Below, piece by piece: positions 1 to 64,000 of a stretch of DNA of 64,000 bases. Position 1 is the first letter of the stretch. Each line of letters starts with the position of its first letter. This stretch comes from Defluviimonas salinarum. Its GTDB lineage: Bacteria; Pseudomonadota; Alphaproteobacteria; Rhodobacterales; Rhodobacteraceae. The notes under the pieces were generated by a model. The model saw nothing but the letters and a program-made list of their open reading frames with translations, searched no databases and was not told the origin of the DNA. The DNA lies in NCBI RefSeq assembly GCF_026013545.1, contig NZ_JAPDOG010000008.1, positions 62,001 to 126,000 on the forward strand, written 5' to 3'. The position numbers and the translations under genes were made by a program.

Positions 1-521
1 TAGAATGCAAGAGGGAGAACATCACGCACGCGTGCATTTTCCTACGCCGGTGCAATTTGTCGGCGGCGTCCTGCTCAAAAACATGGCTTCAGCCCGCTCT
101 CGGTATCAGATCCGGCAAGCGGGATCCGAGAAAACCGCACCGCCGGGTCTGTGTCTTGCCCGAGCTGCGGCGGGGTGACCCGGCGAAACAGGTTGATACC
201 GTGGCGCGGCGGTCGCGCGGCGACCGCAGCCCGGTGCACGGAGAAAGCTCTCGTCGGGACCGGGGCGAGGTGACACATGCTGGGCGCAGGAGTTCGACGT
301 CCATCAGAATCGGATCAAGCGATGACGCGGCTTGATTTGTCCGTCGTTGGTCTCCTTGCGGAACCGGAGCCATGCTCGTGGCCTGGGATCGACGCGGCCT
401 GCCCCCGGGAACAAGCCCGAGCGGCTACTCTCCGCGATCGCGCGCTGCCGCGACGGCTCGCGCGTTCACTTCCGCATGAACGAGGCCTCGGGAGTCGGCT
501 GTTGTCGCGATTGCAACTGCG
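1..521. other. No supported gene in this stretch
   Basis: This gap lies downstream of the fliI stop codon. The open frames in it are short (under 100 codons), overlap one another on both strands, are Arg/Pro/Ser rich as expected for random high-GC sequence, and none has a convincing ribosome binding site or recognisable motif. I see no tRNA fold, repeat or terminator. It may be the intergenic end of the flagellar cluster or hold a degraded gene. Confidence 0.5.
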
Positions 522-1844
522 TCACGCGGCCCCGGCCCGGTCGAGGATCTGACGCAGCCGCGCGAAGCTTGCCGCGATGCTCTCCGGCTCGTCCTCCGAG
601 AGAAAGGCGTCGAGCGTGGGCCAGACCCTGACCGCCGCGTCGATGAGCGGATCGGAGCCGCTCACGTAAAGCCCGGCCTGGATCATCATCTCCGCCCGGT
701 CATAGGCGCCTAGCAGCCGCCGCGCGCGGGCGATGAGCGCGTTCTCGGCCTCGCTCGCCGCCTGCGGCAGGGAACGCGAGACCGACCGAAGCAGGTTGAT
801 CGCGGGATAGCGGCCGCGCTCGGCGATCTCGCGCTCCATCACGACGTGGCCGTCGAGCACACCGCGCAGGATATCGGCGACCGGCTCGTCCATGTCCGAG
901 CCCGCGACCAGGACGGAAAACACCGCCGTTATGTCGCCCGCACCCTCCAGCCCCGGCCCGGCGCGCTCGGCGAGCGACATGATCAGGTGCGAGGTCGAGG
1001 GTGGAAAGCCCCTCAGCGAGGGCGGCTCGCCCGACGCAAGCGCCACCTCGCGATGCGCCTCGGCCAGGCGGGTGATTGAATCGGCGAGCAGCAGCACCTG
1101 CAGGCCGCGGTCGCGGAAGTGCTCGGCCACCGTCATCGCTGCCCAGGCGCAGCGGCGGCGGATCAGCGGCGACTGGTCCGATGTCGCGGCCACGACGACG
1201 CTGCGCGCCATGCCGTCGGGGCCGAGGACGCCTTCGACGAAGTCGCGAAGTTCACGCCCGCGCTCGCCGATCAGGGCGATGACGATCACATCGGCTGCGA
1301 CTCCGCGGGCGAATTTCGCCAGGAGCGAGGACTTGCCGACGCCGGAGCCGGCGAAGAGCCCGATCCGCTGGCCGCGCACCAAGGGCAGGAGCGTGTTGAA
1401 GACCGCCGCCCCGGTCTCCAGCCGCGCGCCGAGCCGGCGGCGCCGCGACGGGGCTGGCGGCGCGGCACGCAGGGCCCTTTCCTCTGCTCCGCGCATTAAC
1501 GGGCGGCCGTCGATCGGCTGGCCGAACGGATCGAGGACACGTCCGATCCAGCTGTCGTCGGGCGCGATCCCGCCCGCGCCGAGCAGCTCCACCCCGTCAC
1601 CGATCCGCGCCCCGTCGACCGGTCCGTCGGTCAGCACCGTCGCGCTGTCCGTATCGAGCGCCACGACCTCGCCGCCGACCGCCGCGCCCTCGACGAGCCG
1701 GACCCGGTCGCCAAGCCGCCAGTCGGGGCCACAAACGCTCACCTTGAGCACGCCGCGGCCGATCTCGCGGATGCGCCCGAGCCGGCGCAGCGCGCCACAT
1801 CCGCCGATCTCCGCCCTGAGCCGGTCGAGCCCGAGTGTCGCCAT
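522..1844 (-). CDS. fliI: Flagellum-specific ATPase FliI
   Basis: Cytoplasmic ATPase of the flagellar type III export apparatus; it works with FliH and FliJ to unload export substrates at the FlhA/FlhB gate. The 440-aa product has an N-terminal beta-barrel (to about residue 90), a Walker A loop GSGVGKSS near residues 166-173, a Walker B strand ending LLLAD, and the F1-ATPase-like C-terminal part, close to the usual FliI length. The ATG at 1844 was chosen over an upstream in-frame start because GGGAGG sits just 5' of it (1851-1856) and the product then begins MATLGLDRL. It stands alone on the minus strand, divergent from flgB, and shares with it an 80-bp gap holding a CtrA-like box. Confidence 0.95.
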   Translation of the reverse strand: MATLGLDRLRAEIGGCGALRRLGRIREIGRGVLKVSVCGPDWRLGDRVRLVEGAAVGGEVVALDTDSATVLTDGPVDGARIGDGVELLGAGGIAPDDSWIGRVLDPFGQPIDGRPLMRGAEERALRAAPPAPSRRRRLGARLETGAAVFNTLLPLVRGQRIGLFAGSGVGKSSLLAKFARGVAADVIVIALIGERGRELRDFVEGVLGPDGMARSVVVAATSDQSPLIRRRCAWAAMTVAEHFRDRGLQVLLLADSITRLAEAHREVALASGEPPSLRGFPPSTSHLIMSLAERAGPGLEGAGDITAVFSVLVAGSDMDEPVADILRGVLDGHVVMEREIAERGRYPAINLLRSVSRSLPQAASEAENALIARARRLLGAYDRAEMMIQAGLYVSGSDPLIDAAVRVWPTLDAFLSEDEPESIAASFARLRQILDRAGAA

Positions 1845-1888
1845 TCTGACCTCCCTGTGTTCCGCAACCGTTTCTAAAGGAATCGGGG

Positions 1889-1903
1889 TTAAGGCTTGAT
1901 TGA
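1889..1903. promoter_or_regulatory. CtrA-like box between fliI and flgB
   Basis: TTAA, seven bases, TTGA: one mismatch from the CtrA consensus TTAA-N7-TTAA. It lies in the 80-bp divergent gap, 21 bp before flgB and 44 bp before fliI. On sequence alone it is the weakest of the four boxes; placement in a flagellar promoter gap is the main support. Confidence 0.5.
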
Positions 1904-1924
1904 AAGCTCGGAGGAGAAGCCCCG

Positions 1925-2314
1925 ATGTTCGAGAAACCGGAGATCCTGTCGCTGGCCGCATCGCTCGCTGCCCATGCCGCCACGCGGCAGTCGGCGATCG
2001 CGCAGAACGTGGCGAATGCCGACACGCCCGGATACCGCCCGCGCGACGTTGCCGACTTCGCCGCGACCTATCGCGCCGAAAGCGCGGGCGGACTGCGCCA
2101 GACCCGCGCGGGCCATCTCGGGGTGTCGGAGGCGGCGGAGCGGTTCACGCTCATCGAGCGGGTGGGGGGCGGCTCGCTCTCGCCGAACGGCAATGCTGTG
2201 TCGCTCGAGACCGAGATGGTGAAGGCCGCGGATGTGCAGCGCGAGCAGAACCTGGCGCTGGCCATCTACGGCAAGTCGCTCGCGATCCTGCGTGCGTCGA
2301 TCGGGCGCCGGTAG
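1925..2314 (+). CDS. flgB: Flagellar basal-body rod protein FlgB
   Basis: Proximal rod subunit exported through the flagellar apparatus to the periplasm. The 129-aa protein carries the rod-family N-terminal motif (NVANADTPGYRPRD, about residues 28-41) and a C-terminal helix, a normal FlgB size. GGAGGAG lies about 10 nt before the ATG. It is first in the plus-strand run flgB-flgC-fliE-fliQ-flgF-flgG-flgA-flgH-fliL-like, whose members are 3-16 nt apart or overlap, so this is probably one transcript. Confidence 0.93.
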   Translation: MFEKPEILSLAASLAAHAATRQSAIAQNVANADTPGYRPRDVADFAATYRAESAGGLRQTRAGHLGVSEAAERFTLIERVGGGSLSPNGNAVSLETEMVKAADVQREQNLALAIYGKSLAILRASIGRR

Positions 2315-2329
2315 GGACGGAGGCGCAGG

Positions 2330-2722
2330 ATGAGTGATTTCAGCTCCAGCCTGTCGGTCGCGGCGAGCGGCATGGAAGCGCAGGCAATGCGGCTGCGCCA
2401 TGTCTCCGAGAACATCGCCAATGCCGACACGCCCGGCTACCACCGCAAGACCACCGCCTTCGAGGCGGTGCTGGAACGGGGCCAGACCACCGGAGAGGTC
2501 CGGCTCGGCCCCGTGGAACTCGACCGGCGGGAGCTGACCCGGATCCTCGATCCCGGTCATCCGCTGGCCGATGAGAACGGCTACTACGACGGCTCGAATG
2601 TCGATCTGGTGGTCGAGATCGCTGACGCGCGCGAAGCGCAGCGCAGCTACGAGGCGAACCTCAGGATGTTCGAGCAGACGCGGCAAATGTCGCGCAACCT
2701 GCTCGAACTCCTGCGCCGCTGA
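2330..2722 (+). CDS. flgC: Flagellar basal-body rod protein FlgC
   Basis: Proximal rod subunit of 130 aa. The rod/hook family signature NIANADTPGYHRK is at about residues 28-40, and the C-terminus (QRSYEANLRMFEQTRQM) is the coiled-coil half of the D0 domain typical of FlgC. It starts 15 nt after flgB with GGAGG just upstream. FlgB, FlgC, FlgF and FlgG together form the rod. Confidence 0.94.
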   Translation: MSDFSSSLSVAASGMEAQAMRLRHVSENIANADTPGYHRKTTAFEAVLERGQTTGEVRLGPVELDRRELTRILDPGHPLADENGYYDGSNVDLVVEIADAREAQRSYEANLRMFEQTRQMSRNLLELLRR

Positions 2723-2738
2723 CAGGAAGAGGTCCGGA

Positions 2739-3038
2739 ATGGACGTAAGAACCTCATTCGCCGCGCAGACCTACGCGCAGGCCCGGCCGGCCACCCAACC
2801 GTCGCCGAACGCGGCGGGGCCGGCCGGGACCTCGGGCGCCTTCAGCGCGCTTGTCGGCAGTTTTGCCGAGACCCTGCGGGCCGGCGAGGAGACCGCGAAG
2901 GCCGCCATGATCGGCGGCGCGGACCCCCACGCGCTGGTCGAGGCGCTGGCGGCGAGCGAGCTTGCGGTCGAGACCGCGGTGACCCTGCGCGACAAGGTCG
3001 TCGAGGCCTACCAGGAAATCCTGAGAATGCCGGTCTGA
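2739..3038 (+). CDS. fliE: Flagellar hook-basal body protein FliE
   Basis: FliE joins the MS-ring to the proximal rod and is one of the first rod-type substrates exported. The ATG at 2739 gives 99 aa, the usual FliE length, and sits after an AGGAAGAGG-like site; a longer upstream reading in the same frame overlaps flgC and is not credible. The C-terminal half (ELAVETAVTLRDKVVEAYQEIL) is the conserved FliE helix. It lies between flgC and fliQ, with 3 nt to the next gene. Confidence 0.92.
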   Translation: MDVRTSFAAQTYAQARPATQPSPNAAGPAGTSGAFSALVGSFAETLRAGEETAKAAMIGGADPHALVEALAASELAVETAVTLRDKVVEAYQEILRMPV

Positions 3039-3041
3039 GCC

Positions 3042-3308
3042 ATGGAGGAAGCGGTCTTCTTCGACACGATGCGCCAGGGGCTCTGGATCGCCGTGATCAT
3101 CTCGGCGCCGCTCCTGGCCGTCGCGCTGGTGATGGGGGTGGTGATCGGCCTCTTCCAGGCGCTGACCTCGGTGCAGGAAATGACACTTACCTTCGTGCCC
3201 AAGGTCGGCGCGATGCTCGCCGTGTTCTGGGTCTCGATGACCTTCATGTCGGGGATGCTGGTCGCGTTCTTCACCGACCGCATCATCCCGCTGATCGCGG
3301 GGATCTGA
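3042..3308 (+). CDS. fliQ: Flagellar export gate protein FliQ
   Basis: Small inner-membrane subunit of the FliPQR export gate. The 88-aa product has two hydrophobic segments (about residues 15-38 and 52-75) with the family's LTFVPK motif between them. fliP and fliR, its partners, are encoded in separate transcription units elsewhere in the window (19.2 and 8.0 kb), so the gate genes are split here. Confidence 0.95.
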   Translation: MEEAVFFDTMRQGLWIAVIISAPLLAVALVMGVVIGLFQALTSVQEMTLTFVPKVGAMLAVFWVSMTFMSGMLVAFFTDRIIPLIAGI

Positions 3309-3311
3309 GCG

Positions 3312-4031
3312 ATGGACAACGCGAGCTACACGACGCTCAACCGCCAGTCCGGGCTGATGGCCGAGATGCGCGCGGTGGCCAACAACATCGCCAACCTCTC
3401 GACCACGGGCTTTCGCCGCGAGGGGGTGATCTTCGCCGAACATGTCGCGGCGCTCGAGGGCGCGGAGCCGTCGCTCTCGATGGCCACCGCCGAGGCGCGC
3501 AGCGTCAATCTCGCTCAGGGTGCGCTGGTCAAGACCGGCGGAACCTTCGACCTCGCGATCGAGGGCGCAGGCTTCTTCCAGGTCGAGACGCCGGACGGGC
3601 CCAGGCTGACCCGTGCCGGCGCCTTCACGCCCTCGCCCGAGGGCGAGCTCGTGACCGCCGACGGCGCCCGGCTCCTCGACCTCGGCGGTGCGCCGGTCTT
3701 CGTGCCGGCCGATGCCGGACCGGTCGCGGTCGCGGAGGACGGCACGGTCTCGGTCGGCGGCAATCCGGTCGCCCAGATCGGGCTTTTCGTGCCCGCCGGT
3801 CCGGGCGACCTCGTCCACGAAGGCGGAACCCGCTTCGCCGCCCCGGGCGGGATCGAGCCGCAGGAGGACGGCACCATGTTCCAGGGCTTTCTGGAACATT
3901 CCAACGTCGATCCGGTCGCCGAGATCGCCCGCATGATCGAGGTCCAGCGCGCCTACGAGATGGGCCAGGGTTTCCTCGACAACGAGGACCGGCGGATCCG
4001 CTCGGTGATCGAAACCCTCGGCCGGACATAG
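3312..4031 (+). CDS. flgF: Flagellar basal-body rod protein FlgF
   Basis: Rod protein of 239 aa. The N-terminal rod motif (NNIANLSTTGFRREGV, about residues 22-37) and the C-terminal motif (EIARMIEVQRAYEMGQ) are both present, flanking the central flagellar basal-body domain. FlgF is the shorter partner of FlgG, which follows at once. It starts 3 nt after fliQ. Confidence 0.92.
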   Translation: MDNASYTTLNRQSGLMAEMRAVANNIANLSTTGFRREGVIFAEHVAALEGAEPSLSMATAEARSVNLAQGALVKTGGTFDLAIEGAGFFQVETPDGPRLTRAGAFTPSPEGELVTADGARLLDLGGAPVFVPADAGPVAVAEDGTVSVGGNPVAQIGLFVPAGPGDLVHEGGTRFAAPGGIEPQEDGTMFQGFLEHSNVDPVAEIARMIEVQRAYEMGQGFLDNEDRRIRSVIETLGRT

Positions 4032-4042
4032 GAGACCGACCC

Positions 4043-4828
4043 ATGCGTGCCCTCCAGATCGCCGCCACCGGCATGAGCGCCCAGCAGATGCGGGTCGAGG
4101 TGATTTCCAACAACCTCGCCAACATGTCGACCACCGGCTTCAATGCCCGCCGCGCCGAGTTCGCCGACCTGCACTACCAGCAGGTGACCCGGCCTGGCAC
4201 GATCAATGCCAGCGACGGAACCGTCGTGCCGACCGGGGTCCAGCTCGGCCTCGGCGTGCGTCCATCTGCGGTGACGGTGAACATCTCGCAGGGCTCGCTG
4301 TCGGAGACCGGCGGCGATCTCGACGTCGCGATCGAGGGGCTCGGCTATATCGAGGTGGCCTTGCCGTCGGGGCTCTCGGCCTATACCCGCGACGGGGCGC
4401 TGAAGCGGTCGGCCGACGGGCTGATCGTCACCTCCGACGGACACCAGGTCGCGCCGGGGATCACCATCCCGGCCGACGCCCGCTCGCTCTCGATCAACGC
4501 GGCCGGGGAGGTCTACGCCTATTTCAGCGACCGGGTGCAACCCGAGCTTCTCGGCCAGATCACGCTCGCGGGCTTTGCCAACGAGAAGGGCCTCGAGGCG
4601 ATCGGCTCGAACCTCTTTCTCGAGACGGCCGCGTCCGGCCCCGCCGCGATCGCCGTGCCGGGCGAGGACGGGCTCGGTACGCTCCGGCAGGGGTTCCTCG
4701 AGGACAGTTCCGTCGATGCGGTGCGCGAAATCACCGAGCTGATCGAGGCGCAACGCGGCTACGAGCTCAATGCCAAGGTCATCACCGCCGCCGACCAGAT
4801 GCTCGGCGCGACGACGCAGGTGCGGTGA
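4043..4828 (+). CDS. flgG: Distal rod protein FlgG
   Basis: Main subunit of the distal rod, 261 aa, the usual FlgG length. It has the signature SNNLANMSTTGFNARRAEF near residues 22-40, the central GDLDVAIEGLGYIEV segment, and a C-terminal helix EITELIEAQRGYELNAKVI. A GGAGACCG site precedes the ATG. Its TGA shares one base with the flgA ATG, which suggests translational coupling. Confidence 0.95.
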   Translation: MRALQIAATGMSAQQMRVEVISNNLANMSTTGFNARRAEFADLHYQQVTRPGTINASDGTVVPTGVQLGLGVRPSAVTVNISQGSLSETGGDLDVAIEGLGYIEVALPSGLSAYTRDGALKRSADGLIVTSDGHQVAPGITIPADARSLSINAAGEVYAYFSDRVQPELLGQITLAGFANEKGLEAIGSNLFLETAASGPAAIAVPGEDGLGTLRQGFLEDSSVDAVREITELIEAQRGYELNAKVITAADQMLGATTQVR

Positions 4829-5253
4829 TGCGGATCTGGATCGTTCTGTTCCTCGGGATTGCCGCGATCCCGGCTTCGGCCGAAACCCTGGTCGCCGCCC
4901 GGACGCTTCGGGCGCAGACGATCGTCACGCCGGACGACGTGCTGACGCAATCAGGAACCGTGCCGGGTGTGCTGACGGACGCGACCGAGGCGATCGGGCT
5001 CGAGACCCGCGTCTCAATCTACGAGGGCCGCCCGATCCGGCCTGCCGATCTCGGCCCGCCGGCGATCGTCGATCGCAACCAGATTGTGGCGCTGAGCTAC
5101 GTCGCCGGGGCGCTCACGATCACCGCCGAGGGCCGCGCGCTCGCGCGCGGCGGGGTCGGGGATCGCATCAGGGTGATGAATGTCGCCTCCCGCACCACCG
5201 TCTCCGGCGTCGTCGCCGCCGACGGGTCGGTGCGGGTCATGGCGGAACGCTGA
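4828..5253 (+). CDS. flgA: P-ring assembly chaperone FlgA (short form)
   Basis: Periplasmic chaperone for FlgI in P-ring assembly. The 141-aa product has a signal peptide ending ASA at about residue 18 and then a SAF-type fold with the family's EGRPIRPADLGPP and NQIVALSYVAGAL segments. It is clearly shorter than the roughly 220-aa enteric FlgA and corresponds to the C-terminal SAF part, as in other Rhodobacterales. The ATG overlapping the flgG stop was preferred to the GTG one codon upstream. Confidence 0.88.
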   Translation: MRIWIVLFLGIAAIPASAETLVAARTLRAQTIVTPDDVLTQSGTVPGVLTDATEAIGLETRVSIYEGRPIRPADLGPPAIVDRNQIVALSYVAGALTITAEGRALARGGVGDRIRVMNVASRTTVSGVVAADGSVRVMAER

Positions 5254-5268
5254 AATGGAGACGAACGA

Positions 5269-5994
5269 ATGCGTTTGAGAGTGATGGCCGCGCTGCTGAT
5301 CGCGCTGACCGGCTGTGCCCGGATGGAAAACGTCGGCAAGGCGCCCGCCTTCACGCCGGTCGAAGGCGGCAACGAGTACTACGCGATGTCGACCTCGGGC
5401 CTGCCCCTGACCGCCGAGCCGCGCTACGCGGGCGACGACGCTTCGCTCTGGTCGCGTTCGCGCGGTTCGCTGCTCGGCGACCGCCGCGCCGGCCAGCGCG
5501 GCGACATCCTGACCGTGGTGGTCGAGATCGACGACAAGGCCGAGATCTCGAATTCCAGCGGCCGCTCGCGTGAAGGCTCCGACGAGATGGGGATCCCCCA
5601 CCTCGCCGGCATACCGCAGCGGCTCGACCGTCGGATGCCCGAAGGCGCGAGCGTCGCCAATGCCTACAGCACCTCGTCCGCGTCGAGCTATCAGGGCGAC
5701 GGTTCGGTCAAGCGCAAGGAGAAGCTGACGCTTCGGATCGCCGCGACGGTCGTCGAATCACTGCCGAACGGCGTCCTGCGCATCCACGGATCACAGGAGG
5801 TGCGGGTGAACTTCGAGGTGCGCGAACTCATCGTCCAGGGCTTCGTCCGGCCCGAGGACGTCTCGCGCCAGAACGAGGTCACCTATGACAAGATCGCCGG
5901 GGCGCGGATATCCTACGGTGGCCGCGGCCAGATCACCGATGTCCAGCAGCCGCGCTATGGTCAGCAGGTCGCCGACATCCTGCTACCGTTCTGA
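5269..5994 (+). CDS. flgH: Flagellar L-ring lipoprotein FlgH
   Basis: Outer-membrane L-ring subunit. The 241-aa precursor begins with a signal peptide ending in lipobox LTGC, so the mature protein is probably lipidated at Cys17. Conserved FlgH blocks are visible: WSRSRGSLLGDRRAGQRGDI near residue 62 and the C-terminal DVSRQNEVTYDKIAGARISY. GGAGACGA precedes the start. Its P-ring partner FlgI is encoded on the other strand at 20.2 kb. Confidence 0.95.
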   Translation: MRLRVMAALLIALTGCARMENVGKAPAFTPVEGGNEYYAMSTSGLPLTAEPRYAGDDASLWSRSRGSLLGDRRAGQRGDILTVVVEIDDKAEISNSSGRSREGSDEMGIPHLAGIPQRLDRRMPEGASVANAYSTSSASSYQGDGSVKRKEKLTLRIAATVVESLPNGVLRIHGSQEVRVNFEVRELIVQGFVRPEDVSRQNEVTYDKIAGARISYGGRGQITDVQQPRYGQQVADILLPF

Positions 5995-6002
5995 GGCCGT
6001 CA

Positions 6003-6515
6003 ATGCGCAAGGTCGTGCCACTCCTCCTCGCGCTTTTCGGGCTCGCCGCAGGCGGCGGGGCGGGGTTCTGGCTGCGCCCGGCACCCATGGAGAGCGTATC
6101 GATCGATCCCTGCGGCGAGGGCGGCGCAGAGCCGGCCGCTCTCGGCGAGGCGCATGCCGAACCGGAGGACGCTGCGGCCGATCCCGAACATCCCCCCGAA
6201 TACGTTAAACTCGCCAACCAGTTCGTTGTCCCCGTGGTCGAGCACGGCGATGTGGCGGCCCTGGTTATCCTCTCGATCAGCCTGGAGGTTACGGCGGGCA
6301 GCACCGAGCAGGTCTTCGCCCGCGAACCGAAGATCCGCGACGCGTTCCTGCGCGTGCTCTTCGATCATGCGAATGTCGGTGGGTTTGAGGGCGCCTTTAC
6401 CGAATCGAACAAGATGGAAGTTTTGCGTGGCGCTCTCCTCGAAGTCGCGCGCAAGTCGATGGGTCCGGCGATCACCGGAGTGCTCATCGTCGACATTGTC
6501 CGGCAGGACAGCTGA
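6003..6515 (+). CDS. FliL-family basal-body protein (second FliL paralogue)
   Basis: The 170-aa product has an N-terminal membrane anchor (about residues 4-24), a Glu/Ala/Pro-rich linker (about 35-62), and a C-terminal periplasmic domain of FliL type (VKLANQFVVPV...LVILSISLEV...IRDAFLRVLFDHAN). FliL proteins associate with the stator and MS-ring. A more canonical FliL is encoded at 16105-16584, so the cluster has two. This copy ends the flgB operon, 8 nt after flgH. The family call rests on topology and the strand pattern; its separate role is unknown. Confidence 0.75.
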   Translation: MRKVVPLLLALFGLAAGGGAGFWLRPAPMESVSIDPCGEGGAEPAALGEAHAEPEDAAADPEHPPEYVKLANQFVVPVVEHGDVAALVILSISLEVTAGSTEQVFAREPKIRDAFLRVLFDHANVGGFEGAFTESNKMEVLRGALLEVARKSMGPAITGVLIVDIVRQDS

Positions 6516-6551
6516 CCGCCGCGCACCGAACCGCGTTCCCGCTGGTCCGTC

Positions 6552-6929
6552 CTAGCGATCGCGCCGGCGCATCGAGGTCCCGATGCGCGCCTCCGCCAGA
6601 AGCCGATCAAGCACCGTGCTTTGGCCGAAAGAGCGCGCGGCCGCGGCCCTCGCGGTCTGCCAGGCCTCGGTCGCCCGCTCCAGTTCTCCACCAAGAACCG
6701 TTCGCCGCGCAGCCATCAGGCGCGCGAAAGCCTGCTGGGCAACGAGCGTGCCGGCATCCTCGCTACGCTCGGCGGCGCACCATGCCTCGGTTTCGGCCTG
6801 GTCGAGGGCGCGGAGACGCGCCTCAATGGCGGCGCGGCGCGCACCGGCGGCCGACAACGCCATCTGGTTGGCCTCCTTCTTCAGCGTCGCGAGGCGGGCG
6901 AGCGCCGCGAGGCGTCCGGCGCCGCTCAT
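6552..6929 (-). CDS. Small coiled-coil flagellar protein, FliJ-like position and size
   Basis: A 125-aa, Ala/Arg/Glu-rich, almost wholly helical product with no membrane segment, predicted as coiled coil across most of its length. Its ATG overlaps the flhB stop (ATGA), so it is the last gene of the flhA-fliR-flhB unit and is translationally coupled. Size, charge and helical character resemble the export chaperone FliJ, and no other fliJ candidate is in the window, but there is no diagnostic motif and it is not next to fliI as fliJ usually is. Treat FliJ as a hypothesis. Confidence 0.6.
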   Translation of the reverse strand: MSGAGRLAALARLATLKKEANQMALSAAGARRAAIEARLRALDQAETEAWCAAERSEDAGTLVAQQAFARLMAARRTVLGGELERATEAWQTARAAAARSFGQSTVLDRLLAEARIGTSMRRRDR

Positions 6930-8011
6930 CCGCCCCTCCTCGCGCGGGCCCTCTGGCGCATGTTTTCGGCGAAGCGGATCGCGGCGGCTACCGCGGCGTA
7001 ATGTTCGGGCCGCACCTCGCGACCGATCTCGACCCCGGCATGGAGCGCACGCGCTGTCGACGGGTCGGACCGGATCGGCACCCCGGCCGTGGCCGCCGCC
7101 TCGCGGATGCGCGCGGCAACCGCATCGACGCCCTTCGCGACGCAGATCGGCGCCCGCCCGCTCGCCCGGTCCCAGTGCAGAGCCACGGCGTAGTGGGTGG
7201 GGTTCACGATCACCACATCGGCTTTCGGAACGTCCGCGAGCATCCGGTTGGTCGCAATCGCCTCCGCCCGCTGCCGGCGCAGGCCTCGCAACTGCGGGTC
7301 GCCCTCGGACTGCCTAAGCTCGTCGATCAATTCCTGACGCGACATCCGGTTCCGGCGCAGATGCTCATGTCGCTGCCAGAGATAGTCGAGGGCGCCAAGC
7401 CCGCCCGCCACCAGCACGAGCAGGAACAGGAACTCAACGATCAACCGCGCGAGTTCGGCCACCGCGAGGCCGGGATCGAGGCTCTGGCTGGTCAGCATTC
7501 GCGGCAGCCGGTCGATCAGAAAGACGGTCAACAGGGCCGCGATGATGACCAGCTTCGCCGTGCTCTTCGCGAATTCGAACAGCCCGGTGCGACCGAATTT
7601 CTGCCTGGCGTTGCCGAGCGGGTTGATCCTCGACAGCCGAGGCATGAGCTTCTCCGGGGCGAAGACCCAACCGCGCTGGGCAAAGATGATCGCCGCGACG
7701 GCGACCATCGGCGCGATCAGGAACGGCAGTGCCGGAAGCGCCGAGGCAAGGACCATGTCGCCGGCCAACTCGCCGCCCGACCCGAGCAGCCTTGTGCCTA
7801 GCGTGTCGGCCTGATCGAGCACAGACACGCCCCAGTCGCCGAACCGCCGCAGAGCCGTGCTGCCGATCGCCGCACAGGCCAGGAAGAATCCGCCATAGCT
7901 CGCCGCGATCGCCAGCTCGGTCGAACGGACCAGTTCACCGCGTGCCCGTGCCTCGTCGAGCTTCTTCTGTGACGGCTCATGCTCCTTCTCGCCGCCGTCC
8001 TCCTCGCTCAT
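6926..8011 (-). CDS. flhB: Flagellar export switch protein FlhB
   Basis: Inner-membrane export component that switches substrate class from rod/hook to filament type after autocleavage. The 361-aa protein begins with a charged segment (EHEPSQKKLDEARARGE), has four hydrophobic segments between about residues 30 and 210, and carries the autocleavage motif NPTH (in VIVNPTHYAVAL) near residues 265-275. It overlaps fliR upstream and the FliJ-like gene downstream by 4 nt each. Confidence 0.96.
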   Translation of the reverse strand: MSEEDGGEKEHEPSQKKLDEARARGELVRSTELAIAASYGGFFLACAAIGSTALRRFGDWGVSVLDQADTLGTRLLGSGGELAGDMVLASALPALPFLIAPMVAVAAIIFAQRGWVFAPEKLMPRLSRINPLGNARQKFGRTGLFEFAKSTAKLVIIAALLTVFLIDRLPRMLTSQSLDPGLAVAELARLIVEFLFLLVLVAGGLGALDYLWQRHEHLRRNRMSRQELIDELRQSEGDPQLRGLRRQRAEAIATNRMLADVPKADVVIVNPTHYAVALHWDRASGRAPICVAKGVDAVAARIREAAATAGVPIRSDPSTARALHAGVEIGREVRPEHYAAVAAAIRFAENMRQRARARRGG

Positions 8012-8784
8012 CGCGCGGCTCCGAACGGATCGGCGACAAGCGCATTGAAGTAGCCGGCCCAGAGCGAGAGCCCGACCGGCGCGGCGATCGCCAGCAGGAC
8101 CAATGCCCCGGCGGTCACGGCAGGGGCGCCGACGAAGGCCACCATCAGTTGGGGCATCGCCCGGTTGATCGCACCGAGTGCCAGGTTGTAGACGAACGAG
8201 GCGATGACGAAGGGCGCGGCGAGGCTGAACGCCAGCGCAAAGGCTCGGCCGATGTGATCCACGCCCCAGTAGCGCATAAGAGTCGCGTCGGGAAACCGGC
8301 CCGGCGGCAGGGCGTCATAGGAGAGGATCAGCGCCTCGGCCAGTCGCACATGCAGACCCGCCATCATCGCCAGAGCAAGGCTGCCAGCCACGAGGAGATG
8401 CGACATCGTCGGCATCGGCTCGCCCCCGGCTCCGAAAAGCTGTGACAGCGAGCTCGACTGCGCGGCGATCGTTCCGGCCATCTCGAGCGCGAGAGTCATC
8501 AGCCGCAGCACTAGCCCGAGAGCAAGGCCGATCACGCTCTCGGTCGCGAAGCAGGCAAGCAGGGTTCCGAGCCCCTGCGTGAGCGGAGCGACTTGCGTGC
8601 CCACAGCCGGCGAGACGATTGCCGTGAAGACGAGCGCCAGCGCCAGCTTCACGCGAACCGGCACGGAATGTTCGCCGAAGCCCGGAAGGATTGCCATCGC
8701 GGCACCGATCCTGAGCAAGACCACGAATCCCGCGAGCGCGCCGCCCTTGCCGGTCTCAAGTGCTGCGGACAGGAGCTCGTTCAT
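8008..8784 (-). CDS. fliR: Flagellar export gate protein FliR
   Basis: Polytopic inner-membrane subunit of the FliPQR gate, 258 aa, with about six hydrophobic segments and the family block NRAMPQLMVAFVGAP near residue 210. The ATG at 8784 overlaps the flhA stop by 4 nt; a longer open reading upstream lies antisense-like across the flhA end and was not used. The order flhA-fliR-flhB is a common export-gate arrangement. Confidence 0.93.
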   Translation of the reverse strand: MNELLSAALETGKGGALAGFVVLLRIGAAMAILPGFGEHSVPVRVKLALALVFTAIVSPAVGTQVAPLTQGLGTLLACFATESVIGLALGLVLRLMTLALEMAGTIAAQSSSLSQLFGAGGEPMPTMSHLLVAGSLALAMMAGLHVRLAEALILSYDALPPGRFPDATLMRYWGVDHIGRAFALAFSLAAPFVIASFVYNLALGAINRAMPQLMVAFVGAPAVTAGALVLLAIAAPVGLSLWAGYFNALVADPFGAAR

Positions 8785-10865
8785 GCCGGCACCAGCCCGA
8801 CGATCGATGGCTTGGCGTCGAAACCGATTTCGTCGAACGACAGGACGGGTGCGCTGATTCCCTTGGCGCCGAGCACGGTCTTCAGGAACCTTCGGCGCCG
8901 GGCCGAGGTGACTACCGCCGGAAATTGCCCCTTCTCGCCAGCCTTCGAGATCCTGTCCGCGATGTTCATCGCCAGCCGGTTGAACTTGTCGGGCGGAAGG
9001 GCGACGTCGCACTGGCCGCGGTCGCCATCGACTTGGTGGGCGGCGAATGTCTCCTCCCATTCCGGGGAGAGCTGCAGAAGCGGCACGGTCCCATCCTCTC
9101 GCCGGATCTCCGCGACAAGCTGGAAGCCGAGGCGGCGGCGGACATGCTCGCAGACCGCCTCGGGGCTGACGCCGCGCCCCTCCGCGATCGCCTCGAGGAT
9201 CAGCGGCAGATTGCGGATCGAGACCCGCTCGTCGAGCAGGAGCCTGAGTACTGCGAGCAGGAGGTCTACCGGCACCTTGTCGGGGATGAGTTCGTCGAGC
9301 AGCTTGCGGTTGGCTTCGCTCCGAACGGGATCAGAGAGGTTGGTGCATTCCTCGAGCAGCCGGCGCACCGACTTGAGCGACAGCAACCGCGCGAAGTTGC
9401 GTTTGATCATTTCGAGAAGGTGAGTGGCCAGAACCTCCGCCGGGCCGACCACGGTCGCACCGCTCAGCGCCACGTCCTCCTGCATGGCCTGCGATACCCA
9501 GCGCGCGGGGGCACCATAAACCGGCTCGCGGACGTCGCGCCCGGGCGGCACGCCCGTGTCGCCGCCCGCGAGCAAAGCCAGGACATGGTCGGGATATAAC
9601 ACATCGCGCGCCTGTTCGACGCCCTGAATGCGGATCCGGTAACTGCCACTGGCGAGGGTCGCATCGTCCGTCAGCCGGATTTCCGGAAGGATCAACCCGT
9701 ACACCGCTGCGACATGGTTGCGCATGTTGACGATGCGTGCGTCGAGCCCGGTTGCCGGATCGAGGACCATATTGACCAGGTTCGGCGCGAACTCGACATG
9801 GATCTCGTCGAGGTCGAGGATGTCGCCCAGCGACTTCTTGCGCGGCGCCGTGACCGGCGGCGAGTCAGCCCGGGCCTGGTCCAGCGCCGCGCGCGCGGCC
9901 TTCCGCCGCATCAGTTCCGCCGCCCCGCCGAGCACCGCCGCGCCGGCAAGGAAGGGAACGAACGGCAGGCCCGGCACGAGCGCGAAGAGCGCCATGAGGA
10001 ATGCGACGGTCGCGAGCGCCGGCGGATAGTTCCCGAGTTGCCGGAACAGTTCCAGATCCGCCGCCCCTTTGGCCCCGCCGCGCGACAGGAGAAGCGCCGA
10101 CGCGATCGAGATGATCACCGCCGGGATCTGGCTGACGAGCCCGTCCCCCACCGTCAGGATCGCATAGGTCTCGAGCGCCCGGCCGATCGGCATGCCATGG
10201 ATCGAGACCCCGATGATCAGACCCATCACAAGGTTGAGCAGCGTGATCAGGAGCCCGGCCACCGCGTCGCCCTTGACGAATTTCGATGCCCCGTCCAGCG
10301 AGCCGAAGAAGGTGGTTTCCGCCTGTTCTCGTTCGCGCCGCGCCTTTGCCTCGGCATGGTCGATCGCACCCGCATTCATGTCGCTGTCGATGGCGAGCTG
10401 CTTGCCCGGCATCCCGTCGAGGGCGAAACGCGCGCCGACCTCCGCCATGCGGCCGGCGCCCTTCGTGATGACGATGAAGTTGACGATTAGCAGGACACCG
10501 AAGACCACGAGACCGATCAGAACGGATCCCGACATGATGAACATCGCGAAGCCTTCGATCACGTCGCCCGCGGCGCCGGTGCCGGTGTGGCCCTCGCCGA
10601 TGATCAGCTTCGTCGACGAGACGTTGAGCGAAAGGCGCAGCATCAGTGACGCAAGAAGGATTGTCGGAAACGCCGAAAAGTCCAGCGGGCGCTCGATGAA
10701 GAGCGTCACCGTGAAGATCAGGATCGCGAGCGCAAAGGAGGTGGCGAGCCCGATGTCGAGCACCCAGGCCGGCATCGGCAGGATCATCATCACGATCACA
10801 GCCATGAGCGCGAGCGCAAGTAGGACGGTCGGACGGAACAAACTTGTAATCGTCAGACTCGTCAT
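8781..10865 (-). CDS. flhA: Flagellar export gate protein FlhA
   Basis: Large export-gate protein (FHIPEP family), 694 aa. The N-terminal half has about eight membrane segments and the conserved stretches RLSLNVSSTKLIIGEGHTG and IDSDMNAGAIDHAEAKARR; the C-terminal half (from about residue 340) is the cytoplasmic ring domain that receives chaperone-substrate complexes. Length and motifs are normal. It overlaps the lytic transglycosylase gene upstream by 4 nt and fliR downstream by 4 nt. Confidence 0.97.
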   Translation of the reverse strand: MTSLTITSLFRPTVLLALALMAVIVMMILPMPAWVLDIGLATSFALAILIFTVTLFIERPLDFSAFPTILLASLMLRLSLNVSSTKLIIGEGHTGTGAAGDVIEGFAMFIMSGSVLIGLVVFGVLLIVNFIVITKGAGRMAEVGARFALDGMPGKQLAIDSDMNAGAIDHAEAKARREREQAETTFFGSLDGASKFVKGDAVAGLLITLLNLVMGLIIGVSIHGMPIGRALETYAILTVGDGLVSQIPAVIISIASALLLSRGGAKGAADLELFRQLGNYPPALATVAFLMALFALVPGLPFVPFLAGAAVLGGAAELMRRKAARAALDQARADSPPVTAPRKKSLGDILDLDEIHVEFAPNLVNMVLDPATGLDARIVNMRNHVAAVYGLILPEIRLTDDATLASGSYRIRIQGVEQARDVLYPDHVLALLAGGDTGVPPGRDVREPVYGAPARWVSQAMQEDVALSGATVVGPAEVLATHLLEMIKRNFARLLSLKSVRRLLEECTNLSDPVRSEANRKLLDELIPDKVPVDLLLAVLRLLLDERVSIRNLPLILEAIAEGRGVSPEAVCEHVRRRLGFQLVAEIRREDGTVPLLQLSPEWEETFAAHQVDGDRGQCDVALPPDKFNRLAMNIADRISKAGEKGQFPAVVTSARRRRFLKTVLGAKGISAPVLSFDEIGFDAKPSIVGLVPA

Positions 10866-11680
10866 TGGTCGTCCTCCGTCAGGGGGGGCGGCGCGCCGAA
10901 CAGGCTTGCACCGCCGCCGTTGCCAAGCGGAACCAACGAGCCGAGCCCGGAGGTGCCCCCGGTTTGGAGCAGTGGATAGCGGTTGACCCGCGCGATCGCC
11001 CCGACCATCGCGTCGGGATCGGTGCCCTCACTGCTTGGAAAGTCGTCATTTGCCACCCCCACGATGTCCGGGATCGCCGGGATCTCGTTGGTGTCTTGGG
11101 CCAGCAGCGAATTGCGGAAGCGATCGAAACGCGCCTGATAGCGTCCGGCGTATTCTGGGGTGCGCGAGTGGTAAGCGCCGGCGGCGCGGCTCCAGGACCC
11201 CTGCTCGGCATGCAGCGATTTCAGGAACCGGGCGGCGTAAAGCGCGTTGGTCAGCGGATCGAACATGTCGTCGATCGACCGGAACGCGGCGCCATGCCAT
11301 TTGAAGTTGAGCTGGAAGCAGCCGACGTCGAAGCTGCGCGCGCCGCGATCGTACTCCTTGTAAACATATGTGCGTGCCTCACGTTCGGATTCGAACCATA
11401 GGCCTTTGCCCTCCATGTTTACCGTCCATGGCCATGGACGAATCGCACGGCCCCGTCGACGTCCGGTCTCGGTCAATGAAATCGCCCTTAACACCGAAAC
11501 TGGCACGCCGGTGCGCTGCGACGCTTCCGCAGCCACCATGTCGCACACCGCAGATTGATCGACGGGTACACTTGCCGAAACTGATGACGACCAGCCGTCG
11601 AGCAGGCAAGTCGTGACGATACAGACAAAGACTGCGGCAGGTCGAGGCCATGAGCGCGCGGACATTCGGACGTTTCCCAA
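10862..11680 (-). CDS. Flagellar lytic transglycosylase (SltF-like)
   Basis: A 272-aa exported protein: signal peptide to about residue 37, then an SLT-family domain with the catalytic-glutamate block (SVLRAISLTETGRR), the GCFQLN motif and the AAGAYHSRTPEYAGRY block, followed by a roughly 70-residue C-terminal tail. Such enzymes cut peptidoglycan so the rod can pass through the wall. Coupling to flhA (4-nt overlap) and lack of a general housekeeping context fit a dedicated flagellar muramidase such as SltF of Rhodobacter sphaeroides, which binds FlgJ; that equivalence is inferred. An alternative ATG at 11665 would give a more compact signal peptide. Confidence 0.85.
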   Translation of the reverse strand: MGNVRMSARSWPRPAAVFVCIVTTCLLDGWSSSVSASVPVDQSAVCDMVAAEASQRTGVPVSVLRAISLTETGRRRGRAIRPWPWTVNMEGKGLWFESEREARTYVYKEYDRGARSFDVGCFQLNFKWHGAAFRSIDDMFDPLTNALYAARFLKSLHAEQGSWSRAAGAYHSRTPEYAGRYQARFDRFRNSLLAQDTNEIPAIPDIVGVANDDFPSSEGTDPDAMVGAIARVNRYPLLQTGGTSGLGSLVPLGNGGGASLFGAPPPLTEDDQ

Positions 11681-11739
11681 GCAGTTCTTGCCTTCGCATC
11701 CACGCTAGGGTGCGGGCGTTGAGATTCGGTAACCGCCGG

Positions 11740-14184
11740 TCATCGGCTGCCCGCATCCGAGGTCGCCGCGATCATGCTTTCGATTGCGGAGCGCGCGGCG
11801 CGACTCTGCTCGACAAGTGCCTTGCCGCGCGCGAGCGGTCCGGGCAATGCGAGTTCCTGGACGGAGTCTGACACCGGCTCGGCAGACAAGCCGGCTTCTC
11901 CGGCCGAACCGAATCCAGCCGCGTGCAGTGCGTTGAGGGCTGCTCTTAAAGGCTCAGGCGGGTTCGCGGCCGCGCCGGAAAAATCGCCGGCTCGCCAGAG
12001 TTCGCGTCCGGCCGCTTCAGCGTCGCCGGCCGAAACGTACGCGCGCGCGGCCGCAGCGTGATCGCCGGCCATTGCGAGCGCCTCTGCGCGAAGGGTTTCT
12101 GATGCCGTGTCCCGCAGTCCGGCGAGCTTGTCGATTGCTGCCGCCGCGTCGAACTCGACGGTAGCGGCGCGGGCAAGTAACCGCCGACCTTGCTCCGAAC
12201 GGGCGGCGTCGGCGGTTACAAGCTTGCGCACCTCTTCCGTGAAGCCAGACGCGGCTAGCCGTTCAGCGAGGGTGAGGCGAAGCGACGCATCCGGATCGGC
12301 GGCGTAGAGTTCGGACCGATTGGCGAAATACGCGGCGAGGAAATCCGGCTCGCTGTCGTGACCGGCAAGCATCGCAAAGAGTTTGAGCGCGGTATCGCGC
12401 TGAAAGTGATTGGGCGGATCCGAAATCCATCTACGATAGGCGTCGAAGGAACCGTCGAAGTCATTTGCCGATCCACGCGCAAGTATATGGAGATGCTGCA
12501 GCACCTCCCCGGACTCGGCGTCCTGCAATTCGAAAGCCAATGCTTCGGCGCTTTCGATCAACCCGGTTGGCACCGCGAGGCCGCGCGCCAGTCGCGACTT
12601 GATCGCCAGAATGAGCGCGTCGGTTGACAGCGAACCGTTGCTGAGGGCGAGGTCTTCGAGTTTTTCCAATTGTGCGCCAGCGTCGCCTAGCGCCAGCCCG
12701 AGCTGGGCATCGATGATCCAGAGGCTCTCGGTGGTGTTCTGCGGGGATCGCGCGACTGCGTCGCGGACGGCTCGTGCCGCCTGCTCCGATCCGACCGACA
12801 GGAACCGATCCGACAATCCGGGGCCGAGGAGGCGCCTGAGGTGGACCGGAAGGGCGGAGAAAGCCCGAAGCACGGCGGCTTCGTCGATATCGGTTCCCGG
12901 CAGCAATTGCGGTAAGGCGAGCACCGCCCACAATGCCGCGCTTGTATCGCAGCTTGTCAGTGCCGGCAGGGCCGAACCGGCTTCGGCCACGCCTCCGTCG
13001 AGGACCGCCCCGATATCGCGCAGGGTCGAACCGTCGGACGTTTCGACGGCAAAGGCGGACAGGACTGCGCCGGCCTCGGCCCCGAAGCCAAGGTGAAGAT
13101 ACAGCCGCGCAAGGGACAGCACCGCCTCGGTCGAGGGGTGATCGAACTCTCCGACCAGGGGTCGTCGCCTTTCGGCAATCTGTGCCGCAGCCGGGCGATC
13201 GTCGCCCCAGCCGGCCAGATCGAAATTCGCGTCCGGCAGGCAGGCTGCGCCCGTGGCCGAGACCGGCGGGTGCGCCGCGGTCGAAGGCATGTCACGGTCG
13301 AAGCTGGTTTCCACATGGAGGGCAGGCTCCGGCGTCTCGTGTGCATCTACCTTCGGGCGCCGATCTGCGGCGCTAGCGGTATCGTCAGACGCTGCGTGTG
13401 CGGACGCACCCCGGGGCTCGGTTGGTGCGACCTCGACCAGTCCTTGCGCGGCCGCGCGGCTCAGTTGCAGAAGAAGCCGCTCTTGAGCCTCCGCCACGCT
13501 CGGATCGGTGTACATATGCAGTTTCGCGTCGCCGGAACCGCCGACATCTGTCCGGCCGGTATCCGGCATCTGCCGGTGTTTCCCGTGCACCTGGTCCGGC
13601 ACGCCACGGCTTGCGAGGCCGGAGAGATTGTCGCCGCGCCAGAGGGGAGCGAGGTCTATGGTCTTCTCCACATCTTGTGCCCGATCTCTGGTAGCAGGAT
13701 AAGACCGCGTTCGAATTGGTTCAGCCGCCTTCTTGTCCTGCCGGGGCGGCACGGTCGGAGTCAGCTGAGACTCGAAAGGCGAACCCGCAGCGGGCGGGCC
13801 GTCAGCGATGTCGACGATGATGTTGCCGTTTCCGTCGGCGGTGGCGGTTGCGTGGCAGGCGCAGCCGATCCCGAACCGCAAAACTCCCGGGGTCGCGTCA
13901 AGTGCAAGGGTCGCGAGGCGCGTGCGCGTGATTCTCCTGAACACATCCGTTGCGTCGAATGTCACGTCGAGTCCGCTTACGCGCAGAATATAGCCGCTCC
14001 CATCCCGACCGAGTTCCCATCCCGACGGCGCACCAACATCGACCACGATCCGGGTGAAACCGGTGTGCTCGCCGGATCGCACACGAATCATCTCGGCGAA
14101 GGACGGGGAGACGCCCGCGCCAGTCAGGATCGCGATGAGCGTTATTGTAGTCCTGATGACCATGACCGAAGCGCCCATCCTCAT
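11740..14184 (-). CDS. Large periplasmic motility-cluster protein, MotF candidate
   Basis: An 814-aa protein coupled to motA by a 4-nt overlap. It starts with a hydrophobic segment ending SFA (about residue 30) that could be a cleavable signal or an anchor. Next is an AMIN-like beta domain (about residues 32-130, IRVRSGEHTGFTRIVVDVG), a low-complexity Ala/Asp/Thr/Pro region (about 130-330), then a long Ala/Leu-rich helical region to the C-terminus that looks like a TPR-type solenoid. I recognise no catalytic motif. Rhodobacter sphaeroides MotF, a membrane protein needed for flagellar rotation, is the best candidate counterpart by position and architecture, but I cannot align it here. In-frame ATGs at 14178 and 14163 are alternative starts. 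Confidence 0.75.
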   Translation of the reverse strand: MRMGASVMVIRTTITLIAILTGAGVSPSFAEMIRVRSGEHTGFTRIVVDVGAPSGWELGRDGSGYILRVSGLDVTFDATDVFRRITRTRLATLALDATPGVLRFGIGCACHATATADGNGNIIVDIADGPPAAGSPFESQLTPTVPPRQDKKAAEPIRTRSYPATRDRAQDVEKTIDLAPLWRGDNLSGLASRGVPDQVHGKHRQMPDTGRTDVGGSGDAKLHMYTDPSVAEAQERLLLQLSRAAAQGLVEVAPTEPRGASAHAASDDTASAADRRPKVDAHETPEPALHVETSFDRDMPSTAAHPPVSATGAACLPDANFDLAGWGDDRPAAAQIAERRRPLVGEFDHPSTEAVLSLARLYLHLGFGAEAGAVLSAFAVETSDGSTLRDIGAVLDGGVAEAGSALPALTSCDTSAALWAVLALPQLLPGTDIDEAAVLRAFSALPVHLRRLLGPGLSDRFLSVGSEQAARAVRDAVARSPQNTTESLWIIDAQLGLALGDAGAQLEKLEDLALSNGSLSTDALILAIKSRLARGLAVPTGLIESAEALAFELQDAESGEVLQHLHILARGSANDFDGSFDAYRRWISDPPNHFQRDTALKLFAMLAGHDSEPDFLAAYFANRSELYAADPDASLRLTLAERLAASGFTEEVRKLVTADAARSEQGRRLLARAATVEFDAAAAIDKLAGLRDTASETLRAEALAMAGDHAAAARAYVSAGDAEAAGRELWRAGDFSGAAANPPEPLRAALNALHAAGFGSAGEAGLSAEPVSDSVQELALPGPLARGKALVEQSRAARSAIESMIAATSDAGSR

Positions 14185-15050
14185 GCGGCGTCCGACTTGA
14201 CGGCCTTCAGGGCTTCTTCGAGCGCCGAATAGCTGGGGCGGATGTGATGCGGCGTGTTCTGCCTTCCAACCTCAATGCAGATGTTGGCCGCGTGGTTGTG
14301 AAGATTCGCCACCAGGACCTCTCGTATCAGCTTGTAGAAATGGCTGTCCTCATCGACGACTGCCTTCACCTTCGCGGCGAATGGCCCGACCAGCCCGTAA
14401 GCGAGAAACACGCCAAGAAAGGTTCCGACCAGCGCACCGCCGATCATCTTGCCGAGAATCTCCGGCGGCTGGTCGATCGAGCCCATGGTCTTGATCACGC
14501 CGAGCACCGCCGCGACGATGCCGAGCGCAGGCAGACCGTCGGCGATCGATTGCAGCGCATGGGTCGAATGCAGCGCATGCCGCAGGTTGGCCTCGAGCTG
14601 CTTCTCCAACACCTCTTCCACCTGATGCGGGTCGTCGTAGTTCATCGAGGCCGAGCGCATCGTATCGCAGATCAGATCCACCGCTTCGTGATCCTGCTGA
14701 ATCTTTGGGTATTTCCCGAATATCGCCGAGGTGCCCGGCGCCTCGATATGCTCTTCGACGGCGACCGGGTTTTGTCGTGAGAGCCGGATCAGCTCGAACA
14801 GCAGACAGAGCAGGTCGCGGTAGTCCTCCGGCTTCCAGTGGGCGCCCTTGAACACCTTCTTCACGTCCTTCACCGTGTGCTTGATCGCGGCACCATCATT
14901 GGCGAGAACAAACGCTCCCACGGCAGCACCACCGATCATGATCATCTCGAACGGCAGCGACTTCAGGATGATGCCGAGTTTCCCGCCGGCGGCGATATAG
15001 CCGCCGAAGACCATGACGAAGATGATGACGATACCGACGATACCGATCAT
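14181..15050 (-). CDS. motA: Flagellar motor stator protein MotA
   Basis: Proton-channel stator subunit, 289 aa, with four membrane segments (about residues 1-22, 33-50, 170-190, 200-222), a large cytoplasmic loop between segments 2 and 3, and a charged cytoplasmic tail. The blocks IADGLPALGIVAAVLGVIK and GGALVGTFLGVFLAYGLVGP are the canonical MotA pore helices. Its partner MotB is about 11 kb away at 25166, so the stator genes are split between transcription units. Confidence 0.95.
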   Translation of the reverse strand: MIGIVGIVIIFVMVFGGYIAAGGKLGIILKSLPFEMIMIGGAAVGAFVLANDGAAIKHTVKDVKKVFKGAHWKPEDYRDLLCLLFELIRLSRQNPVAVEEHIEAPGTSAIFGKYPKIQQDHEAVDLICDTMRSASMNYDDPHQVEEVLEKQLEANLRHALHSTHALQSIADGLPALGIVAAVLGVIKTMGSIDQPPEILGKMIGGALVGTFLGVFLAYGLVGPFAAKVKAVVDEDSHFYKLIREVLVANLHNHAANICIEVGRQNTPHHIRPSYSALEEALKAVKSDAA

Positions 15051-15135
15051 GAACCCGTTCCTTCCGTCCCTGTCCGATTGCCGCCCGGGACACGCTTCGA
15101 CCCTTGCAGGGCGCCGTTAACATTCCGTCTGCGCG

Positions 15136-15732
15136 TCACTCCGTCGGCGCACTCGCATTGCGCCCGGCCAGGATGACGCTGATCGAATAGGCGCTCTTTG
15201 TGTCGAGCCCGGCCATCACAGCCGCGGCAGACTCTGGACGCATCCGGGCCAGGAAACCGGCCGCGAACTCCGGATCCATCTCGGCAAAAAGCGCCGCCGC
15301 TTCCTTGGGCTTCATCTTTTCGTAGACAGTGACCAGTCGCTGAACGTCCTGAGCGGCCGCCTCGTCCGCGAGCGCAAGCGTCTTTGCCAGCTCGTCCTCC
15401 GCCACCGTCAGCGCGTCGAGCTTCTCGTCGATCTCTGACTTGGCTAGCTCAAGGGCCTGTGCGCGGTCGTTGGCTTGCGCCTCGCGTGCCGCAAGTCGTG
15501 CCTCACGGGCGCGGAGCGCCTCAAGCATCGCCATCGCGCCGCCACCAGGTTCGCAGCTCACCGCGTCGGCTTGCGCCTCAGGCTCACTCTGCGATTCTCC
15601 CCCCGCGAGGGCCTGGCTCGCGCCTGCGCCGATCCGGATCAGGCCGGACATGCCCAGCAGAACCGCGATCAGGAACAGGGCGCCGCGGCCGCGGCGGCGG
15701 CGCCGTATCGTGGCCGCCTTGCGCACGCTCAT
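15136..15732 (-). CDS. motE: MotE-family motility protein (MgtE-N-like domain)
   Basis: A 198-aa protein with an N-terminal basic stretch and membrane or export segment (about residues 16-44), a coiled coil (about 65-125), and a C-terminal helical domain with the pattern YEKMKPKEAAALFAEMDPE, as in the MgtE-N/FliG-N-like domain of MotE. In rhizobia MotE is a periplasmic chaperone-like motility protein. Its ATG overlaps the stop of the 121-aa gene upstream. The name follows domain layout and neighbours (fliL, motA). Confidence 0.75.
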   Translation of the reverse strand: MSVRKAATIRRRRRGRGALFLIAVLLGMSGLIRIGAGASQALAGGESQSEPEAQADAVSCEPGGGAMAMLEALRAREARLAAREAQANDRAQALELAKSEIDEKLDALTVAEDELAKTLALADEAAAQDVQRLVTVYEKMKPKEAAALFAEMDPEFAAGFLARMRPESAAAVMAGLDTKSAYSISVILAGRNASAPTE

Positions 15733-16094
15733 TCGGCCGCCTCCGGACGCTCATAGCCATGGTTGCGCCGGCGCAGGACGCGCATTCGCGACCCGCTGCG
15801 CTCAGGCGGTTCGGGCAGGTCGTGGAGCGTCGCGAACAGCAGCTCGAGCTTTGCCGCTGCCTGCTCAGCCCGTTCGGTCATCTCGCGCAGTGATCTGGCC
15901 GAGTCGGTCGCGGTACCACGCGCCGTCTCAAGCGCGCGGGTCATGTCGTCGACCTGCGCCGACAGGACCGCGATCGCACCCCCCATTCCGCCTTCGAGCT
16001 GGTTGAACGCCTTCAGTCGCCGCGAAAGGACGAGGCAGTAGATGCCGGCACCGATCGCGCCCGCGCTCATCAGGATATCGGCAATGAGTGCCAT
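15729..16094 (-). CDS. Conserved membrane-anchored protein of unknown function in the flagellar unit
   Basis: A 121-aa product with one N-terminal membrane helix (about residues 3-24), then a helical, coiled-coil-prone region (about 40-95) rich in Ala, Glu and Arg, and a basic C-terminal tail. It lies between fliL and motE with a 4-nt overlap to motE and 10 nt from fliL, so it is expressed with the stator genes. I believe small proteins of this layout recur at this place in alphaproteobacterial flagellar clusters (a DUF family), but no function is evident. Confidence 0.7.
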   Translation of the reverse strand: MALIADILMSAGAIGAGIYCLVLSRRLKAFNQLEGGMGGAIAVLSAQVDDMTRALETARGTATDSARSLREMTERAEQAAAKLELLFATLHDLPEPPERSGSRMRVLRRRNHGYERPEAAE

Positions 16095-16104
16095 CGCGCC
16101 GCCC

Positions 16105-16584
16105 TCAGTTGATCACGAACTCGGTCACGAGCAGATCTCGCACCCGCCCGTCGCCCGCCACCATCTGCACCCGTCGCAGCATTTGTGCCCGAAGCCGCAC
16201 CAGCGCGGTCGGATCCTCCAGCTCGCTCACTTCGACTGCGCGCAGATAGCCATTCAGGACGTCGAGAACACGCGGCAGCAGAAGAACAACGTCCGACTCG
16301 TGGACCTTCGCGACTTCGATCTGGGCGGTGAAGTGCAAATACCGCCCCGACTCGCTGCCGAGCGATACGACCATCGGGGCGATCGGTACGAAGGCAATGT
16401 CCGGCAACGCCTCGACGTGCGGAGACCCCTTCTTCACTGCAGCACCATGCCCGAGAATCAATCCCGAATAGACCGCGAAGAAACCACCGCCGCCAAGCGC
16501 GAGCATCAGCACGAAGCCGAACAGAATCGGCAGTTTCGAGACCTTCTTCGGGGCGTCGTCGGGTGTCGTGTCAGATCCGGACAT
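16105..16584 (-). CDS. fliL: Flagellar basal body-associated protein FliL
   Basis: Single-pass inner-membrane protein that surrounds or stabilises the stator at the basal body. The ATG at 16584 gives 159 aa: a short cytoplasmic N-terminus, a Gly/Leu-rich membrane helix (about residues 18-42), a linker, and the FliL periplasmic domain (PMVVSLGSESGRYLHFTAQI). It heads the long minus-strand unit running through motE, motA, flhA and flhB, and faces fliF across a 123-bp gap that contains a CtrA box. Confidence 0.92.
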   Translation of the reverse strand: MSGSDTTPDDAPKKVSKLPILFGFVLMLALGGGGFFAVYSGLILGHGAAVKKGSPHVEALPDIAFVPIAPMVVSLGSESGRYLHFTAQIEVAKVHESDVVLLLPRVLDVLNGYLRAVEVSELEDPTALVRLRAQMLRRVQMVAGDGRVRDLLVTEFVIN

Positions 16585-16631
16585 GGCGATCTTCGCGGTT
16601 TGATTGTCGGACCGGTATAGACCGGGGGTGA

Positions 16632-16646
16632 CTAACCGATTGTTAA
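16632..16646. promoter_or_regulatory. CtrA-type box between fliL and fliF
   Basis: CTAA, seven bases, TTAA: one mismatch from TTAA-N7-TTAA. Read on the minus strand it is TTAAC-N6-TTAG, close to the extended consensus TTAAC-N6-TTAAC. It is 61 bp before fliF and 47 bp before fliL, placed to serve both divergent units. Confidence 0.65.
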
Positions 16647-16707
16647 GGGCAATCGGCGAAGCATCGGGGAGACGACGGGCAGAAGCCCGCCTATTCGGAG
16701 ATGCGCC

Positions 16708-18315
16708 GTGCAGCAGCTGACAGCCGTCTGGCAGGCTCTTGACCCTCGCCGCCGCGCGATCGTCGCGGTGACGACGCTTGCGATGTTCGCTGCGGTGCTC
16801 GCCTTGGCCAATCTCGTTGCGAAACCTTCGATGGCGCTTCTTTATGCGGGCCTCGACGGCAATCGTTCTGGCGAGGTTCTGGCCGCGCTCGACCAACGCG
16901 GTGCCGTCTACGAGGTGCGCGGCACAGCCATCTATGTCGAGGGCGTGCGGCGCGACGAGCTCAGGATGACGCTCGCCGCCGAAGGGCTGCCTGCGAACAG
17001 CGGCTCGGGCTACGAGCTTCTCGATTCGCTCACCGGGTTCGGGACCACCTCGCAGATGTTCGACGCCGCCTATCTGCGCGCCAAGGAGGGCGAGCTCGCG
17101 CGCACGATATCGGCGCTGCCGCAGATTCGCTCGGCACGCGTTCATATTGCCGAGACCCGCGCCCAGGGGCTGCGTGCCCAGACGCGGCCCTCGGCCTCCG
17201 TCGCGGTCACGACCGCAACGGGCGGGATCACGCCGCCCCATGCCAAGGCCTTGAAATTCCTCGTCTCATCCGCAGTTGCTGGCCTTGCGCCCGAAGACGT
17301 GGCCATCATCGATGGCGCGGGCGGCCTTGTCATCGCGGGCGACGAACAGGCCGGACCCGCGGCCGGCGACCGCGCCGAGGAGCTTCGTCGCAATGTCGAG
17401 CGGTTGCTGGAAGCACGCGTCGGCTATGGCAACGCCGTCGTCGAGGTCTCGGTCGAGACGGTGACCGAGCGCGAGGCGATCACCGAGCGCCGGTTCGATC
17501 CCGACGGCCGGGTCGCGATCTCCACCGACACCGAGGAGCGGACGACCTCGTCGAACGACCGGGGCTCGAGCGCCGTGACCGTCGCGTCGAATCTGCCGTC
17601 CGGCGATGCCAACGCACCGGCCGGAACGTCTCAGAGCCAGAACAGCGAGACCCGTGAACGCACTAACTTCGAGGTTTCGGAGACCACGCGCGAGGTTCTG
17701 CGCAACCCCGGAGCCGTCCGCCGCCTGACGGTTGCGGTTCTCGTCGACGGCGTCACCGTGGTCGACGACACAGGTGCGACGCGGGTCGAGCCGCGCTCGG
17801 ACGACGAGCTCGCCGCCCTGCGTGATCTCGTCTCGGCCGCCGTTGGGTTCGATGCCGATCGGGGTGATGTGATCACCCTGAAATCGATGAGCTTCGAGCC
17901 GTTGGCACCGGCCGGTGAGCCAGCCGGAGCTTCCTATCTCGCCGGTCTCGGTCTTGATGCGATGAGCATGGTTCAGCTCCTCGTCCTGGCAATCGTCACA
18001 CTGGTTCTGGGCCTGTTCGTGATCCGCCCGATCCTGACTTCGCGCGGTGGGCGCGTGCCTGACCTCGCGCCGCCGCGGGCGGACGATCGCCTGGCGCTCG
18101 ATTCCGGGGCTCTGACCGGCGAAATCGCCGATGACGACGAGCCGCTGCAAAACCTCGCAGTGGTCTCCGGGCGGTCTGGCGACAGTGCCGGCCGCATTCC
18201 GGGGAGCGAGGTCGATCCGGTATCCCGGCTCCGCCAGATGATTGCCGAACGTCAGGACGAGACGGTCGAAATCCTGCGCGGCTGGATGGAAGATCCCGAA
18301 GAGGAGCGCGCCTGA
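16708..18315 (+). CDS. fliF: Flagellar MS-ring protein FliF
   Basis: Inner-membrane MS-ring subunit, 535 aa, near the usual size. Membrane helices lie at about residues 15-38 and 415-437 with the two ring-building (YscJ/FliF-type) domains after the first. The C-terminal cytoplasmic tail (RLRQMIAERQDETVEILRGW) matches the FliG-binding end of FliF, although fliG is not in this window. The start is a GTG, chosen because GGAG lies 8 nt upstream; a nearby ATG at 16701 is out of frame. Its stop shares one base with the fliH start. Confidence 0.94.
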   Translation: MQQLTAVWQALDPRRRAIVAVTTLAMFAAVLALANLVAKPSMALLYAGLDGNRSGEVLAALDQRGAVYEVRGTAIYVEGVRRDELRMTLAAEGLPANSGSGYELLDSLTGFGTTSQMFDAAYLRAKEGELARTISALPQIRSARVHIAETRAQGLRAQTRPSASVAVTTATGGITPPHAKALKFLVSSAVAGLAPEDVAIIDGAGGLVIAGDEQAGPAAGDRAEELRRNVERLLEARVGYGNAVVEVSVETVTEREAITERRFDPDGRVAISTDTEERTTSSNDRGSSAVTVASNLPSGDANAPAGTSQSQNSETRERTNFEVSETTREVLRNPGAVRRLTVAVLVDGVTVVDDTGATRVEPRSDDELAALRDLVSAAVGFDADRGDVITLKSMSFEPLAPAGEPAGASYLAGLGLDAMSMVQLLVLAIVTLVLGLFVIRPILTSRGGRVPDLAPPRADDRLALDSGALTGEIADDDEPLQNLAVVSGRSGDSAGRIPGSEVDPVSRLRQMIAERQDETVEILRGWMEDPEEERA

Positions 18316-18914
18316 TGCCTCGCCGCGTGCAGCTTGAGGTTTTCGAACTGACCGACATGACCGCGGAGCGGGTCGAACTGGCGCAGGCTGAACTCGAGGA
18401 ATGTCGGCTCGCGGCTTATGAGCAGGGCTACGCTGCCGGCTGGGATGATGCGGTTTCCGCGCAGGACGCCGAGGTGACCCGACTGCGCGCCGATCTTGGC
18501 CGCAATCTCCGCGACCTGTCCTTCACTTATCACGAGGCCCACAGCCACGTCCTGCGGACGCTCGAACCGCTCTTGCACGACATGGTGACCAAGGTGCTGC
18601 CGGCGGTTGCTCGCGAGTCACTGGGCCAGATGGTCCTCGAACACCTGCGCCCGGTGGCCGAGGAGCTTGCCGGTCAGCCGATCGCGGTCGTCTCTACTGC
18701 GGCCAATCGTGCGGTACTCGAACGGCTCGTGACCGAGGCGGCGCCGTTCCCGGTCTCCTTCCGCGAGGAGCCGTCGCTCGGCGACGGCCAGGTCTATCTG
18801 AGGTTCGGCCAGGAGGAGACACGCGTCGATCTCGATGGTGTCATCGATGCCATCTCGTCTGCGGTATCCGGGTTCTTCCAGATCGAGAAACATCAGGAGA
18901 TGCGCCATGGCTGA
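18315..18914 (+). CDS. fliH: FliH-like flagellar export regulator
   Basis: A 199-aa soluble protein with an N-terminal acidic helical region containing EQGYAAGWDDA (the GxxxG-type motif typical of FliH), a helical middle part and a C-terminal alpha/beta portion. FliH regulates the FliI ATPase and docks it to the C-ring through FliN. Its coding region lies between fliF and fliN, as expected, although fliG is missing here. Overlap: 1 nt with fliF and 8 nt with fliN. Confidence 0.85.
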   Translation: MPRRVQLEVFELTDMTAERVELAQAELEECRLAAYEQGYAAGWDDAVSAQDAEVTRLRADLGRNLRDLSFTYHEAHSHVLRTLEPLLHDMVTKVLPAVARESLGQMVLEHLRPVAEELAGQPIAVVSTAANRAVLERLVTEAAPFPVSFREEPSLGDGQVYLRFGQEETRVDLDGVIDAISSAVSGFFQIEKHQEMRHG

Positions 18915-19191
18915 CGTCCGCAATCCCGACACGCCCGATGGAAATCCGTTCACCCAAGTTCCGATCGAGATAACGATTTCAGTCGGCCGCGCCCGCCCGC
19001 TCGTGCGCGAGCTGCTCAGGCTCAAGCGCGACGCCGTGCTGCCGCTCGACCGCAAGATCGACGATCCGGTCGAGCTCTATGTCGGTGACCGGCTGATCGC
19101 GCGGGGCGAACTGACCGAGCTTGACGGCGACCAGGCCGGCCAGCTCGCCGTGCGCCTCACCGAAGTCGCCGATCTCCAGAACGGGCTCTGA
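18907..19191 (+). CDS. fliN: Flagellar motor switch protein FliN
   Basis: C-ring subunit of 94 aa made almost entirely of the SpoA (FliN/FliM C-terminal) fold: VPIEITISVGRARPLVRELL, then DDPVELYVGDRLIARGELTEL. It helps rotor switching and anchors FliH-FliI. The ATG at 18907 lies inside the end of fliH and gives a typical short alphaproteobacterial FliN. The other switch proteins FliG and FliM are not encoded in the window. Confidence 0.9.
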   Translation: MADVRNPDTPDGNPFTQVPIEITISVGRARPLVRELLRLKRDAVLPLDRKIDDPVELYVGDRLIARGELTELDGDQAGQLAVRLTEVADLQNGL

Positions 19192-19194
19192 ACG

Positions 19195-19917
19195 ATGCGT
19201 CGCATCGCGCTGACCGCGGCAACCTGCCTCGTGATCGCGGCGCCCGCGACGGCGCAGGACCTGGCGCTCGGCCTCGGCGAGCAGACCTTGACCGGCCAGT
19301 CGCTGCTGCTCATCGCGCTGGTCACGGTGCTCAGCCTCGCGCCCGGTCTTGCGGTCATGGTTACGTGCTTTCCCTTCATCGTGACGGTGCTCGCGATCCT
19401 GCGACAGGCGATCGGGCTGCAGCAGTCACCGCCAAACATGTTGATCGTTTCTCTCGCGTTGTTCCTCACCTGGTTCATCATGGAGCCGGTCTTTACCGAG
19501 GCCTGGGCCGTCGGAGTCGATCCGATGCTTTCCGGGACGATCGATCTCCCCACCGCCTTCGAGCGCGGCATCGCGCCATTCCGCGACTTCATGGCGAACC
19601 GGGTCGATCCGGACACGTTCCGCTCGCTCGCTGCGCTCCGGCCCGGAACGGCGGAGCTCACGGGTGGCGCGGACGCGCCGCTGTCCTTGCTGGTGCCGTC
19701 CTTCATGCTCTCCGAGATCGCGCGCGCGTTCGAGATCGGCTTCCTGATCTATCTGCCGTTCCTCATCATCGACCTCGTGGTCTCGGCGGTGCTGATGTCG
19801 ATGGGGATGATGATGGTGCCGCCGGCGGTGGTGGCGCTCCCCTTCAAGCTCGCGTTCTTCGTCGTGGCCGACGGCTGGTCTCTGATCTCGGGCGCGCTCG
19901 TGCGAAGCTATTTCTGA
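19195..19917 (+). CDS. fliP: Flagellar export gate protein FliP
   Basis: Inner-membrane gate subunit, 240 aa, with a cleavable signal peptide (cleavage likely after APATA, residue 20), as is usual for FliP, and four membrane segments. Family blocks include RQAIGLQQSPPNMLIVSLAL and SEIARAFEIGFLIYLPFLII. It begins 3 nt after fliN. No fliO gene precedes it, unlike in enteric operons. Confidence 0.95.
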   Translation: MRRIALTAATCLVIAAPATAQDLALGLGEQTLTGQSLLLIALVTVLSLAPGLAVMVTCFPFIVTVLAILRQAIGLQQSPPNMLIVSLALFLTWFIMEPVFTEAWAVGVDPMLSGTIDLPTAFERGIAPFRDFMANRVDPDTFRSLAALRPGTAELTGGADAPLSLLVPSFMLSEIARAFEIGFLIYLPFLIIDLVVSAVLMSMGMMMVPPAVVALPFKLAFFVVADGWSLISGALVRSYF

Positions 19918-20161
19918 GGCTTGGCATCTCTGGCATCGTCCGTCGTCGCCTCATCCGGCAGACGCCATTCCGCCGGTACGAACGCGCGCTCTATACACAG
20001 GGCAGTGCCGGCGACTGGCGATCGTGATCGGCGGTGCAAAGCAGGAAACCGCGTTCAAACGAACATTCGCACGCAAGCGACCTGCCGAAGAGGTGCTTGA
20101 TCGGAAGCGAGGCGACGGCTTGACAAGTATCCGTCAGTTTTCCGGAGCGCTTGGGCATGGC

Positions 20162-21259
20162 CTACTGAACCACGAACTCGGCGTGCAACGCGCCGGCGGT
20201 GTTGATGCTCTTGAGAATGTCGATCATGTCGCGCGGACTTACGCCGAGCGCATTGAGACCGGCCACCACCTCCGACAGCGACGAGGCTTCCCTGATCTCG
20301 GCCATGCCGATCCCGGACTCTTCCTGAATCGCGGCTGCGGAGCGCGGAACAACCACGGTCTCGCCCTGCGCGAACGGGTTGGGTTGGACGACGACCGGCG
20401 CCTCCTCGATGCGCAGGGTCAGGTTGCCCTGGCTCACCGCCACCCGGCCGATCCGAACGTCGGCCCCCATCACGATCGTGCCCGAACGCTGGTCGACCAC
20501 TACCCTCGCCCGACGCTCCGGCTCGACCAGCAGGTTCTCCACCCGACCGAGCGCATGGGCTGGCGAACCCATCCGCGTCGCGCCGATATCCAGTGCGACC
20601 GTGCCGGCATCGATCATCACGGCGACGCGGCGCCCGAACTCGGCATTGATCACAGCCTCGATCCGGCCTGCGGTGGTGAAGTCCGGACTCCTGAGCGCCA
20701 AGCGCACCGCGTTCAATCCGCCGAAATCGAAAGCGATCTCGCGTTCAACCCGCGCGCCAGCGGGTATGGAGCCGGCCGTCGGAACGCCCTGAATGACGCT
20801 TGCCGCCTGACCCTCGGCCGCAACCCCGCCGGCAATGATCGTACCCTGCGCGACGGCGTAGATCTCGCCGTCGGCGGCGTTGAGCGGGGTCATCACCAGG
20901 GTCCCGCCGAGGAGGCTCTTGGCGTCGCCAATCGCCGAGACCGTCACGTCGATCTGGCCTCCGGCACGGGCGAAGGGCGGCAGCGTCGCGGTGACGAGGA
21001 CGGCGGCCACGTTCTTCGGCCGGAAGCTCTCGCCGGTGACGTTGACGCCGAGCCGCTCGAGGATGTTCGACATGATCTCCTCGGTGAAGGGCGCGTTGCG
21101 GATGCCGTCGCCGGTGCCGTTCAGCCCCACGACGAGGCCGTAGCCCACGAGGTCGTTGCCGCGCACGCCGTCGAACTCGACGAGATCCTTGATCCGGATC
21201 GGCGATGCGGAGGCGGCGCTGGCGAGCGCGAACAGGAGAAGCGCAAGGAGAAGTCTCAT
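20162..21259 (-). CDS. flgI: Flagellar P-ring protein FlgI
   Basis: Periplasmic P-ring subunit, 365 aa, with a signal peptide ending ASA near residue 19 and the family signature starting SPIRIKDLVEFDGVRGNDLV, then GYGLVVGLNGTGDG. The C-terminal block SLSEVVAGLNALGVSPRDMI is also typical. It is the last gene of the unit flgE-flgK-flgL-flgI, coupled to flgL by a 4-nt overlap. FlgA (4.8 kb) is its chaperone. Confidence 0.96.
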   Translation of the reverse strand: MRLLLALLLFALASAASASPIRIKDLVEFDGVRGNDLVGYGLVVGLNGTGDGIRNAPFTEEIMSNILERLGVNVTGESFRPKNVAAVLVTATLPPFARAGGQIDVTVSAIGDAKSLLGGTLVMTPLNAADGEIYAVAQGTIIAGGVAAEGQAASVIQGVPTAGSIPAGARVEREIAFDFGGLNAVRLALRSPDFTTAGRIEAVINAEFGRRVAVMIDAGTVALDIGATRMGSPAHALGRVENLLVEPERRARVVVDQRSGTIVMGADVRIGRVAVSQGNLTLRIEEAPVVVQPNPFAQGETVVVPRSAAAIQEESGIGMAEIREASSLSEVVAGLNALGVSPRDMIDILKSINTAGALHAEFVVQ

Positions 21260-22272
21260 CTCAGGTAATCCGCCAGGGTCAGGCGCGAAAGCCGCGCGGT
21301 GAGGGTGTAGAGCGTCTCGATCTGGGTCTGGATCGCCTCCAGCGCGGAGGCGGTCTCGTAGGGATCGGCGGCGACGATCGCGGTCCGGGCTATGTTCAGC
21401 GCCGAGGCCTCGGCGTCGTTGCGCGTGGTGGCATGGGCGATATGGGCCTCGACGGTGCCTATGCGGGTCCGGAGCCCGGCCACGCGGTCGTTCGCGGCGA
21501 GCAACGTTTCGCCCGCGGTCTTGACCAGCGCGGCGCGCCCCACCGGATCGCCGGCAAGCGCGCCTTCGGCGACGAGCGCCCCGAGGGCCAGCCCCCTGAC
21601 GAGGTCGCGCAGGTCCGGATCGGCGGCGGTGATGTCCAGCGTGACGGTATCGCCCGGCCCGACCCGGAACGGTGCGAGCCCTGCCGCGGAGCCGCCGTAG
21701 ACGGTATCCAGGTATCCGCCCCCGCCCGCGGGCGCGTCGAACCAGGCCTGGGCGGCCGCGGTGACGCCCGAGGCGGTGACCTCGCCGGCGGTGGCGGCCA
21801 TCAGCGCATCAAGGATTTCCTGCGAACCGCTGATCGGTTTCCGGTCGGTCGCCGCGCCGGAGAGAAGGAACCTGTCGGCGATCTGGGTGTTCAGCGCCGA
21901 GACGGCGGCATGGAACTTCTGCCGCGCGTCGCCGGCGGCCGTGTCGACGAGCGTCGGCGCGCCGTTGGTTGCCGCCGTCAGGAGACCCGGCGCGAGATCT
22001 GTTGACAGGTCTTGCGCAGTCCCGAGTGCGGTTTGCAGGGTTTCGGTGAAAAGCGCCGCCTCGCTGGTCGCGGTCCGGTAGGCGGAGAGGGTCTCGAGCG
22101 AGCGGTCGATCCCGGCCAGCGCGGTGTAGTCGCCCGAGACAGCCGTCGCGAGGTCGGATTTGACACCCGAGGTCAGCTCCTCCGAGAGACGGGTCAGCGT
22201 GCGTTGCAGCTCGGTATTCTGGCGGCGCATCTGGAAGGCGCGGGCCATGTCGCCGATCGACAGGGTGGTCAT
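21256..22272 (-). CDS. flgL: Hook-filament junction protein FlgL (HAP3)
   Basis: A 338-aa flagellin-like junction protein with conserved D0/D1 helices at both ends (QNTELQRTLTRLSEELTSG at the N-terminus; a helical C-terminus ending ARLSRLTLADYL). It connects the hook-side protein FlgK to flagellin. It starts 3 nt after flgK and overlaps flgI by 4 nt. Confidence 0.9.
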   Translation of the reverse strand: MTTLSIGDMARAFQMRRQNTELQRTLTRLSEELTSGVKSDLATAVSGDYTALAGIDRSLETLSAYRTATSEAALFTETLQTALGTAQDLSTDLAPGLLTAATNGAPTLVDTAAGDARQKFHAAVSALNTQIADRFLLSGAATDRKPISGSQEILDALMAATAGEVTASGVTAAAQAWFDAPAGGGGYLDTVYGGSAAGLAPFRVGPGDTVTLDITAADPDLRDLVRGLALGALVAEGALAGDPVGRAALVKTAGETLLAANDRVAGLRTRIGTVEAHIAHATTRNDAEASALNIARTAIVAADPYETASALEAIQTQIETLYTLTARLSRLTLADYLR

Positions 22273-22275
22273 GGT

Positions 22276-23730
22276 TCAAAGCCCGATCAGTTTCTGGATG
22301 AGGTCGTCGATCACCTGGATCACGCGCGCATTGGCCGAGTAGGCCTGTTCGACCATGAGCAGGGTCTGCATCTCGGCATCGGTGTCGACGCCGTCGGCGA
22401 GCTGCAAATCGATCAGGGCGCTCTGGCGCGCGACGGCGTAGCCCTGGCGCGACTCGGCCTGCTGGCGCGCCCCGGAAATACCCGAGAGCACGTCGGCGGC
22501 GAGGCCCGACGCCGACCGTGCCGCGCCGATGAAACCGCCAGACGAAGGAACGCGCGCCCGGCCGAGCGCGTCGCCGAGCGCGTTGAGGAGCGTCGCGTCG
22601 CCGACATCGCCCGCGCCCGCGGCGCCCAGACCGGCGCGCAGCCGCCAGAGCGCGCCGCCCTGGGACGGATCGACGAGCGCGTTGAGCCGGATCCGGCCGG
22701 CGAGCCCGGCCTCCAGCGTCGGGTCGAGCACGCCGCCCGCGTCGGTGAAGAGGCCGGGTTGACCCGGCGCACGCGTCGGATCGACGGCAGGGTCTTCGAA
22801 CCGCTCGATGAGATCGCGCGCGAACGCGTCGATCTGCGCCTGGGCGCCGGGCGCGAGGTCGTCGCGGATCGCGAGCGCGGCGCCGAGCGTGCCGCCTCCG
22901 AGAACGCCCGGATCGGTCGCGGGCACCGGCATGCCGTTGATGGTGAGCCCCGACAGCGCCCCGGAGCCGATCGTCATGTCTGCGGTGATGACGCCCGCGG
23001 GTGTGAAGCCGATGACGGCGGGCTTGCCCTCCAGAAGAATCGCGCCGCCGGTGGTGAAGAGCGCGATCTGGTCGCGCTCGCGCGGCACCTCGCGGACCGG
23101 CACGATTTCGGCCACCCGGTCAACGAGGCGCTGGCGCTGGTCCATCAGCGCGGTTGCGTCCCGACCGGCGGCGCGCTGGGCGAGGATTTCGGCGTTCAGA
23201 CGGTCGATCTGGACGAGGGATTCGTTGAGGGTCCTCACCTCCAGCTCGATCCGGTCGTCGGCCTGCATCCGCGCGGTCTGGATATCGTCGCTCAGGGCGC
23301 CGAGATGCGAGGTCAGCGCGCCGGCGGCGGCCACGACGTCCTGCAGGCGGGCCTGGCTGTCGGGCCGGCTCGACGCGGCGACCAGTGCCGATTCCAGCGC
23401 CGCGATCCGCGCCGAGAGCGAGCCCTCGTCCTGCGGTTCGCCGATGAGCCGCTCGATCCGGGCGAGGAAATCGGTCTTGAGCCCGGCATTGCCGGCCTCG
23501 GCATCGGCGATCCGCCGGTCGGCGAGCAGCACGGAATCGACCGCGCGGGTCACGCCGTCGATCTGCACGCCCGCCCCGGTGCCGCCGAGCGACTGCGGCG
23601 ACAGGTGCAGCTCGCGCCGCGCATAGCCCTCGGTCAGCGCGTTCGAGACGTTGGACGACACGACCTCGGCCCGGCGCGACGAGGCGGTGAGACCGGTGAG
23701 CGCATTGGCGAGGGAGGCAGAGAGGCTCAT
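22276..23730 (-). CDS. flgK: Hook-filament junction protein FlgK (HAP1)
   Basis: A 484-aa junction protein. The N-terminus (SLANALTGLTASSRRAEVVS, then SNVSNALTEGYARREL) and the C-terminus (VEQAYSANARVIQVIDDLIQ) are the paired D0 helices of rod/hook-type axial proteins. FlgK caps the hook before FlgL and flagellin assemble. It lies 39 nt downstream of flgE. Confidence 0.93.
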   Translation of the reverse strand: MSLSASLANALTGLTASSRRAEVVSSNVSNALTEGYARRELHLSPQSLGGTGAGVQIDGVTRAVDSVLLADRRIADAEAGNAGLKTDFLARIERLIGEPQDEGSLSARIAALESALVAASSRPDSQARLQDVVAAAGALTSHLGALSDDIQTARMQADDRIELEVRTLNESLVQIDRLNAEILAQRAAGRDATALMDQRQRLVDRVAEIVPVREVPRERDQIALFTTGGAILLEGKPAVIGFTPAGVITADMTIGSGALSGLTINGMPVPATDPGVLGGGTLGAALAIRDDLAPGAQAQIDAFARDLIERFEDPAVDPTRAPGQPGLFTDAGGVLDPTLEAGLAGRIRLNALVDPSQGGALWRLRAGLGAAGAGDVGDATLLNALGDALGRARVPSSGGFIGAARSASGLAADVLSGISGARQQAESRQGYAVARQSALIDLQLADGVDTDAEMQTLLMVEQAYSANARVIQVIDDLIQKLIGL

Positions 23731-23769
23731 GGTTTAGTCTTTCCGGGTAACGGCCCCACCCGTCCGGCC

Positions 23770-25080
23770 TCAGCGCTTGATGTTGGTCGTCTCCTGCAGC
23801 ATCTCGTCGACGGTCTGGATCACCTTGGCGTTCGACGAATAGGCGCGCTGCGTCTGGATCAGGGCCGTCAGTTCGGCCGCGACGTCGGTCGCCGAGCCCT
23901 CGCGCGCGTAACCGACGATCGAGCCGGTCGGCCCATCGCCGGCGTCCCAGAGGAAGAACGACCCCGAATCCGGCGAGACCTGGAAGGTCTGGTTGTTGAG
24001 CGCGATGAGCCCGTTCGGGTTCGGCACGTCGACGACCGGGATCTGGTAGATGCGCCGGGTGAATCCGGTGTCGTAGGTTGCGGTGAGATAGCCGTTCTCG
24101 TCGGCCTCGACCGTGGTGAGGTTGCCGACCGGCGAGCCGTCCTTGGTGATCGAGGTCGGCGCGAAGCTGTCGGAGAGTTGGGTCAGCCCGTTCGGATCGC
24201 CGAGCTTGCCGATCGCCATGGTGATAGGCCCGCCCGCGACGCTCAAGGAGAGCGACCCGGTCGTCGCATCATAGGCGCCGCCCGACAGCGTCGTCACCGA
24301 GGCGAGCGTTCCGCCGTTGGCGCGGGTGTCGTCGAAGACCAGCGTGTATTCCCCGATCAGGGCGCCATTCTGCGCCGAGTCGCGGATCCGCATGGTCCAG
24401 GTGTTCGACGCCCCGGTTCCCGGCACGGTCGGCGCGAAGGTGATGTCGAGCGTGTCGGATGTGCCGAGATTGCCGAAATACTCGACCGAGAGCGGCAGCG
24501 CGTTGCCGGAGGCCCCGGCCTCGGTCGCGGTGGCGGGCAGGTTGACGCCAAGGTTCATCGTCGTCGTCGGGTCGCCCGCGGTCTGGTTGGCATTGATCAC
24601 CACCGGCTGCAGCCCGGCCATCGTGTCGCGCGGCAGGACCGGGATCGAGCCGTCGGCATTGGCCGGCCAGCCGAGCAGCACGAGGCCGGATTCGGTGCGC
24701 AGTACGCCGTCGGCATCGGGCCGGAAGGCGCCGGTCGTCGTCATCATCAGCGGTTGCTGACCGCCCGAGAAGGAGTTCAGCGAAACCGCCGATGTGACGG
24801 GAAGCATCCCGCGCCCCGAGACCGCGAGATCGAGCGCGTTCGAGGTCGCCACGAGCGCGCCGTGCTCGCCGATCAGGCGCGTCGACGAGGCGCGCACGCC
24901 GCCCGCCGAATAGGTGCCGGCGCCGCGCGCCTGGTTGATCACGAAATTCTCGAAATCGGTCGAGGCGCGTTTGTAGCCGTAGGTGCCGGAATTGGCGATG
25001 TTGTCGGAGATCGTCGCCAGGCGCGTCGCGTTGGCGCTGAGGCCCGCAACACCGGCATTGAGCGAGGACGAAATGGACAT
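23770..25080 (-). CDS. flgE: Flagellar hook protein FlgE
   Basis: Major hook subunit, 436 aa. The N-terminus has ATISDNIANSGTYGYKRAST, and the C-terminus ends RAYSSNAKVIQTVDEMLQET, the D0 helices; the middle holds the variable Gly/Thr-rich hook domains. The ATG at 25080 was preferred to a longer upstream reading because MSISSSLNAGVAGL is the standard start. A CtrA box (25139-25153) is 59 bp upstream, making flgE the likely first gene of flgE-flgK-flgL-flgI. Confidence 0.95.
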   Translation of the reverse strand: MSISSSLNAGVAGLSANATRLATISDNIANSGTYGYKRASTDFENFVINQARGAGTYSAGGVRASSTRLIGEHGALVATSNALDLAVSGRGMLPVTSAVSLNSFSGGQQPLMMTTTGAFRPDADGVLRTESGLVLLGWPANADGSIPVLPRDTMAGLQPVVINANQTAGDPTTTMNLGVNLPATATEAGASGNALPLSVEYFGNLGTSDTLDITFAPTVPGTGASNTWTMRIRDSAQNGALIGEYTLVFDDTRANGGTLASVTTLSGGAYDATTGSLSLSVAGGPITMAIGKLGDPNGLTQLSDSFAPTSITKDGSPVGNLTTVEADENGYLTATYDTGFTRRIYQIPVVDVPNPNGLIALNNQTFQVSPDSGSFFLWDAGDGPTGSIVGYAREGSATDVAAELTALIQTQRAYSSNAKVIQTVDEMLQETTNIKR

Positions 25081-25138
25081 GGGTGCGGCCTTTCTGCTGC
25101 TGCGTCCGTCAATCGCAGCCACAATGGCGCACGCCCGC

Positions 25139-25153
25139 TTAACATCGCCCTAA
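25139..25153. promoter_or_regulatory. CtrA-type box upstream of flgE
   Basis: TTAA, seven bases, CTAA, followed by C: this matches the extended consensus TTAAC-N6-TTAAC with one mismatch. It lies in the 85-bp gap between the motB stop and the flgE start. Confidence 0.7.
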
Positions 25154-25165
25154 CGCGACCGACCC

Positions 25166-26038
25166 TCAGCGTTTCGAACGCAGGAGCACGATCTCCAGCC
25201 GGTTGTTGCGCGCCGCCATGGGATTCTTCACGGCAGGCTGGCGATCGGAATGGCCGGTGACCCGCTCGATCCGTTCGGGGTCGAGGCCCGCGTTCTCCAG
25301 CATCTTCCGAGCCCGCATCGCCCGGGCGGTCGACAGATCCCAGGACGGGTTGTCGCGCAGGACGGCGGGCAGGGCGCGAATGTGGCCGTTCACGGCCACG
25401 TTGTTGGCGGCAAGTCCGAAGACCCGCGCCACCATCGCGATCAGATCGGTCAGGATCTGTTCCGGCGTGTCGCTGTCGGTGACGAACAGCGGCGCATCGT
25501 CCTGATCGAAGATCTCGACGATCAGACCCTCGTCGGTGACGCGCGTGACGATGTGGCGCGCGGCCTTGGCGCTGACCATGCTCTCGCCGCCGATTCCCAT
25601 CAGCGCCTCTTCGATCCTGCGCGCCTCCTCGGCGAAGGCGGCGGCATCGGCGGCGCGTTCGCTGGCCTCGGTGCCGGTCTGGCCGAGGGCCTGCCGTTCC
25701 TTCGATGGCTTGAGGCTCGACGCGCCGGTGCCGTTCTGGGCGATCTGGTCCTCCGAGAAGACGCTGTCGCCGCCGAACGAGCCGTCGCCGCCGCCCGAGA
25801 TGCGGCTGAGCGGGATCGTCGGGCTGAAATAGTCCGCGATGCCCTTGCGCTGTTTCTCGGTCGTCGCGTTCAGCAGCCACATCAGCATGAAGAAGGCCAT
25901 CATCGCGGTCACGAAGTCGGCATAGGCGACCTTCCACGCCCCGCCGTGATGCCCGCCACCGGCGACAACCTTCTTACGCTTGATGATGACCGGCGCGGCA
26001 TTGGTTTGCCCAGCCATCCCATCCACCTTGTCTTTCAC
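25166..26038 (-). CDS. motB: Flagellar motor stator protein MotB
   Basis: Stator subunit of 290 aa: a basic cytoplasmic N-terminus, one membrane helix with the proton-carrying Asp (YADFVTAMMAFFMLMWLL, Asp41), a plug/linker region, and a C-terminal OmpA-like peptidoglycan-binding domain (NVAVNGHIRALP...RVTGHSDRQP...NNRLEIVLL). It pairs with MotA (14.2 kb). An ATG at 26017 is an alternative start. It probably has its own promoter with a CtrA box 27 bp upstream. Confidence 0.94.
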   Translation of the reverse strand: MKDKVDGMAGQTNAAPVIIKRKKVVAGGGHHGGAWKVAYADFVTAMMAFFMLMWLLNATTEKQRKGIADYFSPTIPLSRISGGGDGSFGGDSVFSEDQIAQNGTGASSLKPSKERQALGQTGTEASERAADAAAFAEEARRIEEALMGIGGESMVSAKAARHIVTRVTDEGLIVEIFDQDDAPLFVTDSDTPEQILTDLIAMVARVFGLAANNVAVNGHIRALPAVLRDNPSWDLSTARAMRARKMLENAGLDPERIERVTGHSDRQPAVKNPMAARNNRLEIVLLRSKR

Positions 26039-26064
26039 CCGTGAACAGGACTAGCAGCCGTGAC

Positions 26065-26079
26065 TTAATGCGCGGCTAA
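26065..26079. promoter_or_regulatory. CtrA-type box upstream of motB
   Basis: TTAA, seven bases, CTAA, followed by C: one mismatch from TTAA-N7-TTAAC. It lies 27 bp before the motB start, in the 98-bp gap between motB and the IalB-family gene. Confidence 0.65.
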
Positions 26080-26136
26080 CGGGGAAGGGGCGGTTCCGGC
26101 GTGCGCGAGGCAGGCGGGCCTGAAGCTGAGCGCGCC

Positions 26137-26661
26137 TTATCCGGCGCAGCGCTTCTCGGCTTCGTCGAGTGCCGCGCTGATGCCGAGCAGCGAGAACGTG
26201 TCCTTGGTCTCGGTACCGCGGCTCGAATGGGCTGTCACGATGGCGGAGGCGCCGGCCTTCAGCGCGGCGATGATCTTTGCATCCTCGTCCTTCGAGCCCG
26301 ACCAGGCCCATTCGCCCTCGGAGAAGAGGTCGAACTTGGTGCCGCCGATGTCGAGACCCACGGTCGAGCCGTCGGCGAAGGGATAGCCACCGGTGAACGA
26401 GACCTCACCGGCCGCGCCGGGCCGGTAGGTGACGAAGAGCAGGATGTCGCCGCGCCGCACCTCGACGGACTTGCCGTCCTTGGTGTTCACGGTTTCCTTC
26501 GGCGCCGAGACGCCCCAGCATTCCTTCGGGCTTTCCTCGACGAAGACGCTCCAGTCGGTGTCGGCCGCGACCCGGTTGGTGGAGACCTGGCCCAGGGCGG
26601 CCGTCGCCATGCCCAGCGTCAGGAGAGCGGCGCCCGCGATGCGCAGTTTCGATGAAATCAT
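26137..26661 (-). CDS. Invasion-associated locus B (IalB) family periplasmic protein
   Basis: A 174-aa secreted protein: signal peptide to about residue 24 (TAALG), then an IalB-type domain with DWSVFVEESPKECWGVSAP, ILLFVTYRPGAAGEVSFTGG and a C-terminal Cys (KRCAG) that could pair with the Cys in ECWG. In Bartonella IalB affects erythrocyte invasion; in free-living alphaproteobacteria the role is unclear. The ATG at 26661 was chosen for its signal peptide. It is divergent from the asparaginase gene and is probably unrelated to the flagellar genes beside it. Confidence 0.85.
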   Translation of the reverse strand: MISSKLRIAGAALLTLGMATAALGQVSTNRVAADTDWSVFVEESPKECWGVSAPKETVNTKDGKSVEVRRGDILLFVTYRPGAAGEVSFTGGYPFADGSTVGLDIGGTKFDLFSEGEWAWSGSKDEDAKIIAALKAGASAIVTAHSSRGTETKDTFSLLGISAALDEAEKRCAG

Positions 26662-26827
26662 TGTCCTGCAGCCTCCAGCTGTCTGCCTCCGCGCAACCCG
26701 CCGCGGCGCCTCGCCGGCGCCATTTTCTGTGGCGGGACGCATCCCAACTCGATATGGACCTCTTATCCCAGTTCTGCGCCACGGGAAAAGCCCCGGCGGC
26801 AGAAAATCGCGCAACGGTGAGGGCAAG

Positions 26828-27823
26828 ATGGCAGCGATCCCGATGATTGAGCTCTGGCGGGGTGGAATGCTCGAAAGCGTGCATTCCGGCCATGCGGTGA
26901 TCACCGACGAGAAGGGCGAGATCGTCGAGGCCTGGGGCAATCCCGAGGCGGTGATCTTCCCGCGCTCTTCCTGCAAGATGATCCAGGCGCTGCCGCTGAT
27001 CGAGAGCGGCGCGGCCGAGGCGGCGGGGCTCACCGACCGCCAGCTCGCGCTGGCGAGCGCCAGTCATTGCGGCGCGCGGATCCATACCGAGGCGGTGGAG
27101 AGCTGGCTCGCGGATATCGGACTGTCGGAATCCGACCTGATGTGCGGCCCGCAGCTGCCGGACGACCGCGAGGCGAGGAAGGGGCTGATCTGCTCGGAGA
27201 CCGCGCCCTGCCGGCTCCACAACAACTGCTCGGGCAAGCATGCCGGGTTCCTCACGCTCGCGCGGCATCTCAAGGCCGATCTGCGCTATGTCGATGTCGC
27301 GCATCCGGTGCAGCAGGCGGTGAAGGCGGCGTTCGAGGATCTGACCGGGATGACCTCGCCCGGCCACGGGATCGACGGCTGCTCGGCGCCAAATTTCACC
27401 ACCACCGTGCATGGCCTCGCCCGCGCGATGTCGCGGTTCGCCACCGCGCGCGAGGATGGCGACGCCCGGTCGCGCGCCGCCCACCGGCTGGTGCGGGCCA
27501 CGACGGCGCATCCCGAGATGGTGCTCGGCGAGCGGGGGAGCTGCACGCGGCTGATGCGGGCGATGGAGGGGCGGGTCTCGGTCAAATACGGCGCCGAGGC
27601 GGTCTATGTGGCGGTGATTCCGGAAAAGCGCATGGGCATCGCGCTGAAGATCCTCGACGGGCAAGTCCAGGCGGCGCAGTCGGCGATCACGGCGCTGCTG
27701 GTGCGCTCGGGCGTCCTCGACCGCGGCCATCCGGTGGTCGGCAGCTACCTCACCGACCCGGTCCTGAGCCGGGCCGGCGAGGTCGTGGGCGAATACCGGC
27801 TCGGCGCCGGTTTCGCGAACTGA
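26828..27823 (+). CDS. Rhizobium-type L-asparaginase (class 3)
   Basis: Hydrolyses L-asparagine to aspartate and ammonia. The 331-aa protein matches the Rhizobium etli AnsA/ReAV family rather than the E. coli classes: an SxxK motif at Ser47-Lys50 (FPRSSCK), Ser79 in ASASHCG, a CxxK site at Cys134-Lys137 (NNCSGKH) and GIDGCSAPNF near residue 188. From memory these sit one residue before the ReAV positions (S48/K51, S80, C135/K138, C189), covering both catalytic dyads and the metal-site cysteines. The ATG at 26828 begins MAAIPMIELWRGG; longer readings run into the IalB gene. It ends 4 nt before the convergent YCII gene. Confidence 0.9.
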   Translation: MAAIPMIELWRGGMLESVHSGHAVITDEKGEIVEAWGNPEAVIFPRSSCKMIQALPLIESGAAEAAGLTDRQLALASASHCGARIHTEAVESWLADIGLSESDLMCGPQLPDDREARKGLICSETAPCRLHNNCSGKHAGFLTLARHLKADLRYVDVAHPVQQAVKAAFEDLTGMTSPGHGIDGCSAPNFTTTVHGLARAMSRFATAREDGDARSRAAHRLVRATTAHPEMVLGERGSCTRLMRAMEGRVSVKYGAEAVYVAVIPEKRMGIALKILDGQVQAAQSAITALLVRSGVLDRGHPVVGSYLTDPVLSRAGEVVGEYRLGAGFAN

Positions 27824-27827
27824 TCGG

Positions 27828-28139
27828 TCACATGTCCATCGCTTCGGCGACCTCGACCGATCCGCCGACTTCGAGGATCGGGCAGCCCTTGGCCATCGCG
27901 ACGGCCTTGTCGATCGACGCGGCGTTGACGAGCGAATAGCCCGAAAGCGGATTGGCGCCGCCGTTCGGCGCGACGCCCGAGGCGGAAACGGTCTGCGAAG
28001 GTCCCACCGGGTTGCCGCCGTCGACGACGGCGGAGCCCATGCCCGCGAACCAGTCGGTCCAGGCCTTCATCACCTTCGCGCCCTCCTCGGGCGTCTCGGG
28101 CATCTTGCCGCCGTGATAGGCGAATACGAACTTCGGCAT
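27828..28139 (-). CDS. YCII-related (DGPF-type) small protein
   Basis: A 103-aa single-domain protein with a ferredoxin-like fold typical of YCII/DGPF proteins (PKFVFAYHGGKMPETPEEGAKVMKAWTDWFAGMG at the N-terminus, written here only in outline, and a C-terminal helix KAVAMAKGCPIL). Biochemical function is unknown; such genes often accompany ArsR regulators and SRPBCC proteins, as here. GGGAGGAACCG precedes the ATG. It is the third gene of arsR-SRPBCC-YCII, 18 nt after the second. Confidence 0.82.
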   Translation of the reverse strand: MPKFVFAYHGGKMPETPEEGAKVMKAWTDWFAGMGSAVVDGGNPVGPSQTVSASGVAPNGGANPLSGYSLVNAASIDKAVAMAKGCPILEVGGSVEVAEAMDM

Positions 28140-28157
28140 CGGTTCCTCCCTTAGGGT

Positions 28158-28595
28158 TCAGGCCGGGGCGAAGCGGCGCTCCAGCTTCTTCAGGCTCGAT
28201 GTCCAGCCTTCGGTGTGGCGCTGTGCCGCCTCGTCGTCCGGCAGGCCCACATGGTCGAGCACGAGCCGCACCCGGCCCGGTCCGAGCGGTTCGAGGCCGA
28301 GCGTGACATGGCTTTCGGGGCCGCGCCGGTCGGCCTCGTCATGCCAGGCCCAGGTGAAGCCGACCGAGGTCTGCGGCCGGACATGGGTGACCCGGCCCGA
28401 GACCTTGTAGCGCTGGCCCTCGGGGCCGGCCATTACCGAATACCACGGGCCCTCGCGGGTGAAGTCGAGCGCGTGTTCGGGCACGCTCAGGCCCTCCGGG
28501 CCCCACCATTGCAAGAGGCCGGCGGGGGTGGTGATGAAGTCCCAGATCTCGTTGAGCGTCGCGTCGAGGTCGCGGGTCAGGCGCAGGTCGGACAT
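28158..28595 (-). CDS. SRPBCC (AHSA1-like) domain protein
   Basis: A 145-aa START/Bet v1-like protein with the AHSA1 pattern: DLDATLNEIWDFITTPAGLLQWWGPEG at the N-terminus and LVLDHVGLPDDEAAQRHTEGW near the C-terminus. These proteins form a hydrophobic cavity; the ligand here is unknown. Its start shares one base with the arsR stop (TGATG), so the two are translationally coupled, a common ArsR-SRPBCC pairing. Confidence 0.88.
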   Translation of the reverse strand: MSDLRLTRDLDATLNEIWDFITTPAGLLQWWGPEGLSVPEHALDFTREGPWYSVMAGPEGQRYKVSGRVTHVRPQTSVGFTWAWHDEADRRGPESHVTLGLEPLGPGRVRLVLDHVGLPDDEAAQRHTEGWTSSLKKLERRFAPA

Positions 28596-28924
28596 CAGCG
28601 GCTCTCCTTCCTTCGGTTTCGGATGGCGGCTTCCAGCCGGTCGAGGCTTCCTTCCCAGAAGTCGCGATGCGCAATCGCCCAGGCGGAGATCGCCTGCAGC
28701 GGCTCTGGCGTGACCGCGTAAATGCGCCGCTGGCCGTCGATGCGCTGGGTAACGACGCCGGCCTCGCGCAGAACCTTGAGGTGGCGCGAGATCGCCGGCG
28801 CGGTGATGTCGGCGATGTCCGCCAGCTCGCCCGCGGATTGCTCGCCCTCGGCCAGCAGGCGCTCGACGATGGCGAAGCGGGTCGGGTCGGCGAGCGCGGC
28901 GAAGAGGTCGGGAAGTCGGGTCAT
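28595..28924 (-). CDS. ArsR-family transcriptional regulator
   Basis: A 109-aa winged-helix repressor: FAALADPTRFAIVERLLAEG, then the recognition-helix region ITAPAISRHLKVLREAGVV and the wing QRIDGQRRIYAV. It lacks the Cys-rich metal site of arsenic-type ArsR, so it is likely a non-metal member. The AT-rich repeats 22-46 bp upstream (28946-28970) are a likely operator for autoregulation of the three-gene operon. Confidence 0.9.
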   Translation of the reverse strand: MTRLPDLFAALADPTRFAIVERLLAEGEQSAGELADIADITAPAISRHLKVLREAGVVTQRIDGQRRIYAVTPEPLQAISAWAIAHRDFWEGSLDRLEAAIRNRRKESR

Positions 28925-28945
28925 GGGTTGATTATTTCCGATTCT

Positions 28946-28970
28946 GTTAATTAACGCAAATGTTAATTAC
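28946..28970. promoter_or_regulatory. Probable ArsR operator/promoter repeats
   Basis: A perfect 10-bp palindrome GTTAATTAAC (28946-28955) is followed 16 bp later by the near copy GTTAATTAC (28962-28970). The block is strikingly AT-rich against its surroundings and sits 22-46 bp before the arsR start, where an autoregulatory site is expected. Confidence 0.6.
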
Positions 28971-29094
28971 ATGCGAACGTCCGGTGATCCGGCGGAGCGC
29001 CCGTTCCGGGCGCATGGCCTTCCTCTCGCGCCCGCCGCGGGGCGGCGGGCACTCGGATTGCCGCGGGCGGAGGGGGGGGCGGCAGAAGCGGCCG

Positions 29095-29967
29095 TCAGGC
29101 GAAGTCGGTGACGGCGTAGCCCTGGATGTAAAGGAGCGAGGTGAGATCGCCGTGGTTGATGCGGATCTCGCACTGGGCGGCGACCGAGGGCTTGGCGTGG
29201 AGCGCGACGCCGGCGCCGGCGAGGCCGAGCATGCCGAGATCGTTGGCGCCGTCGCCGACCGCCATCACCGCGTCATGGCCGATGCCGAGACGCGCCGAGA
29301 TCTCGCGCAGCGCTGCCATCTTGGCCTCGCGACCGAGGATCGGACGGGCGACATCGCCGGTGAGCCGGCCGTCGGCGGCGAGGAGCGTGTTGGCGCGGTG
29401 TTCGTCGAAGCCGAGATGGGCGGCGACCGCCGTGGTGAAGGCGGTGAAACCGCCCGAGACCAGCGCTGCGTAGCCGCCGTTGGCCTTCATCGTCGCGATC
29501 AGCTCGCGCCCGCCGGGCGTGTAGGTCATGCGGGTCGCGAGCACCTCGTCGATCACCGATTCGGGCAGGCCCTCGAGCAGGCCGACGCGTTCCAGAAGCG
29601 CGCCCTCGAAATCCAGCTCGCCGTTCATCGCGCGAGCGGTGATCCCTGCCACGCGTGCCCCCACACCCGCCATGTCGGCGAGCTCGTCGATGCATTCCTG
29701 GCCGATCATGGTCGAATCCATGTCGGCCAGCAGCATCGTCTTGCGCCGCCCCTCGGCCCTTTGCACGACGAGGTCGAAGCCGAGCGCCTGCAGCCCCTCC
29801 CAGGCCTCCCAACGGTTCGCGGGCATGGCGGGCAGCGCGAATTCCGCGGCGATTCCGGGGTTGAGCCAGACCGCCTCGCCGCCGCCCCAGGCGTCGCGCA
29901 GGGCTTCGACCGTGGCGCGGGACAGGTCGGCGCGGGTGGGGTTGGCGAGAAGCGTTGCGACATGCAT
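29095..29967 (-). CDS. serB: Phosphoserine phosphatase SerB
   Basis: Last step of serine synthesis: O-phosphoserine to serine. The 290-aa protein has an N-terminal ACT-like region (to about residue 80) and a HAD phosphatase domain with motif I DMDSTMI (about 84-90), motif II SGGF and motif [12 protein letters not shown]. The ATG at 29967 is preferred to a TTG two codons upstream. It is divergent from serC-serA across 154 bp, so the whole pathway from 3-phosphoglycerate lies together. Confidence 0.95.
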
Positions 29968-30036
29968 GGGCAAGTTTCCGATAGTGGATTATGGGTGTCG
30001 TTTTTTGTGGCTCAAGCGGCGCTTTAGATCACTTTT

Positions 30037-30121
30037 CCGGCTTGTGCCAGTCTCCGCACCTCTCTATCTCCGGCGGTGGGACACCCCTCCCCAACGAGGG
30101 GCGCTTATCTGGAAGGATACC
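30037..30121 (+). ncRNA. Candidate serC leader RNA (cis-regulatory)
   Basis: The stretch before serC can form several hairpins: GGC-TTGT-GCC (30039-30048), then two that compete for the same bases: GGTG/CACC (30075-30078 with 30082-30085) and CCCCT/AGGGG (30084-30088 with 30097-30101). The second lies about 20 nt before the serC start. A conserved serC leader motif is known from Rhodobacterales serC-serA operons, and position and lineage fit it. I matched it from memory, not by a covariance search. Confidence 0.5.
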
Positions 30122-31279
<1,158 letters not shown>

Positions 31280-31294
31280 CCCCCGAGCGATTGC

Positions 31295-31316
31295 CCCCCG
31301 CCACGGGCGGGGGTTT
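31295..31316 (+). terminator. Intercistronic hairpin between serC and serA
   Basis: An 8-bp perfect GC stem (31295-31302 with 31306-31313) with a 3-nt loop is followed by TTT. The T-run is short, so it may attenuate serA transcription or protect the serC end of the mRNA rather than terminate fully. Confidence 0.5.
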
Positions 31317-31365
31317 CCCCAAGGTTTTCCGCCCGCGTGGCGGACAGATGACAGGACCCCAGATC

Positions 31366-32961
31366 ATGGCCCCGAAAGTTCTCGTATCCGACAAGCTCAG
31401 CGAAACCGCCGTCCAGATCTTCCGCGACCGCGGCGTCGAGGTCGACTACCTGCCCGACCTCGGCAAGGACAAGGACAAGCTCCTCGACGTGATCGGCCAG
31501 TATGACGGCCTCGCGATCCGCTCGGCGACCAAGGTGACGGAGAAGATCCTCGCCGCCGCCGGCAATCTCAAGGTGATCGGCCGCGCCGGGATCGGCGTCG
31601 ACAATGTCGACATCCCGGCCGCCTCGAAGAAAGGCGTGATCGTGATGAACACGCCCTTCGGCAACTCGGTCACCACCGCCGAACACGCCATCGCGATGAT
31701 GTTCGCCGTCGCTCGGCAACTGCCCGAGGCGAGCGTCTCCACCCATGCCGGCAAGTGGGAGAAGAACCGCTTCATGGGGGTGGAGCTCTTCAACAAGACG
31801 CTCGGCGTGATCGGCGCCGGCAACATCGGCTCGATCGTCTGCGACCGGGCGCTGGGCCTCCATATGAAGGTCGTGGCCTATGACCCGTTCCTCTCGGAGG
31901 AGCGCGCCAAGGCGATGGGCGTGACCAAGGTCGAGCTCGACGAGCTGCTCGCCCGCGCCGATTTCATCACGCTGCATGTGCCGCTGACCGACAAGACCCG
32001 CAACATCCTCTCGGCCGAGAACATCGCCAAGACGAAGAAGGGCGTGCGGATCATTAACTGCGCCCGCGGCGGGCTCGTCGACGAGGGCGCGCTGGCCGAG
32101 GCGCTGACCAACGGCCAGGTCGCCGGTGCCGCCTTCGACGTCTTCGAGGTGGAACCCGCGACCGAAAGCCCGCTCTTCCACCTGCCGAACGTCGTGGTGA
32201 CCCCGCATCTCGGCGCGGCGACGACCGAGGCGCAGGAGAACGTGGCGCTTCAGGTGGCCGAGCAGATGTCGGACTATCTTCTGACCGGGGCGGTGCAGAA
32301 CGCGCTGAACATGCCCTCGGTCACGGCGGAAGAGGCCGCGGTCATGGGGCCGTGGCTGAAGCTCGCCCAGCATCTCGGCGCCTTCGCGGGCCAGCTCACC
32401 GACGAGCCGATCAAGGCGATCAACGTGCTCTATGACGGCTGCGTCAGCCACATGAACCTCGAGGCGCTGAACTGCGCCGCGATCGCGGGCATCATGGCGG
32501 CGACCAACCCGGACGTGAACATGGTCTCGGCCCCGATCATCGCACGCGAGCGCGGCGTCAAGATCGCCACGACCCGGCAGGAAAAGGGCGGTGTCTTCGA
32601 GGGCTACATGAAGCTTACCGTGGTGACCGACAGGCGCGAACGCTCGATCGCCGGGACGGTCTTCTCGGACGGCAAGCCGCGCTTCATCCAGATCAAGGGC
32701 ATCAACATCGACGCCGAGATCGGGGCGCACATGCTTTACACCACGAACGAGGACGTGCCGGGCATCATCGGCACGCTCGGCCACACGCTCGGCAACGCCG
32801 GGGTAAACATTGCCAACTTCACCCTCGGCCGTGCGGCACAGGGCGGCGACGCCATCGCGCTGCTCTATCTCGACGAGGCGCCGAAGGTGGAGGTGCTGCG
32901 GGCACTGGAGGCAACCGGCAAGTTCAGCCAGGTCAAGCCGCTGGTGTTCGACGTGGCCTGA
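31366..32961 (+). CDS. serA: D-3-phosphoglycerate dehydrogenase SerA
   Basis: First committed step of serine synthesis: NAD-dependent oxidation of 3-phosphoglycerate. The 531-aa protein is the long form: substrate domain, Rossmann domain (GVIGAGNIGSIVCDRALGL near 148-166), catalytic Arg/Glu/His blocks (CARGGLVDEGAL, TPHLGAATTEAQ), an intervening ASB-type domain (about 315-450) and a C-terminal ACT domain (EDVPGIIGTLGHTLGNAGVN) for allosteric control. The start MAPKVLVSDKL at 31366 was chosen over an ATG six codons upstream because it gives the family N-terminus. Confidence 0.96.
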   Translation: MAPKVLVSDKLSETAVQIFRDRGVEVDYLPDLGKDKDKLLDVIGQYDGLAIRSATKVTEKILAAAGNLKVIGRAGIGVDNVDIPAASKKGVIVMNTPFGNSVTTAEHAIAMMFAVARQLPEASVSTHAGKWEKNRFMGVELFNKTLGVIGAGNIGSIVCDRALGLHMKVVAYDPFLSEERAKAMGVTKVELDELLARADFITLHVPLTDKTRNILSAENIAKTKKGVRIINCARGGLVDEGALAEALTNGQVAGAAFDVFEVEPATESPLFHLPNVVVTPHLGAATTEAQENVALQVAEQMSDYLLTGAVQNALNMPSVTAEEAAVMGPWLKLAQHLGAFAGQLTDEPIKAINVLYDGCVSHMNLEALNCAAIAGIMAATNPDVNMVSAPIIARERGVKIATTRQEKGGVFEGYMKLTVVTDRRERSIAGTVFSDGKPRFIQIKGINIDAEIGAHMLYTTNEDVPGIIGTLGHTLGNAGVNIANFTLGRAAQGGDAIALLYLDEAPKVEVLRALEATGKFSQVKPLVFDVA

Positions 32962-32969
32962 GACACCGG

Positions 32970-32994
32970 GCCGGCGCCATTTCGTGGCGCCGGC
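32970..32994 (+). terminator. Hairpin after serA
   Basis: A perfect 10-bp stem (32970-32979 with 32985-32994) with a 5-nt TTTCG loop begins 9 nt after the serA stop. No T-run follows, so intrinsic termination is uncertain, but the placement between convergent genes suggests transcript-end formation. Confidence 0.55.
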
Positions 32995-33059
32995 ACATCG
33001 GATACCAGAGAAACGCCGCCGCCGTCACCGCCCTGAACGAGGCCGTGCGACCATGCGCG

Positions 33060-33953
33060 TCAGCGATCTTCCTGCCGCCCGCCGCGATCCCTCGCGCTCC
33101 GAAGCGCCTTGATCACGGCGGCGGTTTCCTCAGACCCGTACCCGGCGTCCTGCGCCCGCCGCACCCAGTTGCACAGCAGGTCTGGAAGTTCGCTGTTGAT
33201 TCCAGCGTCCTTCGCCTGTTGCCGCATCCGGGTCACCGCGCTGCCGGCAACGTCGACCGTGGCGCCGCCCTTGCTGACATGCGCGAAGCTTTCTGCGCTG
33301 ATGGTTTGCGTCAGCGGAACCGACCGGTCGCCCGCGGGCAGGAGCGCGGTGAACGCCTCAACCGGCACGCCTTCGGCCTCGCAGACCATGGCGCCATGAA
33401 TCGAGCCGAAGATGATGCCCGTCAATCGCGACAGGAATGCCAGATCGAGCGTCGACGCCGCCCGGATGTTCGCCCCCAGATAGCGCAGGTCGCCGGCGAG
33501 CGGCTGCAGGTCGGCCCGGCTCGCCTCGAACGCAGCCGCCGGGCCCGCCACCAGCATGAGCCCCTTGGGCGTTCCGATGTCGCCGGGCCAGCAGAGGATC
33601 GCGCCGTCCAGATAGGCGGCGCCATGAGCGCCGAACCATGCTTCGCCTCCCGCTGCCTCCCGCGGTGTTCCGGTGCTCAGCTGGATGACGGTTCGGCCCT
33701 TGAGCGCGGAGCCGACATCGGGCTGTTCGAACAGACCGGCGGTCGACTGGTAGTCCGGGATGCAGACGATGGTCCGGGGGCTGGCCGAGACGGCCGCGCC
33801 CAGTGTCGCGGCGCCTTCGGCGCCCGCCGCCACGAGGGGCCGCATCTTCTCGGGCGAGCGGTTCCACACGGTCACGTCCCGCCCTGCCGCAATGAGCGTT
33901 CGGGCAAGCGCCGAGCCCATCGCCCCCAATCCCACCACTGTAATGTCGCTCAT
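33060..33953 (-). CDS. NAD(P)-binding oxidoreductase, imine reductase-like (6PGDH superfamily)
   Basis: A 297-aa protein: N-terminal Rossmann domain with GLGAMGSALARTL (about residues 8-20) and NRSPEKM, which favours NADPH, then a helical C-terminal dimerisation domain. The catalytic Lys of beta-hydroxyacid dehydrogenases (GxxxxxK...N) is not visible; the equivalent stretch reads STLDLAFLSRL, as in imine reductases/reductive aminases. The true substrate is unknown. The ATG at 33953 follows GAGGGAG; longer readings overlap the divergent promoter. It faces the DMSP lyase gene across 131 bp. Confidence 0.8.
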   Translation of the reverse strand: MSDITVVGLGAMGSALARTLIAAGRDVTVWNRSPEKMRPLVAAGAEGAATLGAAVSASPRTIVCIPDYQSTAGLFEQPDVGSALKGRTVIQLSTGTPREAAGGEAWFGAHGAAYLDGAILCWPGDIGTPKGLMLVAGPAAAFEASRADLQPLAGDLRYLGANIRAASTLDLAFLSRLTGIIFGSIHGAMVCEAEGVPVEAFTALLPAGDRSVPLTQTISAESFAHVSKGGATVDVAGSAVTRMRQQAKDAGINSELPDLLCNWVRRAQDAGYGSEETAAVIKALRSARDRGGRQEDR

Positions 33954-34084
33954 CTCCCTCTCCCGATCATTTCCGCAGAAGATTCTAACAGATGCGACGC
34001 CTTTCTGTCGCTCGCGATGCAGCGGTGGCGCCGGTTCCGGCACAATGCTCGGTCCGTTTTACCCTCGCGAATAGGACGCGCCCG

Positions 34085-34693
34085 ATGCACCCGCCCGCCT
34101 TCGACGCCCTTCTCGACGCCCTCGCGTCCATCTACCGGTCCGAGGGCCGCGAGGCGGCCGACCGTACCGCGCAGGCGCTGGTGACGACGCCTGCGCCCGA
34201 GGCTTTCGCGCTGCAGCCGCCCTGCGCGCTCGATGGGCTGATGCGCGACCTGCTCGCAACCTCCGCGCATCCGGCCGCCGCAGCGATCCTCGCCGCGCAG
34301 GACCTGATCCCCTGGGGCACCAACCCGGTCGCCGACCGGATGAGCGACTCTGCTGCGGCGATCTGCGCCGTGACCACGCTGATGGGCCCCGACGGGCCGA
34401 TCCCCGCGCCCGACCTCCGGCTCGGCCTCTTCTACCAGCGGCCGAACAGCTATTACGCGCTCCACAACCACGATGCCGACGAGACCTATGTGATCCTCGC
34501 CGGACAGGCCTTCTGGACCGCGGGCGAGGACCGGCGGATGCGGGTGCCCGGTGACATGATTCACCATCCGAGCCTGATGCCGCATGCCTTCCGTACAGGC
34601 TCCGAAGGCGTCCTTGCGCTCTGGCGCTGGTCGGGCGACGTGAACACCCATTCCTACGCCTTCCTCGACGACCCCGAGGAGCTGATCGCCTGA
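34085..34693 (+). CDS. dddQ: Cupin-type dimethylsulfoniopropionate lyase, DddQ-like
   Basis: Cleaves DMSP to dimethyl sulfide and acrylate with a metal in a cupin barrel. The ATG at 34085 gives 202 aa, the DddQ length. An N-terminal helical part (to about residue 85) precedes the cupin, which shows YYALHNHDADETY and, later, HPSLMPHAF. Tyr124, His127, His129, Glu133, Tyr135, His167 and Trp182 are each four residues beyond the positions I recall for Ruegeria lacuscaerulensis DddQ (Y120, H123, H125, E129, Y131, H163, W178), so metal ligands and catalytic Tyr are all present. DddL and DddW are the alternatives; length and spacing favour DddQ. No acrylate-utilisation gene is adjacent. Confidence 0.82.
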   Translation: MHPPAFDALLDALASIYRSEGREAADRTAQALVTTPAPEAFALQPPCALDGLMRDLLATSAHPAAAAILAAQDLIPWGTNPVADRMSDSAAAICAVTTLMGPDGPIPAPDLRLGLFYQRPNSYYALHNHDADETYVILAGQAFWTAGEDRRMRVPGDMIHHPSLMPHAFRTGSEGVLALWRWSGDVNTHSYAFLDDPEELIA

Positions 34694-34758
34694 TCCGGCG
34701 ATTGCCTCCCGGCCCGCGCCCGCGATAGGGTCCGCCCGAGGCACCCGGACGGACGACC

Positions 34759-35499
34759 ATGCGGACCTATGCGATCGGCGACATTCACGGCCATCTCGAC
34801 AAGCTCGAAGCGGCGCATCGGTTGATTGCCGAGGATCGGGCGCGGGTGGGCGACGCGGCGGCACCCGTGGTTCACATCGGCGACCTCGTCGACCGCGGCC
34901 CCGACAGTCGGGGCGTTCTCGACTTCCTGCTGCACGGGCAAGCCTCCGGTGCGCCCTGGGTGGTGCTCAGGGGCAATCACGACCGCATGTTCGCCGAGTT
35001 CCTCAACGATCCGGACAGTCACGATCCGGGCCTGCGCGTGAGTCTCCACTGGGTCAGCCGCAACCTCGGCGGAGCGGCAACCCTCGCGTCCTACGGCATC
35101 GAGAATATCGATGAACGGCTGCTCTTCGACCTCCACCGGGAGGCGTCGGCCCGCGTGCCCGGGCGTCACGCCGCCTTCCTGCGCGCGCTGCCGAACTCCT
35201 ATCGGCGCGGGCGGACCGTCTTCGTGCACGCGGGCATCCGCCCGGGCATCCCTCTGGAGGAGCAGCGCGAGGACGATCTGCTCTGGATCCGGGGCGAGTT
35301 CCTCGACGATCCGCGCGACCACGGCGCGCTCGTGGTGCATGGCCACACGCCGGTGGATGTCGCGACGCATTATGGCAACCGGCTGAACATCGACACTGGG
35401 GCCGGCTACGGCCGCGCGTTGACCGCGGTCGTGATCGAAGGGGACCGGGTCTGGCGGCTCGGCGCCGACGGGCGCACCGAGATCGTGCCGACGTGTTGA
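34759..35499 (+). CDS. Serine/threonine-type metallophosphoesterase
   Basis: A 246-aa calcineurin-like phosphatase of the bacterial PPP type. All signature blocks are present: GDIHGH near residue 7, GDLVDRGPDS near 41, RGNHD near 71, and HGHT near 194, which together build the two-metal site. There is no signal peptide or membrane segment, so it is cytoplasmic. Substrate (phosphoprotein or a nucleotide such as Ap4A) cannot be told from sequence. It begins 65 nt after dddQ on the same strand. Confidence 0.88.
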   Translation: MRTYAIGDIHGHLDKLEAAHRLIAEDRARVGDAAAPVVHIGDLVDRGPDSRGVLDFLLHGQASGAPWVVLRGNHDRMFAEFLNDPDSHDPGLRVSLHWVSRNLGGAATLASYGIENIDERLLFDLHREASARVPGRHAAFLRALPNSYRRGRTVFVHAGIRPGIPLEEQREDDLLWIRGEFLDDPRDHGALVVHGHTPVDVATHYGNRLNIDTGAGYGRALTAVVIEGDRVWRLGADGRTEIVPTC

Positions 35500-35628
35500 C
35501 ACCCGCGGGATCAGGACGACGCGCGGCCGGGACGGGATCTTGCAGGTCGCGCCGCGTCGGGGCCTGATCGGAGGGATGATGCCGGATTGTGCCTCGACGA
35601 TTGCGACCGCAACGCCTGGTGGCCCGGC

Positions 35629-36465
35629 ATGAAGCCGCGACGGTTTTTCGCACCGCTGACCGTGCGGTCGAAGCCGCGGCTGGTCCGCCACAGGATCGCC
35701 GATGCGCGCTGGACCCTGCCGGATCTGACCATTGCCGTCCTGGCCGACCTACACGTCTGCCGGCCTTGGACGCCGCTCCCGGCGCTTCGTCACATCGTCG
35801 CGATCACGAATGCGCTGGGCGCCGACCTGATCCTGTTGCCGGGCGACCTCATCGCCGATGCGAAGCTTCCCGGTCGCGGCGAGCCGGCGGATGCGGTGGT
35901 GGCCGAACTCAGCCGCCTCTCGGCGCCGCTTGGCGTCGCCGCCGTGCTCGGCAATCACGACTGGTGGGATTGCCGGCTCGCGCAGAGCAGCGGGTTTGCC
36001 CGCAACTCGGTTGTCGAGGCCTTGGAACCGAGTCCGATCGCCCTGCTCGGGAACCGCGCGATCTGTCTCGAACACGGCGGCGGGCGGTTCTGGCTGGCCG
36101 GGATCGACAGCCAGCATGCGCTGAGGCGGCACGGCCATCCCGGTCTGCACGACCCGGACGCCGCCTTCTCCGAAGTGCCCGCGGGCGCGCCGGCGATCCT
36201 CATGGCGCATGAGCCGGACTATTTCGCGCAAGGCGACGAACGCGCGTTCCTGCAGATCTCCGGCCATACGCACGGCGGCCAGGCGAACCTTCTTGGATGG
36301 CGACCGATGACACCCTCGGCCCATGGCGGGCGCTATGCCTGGGGCCATGTCCGCGAGGGCGGGCGGCACCTGATCGTCTCGGGCGGAATCGGCTATTCCG
36401 GTCTTCCGCTCAGAATCCTCCAGCCACCCGAAATCACGCTGGTCATGCTGCAGCGCGGCGCCTAG
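35629..36465 (+). CDS. YaeI-like metallophosphoesterase
   Basis: A 278-aa calcineurin-like phosphoesterase with LADLHVCRPWTPL, LLPGDLIAD, LGNHDWWD, MAHEPDYF and ISGHTHGGQ in order, the pattern of YaeI/YkuE-type enzymes active on membrane-associated phosphoesters. An N-terminal basic stretch may face the membrane, but no clear helix is visible. The ATG at 35629 was chosen; a TTG at 35587 would add 14 residues. It lies 32 nt before the thiolase gene and may share its transcript. Confidence 0.82.
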   Translation: MKPRRFFAPLTVRSKPRLVRHRIADARWTLPDLTIAVLADLHVCRPWTPLPALRHIVAITNALGADLILLPGDLIADAKLPGRGEPADAVVAELSRLSAPLGVAAVLGNHDWWDCRLAQSSGFARNSVVEALEPSPIALLGNRAICLEHGGGRFWLAGIDSQHALRRHGHPGLHDPDAAFSEVPAGAPAILMAHEPDYFAQGDERAFLQISGHTHGGQANLLGWRPMTPSAHGGRYAWGHVREGGRHLIVSGGIGYSGLPLRILQPPEITLVMLQRGA

Positions 36466-36497
36466 AGTTTCCTCGGATTTTACCCAGGAGGCTTTGA

Positions 36498-37676
36498 ATG
36501 AGCGACGATATCGTGATTCTCTCCGGCGCGCGCACCGCGATCGGAACCTTCGGCGGTGCGCTGGCCGGCATGGCGCCCATCGACACCGCGACCGTGGCGG
36601 CGAAGGCCGCGCTCGAGCGCGCCGGCGTCGAGGGCGAGCGCATCGGCCATGTCGCCTTCGGCCATGTGATCAACACCGAGCCGCGCGACATGTATCTCAG
36701 CCGCGTCGCCGCGATGCAGGCAGGCGTGCCGAACGGGACGCCGGCGATGAACGTCAACCGGCTTTGCGGCTCGGGCGTGCAGGCGATCGTCTCCTGCGTC
36801 CAGTCGTTGAGCCTCGGCGATGCCGATTTCGCGCTGGCCGGCGGGGCGGAGAGCATGAGCCGATCGCCCTATGCGATGCAGGCCGCGCGCTGGGGCCAGA
36901 AGATGGGCGACACCAAGGCGCTCGACATGATGACCGGGGCGCTCACCTGCCCGTTCGGCACCGGCCACATGGGCGTGACGGCCGAGAATGTCGCCGCCGA
37001 GCATGACATCAGCCGCGCGGCGCAGGATGCCTTCGCGATGGAAAGTCAGAACCGCGCGGCGAAGGCGATCGCCGAGGGCCGCTTCAAGGAGCAGATCGCG
37101 CCGGTCGAGATCGCCTCGCGCAAGGGCACGATCGTCTTCGACACCGACGAGCACCCGAAGGCGACGAGTCTCGAGGCGCTGGCGGGGCTGAAGACCGTGT
37201 TCAAGAAGGACGGCACGGTGACCGCGGGCAATGCGAGCGGCATCAACGACGGTGCCGCCGCGGTGGTTCTGGCTCGCGCCGGGGCGGCCGAGAAGGCCGG
37301 GTTGAAGCCGCGCGCGCGGGTGCTGGGCTATGCCCATGCCGGGGTGCGCCCGGAGGTGATGGGGATCGGGCCGGTGCCGGCGGTCGAGGCGCTTCTGAAG
37401 CGCACCGGGCTGTCGGTCGGCGATTTCGACGTGATCGAGTCGAACGAGGCCTTCGCGGCGCAGGCGCTCGCGGTGACGAAGGGGCTCGGCTTCGATCCGG
37501 CCAAGGTAAACCCGAACGGCGGCGCGGTGGCGCTCGGCCATCCGATCGGGGCGACCGGAGCGATCATCACGATCAAGGCGCTCTACGAGCTCGAGCGGAT
37601 CGGCGGCAAGAGGGCGCTGATCACTATGTGCATCGGCGGCGGCCAAGGCATCGCGCTCGCCATCGAGCGGGTCTGA
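36498..37676 (+). CDS. Acetyl-CoA C-acyltransferase / beta-ketothiolase
   Basis: Condenses or cleaves acyl-CoA and acetyl-CoA. The 392-aa thiolase has the acyl-binding Cys90 in NRLCGSG, the general-base His in GHPIGATGA (about residue 350) and the second Cys in CIGGGQG (about 378). It resembles PhbA/BktB-type biosynthetic thiolases; specificity is unknown, and no PHB synthesis genes are beside it. An AGGAGG site lies 10 nt before the ATG. A hairpin and an intergenic repeat follow the stop. Confidence 0.93.
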   Translation: MSDDIVILSGARTAIGTFGGALAGMAPIDTATVAAKAALERAGVEGERIGHVAFGHVINTEPRDMYLSRVAAMQAGVPNGTPAMNVNRLCGSGVQAIVSCVQSLSLGDADFALAGGAESMSRSPYAMQAARWGQKMGDTKALDMMTGALTCPFGTGHMGVTAENVAAEHDISRAAQDAFAMESQNRAAKAIAEGRFKEQIAPVEIASRKGTIVFDTDEHPKATSLEALAGLKTVFKKDGTVTAGNASGINDGAAAVVLARAGAAEKAGLKPRARVLGYAHAGVRPEVMGIGPVPAVEALLKRTGLSVGDFDVIESNEAFAAQALAVTKGLGFDPAKVNPNGGAVALGHPIGATGAIITIKALYELERIGGKRALITMCIGGGQGIALAIERV

Positions 37677-37686
37677 GGCGGTAAGG

Positions 37687-37705
37687 CCGGGGGCGCTGCC
37701 CCCGG
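37687..37705 (+). terminator. GC-rich hairpin after the thiolase gene
   Basis: An 8-bp GC stem (37687-37694 with 37698-37705) with a GCT loop sits 10 nt after the stop codon, between convergent genes. There is no T-run. It is the left half of the intergenic repeat described next. Confidence 0.5.
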
Positions 37706-37706
37706 A

Positions 37707-37734
37707 CCCCCGGGATATATAGAGCAAGATGAAG
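37707..37734. repeat. Intergenic repeat, copy 1 (CCCGGGATAT...GCAAGATGAA type)
   Basis: CCCCCGGGATAT, six variable bases, then GCAAGATGAA. The same pattern recurs at 56668-56696 and, degraded, at 63221-63250, each time between convergent genes. From memory, a dispersed intergenic repeat of this type is widespread in Rhodobacteraceae. Confidence 0.6.
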
Positions 37735-37735
37735 A

Positions 37736-39769
37736 TCAGGGGCGGAGGGTCACGGCAGACGTGGCGCTTCGCCCCTTCGCGTCGATTACCGAAAGCGTGA
37801 GGTAGCCGACTTCCGGGGCGGGCAGGGCTGACTCGCGGGTGCGGTCGGCGAGGATCACCGGCGCGCCGTTGGCGAGCCAGGTGAAGGGCGGTGTGCCGCC
37901 GCGGACCTTGAGCGTGAGTGCGCGCGGGGACTCGACTTCTGCGCCGTCGGGCGGGAAGGCAATTTCTGGCGCGTCTAGATTGACGGCGAAGACGGCGCCG
38001 CGCGGGCGGAAGCGCTGCAGCGGTTGCGGCAGGCGGGCGTTCGCGACGATCAGCGTCGCAGGCGGCGGCGGAGGCAGGGGATCGGGGACGGGTTTGAGCC
38101 GGGCGAAGGCCTCGAAAAGAAGGGGGGCCGCGAGCTCGCCGCCGAAGGCGCCGGGGACCGAGGCGCCGTCGGCGCGGCCGATCCAGATCCCGGCGACATG
38201 GCGGCCGTCGAAGCCGATCGCCCAGGCGTCGCGGTGGCCGTAGCTGGTGCCGGTCTTGTAGGCCAGCCGGTGTGCGGGCGCGCCCGCGGGCGGGGCGAGG
38301 CCGGCGAGGATGTCGGCAGTGAGCCAGGCCGCCTCGGGTCCGAAGAGCCTACGGTCGAGCGGTTGGGCGGCGCCGGGAAGGGCCGAGATCCGGACCGGCG
38401 CGCCGAGGCGGGCGAGGGCGGCGTAGCTCTGGACCAGGTCTTCGAGCGTCACCCCGACGCCGCCGAGCGCCACGGCGAGGCCGGGCTGGCCGCCGGGCAG
38501 CGCGGGTTCCACCCCGGCACGGCGGAGCGTCGCGAGGAGGCGGGCCGGGCCGAGCGCCTCCGTAAGGCTGACGACCGGGATGTTGAGCGAGAGCTGCAGC
38601 GCCTCGCGGACCGGGGTCGTGCCGCGGAAGCTCCGGTCGAAGTTCTGCGGGGCGTAGGTGCCGAAGGCGGTCGGGCGGTCCTCGATCAGGGTTTCGGGAT
38701 GCGCGAGGCCCTCGTCGAAGGCGAGCGCGTAGACGAAGGGCTTCAGCGTCGATCCCGGCGAGCGCGTCGCTCGGGTCATGTCGATGAAGCCGGCGCGGCG
38801 GTCGTCGGTCCAGTCGGGCGAGCCGACCGAGGCGAGTATCTCGCCGGTCCGGTGGTCGGCGACGAGGAGCGCGAGCGAGGCGCGGGGGAAAGCGTGCCGT
38901 GCGGCGCGGGCGGCGAGGGCTTCGAGCGCGGTCTGCAGGCGGGCGTCGATCGTGGTCGGGATCGTCCGGGCCTGGGGATCGGCGCGGCGCAGCCGCTCGG
39001 CGAGATGCGGGGCGCGGGCGGGGAAGGGTTTGCGCGTTGTCGGCACGGGTTCGGTGAGCGCGGCCGTGGCACGGTCGCGGTCGAGAAAGCCGGCCTCGGC
39101 CATCCGCGCCAGCACCCGGGCGCGGGCCGCGCGCGCGGCGTCGGGGAAGCGGTCGGGCCGCCGGGTCTCTGGCGATTGCGGCAGTGCCACGAGGAGCGCC
39201 GCCTCGGCGGCGGTGAGGCGGCGCGGCTCCTTGCCGAGCCAGGAGAGCGAGGCGGCGCGGAGGCCTTCGAGATTGCCGCCATAGGGGGCGAGCCGAAGGT
39301 AGAGGCCGAGGATCTCGGCCTTCGTCAACCGCCGTTCCAGCGCCATCGCGACCCGGACCTGGCGGAGCTTGCCGGCGATCCGCCCGGTGCCGCTTTCCTC
39401 GAGGAGCCGGGCGACCTGCATGGTCAGCGTCGAGCCGCCGGAGATGATCCGCCCGTTCCATGCCGCCTGAGCCGCGGCGCGGAGGAGCGCGCGGGGATCG
39501 ACGCCGGCATGGGTTAAGAACCGCTTGTCCTCGTAGGCCACGAGCATGCCGGTGAAGAGTGGATCGACCGGGCCGGGTTCGAGCCGCCAGCGCCCGTCGG
39601 CGACGGTGAAGGCGCGCAGGAGCGTGCCGTCGCGGGCAAGCACCTCGGTTCCGGTCGCGACCGCGAGCGGTGGCAGCTCGGTCCGGTCGATCCAGAGGTC
39701 GGCGGCGTCGCGCGCCAGTGCTGTCGCAAAAAGCGCCGCCGCGAGGGCTATGGGCAGGGCGGCGCGCAC
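37736..39769 (-). CDS. pbpC: Penicillin-binding protein 1C (bifunctional)
   Basis: Class A PBP: glycosyltransferase plus transpeptidase on peptidoglycan. The 677-aa protein has an N-terminal signal-anchor, a GT51 domain with AYEDKRFLTHAGVD (about residues 78-91), a transpeptidase domain with SPGSTLKPF (SxxK), SLN and KTGTS motifs, and a C-terminal BiPBP domain (about 590-675). The start is a GTG at 39769. It lies 3 nt downstream of the alpha-2-macroglobulin gene, the usual pbpC-yfhM pairing, in which the A2M is thought to guard the wall enzyme. Confidence 0.95.
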   Translation of the reverse strand: MRAALPIALAAALFATALARDAADLWIDRTELPPLAVATGTEVLARDGTLLRAFTVADGRWRLEPGPVDPLFTGMLVAYEDKRFLTHAGVDPRALLRAAAQAAWNGRIISGGSTLTMQVARLLEESGTGRIAGKLRQVRVAMALERRLTKAEILGLYLRLAPYGGNLEGLRAASLSWLGKEPRRLTAAEAALLVALPQSPETRRPDRFPDAARAARARVLARMAEAGFLDRDRATAALTEPVPTTRKPFPARAPHLAERLRRADPQARTIPTTIDARLQTALEALAARAARHAFPRASLALLVADHRTGEILASVGSPDWTDDRRAGFIDMTRATRSPGSTLKPFVYALAFDEGLAHPETLIEDRPTAFGTYAPQNFDRSFRGTTPVREALQLSLNIPVVSLTEALGPARLLATLRRAGVEPALPGGQPGLAVALGGVGVTLEDLVQSYAALARLGAPVRISALPGAAQPLDRRLFGPEAAWLTADILAGLAPPAGAPAHRLAYKTGTSYGHRDAWAIGFDGRHVAGIWIGRADGASVPGAFGGELAAPLLFEAFARLKPVPDPLPPPPPATLIVANARLPQPLQRFRPRGAVFAVNLDAPEIAFPPDGAEVESPRALTLKVRGGTPPFTWLANGAPVILADRTRESALPAPEVGYLTLSVIDAKGRSATSAVTLRP

Positions 39770-39772
39770 CGG

Positions 39773-42700
39773 CTACTCGCTCACCACGACCCGGCCGGTC
39801 GCGGTCCGGGCGCGGTAGTCGGGGCGGTACATGTCCTCGACGCTTGCCGCCGGGTGGTGGAAGCTGCCGGGCGAGATCGCACGGACGAGATAGGCGAGCC
39901 GGAACGGTTCGCCGGTGGTCCAGTCCACCGCCGCGAGGAAGCGGTCCTGGCGGAACTCGGTCGTCCGTGTCTCGGCCACACTGTCGAGCCAGCCGAGGGT
40001 GGCAATGTCGCCGGCGCGGATAAGGCTCGGGTTGTCGATCTCGAACCCGGCGGGGAGCGGGTCGTCGACCATCAGCCGCGCCTCGCCCCTGCCGTGCGGC
40101 GTGACCTCGATCATCGCGACGAGCCTCGCGCCCTGCCTGACCGTGGCGATGTCGGCGGGCTCGCCCTCGAGCGTGTAGTAGCTACGTTCGATCGCGTAGC
40201 CCTTGCCGCCCGCGGGCTCCGGTTCTGCGGGTACGCCGAAGGTCGAAAGCGTCACAGTCGCGTCGCGGCCCGATCCGTTGGCGATGACCTGCGGCATGGC
40301 GGCGGCGGCTTCGAGCACCCGGACGAGCGGTCCCTCGACCGCCGCGCCGTTGACGGTGAAGCCGTCGGCGCCGGGCCGGTCGATCAGTGCGTGGGTGGCG
40401 AGCAGCGCCCAGGTCGCCTCCTGCGTCGAGAGCCGCTTTCCGGTCAGCGCGCGGGCCACGTCGTTGCCGAGCGTCTCGGGGCTCACGGCGGCGGAACCCG
40501 CCTCGGCGGCGAGCGCCAGAAGCGCTGTGGCGTCGCGCAGGTCGGTGCCGTAATCGGCGCGCCAGAGCGGGGCCTCCTCCGTTCCTGTCCGGGTGTCTAT
40601 GAGCCGCGCGGCCGCGGTGAACATCGCGTCGGCGCGCCGCTGATCGCCGTAGGAGGCGAGCGCCGCGCCGAGCTGGGCAGCGGCGATCGGCGTGTCGAAG
40701 GCGTCTGTCTTCACGTCGGCGTAGTAGCGCAAGTCGCCCACCGCCGCCGCGCCCTCGCGTGCGAGCACCATCAGCGCATAGGCATAGGCGCCGCCGCCCG
40801 CGTCGAAATCGGGCGCGTAGTTGATCTGGTTCCTGAGGTTGTCGAGCGCGCTGCGGAACGCGGTGTCGGGCACCGGGTAGCCCTGCGCCTTTGCCCGACT
40901 GAGGAAGTCGGTCACATAGGCGTCGAGCCAGAGGTCGCCGGTATCGGCGTGCCAGAGGCCGAAGGCGCCGTTCGACGACTGGTTGAGCAGGATCTCGGCG
41001 ATGCTCTCCTCCACCCGCGTGCGGATGTCGCCGGACTGGCCGGTGCCCATCGCCCGCGCCACCTCCTCGAAATAGAGGAGCGGCAGCGCCTTCGAGGTGA
41101 GCTGCTCGGTGCAGCCGTAGGGGTAGGCGTCGAGCGCGGCGAGAAGGCCCGGCGCATCGAAGCGGGCGATTGGCCCGACCGCGAGGGTGGCGCGGCCGGA
41201 GCCGGGGACGAGCCCGGCGAAGACGTTGGCGTCGAGCGTGAAGGCGTCGCCGGCGGCAAGGTCGAAGCGGCTCTGGCGGGCCACTTCGGGCTCGTTCGAC
41301 TGGACGGGCAGGTCGAGATCCTTCACCAGTTGGCGCCCGTCCGGCGTCGTCAGCGCGACCCGGATGGTACCGGTGTCCTCGGTGTCTCCGGCGGTGACGG
41401 GCACCGAGACAACCGCCTTGCCGCCTTCGGTGAGATCGAGCCCGGAGGGTGCCGCGCCGAGGGTGAGCCCCTCGCCGTTCACGTCGAGTCCGATCCGCCC
41501 GGCCGGGCCGGTCGCGTGGACGATTTCCAAAAGCAGCCGGCTCTCGTCGCCGGGCGCAAGGAAGCGCGGGAGCGAGGCGGTCACCACGACCGGGTCGCGC
41601 ACCAGTACCTCTGCTTCGGCCTGACCGATGGCGGATTTCGACCAGGCGACGGCCATGAGCCGCACCGTGCCGTTGAAGGACGGCAATGCGAACTCGGTCC
41701 GCGCGTAGCCGTCGGCACCCACGGTCAGCGGGCCGGAGAAATAGGCGACGAGTTCCTCGGTCGGCGGCGGCGCCTGCATCTTCAGCCCCGAGGCGCCGTC
41801 GCCGCCGGAGCGCACCGCGCCCTTCACGCCCGCCTGGCCGTCGATCAGCCGTCCGTACAGGTCGCGGATCCCGACGCCGAGCTTCCGCTGGCCGAAATAG
41901 TGCCCCTCGGGGTCAGGCGAGGAGAAGCCGGTGAGGTTCAGGATGCCGACATCGACGGCGGCGATGGTGGCGAGGACGGGTTCGCCCGCCGTCGCGCCCT
42001 CGACCTTCAGCGCGACCGGAAGCGGGCCACGCGGCGCGGCCTCGGGCGCGACTTCGAAGGCGGCGGCGAGCCTGCGCGGGCCGGGATCGACCGCGGCGTA
42101 GGAAAGCCCGAGCGCCCGCGCCGGAGCGCGGCCGGCATCGGCATCGAGCGGCCGGATCACCGAGGCCGCGACATAGGCGCCCGCGCCCCAGTCATCGGTC
42201 ACCGGCAGTTCCACCAGCGTCTCGCCGGCGGTGACCGGCACCGCCTTCATATCGATCAGCCGGTTCGACATCACCGTGACCAGCGCCACGCCGTCGGCGC
42301 GCGGCTCCAGCCGCACCACCGCGGTGTCGCCGGGCCGATAGGCGGGCTTGTCGAGCGTCACCGGCACGGTGTCCGGCGTCTCGGTGGCGTCGGCGGGGGC
42401 GTACCAGCCGGCGTGGAACTCGACCGAGGCGGCGCTGTAGGTGCCGTCGGCGGCCTCGACGACCAGCTCGTAATTACCCCAGTCGACCGGGGCGGCGATG
42501 GCCTCGGCGCCGGTCGCGGTCAGCGCCACGTCACCCTCGGCGACCCGGTGGCGGGTGGTCGTCACCTCCCAGTTCCACTGGCCGTAGAGCGAGTACCACT
42601 GGTAGTCGGTTTCGATCCGGTTGAGCGTCCAATGGGCGCTGCGCGCCGCCGGGGCCTCGTCAGGGCCGACCGCGATCAGCTCGAACCGGGCCTCGTCCCC

Positions 42701-45220
42701 TTGGGCCACGGTGCCGCCCTCGAAGAGCGGCTTGATCCCGATGACCGGGGCGTCTGGCAGGATCCGCCGGGCGACCTCGCGCTCGACAGGGCGGCCGGAG
42801 CCCTCCTTCAGACGCACCGCGAAGCGCGCCTCCAGGGGCCGGTTCCCCGCTTCGCCGAGATCGGGGAGCGCCGCGGCTAGCGTCGCGCGTCCCTCGGCAT
42901 CGGTCGGCCCGACCTCGGGCAAGGCGTCGCGGTAGGGCGAGAACGGTTCGTCATGGCGGCCGAAGCCGTACCCGGGAAAGGCGTCGAGCCGGTCGAGCGC
43001 GGCGATCCTCAGATCGCCCTCGACCGCGAGCCCCGCACCCGGCGCGCCGAAGAGATAGCGCGCGGCGATGCCGAGCGCGGGCGTGTCGGCAAGGCGCAGC
43101 GCGCCTTCGGGCAGCGTCAGGTCGAAGTCGATGCGTTCTGGCAGGAAGTCCTCGACGAGGAGGCTGTCGGCGGCAAGCACCTTGCCGTCCTCGACGAAGC
43201 TCTCGATCCGCCAGGTGCCGCGTGGCGCGCTCGCCGCCAGGGGGAGCGTCGCGACATGGCCGCCCGCGCCGACCGCAGCGGCGAGGATCCGGCTGTATTC
43301 GACGCCGTCGGGTCGGAGAAGCCGCACCGTCATCGGCAGCCCGTCGAGCGCCTCCATCCTCGAGTCGCGGGCAAGGATCGTCGTGTGGACCGTCTCGCCC
43401 GCACGGTAAGCGCCGCGGTCGGTTGCAAGGAACACGTCGATCGGCGGCGCGGCCTCGCGCCCGGCGACGCCGCGGTCGGAGAGGTCGAACTCCGGCTCGG
43501 TCAGCGGCAGGAACGCGAAGTCGCCGTCCTTCTCCACGGTGACGAGCGCGGGGACGGCGCCGCCGGTCCCGGCGGTCAGCCCGGCGGCGAACCGGGCAAG
43601 GCCCTCGGCGTCGGTCCGGGCCGTCGCGATCACCGCGTTGGCGCGGGACAAGAGCGTCGCGGTGGCACCTTCGGCCGCCGTCGCGCCCGAGAGCGCGCGC
43701 ACGACGACGTGGAGCCCGTCCGTGCCCTCGAAGGTGGTGAGCCCGAGATCGGAGATGACGAACCACTGCGTCGCCGGCGGATGGTCGTAGGGATCGAGCC
43801 CCGGAACCCCGGCCTGCAGTGAGTAGATGCCCGGCCCGAGGTCTTCCATCACCGCGTCGAGCGGCAGCCGCGTGGTCACGTCGCGGTTGACCTCCATCCC
43901 GACCTCGCCCGTACCAGCCCACACCTCCTCCGCGACCTGTCCCTTGAGGTTCTCCGACGACCAGTAGTCGAGCGGGCGGCCGAAATAGTCGCTCTGGATC
44001 GCCCGGATCAGGTTGCGGTCGGAGATCCGGAGGAGCGTGAGGTCGAGCCGGTCGGTATTGACGGTCTCGACCGGGATCCCGGCCCGATCGGTCCGGGGCA
44101 GCACATAGGCGCGGCCAGGGAATCGCACGGCAGGCGCCCGGTCGCGGACGTAGAGGTTGAGCGTCACGTCCTTCGCCAGCTCCTCGCCATCGGCGGCGGG
44201 CAACCCTTCGCGGAAGGTCACCGCGTAGCGGCGGCCGTGCTCGACCCCGCTCACGCAGATCTGCCGGCCCGAGGCGTCGACGGCGAGGCCCGCCGCGTCG
44301 AGCTTGACGAAGGGGGCGTAGTCGGTCCCGGCGCGGATCAGATCGGCGGTAAAGGTGGCGCAGATCCGCGGCATGGCGGCGTCGCTGTCGACCTGGGTCT
44401 CGGCGATGCGGAAGCCGTATTTGCCGATCGCGTCTTCAAGCGCCGCGGCGGTTTCGTCGCGCGGCTGCAGGCGCTGGGCAAGGCGCAAGGCGGGGATCAT
44501 GTCGGGGCCGCGTTCGACGGTCTCGAAGGCGCGGGCGAGGGTCGCAAGCGCGGTGGCGCGGAGCGCGGGGGCGTCGGCCCGCAGGTAGGCGTTGATCGCG
44601 GCGGCGGCGGCGCGATCGGCGTTGTCCCGGCGCTTGCTTCGGTTGGCCGGAATTTCGAGAAGCGCTGCGGCATAATCGGCCCAGAGCCCGGCCGAGTCGG
44701 AGATGTTGAGCGCCGCGCCGGTTGCTTCGGCGACGCCGGGCCAGTCCTCTGCGTCGCGCGCCGCTCGCTCCGCCGCGATCAATTCTGTCTCGGTCGCAAT
44801 TCCGGTTGGATGTGCTACAGAGAGGCCGTTTGCCTGCTCAAGCGCCGCATCGAAGTCCTCCTCCCTTAGAAATGAGAGATCCGTGGCCAAATTCCGCGCT
44901 TGTTCGGTGGCACCCTCTGCGGCGGCGATGATGCGGCCTGACACGGCGCCGGAATAGGGTTCTGCCGTGCCGGCTTCGGTTTTCAGGAAGCAGGATCCGG
45001 CACGGCGGTTGAAGGTGAAGGCCCGGCAGGCGCCGTCGGTGAGACATGCCGACGCGCAGGCGTTGTATTCGACGTCGAACAGGGCACGAAGGTCCGCGCC
45101 GGGGAAGTCGATACCTTCGACCAGGGCCGCGCGTCTGTCGGGAATGTAGTCGCGGTCCTGGGCGGTGACGGCGGAAACTGCGAGCAAGGCCACGAGAGCG
45201 GCGGGCAACACCCTGAGCAT
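39773..45220 (-). CDS. Bacterial alpha-2-macroglobulin with N-terminal PAN/apple domain
   Basis: A periplasmic protease trap of 1815 aa. After a signal peptide ending VTA (residue 20) there is a PAN/apple-like domain (about 37-95; Cys55, Cys59, Cys65, Cys77). The long beta-rich A2M body follows, then the thioester motif CTEQ at about residues 1370-1373 inside an alpha/alpha toroid, and a C-terminal receptor-like domain. The thioester indicates a covalent trap. Unlike E. coli YfhM there is no lipobox Cys after the signal peptide, so it is probably soluble. The ATG at 45220 follows AGGGGATTTCG. Its partner pbpC follows. Confidence 0.94.
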   Translation of the reverse strand: MLRVLPAALVALLAVSAVTAQDRDYIPDRRAALVEGIDFPGADLRALFDVEYNACASACLTDGACRAFTFNRRAGSCFLKTEAGTAEPYSGAVSGRIIAAAEGATEQARNLATDLSFLREEDFDAALEQANGLSVAHPTGIATETELIAAERAARDAEDWPGVAEATGAALNISDSAGLWADYAAALLEIPANRSKRRDNADRAAAAAINAYLRADAPALRATALATLARAFETVERGPDMIPALRLAQRLQPRDETAAALEDAIGKYGFRIAETQVDSDAAMPRICATFTADLIRAGTDYAPFVKLDAAGLAVDASGRQICVSGVEHGRRYAVTFREGLPAADGEELAKDVTLNLYVRDRAPAVRFPGRAYVLPRTDRAGIPVETVNTDRLDLTLLRISDRNLIRAIQSDYFGRPLDYWSSENLKGQVAEEVWAGTGEVGMEVNRDVTTRLPLDAVMEDLGPGIYSLQAGVPGLDPYDHPPATQWFVISDLGLTTFEGTDGLHVVVRALSGATAAEGATATLLSRANAVIATARTDAEGLARFAAGLTAGTGGAVPALVTVEKDGDFAFLPLTEPEFDLSDRGVAGREAAPPIDVFLATDRGAYRAGETVHTTILARDSRMEALDGLPMTVRLLRPDGVEYSRILAAAVGAGGHVATLPLAASAPRGTWRIESFVEDGKVLAADSLLVEDFLPERIDFDLTLPEGALRLADTPALGIAARYLFGAPGAGLAVEGDLRIAALDRLDAFPGYGFGRHDEPFSPYRDALPEVGPTDAEGRATLAAALPDLGEAGNRPLEARFAVRLKEGSGRPVEREVARRILPDAPVIGIKPLFEGGTVAQGDEARFELIAVGPDEAPAARSAHWTLNRIETDYQWYSLYGQWNWEVTTTRHRVAEGDVALTATGAEAIAAPVDWGNYELVVEAADGTYSAASVEFHAGWYAPADATETPDTVPVTLDKPAYRPGDTAVVRLEPRADGVALVTVMSNRLIDMKAVPVTAGETLVELPVTDDWGAGAYVAASVIRPLDADAGRAPARALGLSYAAVDPGPRRLAAAFEVAPEAAPRGPLPVALKVEGATAGEPVLATIAAVDVGILNLTGFSSPDPEGHYFGQRKLGVGIRDLYGRLIDGQAGVKGAVRSGGDGASGLKMQAPPPTEELVAYFSGPLTVGADGYARTEFALPSFNGTVRLMAVAWSKSAIGQAEAEVLVRDPVVVTASLPRFLAPGDESRLLLEIVHATGPAGRIGLDVNGEGLTLGAAPSGLDLTEGGKAVVSVPVTAGDTEDTGTIRVALTTPDGRQLVKDLDLPVQSNEPEVARQSRFDLAAGDAFTLDANVFAGLVPGSGRATLAVGPIARFDAPGLLAALDAYPYGCTEQLTSKALPLLYFEEVARAMGTGQSGDIRTRVEESIAEILLNQSSNGAFGLWHADTGDLWLDAYVTDFLSRAKAQGYPVPDTAFRSALDNLRNQINYAPDFDAGGGAYAYALMVLAREGAAAVGDLRYYADVKTDAFDTPIAAAQLGAALASYGDQRRADAMFTAAARLIDTRTGTEEAPLWRADYGTDLRDATALLALAAEAGSAAVSPETLGNDVARALTGKRLSTQEATWALLATHALIDRPGADGFTVNGAAVEGPLVRVLEAAAAMPQVIANGSGRDATVTLSTFGVPAEPEPAGGKGYAIERSYYTLEGEPADIATVRQGARLVAMIEVTPHGRGEARLMVDDPLPAGFEIDNPSLIRAGDIATLGWLDSVAETRTTEFRQDRFLAAVDWTTGEPFRLAYLVRAISPGSFHHPAASVEDMYRPDYRARTATGRVVVSE

Positions 45221-45330
45221 CGAAATCCCCTGTCCTTGGTAATGCGAGGATGCTCGCATGGCGCCGGCCGGCATGGCAAGACCGGCCCCCGATCGCGGAA
45301 CGCTTAAACCTTCCTTCATGCCGGAGCGTC

Positions 45331-47601
45331 ATGGTTGCCCTGCGCCGAAGCGGCGCGGTCGGACCGGAGGCGGGTTTGAGCATTGCCGAGAAACTGGCGA
45401 GGGAGCGGCGGGCGCGGCTCGCCGCCGAACGCCTGCTTGACCAGAAACAAAGGGAGCTCTTCGCCGCGAATTCCCAGCTCTCGCGCCACGCCCGGTTGCT
45501 CTCCGACCAGATCGTCGAACAGCGCCACGGGCTCGAGGAGGCCCGGCACGAGGCCGAATCGCTGAAGGGTCAGAACAGCCGCTACCAGCACGATCTCGAA
45601 CGCGCCAACGTGGAATCGGAACTCGCCCAGCGGCGGCTCTGGGAGGCGATCGAGACGATCGAGGACGGGTTCGCGGTCTTTGACGCCGATCTTCGGCTGG
45701 TCACGGCGAACCGGGCCTATCTCGGGCTGTTCGGCAAGCACCGCGATTTCGGTGTCGGGTCCGACTACGACACGATTCTCGCGGCCTTCGGCGAGGCCGG
45801 ATTCGGCGATCTCGGGGATGAAACAGTGCAGGACTGGTACCACGCGATGATCGAGCGCATTGGCCGCGACGCGATCGAGCCGACGATCGTCAGCCTTCCG
45901 GACGGCCGCCACATCAAGCTCATCGACCGGCGCGGCGACGCCGGCGATCTGGTGTCCATGGCGCTCGACATCACCGACGCGGTCGCGCGCGAGGCCGAAC
46001 TGGAAGAGGCGCGGGCAAGGGCCGAGGCGGCGAACCGCGCCAAGTCCGCCTTCCTCGCCAACATGAGCCACGAGATCCGAACGCCGATGAACGGTGTCGT
46101 CGGCATGGCCGAGCTTCTCTGCGAGAGCGGGCTGAACGAGGAGCAACGGCTCTTCGCCGAGACGATCAAGTCGTCCGGCGAGGCGCTTCTGGCCATCATC
46201 AATGACGTGCTCGATTACTCGAAGATCGAGGCGGAGAAGCTGAAGCTGTATCCTGAGCCGTTCGATCTCGAGCGCTGCCTGCACGAAGTCATGCTGCTCC
46301 TGCAGCCTGCCGCACGCGACAAGGGAATCAAGCTTCTGGTCGATTTCGACCTGTTCCTGCCGACGCGATATGTCGGCGACAGGGGGCGGATCCGTCAGAT
46401 CGTCACCAACCTGATCGGCAATGCGGTGAAATTCACCGACACGGGCCACGTCCTGTCGAGGGTTGTCGGGATCGAGGGGTCCGATGGACGGTTCGACCTT
46501 CACATCACCGTCGAGGATACCGGCATCGGCATTCCGGTGGACTTCATCGACCATGTCTTCGGCGAATTCAACCAGATCGAAGATCAGTCGAACCGCAAGT
46601 TCGAGGGCACCGGTCTCGGCCTTGCGATCAGCCGACAGCTCGTCGAGCTCATGGGGGGCGCGATCTGGGTCGACAGTGAGCCGGGGAAGGGGTCGTGCTT
46701 CGGTTTCCGCGTGACGCTGGCGCCGGCCGAGCCGCGCGATCCGGTCGACAAGCCTGACCGGCCGATCCTCCTCAAGCGGGCGCTGATCGTCGACGATGTT
46801 CAGATCAACCGGGTGATCCTCGAACGTCAACTCGAGACCTACGGGCTCGAGGTGACGATGTGCACCACTCCGGCCGAGGCATTGCGCGCCGCATCGGCGC
46901 ATCCGTTCGACGTGATCCTGACCGATCACGAGATGCCGGACATGAACGGTCCCGCCCTGGCCGCCGCTCTCCGGTCGGCCGGGGTCGGCGCGCCGGTCGT
47001 ACTGCTGTCGTCGGACCCCGCCGCCGTTGACGGCCCGTCCGCGGGTCTGGCGGCGGTGCTTTGCAAGCCGATCCTGCGCCGCGAGCTGTTTCGTACACTA
47101 GAGGACCTCTCCTATCCCGCCACCGGCGAGCCCGCACCCGCCAGCCAGGACGCCGCCGAGCCCCCAGACGCGGGCGGTAGGCAGATGCGCGTGCTTGCCG
47201 CCGAGGACAACCGCACCAACCAGCTCGTGTTCCGCAAGATGGTCGCCGATTTCGACATCGACCTCACGTTTGCCCGCAATGGGCGCGAAGCGGTCGAGAA
47301 ATGGCGCAGTTTCAAGCCCGACCTGATCTTCATGGACATCTCCATGCCGGAGATGGACGGCCGCGAGGCCGCCCGGGCGATCCGGGCGATCGAGGCCGAG
47401 CAGGGCCTGCCGAAAGTGCCGATCGTGGCGCTCACGGCGCATGTCATGGAAGGCGACCGGGATGCAGTCAGTGCAGCCGGAATCGACGAGTACCTGACGA
47501 AGCCACTCAAGAAGGTCGCGATTTCCTCGAAAATCGACGCGTATTGCCCGCCCTCGGCGAGGCCAGCGCATGACTTGTCGGCGCGCCCCGGTCCGACCTG
47601 A
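45331..47601 (+). CDS. Soluble hybrid histidine kinase with two receiver domains
   Basis: A 756-aa sensor kinase with no membrane helix. Order: coiled coil (about residues 15-100), PAS-like domain (about 105-220, WEAIETIEDGFAVFDADLRL), HisKA with phospho-acceptor His247 (ANMSHEIRTPMNG), HATPase with N (NLIGNAVKFTD) and G (EGTGLGLAISRQL) boxes, REC1 with Asp532 (LTDHEMPDMNG) and REC2 with Asp669 (FMDISMPEMDG). Both receivers keep their Asp and a Lys. No HPt domain or cognate regulator is adjacent. The ATG at 45331 follows GGAGCGTC. The signal is unknown. Confidence 0.9.
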   Translation: MVALRRSGAVGPEAGLSIAEKLARERRARLAAERLLDQKQRELFAANSQLSRHARLLSDQIVEQRHGLEEARHEAESLKGQNSRYQHDLERANVESELAQRRLWEAIETIEDGFAVFDADLRLVTANRAYLGLFGKHRDFGVGSDYDTILAAFGEAGFGDLGDETVQDWYHAMIERIGRDAIEPTIVSLPDGRHIKLIDRRGDAGDLVSMALDITDAVAREAELEEARARAEAANRAKSAFLANMSHEIRTPMNGVVGMAELLCESGLNEEQRLFAETIKSSGEALLAIINDVLDYSKIEAEKLKLYPEPFDLERCLHEVMLLLQPAARDKGIKLLVDFDLFLPTRYVGDRGRIRQIVTNLIGNAVKFTDTGHVLSRVVGIEGSDGRFDLHITVEDTGIGIPVDFIDHVFGEFNQIEDQSNRKFEGTGLGLAISRQLVELMGGAIWVDSEPGKGSCFGFRVTLAPAEPRDPVDKPDRPILLKRALIVDDVQINRVILERQLETYGLEVTMCTTPAEALRAASAHPFDVILTDHEMPDMNGPALAAALRSAGVGAPVVLLSSDPAAVDGPSAGLAAVLCKPILRRELFRTLEDLSYPATGEPAPASQDAAEPPDAGGRQMRVLAAEDNRTNQLVFRKMVADFDIDLTFARNGREAVEKWRSFKPDLIFMDISMPEMDGREAARAIRAIEAEQGLPKVPIVALTAHVMEGDRDAVSAAGIDEYLTKPLKKVAISSKIDAYCPPSARPAHDLSARPGPT

Positions 47602-47739
47602 CCGCGCTGCGCGCTCGGCCTTGGGTTCAGCGCGCCGAGCGGACGGACCATCCGCCGGGGGCGGTGCGCGGTGTCCATGGCCGGGTCGCAAACGGGCTGA
47701 TCGACGGTGCGGCGGACCTGGGAAGTGCCGGCGTCCGGC

Positions 47740-48762
47740 TCAGCGCCGACCGAGCATCGCCAGCCGGATCAGCGCCCGCTCCATTACCGCCATCGCCGGC
47801 GCGCGCGAGGCGGAGCGCAGCGTCAAGTCGGTGTCGGTCAGGATGCCGATTGCGTTCTCCAGCCGGTGCATGCCCCAGTTCTGCGCCTGCCGGAGCATCC
47901 TGTCGCGGCGCGGTCCGAAAACCGGTGGCCGCATCCGGGCGATGCCCTCGCTCGGGCCGCCCGGCGCGGAGGCGGCCATATGCAGGGTGCGAAAATGGCG
48001 CATCGCGGCGATCGACAGGGTGACCGGGTTCACCCCCTGGCCTTCCAGCCGGCGCATGAGCGGTCCGACATCGGCTACGCGGGTCTCGGCGACGGCGTGA
48101 AGGACGTCGTCGACCTCCGCCTCGATCGTCGCGGGCGCGCAGGCCGCGACTTCAGCGGGCGCCAGCGGCGCGGAATCGCCGAACTTGTAGAGCGCAATCT
48201 TCTCCACCGTCTGCCGGAAATCGCCCGGATCGAGATCACGGGCCAGCGCGAGCAGATCGGTCATCGCCTCGCGGCCGATCTCGGTGAGGCCTGCCTTGGC
48301 AAGCACCGCCTCGATCTCCTCGCGCGAGGGCGGGTCGTCGTAGATCCCGGCCGCATAGGCGTTCGGATGCTCCTCGAAGGCCTTTTTCAGCGCCGAAGCC
48401 TTGGTCAGGCTGCCGGCCGTCACCACCAGCATCGCGTCGCCCGGCTTCCAGTCTGCGAGGGCGGCTTTCAGCACCGGCGCGAGCCCGTCGGCGGCGTCCT
48501 CGACGAAGGCCACGCGCGGGCCGGGGAAGAAGCCTTGCGCCTTCAGCGCATCCGCGACGAGGGCGGGATCCTTGCGCAGGTCGGCGGCCGGGATCCGCGT
48601 CAGCCGCATCTCGGCCTCGCCCTCGGGCCCGATGAGCGCGGCGATGACCTCCTGCCGCTTCAGCGCGACCCGCATTCCGTCGGCGCCGAAGATCAGGAGC
48701 CCCGCCCTGTCGGGCTCCGGCTTCGCGAAGAAGCGGGTGGCCGCGGCGCCCGCGAGCTTCAC
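47740..48762 (-). CDS. holA: DNA polymerase III delta subunit HolA
   Basis: Clamp-loader subunit that opens the beta sliding clamp. The 340-aa length and blocks RMRPPVFGPRRDRMLRQA and GILTDTDLTLRSAS are typical of the alphaproteobacterial family. It is the third gene of leuS-lptE-holA, overlapping lptE by 4 nt, the classic proteobacterial order. Confidence 0.93.
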   Translation of the reverse strand: MKLAGAAATRFFAKPEPDRAGLLIFGADGMRVALKRQEVIAALIGPEGEAEMRLTRIPAADLRKDPALVADALKAQGFFPGPRVAFVEDAADGLAPVLKAALADWKPGDAMLVVTAGSLTKASALKKAFEEHPNAYAAGIYDDPPSREEIEAVLAKAGLTEIGREAMTDLLALARDLDPGDFRQTVEKIALYKFGDSAPLAPAEVAACAPATIEAEVDDVLHAVAETRVADVGPLMRRLEGQGVNPVTLSIAAMRHFRTLHMAASAPGGPSEGIARMRPPVFGPRRDRMLRQAQNWGMHRLENAIGILTDTDLTLRSASRAPAMAVMERALIRLAMLGRR

Positions 48763-49256
48763 GGGCGCTTCCCGTTGCCCGAGGTCGCGATCAGTTGGGT
48801 AACGATCTGATCGGCGAGGATCCGCATCAGGCGGGTCCGGGCGTCGGCCTCGGCCGCTTCGGTGGAGACCGGCGTGCCGAAGGCGGAATAGCTCGTGAAC
48901 GAGGTTACCCGGCCCGAACTGACGGTCTCGTTGGTCTCCGCGTTGCGCAGGGTAAAGCTGGCGGAGCCGATCACCTGGTATCGGTTGATCGCGTTGTCCG
49001 GCGCGACCGACTGTTCGACCGTCCGGGTGTCGATCCCGTAGCCGAGCTGGAACTCGGGAGAGCGGGTGCGTCCGAGCCGCTCCTCCAGCCGCTCGACAAG
49101 ATCGAAACCGTCCTTGTCGCTGGGCGCGTCAACCGTCACCCGGTCGAGCAGCTCGACCGCGGCGCCGTTCGGGCCATAGGCCGGGGTGAAGCCGCAGCCG
49201 ACGAGCGCGGCGGCGGCCAGGAGGGCAAGGATATGTCTGCGCTCAGACCACGACAT
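48759..49256 (-). CDS. lptE: LPS-assembly lipoprotein LptE
   Basis: Outer-membrane lipoprotein that plugs LptD in LPS insertion. The 165-aa precursor has a signal with lipobox LVGC, then GFTPAYG, a hallmark of alphaproteobacterial LptE. The beginning of the gene overlaps the end of leuS by 14 nt, and its end overlaps holA by 4 nt. Confidence 0.92.
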
Positions 49257-51798
49257 TGACGATGCGGCCCGGAACGACGATCAGTTTCTTCGGCGCGGCC
49301 CCGGCCAGCGCCCGGATCACCGCCTCGTCCGCGAGCACGATCTTCTCGACCTCGGCGGGGGCCATGTCCTTGGGAACGCTGATTTCCGCGCGGCGCTTGC
49401 CATTGATCTGGATCGGCAGGACCACGGTGTCCTCGGCCAACATCGCCGGATCGGCTTTCGGCCAGGGGGCCGCGGCGACGAGCCCCTCGCCCCCGACCAA
49501 CGCCCAGACATCCTCGGCCAGGTGCGGCACCATCGGCGCCATGAGCTGCGCAAGCGTCCGCATCGCGGTGCGCTTCGTCGCCGCAGAGGCGTCGGATTTC
49601 GAGAAGGTGTTGGTGAACTCGTAGAGCTTCGCCACCGCCTTGTTGAAGGCAAAGCCCTCGATCCCCGCCGTCACGTCGGCGACGGCGCGGTGCATGGCCT
49701 TCAGGAGCGCCTCGTCCTGCGACGTATCGGTGCCGCCGCGGCTATCGATCTCGGCGGCGAGCCGCCAGACGCGGGCGAGGTGCTTCTGCGTCGCCTCGGC
49801 GCCCGAGGCGGTCCATTCGACGTCGCGCTCGGGAGGGCTGTCGGACATGACGAACCAGCGCGCGGTGTCAGCGCCGTAGCGGGCGATGATGTCCATCGGG
49901 TCGACGACGTTCTTCTTCGACTTCGACATCTTGATGACAGGCCCGATCTCGACCGGAGTGCCGTCCTTGAGACGGGCGCCCTCGGCATCCCGAATCACGT
50001 CGTCGGGCGTGTGCCAGACCGGGCGGCCGTCCGGCCCGCGCGTCGCATAGGTCTCGTGCGTGACCATGCCTTGGGTGAAGAGCGCGTTGAAGGGCTCGAT
50101 CGCCTTCCTGGGCAGGTGGCCGGTCAGGTGCATCGCCCGGGCGAAGAAGCGGGAATAGAGAAGGTGCAGGATCGCGTGTTCGATGCCGCCGATGTACTGG
50201 TCGACGTTCATCCAGTAGTCGGCGTCTTCCGCGCTCGTCGGGGTCGTGGCGCGCGGCGCGGTGAAGCGGGCATAGTACCAGGACGAATCGACGAACGTGT
50301 CCATCGTGTCCGTCTCGCGCCGGGCCGGCGCGCCGCAGTTCGGGCAGGCGCAGTCGCGCCAGGTCGGGTGACGGTCCAGGGGATTGCCCGGCTGGTCGAA
50401 GCTGACGTCGTAGGGCAGCTCGATCGGCAGGTTCTCCTTCCTCTCCGGCACAACGCCGCAATCGGCGCAATGCACGACCGGGATCGGGCAGCCCCAGTAG
50501 CGCTGGCGGCTCACGCCCCAGTCGCGCAGGCGGTAGTTGGTGACGCCACGGCCGACGCCCTTGGCCTCACAGTGGGCGATGGCTGCATCGACGGCCTCGT
50601 CCCCGGTCTGAACCTCGGACCCGGCGAAGCCGCGAACGTAGCGGACGCGCTCGGACTTCATCGGGACGAAAGCCTCGGCGAGCGGCGCGTCGTCGGCGCC
50701 CTCAGCGACAAAGACCGCCGGGATCGGGAGGCCGTATTTTGTCGCGAAGTCGAAATCGCGCTGGTCATGGGCCGGGCAGCCAAAGATCGCGCCGGTGCCG
50801 TAGTCCATGAGGATGAAGTTGGCGATGTAGACCGGAAGTTCCCAAGTCTTGTCAAAGGGATGGTGGACGCGGATGCCGGTGTCGAGGCCCTTCTTCTCGG
50901 CCTTCTCCAGCGCCTCTTCCGAGGTGCCGATGCGACGGCATTCGGCGACGAATTCGGCGATCCTCGGGTCGTGCCGCTCAAGGTGTTTGGCGAGCGGATG
51001 GTCGGGCGAGATCGCGGCGAAGGAGGCGCCCATCAGCGTGTCGGGCCGGGTCGTGTAGACCTCCAGCCGGTCGAAGCCCTCGGGCGCGCCCGAGGTCGAG
51101 AAGGCGAATTGCAGGCCGCGCGATTTGCCGATCCAGTTGGCCTGCATCAGCCGCACCTTCTCGGGCCAGTCCTTCAGACCGTCGAGCGCCTCGAGCAGCT
51201 CGCCCGCGAAGTCCGAGATGCGGAAGAACCACTGGGTCAGTTCGCGCCGTTCCACCTCGGCGCCCGAGCGCCAGCCCTTGCCGTCGATCACCTGCTCGTT
51301 GGCGAGCACGGTCATGTCGACCGGGTCCCAGTTCACCACCGCGTTCTTGCGGTAGACGAGGCCCTTTTCCATGAAGTCGATGAACATCGCTTGCTGCTGG
51401 CCGTAATACTCCGGATCGCAGGTGGCGAATTCGCGGCTCCAGTCGATCGAGAGGCCGAGGGGCTTCATCTGGTCGCGCATCACCGCGATGTTGCCGTAGG
51501 TCCAGTCCTTGGGATGGCCGCCGCGCTCCATCGCCGCGTTCTCGGCGGGCATGCCGAAGGCATCCCAGCCCATCGGGTGCAGCACCGAATAGCCGCAGGA
51601 AGACTTGTAGCGTGCCACGACGTCGCCCATCGTGTAGTTGCGCACATGGCCGATATGGATGCGCCCCGACGGGTAGGGGAACATCTCGAGCACATAGTAC
51701 TTCGGCCGCGCGGGATCGCGCCGTGCTGCGAAGCATCCGGCCTGTTCCCAGGCTTCTTGCCATTTCGGCTCGGTGACGGCGGGGTCGTAACGCGACAT
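49243..51798 (-). CDS. leuS: Leucyl-tRNA synthetase
   Basis: Class I aminoacyl-tRNA synthetase charging tRNA-Leu. The 851-aa protein has the HIGH box ([12 protein letters not shown], about residues 43-54), the CP1 editing domain, a zinc-type Cys cluster (CADCG, later CPNCG) and the KMSKS loop ([12 protein letters not shown], about 620). First gene of leuS-lptE-holA. Confidence 0.97.
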
Positions 51799-51917
51799 GT
51801 CTGTTTCCTCGGCGCTTGGCTCGGCCGGTTATACAAGCGCCGCGCGCAAGGTCCAGAGTTTCCCTCAGGACCCGCTTTACGGTGTTAACAGCTTTCAGCT
51901 GACAGGCGGCGCGGCGC

Positions 51918-52445
51918 TCAGAGTTTGCTGTCGCGGATGCGAAGTTGACGCGCCCGGGTCAGGATCGCGTCTTCGACGGCCTGGGCGGTGGCGGTGTCGA
52001 CCGGCCCGGACTTGGACATCAGCGCGACCTTCAGCGACCGCGCATCAAGCGCCGGATCCTGCACGTAGATCGTGGCGCGGTAGGCACGTCCGCCGCCGGG
52101 CGGGGTTCCGAAGCCCGTCACGATCACCCCCGAGAACGGATCGACCGACTGAACCGGAAGGAAATCGAGCACTTCGAGCGAGGCTTGCCAGAGGTACTTG
52201 TTGACCTCCAGCGTGGTGTTAGGATCGGAGGAATTCGTGAACAGATCCCACACGGTGGAGCGCTCCGGCGCGGGCGAGATGCGGGCCAGATTCTCCCGCT
52301 GCGCATCGGCAGCGGCGCGGGCCTCGAGCGTGGCGAGATCGGTCGCGGGTGCGCGCGGTCCGAAGATGCCGCCGCTGCTGCAGGCCGCCAGAGAAGACAC
52401 GATCCCGCCGAGAATCGCTCCGCGCACCAAGAACCGGATCTTCAT
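51918..52445 (-). CDS. DUF3576 lipoprotein
   Basis: A 175-aa putative outer-membrane-associated lipoprotein: signal peptide with lipobox LAAC (Cys at about residue 22), then the DUF3576 pattern TVWDLFTNSSDPNTTLEVNK and SVDPFSGVIVTGFGTPPG. Function unknown; the family is conserved in alphaproteobacteria, often next to leuS as here. The ATG at 52445 was chosen over a GTG two codons upstream. Confidence 0.87.
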   Translation of the reverse strand: MKIRFLVRGAILGGIVSSLAACSSGGIFGPRAPATDLATLEARAAADAQRENLARISPAPERSTVWDLFTNSSDPNTTLEVNKYLWQASLEVLDFLPVQSVDPFSGVIVTGFGTPPGGGRAYRATIYVQDPALDARSLKVALMSKSGPVDTATAQAVEDAILTRARQLRIRDSKL

Positions 52446-52699
52446 GAGCACCCCGTGACTGTGTTGCTTCGCTGTCTAGCCGAGCCGATCCCTGCGAACA
52501 AGGCCTTTCCGGCAATGGGAACGGGGCCATGCGCGATGCCGCGCAGCGGGACTGTGGCAAGAACGCACCATCACGGTTCGGTATTTCCAGGCACTCCGCC
52601 CTTTCCGTTGCATTGCCGCGGCTAACTGGAGAAATAGACGCATACCCAATTCGGATTCCCCTGAGTTGGGCCCACCTTAAGACAACGAGGGAATACGAA

Positions 52700-53665
52700 A
52701 TGAAAAAGCTTCTTCTCGCTTCCACCGCTCTCGTCGGCTTCGCCGGCGCCGCGGCTGCGGAAGTTTCGCTGTCGGGCTACGCCGAAATCGGCGTCCGCGG
52801 CGGCTCGGGCGACTTCGGCACCGTGACTGCGATCGAGACCCAGTTCCACAACGACGTCGTCATCAACTTCAACTTCTCCGGCTCGACCGACAACGGCCTC
52901 GACTTCGGCGGTAAGGTTCAGCTCGACGACTCGAACGGCTCGAACCCGAACGGCACCCCGGCGTTCGACGACGAAGCGTTCTTCGTTTCGGGCACCTTCG
53001 GCCGCGTCACCCTGGGTGAGACCGACGGCGCGTTCGACTGGGCGCTCTCGGAAATCTACTCGGGCACCTCGCTCAACGACGATCACTCGACCCATGCCGG
53101 CGCCTACTGGTTCACCGGTCTTGACGGCTCGTACGACAACCAGATCGCTCGCTACGAATACTCGTTCGGCGACTTCGGCGTCGCGGTTTCGGCCGAAAAC
53201 GACGACAGCGGCGTGGGCGATGCCGTCTGGGGTCTCGGTGGTAAGTGGGCTGGCACGTTCTCCGGCGTTGATGCCGCCGCCGGCATCGCTGTCCAGGACA
53301 ACGGCACCAACACCGTTTGGGGTCTGAGCGGCAGCGTCGTGATGCAGCAGGGCTTCTCGCTCTCGGCTGGCTACGCTGACCTCGACGGCACCGCGTTCCA
53401 CACCTCGAACGGCTACACCACCGTTCCGCTGTCCGACTCCTGGTGGGGCCTCGGCGCCGCCTACACGACCGGCGCTCTGACCGTCGGCGCCAACTACGGC
53501 GCGTTCGACACCGACATGGGCACCGTCGATGGCTGGGGCCTCGTGGCGAACTACGACCTCGGTGGCGGCGCTGTTGCCATGGCCGGCTACGGCTCGGGCG
53601 ACGCTGCTTCCTGGAACGGCGGCGGCAAGGACACCTGGTCGGTGGGTCTCGGCCTGTCGTTCTGA
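52700..53665 (+). CDS. Rhodobacter-type porin
   Basis: Trimeric outer-membrane diffusion channel. The 321-aa precursor has a signal peptide ending AAA (about residue 21) followed by EVSLSGYAEIGVRGG, and ends in LSF with the C-terminal Phe needed for BAM recognition. Alternating beta strands (about 16) are rich in Gly, Asp and Asn. Codon choice is unusually uniform (GGC, AAC, TCG, CTC), suggesting very high expression. GAGGGAATACGAA precedes the ATG; the 254-bp gap upstream is likely a strong regulated promoter, and a strong terminator follows. Confidence 0.92.
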   Translation: MKKLLLASTALVGFAGAAAAEVSLSGYAEIGVRGGSGDFGTVTAIETQFHNDVVINFNFSGSTDNGLDFGGKVQLDDSNGSNPNGTPAFDDEAFFVSGTFGRVTLGETDGAFDWALSEIYSGTSLNDDHSTHAGAYWFTGLDGSYDNQIARYEYSFGDFGVAVSAENDDSGVGDAVWGLGGKWAGTFSGVDAAAGIAVQDNGTNTVWGLSGSVVMQQGFSLSAGYADLDGTAFHTSNGYTTVPLSDSWWGLGAAYTTGALTVGANYGAFDTDMGTVDGWGLVANYDLGGGAVAMAGYGSGDAASWNGGGKDTWSVGLGLSF

Positions 53666-53690
53666 TCGAACGCACGATCGATCAAATCGG

Positions 53691-53719
53691 AAAGAGCGGG
53701 CCTTGTGCCCGCTCTTTTT
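53691..53719 (+). terminator. Rho-independent terminator of the porin gene
   Basis: A perfect 11-bp stem (53691-53701 with 53707-53717), a 5-nt loop CTTGT, and a run of T ending at 53719. It begins 26 nt after the stop codon. Confidence 0.92.
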
Positions 53720-53816
53720 CTTTGGGCATCATTTGCCGATCGCTTCGTCCCGGCAACTCGACACTCCGCGGTGCTGGCGCTAATGTCCGCGCGATCGTGT
53801 GGCCTTGGAGATAGAG

Positions 53817-55982
53817 ATGGCGGTGCTGACGGCGACGGAAATCCAGAACACCTATGCCGAGGCGCTCAAGCTTCAGACTGCCGGCAATCGCGAAGCCGCG
53901 CTGAAGATCTATCTCGACATCATCAAGGATCACCCGCGCGTCGCGGAGGCGCAGTACCAGATCGGTGTGATCCACATGGCGGAGAACCGCTTCACGCGCG
54001 CCATCCCGCATCTCGAAGCCGCCGCCCAGCTGAAGCCGGGAGAAGGCGCGATCTGGAAGATCTGGACCGAGGCCGTGGCGCTCGGCGGCGACGCGGCGGC
54101 CGAGGAGACCTATCTGCGGCTGCTGAAATCTGCCCCGGTGCCGGTCAACATCAAGCTCGCACTGCAGGACCGCTTCGGGGCGCGACGCAGCTCGACGCGC
54201 CCGGCGACGCGGGGCGTGCCGCCCGCCGAGATGCGGCGGCTGCTCGGAATGATGGAGGCCTCGCGCCCGGCCGAGGCCGAACAGTTCGCCGCGCGGCTCT
54301 TGATCGCCCATCCCGGCTCGGCGCCGGTCCTGAACATTCTCGCGACGGCGCAGGCGGTCCAGGGCAAGGCCGCGCAGGCCGATGCGGCGTTCCGCAAGGC
54401 GATCGCGGCGGATCCGGGCTATGCCGAGGCGCATGACAATTTCGGGCGCTTCCTGATCGACCTACGCCGCGAGGACGAAGCTGTCCGCCACTTCCGCGAA
54501 GCCGTGATTCTGGCTCCGGGCCTGCCCTCCGCGCTGGTCAATTTCGCAAGCGCCCTCACGCGGTCGGGCAATTCCGAGCCGGCACTCGTTCTGCTCGAAC
54601 GCGCCGAGCGCGCCGGGGTCGATTCCGCCCCCCTGCATATGGCGATCGGCAATGTGCGGATGCGCACGAAGAACTACGCCGGCGCCGAGGAGGCGTTCGC
54701 GCGGGCGCTCGAGGTATCCAATGGCAAGGTGATCGAAGCGATCGGCATGCTCGCGCAGGCGCAGGCCCGCATCGGCAAGGACGACGAGGCGCTGGCGAAC
54801 TTCAACCGCGCGCTGGAGCTCGACAAGGATTCGCCGGTCGCGACCGCCGGCAAGGCGACCCTGTTGCAGGCTTTCGGGGATTTCGAGGAGGCGGATGTCC
54901 TGTTCCGGCGCAGCTTCGAGCTCGATCCCGACAACGGCGAGAATTACCGGGTCTTCATCGCCTCGCACAAGACCAAGCCGGGCGATCCGATCATCGACCA
55001 GATGCTGCGGCAGTATGAGAACCCCCGACTGTCCGTCACCGACCGCATGAACCTCGGCTTCGCCCTAGCGAAGGCGCTGGAGGACACCAAGGACTACGGC
55101 CGCGTCTTCCACTATCTCGACGAGGCCAACCGGCTGATGTGGGCGGCCTCGCCGCACAACATGGCGGCGCGGCGCAAGGTCGTGGACATGACCAAGAGCG
55201 CCTACGCGGATTTTGACTGGCACGGCGCCTCGATCGAAGGCGCGACGGACTACGCGCCGATCTTCGTGACCGGCATGCCGCGCTCGGGAACGACGCTCGT
55301 GGAGCAGATCATCGCCAGCCATTCCACGGTCGCCGGCGCCGGCGAGGTGGGCGAGGCGGCGCAATCCGCGCACCGGTTTCTCGCGGACGGCAAGAACGCG
55401 CGGGCGGTCGGCGAGATCCCGGCGGCGGAGATCGCTGATCTCGGCCGCGAGATGGAGCGGATCCTGCGGGCGCGGCGCCCGGAGGCCGAACGGGTCACAG
55501 ACAAGTCGATCCAGTCCTACATGCATCTCGGGTTGATCCGGCTCGCCATGCCGAACGCGCGCTTCGTCGTCGTCCGGCGTGACCCGCGTGACAACCTGCT
55601 GTCGATCTACAAGAACAAGTTCCCCGAGGACACGCACCAGTATGCCTATGACCAGCGCGAACTCGTGCGCTACTACGGCACCTTCGTCGAGATGATCGAC
55701 TTCTGGCGCGAGCTCGTGCCCGACTGGTTCTACGAGGTCCAGTACGAAGAGCTCGTGGCCAATCCCGAGGAGGAGACGCGCAAGCTGATCGCGGCCTGCG
55801 GGCTCGACTGGGAGGATGCCTGCCTGAGCTTCCACGAGAACAAGCGCAAGATCGAAACCCTGTCGGTCTACCAGGTGCGACAGCCGATCACCAAGAGCTC
55901 GGTCAAGGGCTGGCAGCGCTACGAGAAGGAGCTGAAGCCGATGCTCGATGCGCTGCGGGAAGGCGGATATGTCGCTGACTGA
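53817..55982 (+). CDS. TPR-containing sulfotransferase
   Basis: A 721-aa fusion: TPR solenoid (about residues 1-400; repeats such as AYAEAHDNFGRFLIDLRRED) followed by a PAPS-dependent sulfotransferase domain. The 5'-phosphosulfate loop FVTGMPRSGTTLVEQ is near residue 482 and the 3'-phosphate motif RRDPRDNLLSIYKNKF near 588. The acceptor is unknown; such proteins are common in marine Rhodobacterales and may modify envelope glycans or peptides. The ATG at 53817 follows GGAG. Its end overlaps yggS by 14 nt. Confidence 0.9.
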   Translation: MAVLTATEIQNTYAEALKLQTAGNREAALKIYLDIIKDHPRVAEAQYQIGVIHMAENRFTRAIPHLEAAAQLKPGEGAIWKIWTEAVALGGDAAAEETYLRLLKSAPVPVNIKLALQDRFGARRSSTRPATRGVPPAEMRRLLGMMEASRPAEAEQFAARLLIAHPGSAPVLNILATAQAVQGKAAQADAAFRKAIAADPGYAEAHDNFGRFLIDLRREDEAVRHFREAVILAPGLPSALVNFASALTRSGNSEPALVLLERAERAGVDSAPLHMAIGNVRMRTKNYAGAEEAFARALEVSNGKVIEAIGMLAQAQARIGKDDEALANFNRALELDKDSPVATAGKATLLQAFGDFEEADVLFRRSFELDPDNGENYRVFIASHKTKPGDPIIDQMLRQYENPRLSVTDRMNLGFALAKALEDTKDYGRVFHYLDEANRLMWAASPHNMAARRKVVDMTKSAYADFDWHGASIEGATDYAPIFVTGMPRSGTTLVEQIIASHSTVAGAGEVGEAAQSAHRFLADGKNARAVGEIPAAEIADLGREMERILRARRPEAERVTDKSIQSYMHLGLIRLAMPNARFVVVRRDPRDNLLSIYKNKFPEDTHQYAYDQRELVRYYGTFVEMIDFWRELVPDWFYEVQYEELVANPEEETRKLIAACGLDWEDACLSFHENKRKIETLSVYQVRQPITKSSVKGWQRYEKELKPMLDALREGGYVAD

Positions 55983-56628
55983 CATCGCCCGTCGGATCCG
56001 CGATGCCGCGCGGGCGGCGGGGCGGGACGAAGGCTCGGTGACGCTCATCGCGGTGTCAAAGGTGCAGCCGCTCGACCGTGTGGTGTCGGTGCTGGAGGAA
56101 GGCCACCGCGTCTTCGGCGAGAACTACGTGCAGGAGGCGGCGGGCAAGTGGCCGGACCTGCGCGAGCGGTTCGAGGGCGTGAAGCTCCACATGATCGGGC
56201 CGTTGCAGACCAACAAGGCGAAAGTGGCGGTCGAGCTTTTCGACGCGATCCATACGCTGGACCGTCCCTCGCTCGCCGAGAAACTCGCGCGGCTCGCCGA
56301 TGCGCGCGGTGCGTGTCCGGAGCTCTTCGTCCAGGTCAATACCGGCGAGGAGCCGCAGAAGGCGGGCGTGCTGCCGGCTGACGCCGACGGATTTGTCGCC
56401 GCCTGCCGCGGGCTCGGCCTGCCGCTCGCGGGGCTGATGTGCATCCCGCCCGAGGGGGTCGATACCACGCCGCATTTTGCGTTGCTGCGGGCGATGGCAG
56501 AGCGGAATGGATTGTCAGGCCTGTCGATGGGGATGAGCGCGGATTTCGAGGCGGCGATCGCCGAGGGCGCGACGCATGTCCGCGTCGGCTCGGCGATCTT
56601 CGGCGCGCGGGATTACGGCGCGCGCTGA
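55969..56628 (+). CDS. YggS-family PLP homeostasis protein
   Basis: Binds pyridoxal phosphate and affects vitamin B6 balance. The 219-aa protein has the PLP-lysine block LIAVSKVQP (about residues 26-34), FGENYVQEA, HMIGPLQTNK, and VRVGSAIFGARDY at the end. It starts inside the end of the sulfotransferase gene. It is not near its frequent partner proC; the local pairing may be accidental. Confidence 0.93.
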   Translation: MSLTDIARRIRDAARAAGRDEGSVTLIAVSKVQPLDRVVSVLEEGHRVFGENYVQEAAGKWPDLRERFEGVKLHMIGPLQTNKAKVAVELFDAIHTLDRPSLAEKLARLADARGACPELFVQVNTGEEPQKAGVLPADADGFVAACRGLGLPLAGLMCIPPEGVDTTPHFALLRAMAERNGLSGLSMGMSADFEAAIAEGATHVRVGSAIFGARDYGAR

Positions 56629-56647
56629 GGGGGCTTTCCGCCCCCTC
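56627..56647. terminator. Hairpin after yggS
   Basis: An 8-bp stem (56627-56634 with 56640-56647), loop TTTCC, begins inside the yggS stop codon. Only a short pyrimidine run follows. A second small GGCC/GGCC hairpin is beside it. Confidence 0.5.
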
Positions 56648-56667
56648 TTGGCCTTGCGGCCAGTTCA

Positions 56668-56696
56668 CCCCCGAGGATATGTCCGGGCAAGATGAA
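56668..56696. repeat. Intergenic repeat, copy 2
   Basis: CCCCCGAGGATAT, variable bases, then GGGCAAGATGAA: the same layout as 37707-37734, again between convergent genes (yggS and the L,D-transpeptidase gene). Confidence 0.6.
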
Positions 56697-56697
56697 A

Positions 56698-57204
56698 TCA
56701 GCGGTCGGGGACGATCACCCGTGTTCCCGGCGCGGCGTGGCGGGCGACGAAGAGAAGGTCGCGGCGCGCGAGGGCGAGGCAGCCGGCCGTCGGGTAACCG
56801 GGGCGGCGCCACTGGTGGATGAAGATCGCCGAGCCGCGGCCCGGCGTGGCATCGGGCCAGTTCCAGTCCAGGGGCAGGATCAGGTCGTAGAGGGGATCGG
56901 CGCGGCGGAGGCGCTCGGCGCTCTTGCCGAAGGGTTTGCGGGTCAGGTGGTTGTAGTCGGGATGGTCCGGCGCGTCGCACCAGCGATCCTCGAGGTGGAT
57001 CGGCCTGGCCCAGGGCGGCAGGCTGCTGGCGGCAATGCGGTCGGCCCGGTAGAGAAGGCCGATGACGCGGTGCGGGCCGGTCGGCGTCGCGCCGTCACCC
57101 TCGCGCTTGTCGGCGCGGATGCCGCCGCGCCCGGTCGAGACCGGGAAGGTCCGGCCGAGAAAGCGCAGGCCGGTCGGGGTCAGGACGAGGTCTTCGGGGC
57201 TCAT
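56698..57204 (-). CDS. L,D-transpeptidase-like (YkuD) protein
   Basis: A 168-aa YkuD-type protein with the catalytic pattern [16 protein letters not shown]: His near residue 131 and the Cys nucleophile near 143 (family HX14-17[S/T]xGC). There is no clear signal peptide, as in the YbiS-unlike short clade, so its place of action is uncertain. It follows ribA with a 4-nt overlap, so the two are probably co-transcribed. Confidence 0.86.
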
Positions 57205-58289
57205 AGCAGGTGGCCGGATTTCCGCGCCTTGGTGGCGAGATAACCCTCGTTGTGACGCGTCTGGCCGACCTTCAGCGGCACGCGCTCGGCCACCGCGATG
57301 CCCATCGCCTCCATCATCCGGATCTTGGCCGGGTTGTTGGTCAGGAGCCGGACGGAGGAGAAGCCGAGTTGCTTGAGAAGCCCGGCGCCGAGCCGGAAGT
57401 CGCGCTCGTCATCCTCGAAGCCGAGCCGATGGTTGGCCTCGACCGTGTCGAAGCCCTGATCCTGCAACGAATAGGCGCGCATCTTGTTGGCGAGGCCGAT
57501 GCCGCGGCCTTCCTGGTTGAGATAGAGCAGCACGCCCGCACCCTCGGCGCCCATCTGGGCGAGGGCGGCGCGCAGCTGCGGGCCGCAGTCGCATTTGAGG
57601 CTGCCGAGGAGGTCGCCGGTGAAGCAGGCCGAATGCAGCCGCGCAAGGACCGGCTTGTCGCGCGGCGGGCGGCCGATCTCGATCGCGTAATGCTCCTCGC
57701 CACCGTCGTCGGGGCGGAACACATGTAGCCGGCCGGCCTCGGCCGCGACCATCGGCACGCGGGCGGCGATCACCGGATGCAGCGTGCTCGCGCGGGCAAG
57801 TTCCGGCGCCGCCTTGTCCCAGTCGATGAGCGTGAGGTTCTCGGTCGCGGCGAGGCGCAGAGCGCCGGCAGCCGGGACGAGCACGGCCGCGGGCAGCAGG
57901 CGGGCGGACTTGGCCAGCGAGATCGCGGCGCGGGCGAGCGTGGCGTCGCCGTCGCGCAGGCTCTGGAACGGTCCCTTCATCGGCGCGCGGAGATCGTCGG
58001 CCGGATCGGCGGCGGCGGCGATCCAGGCCGGGGTCGCATCGTCGGGGACGGCGAGCCGGGCGATGTCGCCGTCATAGGCGCGCGCCTTCAACGTCTCGGC
58101 GCGCCGGACGGTGATGGCGAGCGTGAGCGACCCCAGCGCACGGAGCGCGGCGAAGCGGTCCGGGTCCAGCGCCTCGGCCGCGAGCGCGAGTGCCGCCTCG
58201 CCGCCGGCGGTCAGGACAACGGGCACCCCCATGCGCAGGTCGGCACGGGCTCGATTCAGGCGTTCGATGATGTCGGGGCCGAGGGGCAT
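57201..58289 (-). CDS. ribA: GTP cyclohydrolase II (riboflavin synthesis)
   Basis: Opens the GTP imidazole ring at the start of riboflavin synthesis. The C-terminal half (about residues 165-362) has the zinc site [15 protein letters not shown], the block [17 protein letters not shown] and the end [16 protein letters not shown]. The N-terminal ~150 residues resemble the DHBP synthase region in position but lack its catalytic signature, so this is likely a RibA with a degenerate N-terminal domain. The ATG at 58289 gives 362 aa. Confidence 0.92.
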
Positions 58290-58448
58290 TGGGTATCCGC
58301 GCTGCTGTCAGACCTTTAGATAATCCGGCGCCGCGGAAATTGAAACATTTCCCGTGAAGGCGACACGACCGCGTGAGAAAACCGTCGCATCCCTTGCCGG
58401 GTTCCGGGCGGCGGCACATCTTCGGAGACGGAAGCGGAGGGCAACATC

Positions 58449-59135
58449 ATGGCCAATCTGAAGAAAATCCTGCTTGTCGACGATGACGACGATCTGCGCG
58501 ACGCGCTGGCGGAGCAGCTCGTCTCGACCGAGGATTTCGACGTCTTCGAAGCCGGCAACGGCGTTGAAGGCATCGCGAAGATCACGGCGGGTATATACGA
58601 TCTGATCATTCTCGACGTCGGCTTGCCGGACACCGATGGCCGCGAGCTGTGCAAGAAGATGCGCAAGCATGGCGTGAAATGCCCGATCCTGATGCTGACC
58701 GGGCATGACGGCGATGCCGACACGATCCTCGGTCTCGATGCGGGGGCGAACGACTATGTCACCAAGCCGTTCAAGTTCCCCGTCCTCCTGGCGCGGATCC
58801 GGGCGCAGCTCAGGACGCACGAGCAGTCCGAGGACGCGATCTTCCAGCTTGGGCCCTACACGTTCAAACCGGCCATGAAGATGCTGATCGACGAGCGGGA
58901 CAGGAAGATCCGGCTCACCGAGAAGGAGACCAACATCCTCAAGTTTCTCTACCGGGCAACCGAGGGCGTGGTGCCGCGCGACGTGCTTTTACACGAGGTC
59001 TGGGGCTATAATGCGGGGGTCACGACCCACACGCTGGAGACGCATATCTACAGGCTTCGCCAAAAAATTGAACCAGATCCGTCAAATGCGCGCCTTCTTG
59101 TGACCGAATCGGGCGGGTATCGTCTGGTAGCGTAG
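58449..59135 (+). CDS. OmpR-family response regulator
   Basis: A 228-aa two-component regulator: receiver domain with the acidic pocket VDDDDD (10-15), phospho-acceptor Asp56 (LIILDVGLP) and Lys in VTKPF, then a winged-helix DNA-binding domain (about 135-228) with the ETHIYRLRQKIEPD recognition helix. GGAGGG precedes the start. No histidine kinase is adjacent; the soluble hybrid kinase at 45.3 kb is a possible but unproven partner. Confidence 0.94.
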   Translation: MANLKKILLVDDDDDLRDALAEQLVSTEDFDVFEAGNGVEGIAKITAGIYDLIILDVGLPDTDGRELCKKMRKHGVKCPILMLTGHDGDADTILGLDAGANDYVTKPFKFPVLLARIRAQLRTHEQSEDAIFQLGPYTFKPAMKMLIDERDRKIRLTEKETNILKFLYRATEGVVPRDVLLHEVWGYNAGVTTHTLETHIYRLRQKIEPDPSNARLLVTESGGYRLVA

Positions 59136-59192
59136 ACCGAAGAATCCCCTGGCCGCGTCGGGGTTATGGCGCGGCATCCTCCCTGTTGGACT

Positions 59193-59221
59193 GGCCGGGC
59201 TTCATGCCCGGCCTTTTTTTT
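59193..59221 (+). terminator. Rho-independent terminator of the response regulator gene
   Basis: An 8-bp GC stem (59193-59200 with 59206-59213), loop TTCAT, followed by eight T. It ends 22 bp before the convergent gene's stop codon. Confidence 0.93.
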
Positions 59222-59242
59222 GCAGGTCACGCCGCCGCGGTG

Positions 59243-59785
59243 TTACTCGACCGCCGCCGTTGTCGCCGGGGGAAAGCTCTTGTCGGCCAGGAACGGGTAG
59301 GCGATCGCCGCGAGCTGCTGGCGCTCGGGCCCGTCGATGCGCAAGAAATGCCAGCTATCGTCTTCGCGAACCGCGAGGAGCGGCTGTTCGTGGCGGGTCT
59401 TCTTGCCGCCGGCGATCGTGGTGAAGGCGGTGGGGATGAGAACCCAGGTCGCCTCGGAGCCGTCGCCGAGCGCCGCGTCCTCGGCGTCGAGCGCGTCGAG
59501 ATTGGCGGTGACGTCGCGGTATTTCGTGCCCTTCATCAGGTCCTTCGTCTGCTCGATCAGCGTCGATTCGAGCTTGTTCGTCTCGAGCCCGCTGGCGCCG
59601 GCAAAGACGTTGAGAATGCGGGGCGGCAGGGCACCGACGATCTTCTCGGCGTTGCCGGCGGTGATCGAGCGCAAATAGGTGTCGAGCGACTTCTGCATCG
59701 CTTGCGCTTCCGCCGGGCTGAGCGGGCGGGCGGCGGCGGGAAGCGCCGCGAGGGCAGCAAGGGCGGCGGCAAGAACGATACGCAT
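59243..59785 (-). CDS. Periplasmic protein of unknown function
   Basis: A 180-aa exported protein with a clear signal peptide (cleavage after AAA, about residue 19). The mature part is alpha/beta with KYRDVTANLDALDAEDAAL and HEQPLLAVREDDSWHFLRID, a layout reminiscent of NTF2-like or cone-shaped ligand-binding folds, but I recognise no family. AGGAGG sits ideally before the ATG at 59785, which fixes the start. It has no clear operon partner. Confidence 0.8.
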   Translation of the reverse strand: MRIVLAAALAALAALPAAARPLSPAEAQAMQKSLDTYLRSITAGNAEKIVGALPPRILNVFAGASGLETNKLESTLIEQTKDLMKGTKYRDVTANLDALDAEDAALGDGSEATWVLIPTAFTTIAGGKKTRHEQPLLAVREDDSWHFLRIDGPERQQLAAIAYPFLADKSFPPATTAAVE

Positions 59786-59915
59786 CGAAACCTCCTTCGG
59801 CGTCTGGCTTGCGGCCGATCTTGCACAGCGTCCACGCGGGCTCAAGGGCCGGGCGTGGACATTCGCGATCCTCCGCCGTTAAGGTCGCGCGGCGCACGCG
59901 AAGCAGGAGACCGAC

Positions 59916-60704
59916 ATGCCATTCACCATCGCCACCTGGAACATCAACTCCGTCCGCCTGCGCGAGGCGCTGGTGCAGCGACTGATGGCGGAGGAGGCGC
60001 CGGACATCCTGTGTCTGCAGGAATGCAAGTCGCCGGTCGAGAAGATTCCGACCGAGGGCTTCGCGGAGCTCGGCTACCGGCACATGGTGGCGCGCGGGCA
60101 GAAGGGTTACAACGGCGTGGCGATCCTCTCGAAACTGCCGCTCGAGGAGGTCGGCGCGCATGATTTCGTCGATCTCGGCCATGCCCGTCACGTTGCGGCG
60201 CGGCTTGGGAACGGGGTGACGATCCACAATTTCTACGTTCCGGCCGGCGGTGACATTCCCGACCGGGAAGCGAACGTGAAGTTCGGCCAGAAGCTCGATT
60301 ACGTCACGGCGATGCGCGACTGGGCGCATGGCGAGAAGCCGGAAAAGGCGATCCTCGTCGGCGATCTCAACATCGCGCCGCGCGAGGACGACGTGTGGAA
60401 CCACAAGCAGCTTCTGAAGATCGTCAGCCATACGCCGATCGAGGTCGAGCATCTCGGCGCGGCGCAGGAGGCCGGGGCCTGGGTGGACGTCACCCGCAAG
60501 GACATTCCCGAGGGGCAGCTTTACAGCTGGTGGTCCTACCGCTCGCCGGACTGGGACGCGGCGGACAAGGGCCGGCGGCTCGACCACATCTGGGCTACGC
60601 CCGACATCGCCAATGCCGGGTATGGAAGCCGGGTGCTGCGTGCCGCGCGCGGCTGGGAACAGCCGTCGGACCACGCCCCGGTCTTCGCGACGTTCGATCT
60701 GTGA
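59916..60704 (+). CDS. xth: Exodeoxyribonuclease III
   Basis: AP endonuclease / 3'-exonuclease of base-excision repair, 262 aa. Endonuclease/exonuclease/phosphatase-fold motifs are intact: WNINSVR (8-14), LQECKS with metal Glu36, YNGVAILSK, GDLNIAP, LDHIWAT and the terminal SDHAPV. GCAGGAGACCGAC precedes the ATG. Confidence 0.95.
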   Translation: MPFTIATWNINSVRLREALVQRLMAEEAPDILCLQECKSPVEKIPTEGFAELGYRHMVARGQKGYNGVAILSKLPLEEVGAHDFVDLGHARHVAARLGNGVTIHNFYVPAGGDIPDREANVKFGQKLDYVTAMRDWAHGEKPEKAILVGDLNIAPREDDVWNHKQLLKIVSHTPIEVEHLGAAQEAGAWVDVTRKDIPEGQLYSWWSYRSPDWDAADKGRRLDHIWATPDIANAGYGSRVLRAARGWEQPSDHAPVFATFDL

Positions 60705-60734
60705 CTGAAGCGGTCTGGGGCCGTTATCGGCGCG

Positions 60735-61820
60735 TCACACTGCCCGCGGCGCGCGTCGGCGCAGCCGTGCGAGGCTGAGTTCGAGCGCCTCGAACTCCAG
60801 CAGCTCGCGGCGGACAGGACTGGAATGCAGCGGCAACGCGCCGCGCGCGGCGAGCGCGCCGGGGGCGGTGGTGCGCGCAAGCGCGGGGTTGGCAGCGATC
60901 CGGCCGAGATAGAGGCTCTCGGTCCAGACCCCGCCGGCGGCGATCAGCGCGTGACGCTCCAGCAACAGGCCGTGGCAGATCGCGGTCGCGCTCTCCGCCT
61001 CCCACACGGCGGTCTCCCCATTCACCAGGTGACGCGCCTCGACGAGAACCTCCTCCTCGCCGAAATGGTACTCGACGTCGGCGCCTGACAGCGCGATGCG
61101 TTGGGAGGGCTGCGCGACAAGGTCGCTTCCGAGGCCGAAATACGGCGCAATGAGCCGCACCGGCCTAAAGCTGCCGATCGCGGGAACCTCGACGCCGCCC
61201 TGCCAGAGCACGGGCTGCAGCCCCTCATCGGCCGTCAGGACGAGGTCACCGGGCCGGATTGAGGCGATCGGCCGCGGCCCGTCGGCGGTCACGATCTCGG
61301 TCCAGGGCGCGAGGCCGGGCGTCGGTCCCACCGTTTGCCAGTGATCGGCGAGCCCGAACCAGTCCAAGGCCGTATGGCGCGGGCCTTCGCGGTCGGTGTC
61401 GAACAGCGCGCCGATCTCGCCCGCCAGAAGCGGCAGCGCGACGTTCGCCTCTTGCTGACGGATCGTGCCGCTCGTGAGGTTTTCGGCGGTGAGGAGGCTC
61501 CTCCCGCGGCGGTGGTCCCAGTGGTAGCTGAGCCGAAGCTGACCTGAGACCGGAACCCGGCCGAGGCCGATGGAGAGATGGCTGACGTCAGGCCCGTGCC
61601 GGCGCAGGAAGTGCAGGCGCCCGTCGGTTGTCGCCTCGAGTGCGAAAATGCGCTGCGGCTCCATCCGCGGCGCGAGGCGCAGGACCGGGCCGCGGACGCG
61701 CGCGACCTCGTCGAGGTCAAGTTCGAAGACCAGCGTGCCAACGTCGAGGCGCACTGGAAGCCCCGTCGCCCCGATCCGCTGCGTCGGGCCGCCGATCTTG
61801 CGGAGTGCAAGCCAAGTCAT
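60735..61820 (-). CDS. Hint (hedgehog/intein)-domain protein lacking the usual nucleophile
   Basis: A 361-aa protein: an N-terminal region (about residues 1-165) that looks like a beta-rich carbohydrate/lectin-type module, then a Hint_2-type domain (about 170-320). The Hint domain starts at APWTEIVTADGPRPIASIRPGDLVLT. Rhodobacterales Hint_2 domains normally start with CFTPGT; here the Cys position holds Gly (GLAPWT). There is no signal peptide. RBS GGAGG is 11 nt before the ATG at 61820. Self-processing seems unlikely; function unknown. Confidence 0.85.
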   Translation of the reverse strand: MTWLALRKIGGPTQRIGATGLPVRLDVGTLVFELDLDEVARVRGPVLRLAPRMEPQRIFALEATTDGRLHFLRRHGPDVSHLSIGLGRVPVSGQLRLSYHWDHRRGRSLLTAENLTSGTIRQQEANVALPLLAGEIGALFDTDREGPRHTALDWFGLADHWQTVGPTPGLAPWTEIVTADGPRPIASIRPGDLVLTADEGLQPVLWQGGVEVPAIGSFRPVRLIAPYFGLGSDLVAQPSQRIALSGADVEYHFGEEEVLVEARHLVNGETAVWEAESATAICHGLLLERHALIAAGGVWTESLYLGRIAANPALARTTAPGALAARGALPLHSSPVRRELLEFEALELSLARLRRRAPRAV

Positions 61821-62045
61821 GCCGCGTGACCTCCGCAGGCGGAGGCCGGCGCGGCCTTGTGTCTGCCCGGACTGCTCGTTCTTGCCATGTTCCCAATATG
61901 TCCGGTCGCGCCCGATTTGTGAATCGCCATTTTCATGAATGATTCTCGGCGACTCGAGGCCGGTGGCGGCGGCGCAACAGTCGCGCCGCATTGAAGGGCC
62001 GGGCGGATGCGGGTAACGCTGTGCCACCTTGATAAGGAGCGCACC

Positions 62046-63194
62046 TTGACCGATCCCATCGACGCCGTCCGGCTGACCGCCGACCTGATCCGCTGCCCCT
62101 CGGTCACGCCCGAGGAAGGGGGGGCGCTGGTGCTTCTGCAGACGCTGCTCGAGGGCGCGGGTTTTGAGTGCCACCGGGTCGACCGGGCGGGCACGCCCAA
62201 TCTCTTCGCGCGCTGGGGGCGGAAGGGCGCGGCGCGGACATTCGGCTTCAACGGCCATACCGACGTGGTGCCGGTGGGCGACGGCGGAGCCTGGAGCCGC
62301 GATCCGTTTGGCGGCGAGATTGTCGACGGCTGGCTCTGGGGCCGGGGCGCGACCGACATGAAATCCGGGGTCGCGGCCTTCGCAGCTGCCGCGGTCGATT
62401 TCGTCCGCGCGACGCCGCCGGATGGCGCGATCGTCCTGACGATCACCGGCGACGAGGAGGGGCCGGGGACGGACGGCACGGTGGCGCTGCTCGACTGGAT
62501 GGCGGCCGAGGGTGAGGCGATGTCGGTGTGCCTCGTCGGCGAGCCGACCTGTCCGGAGCGTATGGGCGACATGATGAAGATCGGCCGGCGCGGCTCGATG
62601 AACGCGCAGATCGTGGCGCAGGGGGTGCAGGGCCATTCGGCCTATCCGCACCGGGCGAAGAATCCGCTCCACGCGCTGGTGCGGCTTCTCGACCGGATCG
62701 CCTCGGAGTCGCTCGACCACGGGACCGAGCATTTCGATGCCTCGACGCTCGCCGTGACCTCGGTCGATACCGGGAACACGGCGACGAACGTGATCCCGGC
62801 GCGGGCACGGGCGGCGCTGAACATCCGCTTCAACGATGCCCACAGCTCCGCGAGCCTCACGGACTGGCTGAAGGCCGAGGCGGTGAAGGTCGGCGCCGAA
62901 ACCGGCGTTGGGTTCACGGTCGAGGTGCAGGTGTCGGGCGAGAGCTTCCTGACCCCGCCCGGCGATTTCGTGCGGCTGGTGGCGGGGGCGGTGGCGGCCG
63001 AGACCGCGGTGGAGCCGGTCCTGTCGACTTCGGGCGGAACCTCGGATGCGCGGTTCGTCAAGGACCATTGCCCGGTCGTGGAGTTCGGGTTGGTTGGCAA
63101 GACCATGCATCAGGTCGACGAACGGGTCGAGGTGGCGCAGATCGCCCAACTGAAGGCGATCTACGCCCGCATCCTTCAGGATTACTTCGCCTGA
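62046..63194 (+). CDS. dapE: Succinyl-diaminopimelate desuccinylase DapE
   Basis: Zinc hydrolase giving LL-diaminopimelate for lysine and peptidoglycan. The 382-aa protein has metal-site blocks [30 protein letters not shown] and KTMHQVDE plus the dimerisation domain. The start is taken as TTG at 62046 because AAGGAG lies 6 nt before it and the product then begins [14 protein letters not shown]; an ATG at 62007 would add 13 unlikely residues. Confidence 0.94.
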
Positions 63195-63220
63195 CCTCGG
63201 GCGCGGCGGAGAGCGCGGGC

Positions 63221-63250
63221 GCCTCCGGTGGGGAGATTTGGGCCGGGATG
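63221..63250. repeat. Intergenic repeat, degenerate copy 3
   Basis: GCCTCCGGTGGGGAGATTTG, then GGCCGGGATG: this resembles copies 1 and 2 in the order C-rich, GGnGATnT, G-rich, GATG, but has lost the GCAAGATGAA ending. Between convergent dapE and the transglycosylase gene. Confidence 0.4.
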
Positions 63251-63294
63251 CAGGGGAGTGGCGGGGCGCGAAGCCGCGCCATCCCCGGGTGCCG

Positions 63295-64000
63295 TCACCT
63301 CAACCGCTTGAGGATGTCGAGGCTCGCATAGCCGTCCGGGATCATGCCGATCGCGCGCTGGTAGGCGCGGATCGCGGCGATCGTGTTGGGGCCGATTTTG
63401 CCGTCAACGCCCTGGGTGTTGAAGCCGGCGCGGGTCAGGCGCTCCTGCAGCTCGCGACGTTCGGCGAAGAGAAGCGCCCGGTCGTCGCGCGGCCAGCCCG
63501 TCCGGATCGGGCCGCCGCCGGCGATGCGGTCGGCGAGGTGGCCGACGCCGATCACATAGGCATCGGCGGCGTTGTAGCGCTCGATCACCTGGAAGTTCTT
63601 GAAGATCATGAAGGCCGCGCCGCGGGCGCCGGCCGGCATCAGGATCGAGGCCGAGCCGTGGTTCGGCACCACCCGCCCGTCCATGTCGCGCACGCCGAGC
63701 GCGGCCCAGTCCGAAGGCGATTTCTTGATCCGGTCGCCGGTGAGGCCGAAATCGAAGCCGCGCGGCAGCTGCACCTCGACGCCCCAGGGCCGGCCCTTCT
63801 GCCAGCCGAAACGGGCGAGATAGGCCGCCGTCGAGGCCAGCGCGTCGGCGGGGTTGTCCGACCAGATGTCGCGCTTGCCGTCGCCGGTGAAATCCACCGC
63901 ATAGGCGAGATAAGAGGTCGGGATGAACTGGGTATGGCCCATCGCGCCGGCCCAGCTTCCGGTCATCGCGCGCGGGTCGACATCGCCCGCCTGGACGATC
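63295..64000 (-). CDS. Lytic murein transglycosylase (partial, 5' end beyond window)
   Basis: C-terminal about 235 residues of a MltB-type (SLT_2) lytic transglycosylase. The visible part includes GAMGHTQFIPTSYLAYAVDF, GWQKGRPWG and FMIFKNFQVIERYN, then a C-terminal PG_binding_1 domain (ERLTRAGFNTQGVDGKIG). The catalytic Glu block lies upstream of the window edge. The reading frame stays open to base 64000, so the Met at 63966 is internal. Confidence 0.92.
   Translation of the reverse strand, partial: IVQAGDVDPRAMTGSWAGAMGHTQFIPTSYLAYAVDFTGDGKRDIWSDNPADALASTAAYLARFGWQKGRPWGVEVQLPRGFDFGLTGDRIKKSPSDWAALGVRDMDGRVVPNHGSASILMPAGARGAAFMIFKNFQVIERYNAADAYVIGVGHLADRIAGGGPIRTGWPRDDRALLFAERRELQERLTRAGFNTQGVDGKIGPNTIAAIRAYQRAIGMIPDGYASLDILKRLR

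Follow-up and report, generated by a model that had tools for sequence, protein, structure and literature searches.

A MotK orthologue encoded in overlap with motA in Defluviimonas salinarum, and its putative large relatives across the Alphaproteobacteria

Introduction

MotK of Cereibacter sphaeroides (RSWS8N_12065, Q3IY86) was described in 2024 as a protein of 652 aa with a reported 24-residue signal peptide, an AMIN-like N-terminus, and a TPR-like remainder, encoded in the gene order fliL-pflI-motE-motA-motK (PMC10954123). According to that account, MotK is a periplasmic protein and a binding partner of MotE and MotB2. It is essential for Fla2 rotation, motK mutants making filaments without swimming. 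The protein is found at the flagellated pole, and this localization needs MotA2 and MotB2. C. sphaeroides MotE is given as a 185-aa protein with a 29-residue signal peptide and a single cysteine, Cys20, after that peptide.

MotE is a member of the E-ring family (PMC13023049). In C. jejuni, PflA, in which an AMIN domain is combined with TPR repeats, acts as a spoke joined to the E-ring and has the E-ring protein FlgY as a partner; stators need PflA, and its deletion removes stator density (preprint PMC11870540). The likeness of PflA to MotK is structural and published. MotC of S. meliloti likewise resembles MotK in being a periplasmic TPR protein that acts with MotE but is reported to be without the AMIN domain of MotK (PMC13023049). 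A further protein needed for rotation and acting on the stator, MotF of Rhodobacter sphaeroides, belongs to the Fla1 flagellum and is described as having a mass of 24 kDa and a transmembrane segment that spans residues 54 to 74 (PMC7277832). Here, we analyze a locus of Defluviimonas salinarum encoding an 814-aa protein, which an earlier note on the sequence had tentatively presented as a MotF equivalent or a poorly described scaffold between stator and cell wall.

Results

The window that we analyzed is a stretch of 64,000 nucleotides from contig NZ_JAPDOG010000008.1 (positions 62,001 to 126,000). An 814-aa open reading frame, hereafter motK, fills window positions 11740 to 14184 exactly on the minus strand (start codon at 14184, stop codon ending at 11740), whereas the plus-strand reading of the same interval is interrupted by stops. 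Since relatives were detected in 20 of 41 near genomes and in 273 of 395 genomes of the family, the own genome being counted in both cases, this ORF is more than a product of chance, and the earlier note, which gave no strand, was right to propose it. The ATG of motK occupies positions 14184 to 14182 and the TGA stop codon of motA positions 14183 to 14181; the two genes therefore overlap by 4 bp (ATGA). That they overlap had already been indicated in that note.

The gene lies in a flagellar cluster of the Fla2 type in which the operon order fliL-pflI-motE-motA-motK is present. Upstream of motK, and all on the minus strand, are motA (14181 to 15050, 289 aa; TIGR03818, 362.4 bits for a cut-off of 303.8), motE of the E-ring family (15136 to 15732, 198 aa; MgtE_N domain, 27.4 bits for a cut-off of 25.9), pflI (15729 to 16094, 121 aa; DUF6468 match), and fliL (16105 to 16584, 159 aa, with the ATG at 16584 chosen as the start). 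A longer frame of 378 aa (16105 to 17241, minus strand) was considered as a FliL fusion and dropped as an over-extended FliL, because its additional part overlaps fliF, which is encoded on the opposite strand, and the ATG at 16584 yields a protein of 159 aa. Downstream, motK is followed by an SLT-domain lytic transglycosylase gene (10862 to 11665, minus strand; SLT E value of 4.7e-6, with the ATG at 11665 chosen as the start), flhA, fliR, and flhB. The "flagellar muramidase" announced for this position was loosely correct, the similarity being to an SLT transglycosylase domain. The ORF at 25166 to 26038 (minus strand), motB, belongs to the same cluster and is the only MotB_plug match of the genome at E values of ≤0.001.

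The divergent genes fliF and fliL have a CtrA-like site between them (16632 to 16646; TTAA-N7-TTAA with up to one mismatch). We take this motif to be that of CtrA; at the same stringency it matches six times in the window for 0.45 matches expected, and additional sites immediately precede the flgE-like ORF and the motB ORF (25139 to 25153 and 26065 to 26079). The window also encodes a bacterial alpha-2-macroglobulin of 1,848 aa with PAN domains (39773 to 45319, minus strand), the small RNA SorX (59146 to 59219, plus strand), and a serC leader (30074 to 30125, plus strand).

In order to compare the locus with that of C. sphaeroides, the genome of this species was located among the 395 family genomes by a search with oxidase subunit I (chain 1m56_A). 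Genome G082 showed 100% identity over 205 aa, the next best genome showing 92%. In G082, the ORF after motA starts at an in-frame ATG that overlaps the motA stop codon and encodes exactly 652 aa, matching the published MotK. MotE of that genome has 185 residues with a single cysteine at position 49, equivalent to the published Cys20, and MotA has 289 residues. BLASTP alignment of the window protein with C. sphaeroides MotK revealed 47% identity over 110 aa in the AMIN part (E value of 6e-24) and 32% identity over 428 aa in the helical part (E value of 2e-43). The profile of an alignment of 18 relatives including the window protein (alignment A1) matched C. sphaeroides MotK over 572 columns (hhalign, Prob 100, E value of 5.3e-67). 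The neighboring proteins of the two species were also related, with 50% identity for MotE, 66% over 92 aa for PflI, and 77% for MotA2; the window SLT protein displayed 45% identity with the product of the ORF that follows C. sphaeroides motK. Because of this homology, the agreement with the published length of 652 aa, and the presence of homologous neighbors in the same order, we identify the window protein by sequence comparison as the orthologue of C. sphaeroides MotK. The two proteins share the AMIN domain, most of the helical part, the operon order, the 4-bp overlap with motA, and four cysteines in the mature protein but differ in length (652 versus 814 aa), the window protein having a longer linker and a longer C-terminal part. 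The MotK gene has been known since 2024, and the window protein is a further orthologue. The description of the protein as a poorly described one accordingly held until that year, the family being now described as MotK (PMC10954123).

The N-terminus of the protein (residues 1 to 30; 14095 to 14184, minus strand, as for all segments below) reads as a signal peptide-like sequence, with a second in-frame ATG at residue 8. It is followed by a beta-rich domain (residues 31 to 130; 13795 to 14094) that we assign to the AMIN fold on the basis of profile comparisons and of a predicted model. The Pfam AMIN-like family PF24837 scored 18.2 bits in the window protein for a cut-off of 27, and we therefore use the label AMIN-fold domain rather than membership of PF24837; matches to this family at E values of ≤1 were obtained for 12 of the 18 sequences aligned in A1. 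Comparison of the MotK domain profile with 24 of 29 AMIN stretches (L098, L106, L108, L112, and L115 being left out) gave a score of 35.5 over 62 columns (hhalign, Prob 81%), in comparison to 18.2 for the best of 200 column shuffles and 10.4 for the reversed profile. An AlphaFold model of the domain alone, based on two sequences, was all beta (model m4179b60d2c9a; mean pLDDT of 78, pTM of 0.73). VIA-align placed PilQ (Z score of 11.1, 2.8 Å, 100 residues aligned) and AmiC (Z score of 10.9, 3.6 Å, 106 residues aligned) at the top and PilQ again twice at a Z score of 9.6, so that these AMIN-bearing proteins held ranks 1 to 4, the last two in a tie with a Synechocystis protein of no known relation (Z score of 9.4); heat shock folds had Z scores of 8.6 and lower. 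Foldseek used alone ranked small heat shock proteins above AMIN domains, with the AMIN-bearing PilQ and AmiC at ranks 5 to 7 and 41 of the best 50 matches, and found nothing at E values of ≤0.001 (best, 1.2e-3). PflA was absent from these best 50 matches, which counts for nothing against a likeness to PflA. The AMIN-like N-terminus proposed from the sequence is thus borne out by both the profile scores and the best matches of the model.

The remainder of the protein begins with a variable, gap-rich linker (residues 131 to 300; 13285 to 13794). The linker region (about residues 131 to 310) is poorly conserved, with a pLDDT of under 50, and includes a short conserved predicted helix at about residues 228 to 250. 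A helical, TPR-like region follows (residues 312 to 760; 11905 to 13251), supported by predicted helices, hhalign matches to the large proteins of the class described below, and weak TPR matches in relatives (TPR_19 in 6 of the 18 members of A1); the domain scan found no TPR match in the window protein itself. A C-terminal helix (residues 783 to 812; 11749 to 11838) is predicted by a low-confidence model and is partly conserved in A1. The full-length AlphaFold model, also based on two sequences, was helical through about residues 330 to 770 at a mean pLDDT of 44.7, values of 76 to 88 being reached only over residues 631 to 730. Because this model was poor, the fold searches were performed with the AMIN domain alone. 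Structure prediction, which the earlier note had advised, hence supports the AMIN fold but describes the full-length protein poorly; the C-terminal part is predicted to be helical, as proposed, and its helices and TPR-like character are predicted with low confidence. No NCBIfam model matched the 814-aa protein at E values of ≤0.1, and a phmmer search against PDB sequences returned only a chance match (E value of 0.42).

The linkage of motK to motA was examined in 67 loci. Both genes were present in 65 of them, head to tail and on the same strand in all 65, and the two other loci are contig ends. The junction was an overlap of the ATGA type in 61 of the 65 rows, the start codon lying one base before the end of the stop codon in the remaining 4. 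Locus L002 is wholly inside L028 and is therefore not independent evidence; removal of duplicates left 58 distinct loci, 54 of which have the 4-bp overlap. Co-occurrence was assessed in the first 20 genomes listed in each of two groups, three genomes of the own genus being skipped. MotA1 scored over its cut-off in all 20 MotK-positive genomes (of 273) and in 3 of the 20 MotK-negative genomes (of 122). One of these three, G056, has the operon fliL-pflI-motE-motA with no detectable motK; for the other two, the 11 kb around motA gave no match to any additional flagellar protein of the window. In G056, a 235-aa ORF (L168, 5126 to 5833) lies between motA and flhA, in the place of motK.

From residue 30 on, each of the 18 members of A1 has exactly four cysteines, in the same columns. 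In the window protein these are Cys108 and Cys110, forming a CxC motif (13855 to 13863), Cys315 (13240 to 13242), and Cys412 (12949 to 12951), all on the minus strand. The four residues are also kept in C. sphaeroides MotK, in which no further cysteine follows the signal peptide of 24 residues, and in a plasmid-encoded homologue of Paroceanicella profunda. The main text of PMC10954123 mentions cysteine twice, both times for MotE, and we saw no description of the invariant cysteines of MotK in the literature searched, itself a partial set. The Paroceanicella homologue is encoded in a plasmid flagellar cluster (L065, NZ_CP040822.1), where it is annotated as hypothetical and followed by a basal-body protein gene. 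A plasmid flagellar cluster of Erythrobacter aureus (L244, NZ_CP031358.1) contains, in the place corresponding to motK, a 548-aa relative of the large MotK-like proteins described below; it is shorter than these and is also annotated as hypothetical.

Searching 289 genomes of the class with the MotK profile led to matches in 80 genomes at E values of ≤0.01, including 4 of the own family. In 66 of the 76 matching genomes outside the family, at least one match fell in an open frame of 943 to 1,420 aa, often within the first 200 positions of the profile; the remaining matches outside the family were in shorter frames, some with the size of AMIN-bearing amidases. Neighborhoods were examined for 20 far loci with a large ORF (19 families), picked by hand from the 76 genomes with weight given to strong matches, the other 56 genomes being outside this count. 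Matches to both fliL and motE were found near the large ORF in 18 of the 20 loci (17 families), and the two exceptions, one of which is a 7-kb contig, show neither. The 20 large proteins (978 to 1,354 aa) resemble MotK in combining an AMIN-like N-terminus with a TPR-like part beside motE and fliL but differ from it in their length, in the presence, in some of them, of two N-terminal matches side by side, and in the absence of any cysteine from 12 of the 20. No motA match was detected in the sequence stretches around the 20 large genes; MotA1 scored over its cut-off elsewhere in the genome for 19 of the 20 loci.

Alignment of the 20 large proteins with the MotK profile gave a match in the helical part that extends over 425 columns (Prob 99.9, E value of 5e-34). 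The specificity of this match was evaluated with 29 control TPR proteins of related genomes (L214 being left out and four being truncated at the locus end). Compared singly with the helical part of MotK, 18 of the 20 large proteins scored above all controls (44 to 108 over 226 to 437 columns), with a thin margin for the four that lie at 44 to 50. Three controls of about 300 aa reached 37.6 to 39.7, the highest control score, over 59 to 61 columns, and the others did not exceed 28.7. The large proteins of L190 (32.7) and L192 (26.0) fell below the range of these three controls. A Caulobacter protein, CC_2058, has been tied to MotK by structure, BLAST similarity being denied (PMC10954123), and is also named in PMC11870540, where the link rests on structural similarity. 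We infer that the large proteins examined here are tied to CC_2058. Within the literature searched, which was partial, we saw no earlier report of the sequence-profile link that appears to connect MotK to large proteins across the class.

The gap between motE and the large gene exceeds 1 kb in 16 loci, and in 13 of these it encodes two consecutive MotB-like membrane proteins, as in L175 (6228 to 7588), in the same gap of L176, L177, L178, L180, L182, and L184, and further in L186, L187, L188, L190, L191, and L193. By reading the sequences for what we take to be the aspartate motif of the channel helix, the first protein of the pair lacks this aspartate and the second has it. The L175 pair was scanned, and the second protein matched MotB_plug (E value of 1.4e-8) while the first matched nothing.

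Discussion

Conserved coupling to motA, the operon context, and the AMIN fold are consistent with MotK being a component of the motor, and three other explanations deserve consideration. An identity with R. sphaeroides MotF was the first candidate and was dropped on the basis of size, topology, and a profile match confined to the MotK locus. Both proteins are linked to the stator and to rotation, but MotF, as described, is a small membrane-anchored protein (24 kDa, transmembrane segment from residue 54 to residue 74), whereas the window protein has 814 aa and a signal peptide-like start (PMC7277832). In addition, the MotK profile matched nothing outside the MotK locus in the C. sphaeroides genome at E values of ≤0.001, and MotF belongs to Fla1, whereas the window cluster is of the Fla2 type and contains the only MotB_plug match of the genome. 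The proposed equivalence with MotF, as homologue or functional counterpart, was therefore not retained, and we regard it as having hardly any chance of being correct. The window encodes a second FliL-family protein (6003 to 6515, plus strand), directly after flgH, which in a pairwise comparison was not meaningfully similar to the FliL encoded in the motA operon. MotF of S. meliloti is reportedly, going by the title of its paper, a FliL paralogue; the window counterpart of that protein, if there is any, would be this second FliL-family protein.

A role of MotK in guiding the neighboring SLT transglycosylase, as a wall-remodeling factor for the passage of the rod, would fit the presence of the SLT gene after motK in 31 of 45 rows (L117 to L136, whose flank ends inside motK, being set aside, and duplicates such as L002/L028 being included). 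The other 14 rows show no SLT match after motK, however, and in Paroceanicella the next gene encodes a basal-body protein, whereas motA was adjacent to motK in all loci where both genes were present. C. sphaeroides motK mutants also make filaments (PMC10954123), and we consider such a role to be very unlikely. That MotK mainly stabilizes MotE rather than being a structural part of the motor is somewhat less remote, the C. sphaeroides MotE being unstable in the absence of MotK, but still improbable: MotK localizes to the flagellated pole in dependence on MotA2 and MotB2 (PMC10954123), and a place in the motor agrees with the conservation of the AMIN fold and with the coupling to motA.

We are thus left with a rhodobacteral MotK orthologue that very probably has the published role of MotK, being essential for rotation and a partner of MotE and MotB. 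The protein would be secreted to the periplasm, where the AMIN-fold domain would hold peptidoglycan, and the partners of the TPR-like part would be MotB and MotE, the latter encoded two genes upstream. In its simplest form, this mechanism would have MotK serve the rhodobacteral motor as a spoke or clamp. Binding to the wall and the geometry of a spoke would be expected, and the function established in C. sphaeroides would carry over to D. salinarum. Among the features of PflA, the AMIN fold and the motE neighbor are present in the window, and the repeats are weakly indicated. The idea of a scaffold between stator and wall, offered before the orthology was recognized, was right in light of the published role of C. 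sphaeroides MotK (PMC10954123).

The comparison across the class may extend this assignment. MotK and the proteins of 978 to 1,354 aa may constitute one class-wide family, recognizable by sequence, of spokes that link the MotE ring to the stators. The Rhodobacteraceae would possess a short form coupled to motA and possibly braced by disulfides between its four cysteines, and many other families would couple a long form to two MotB-like proteins, of which one has the channel aspartate and the other lacks it. Taken with all its parts, we judge the arguments for and against this proposal to be evenly balanced.

To our knowledge, the enteric model motors are without MotK, a motor part that came to light only recently. 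Orthology provides a named function for a gene that is annotated as hypothetical, for example, in Paroceanicella. The class-wide profile link and the four cysteines offer testable leads on how alphaproteobacterial motors hold their stators.
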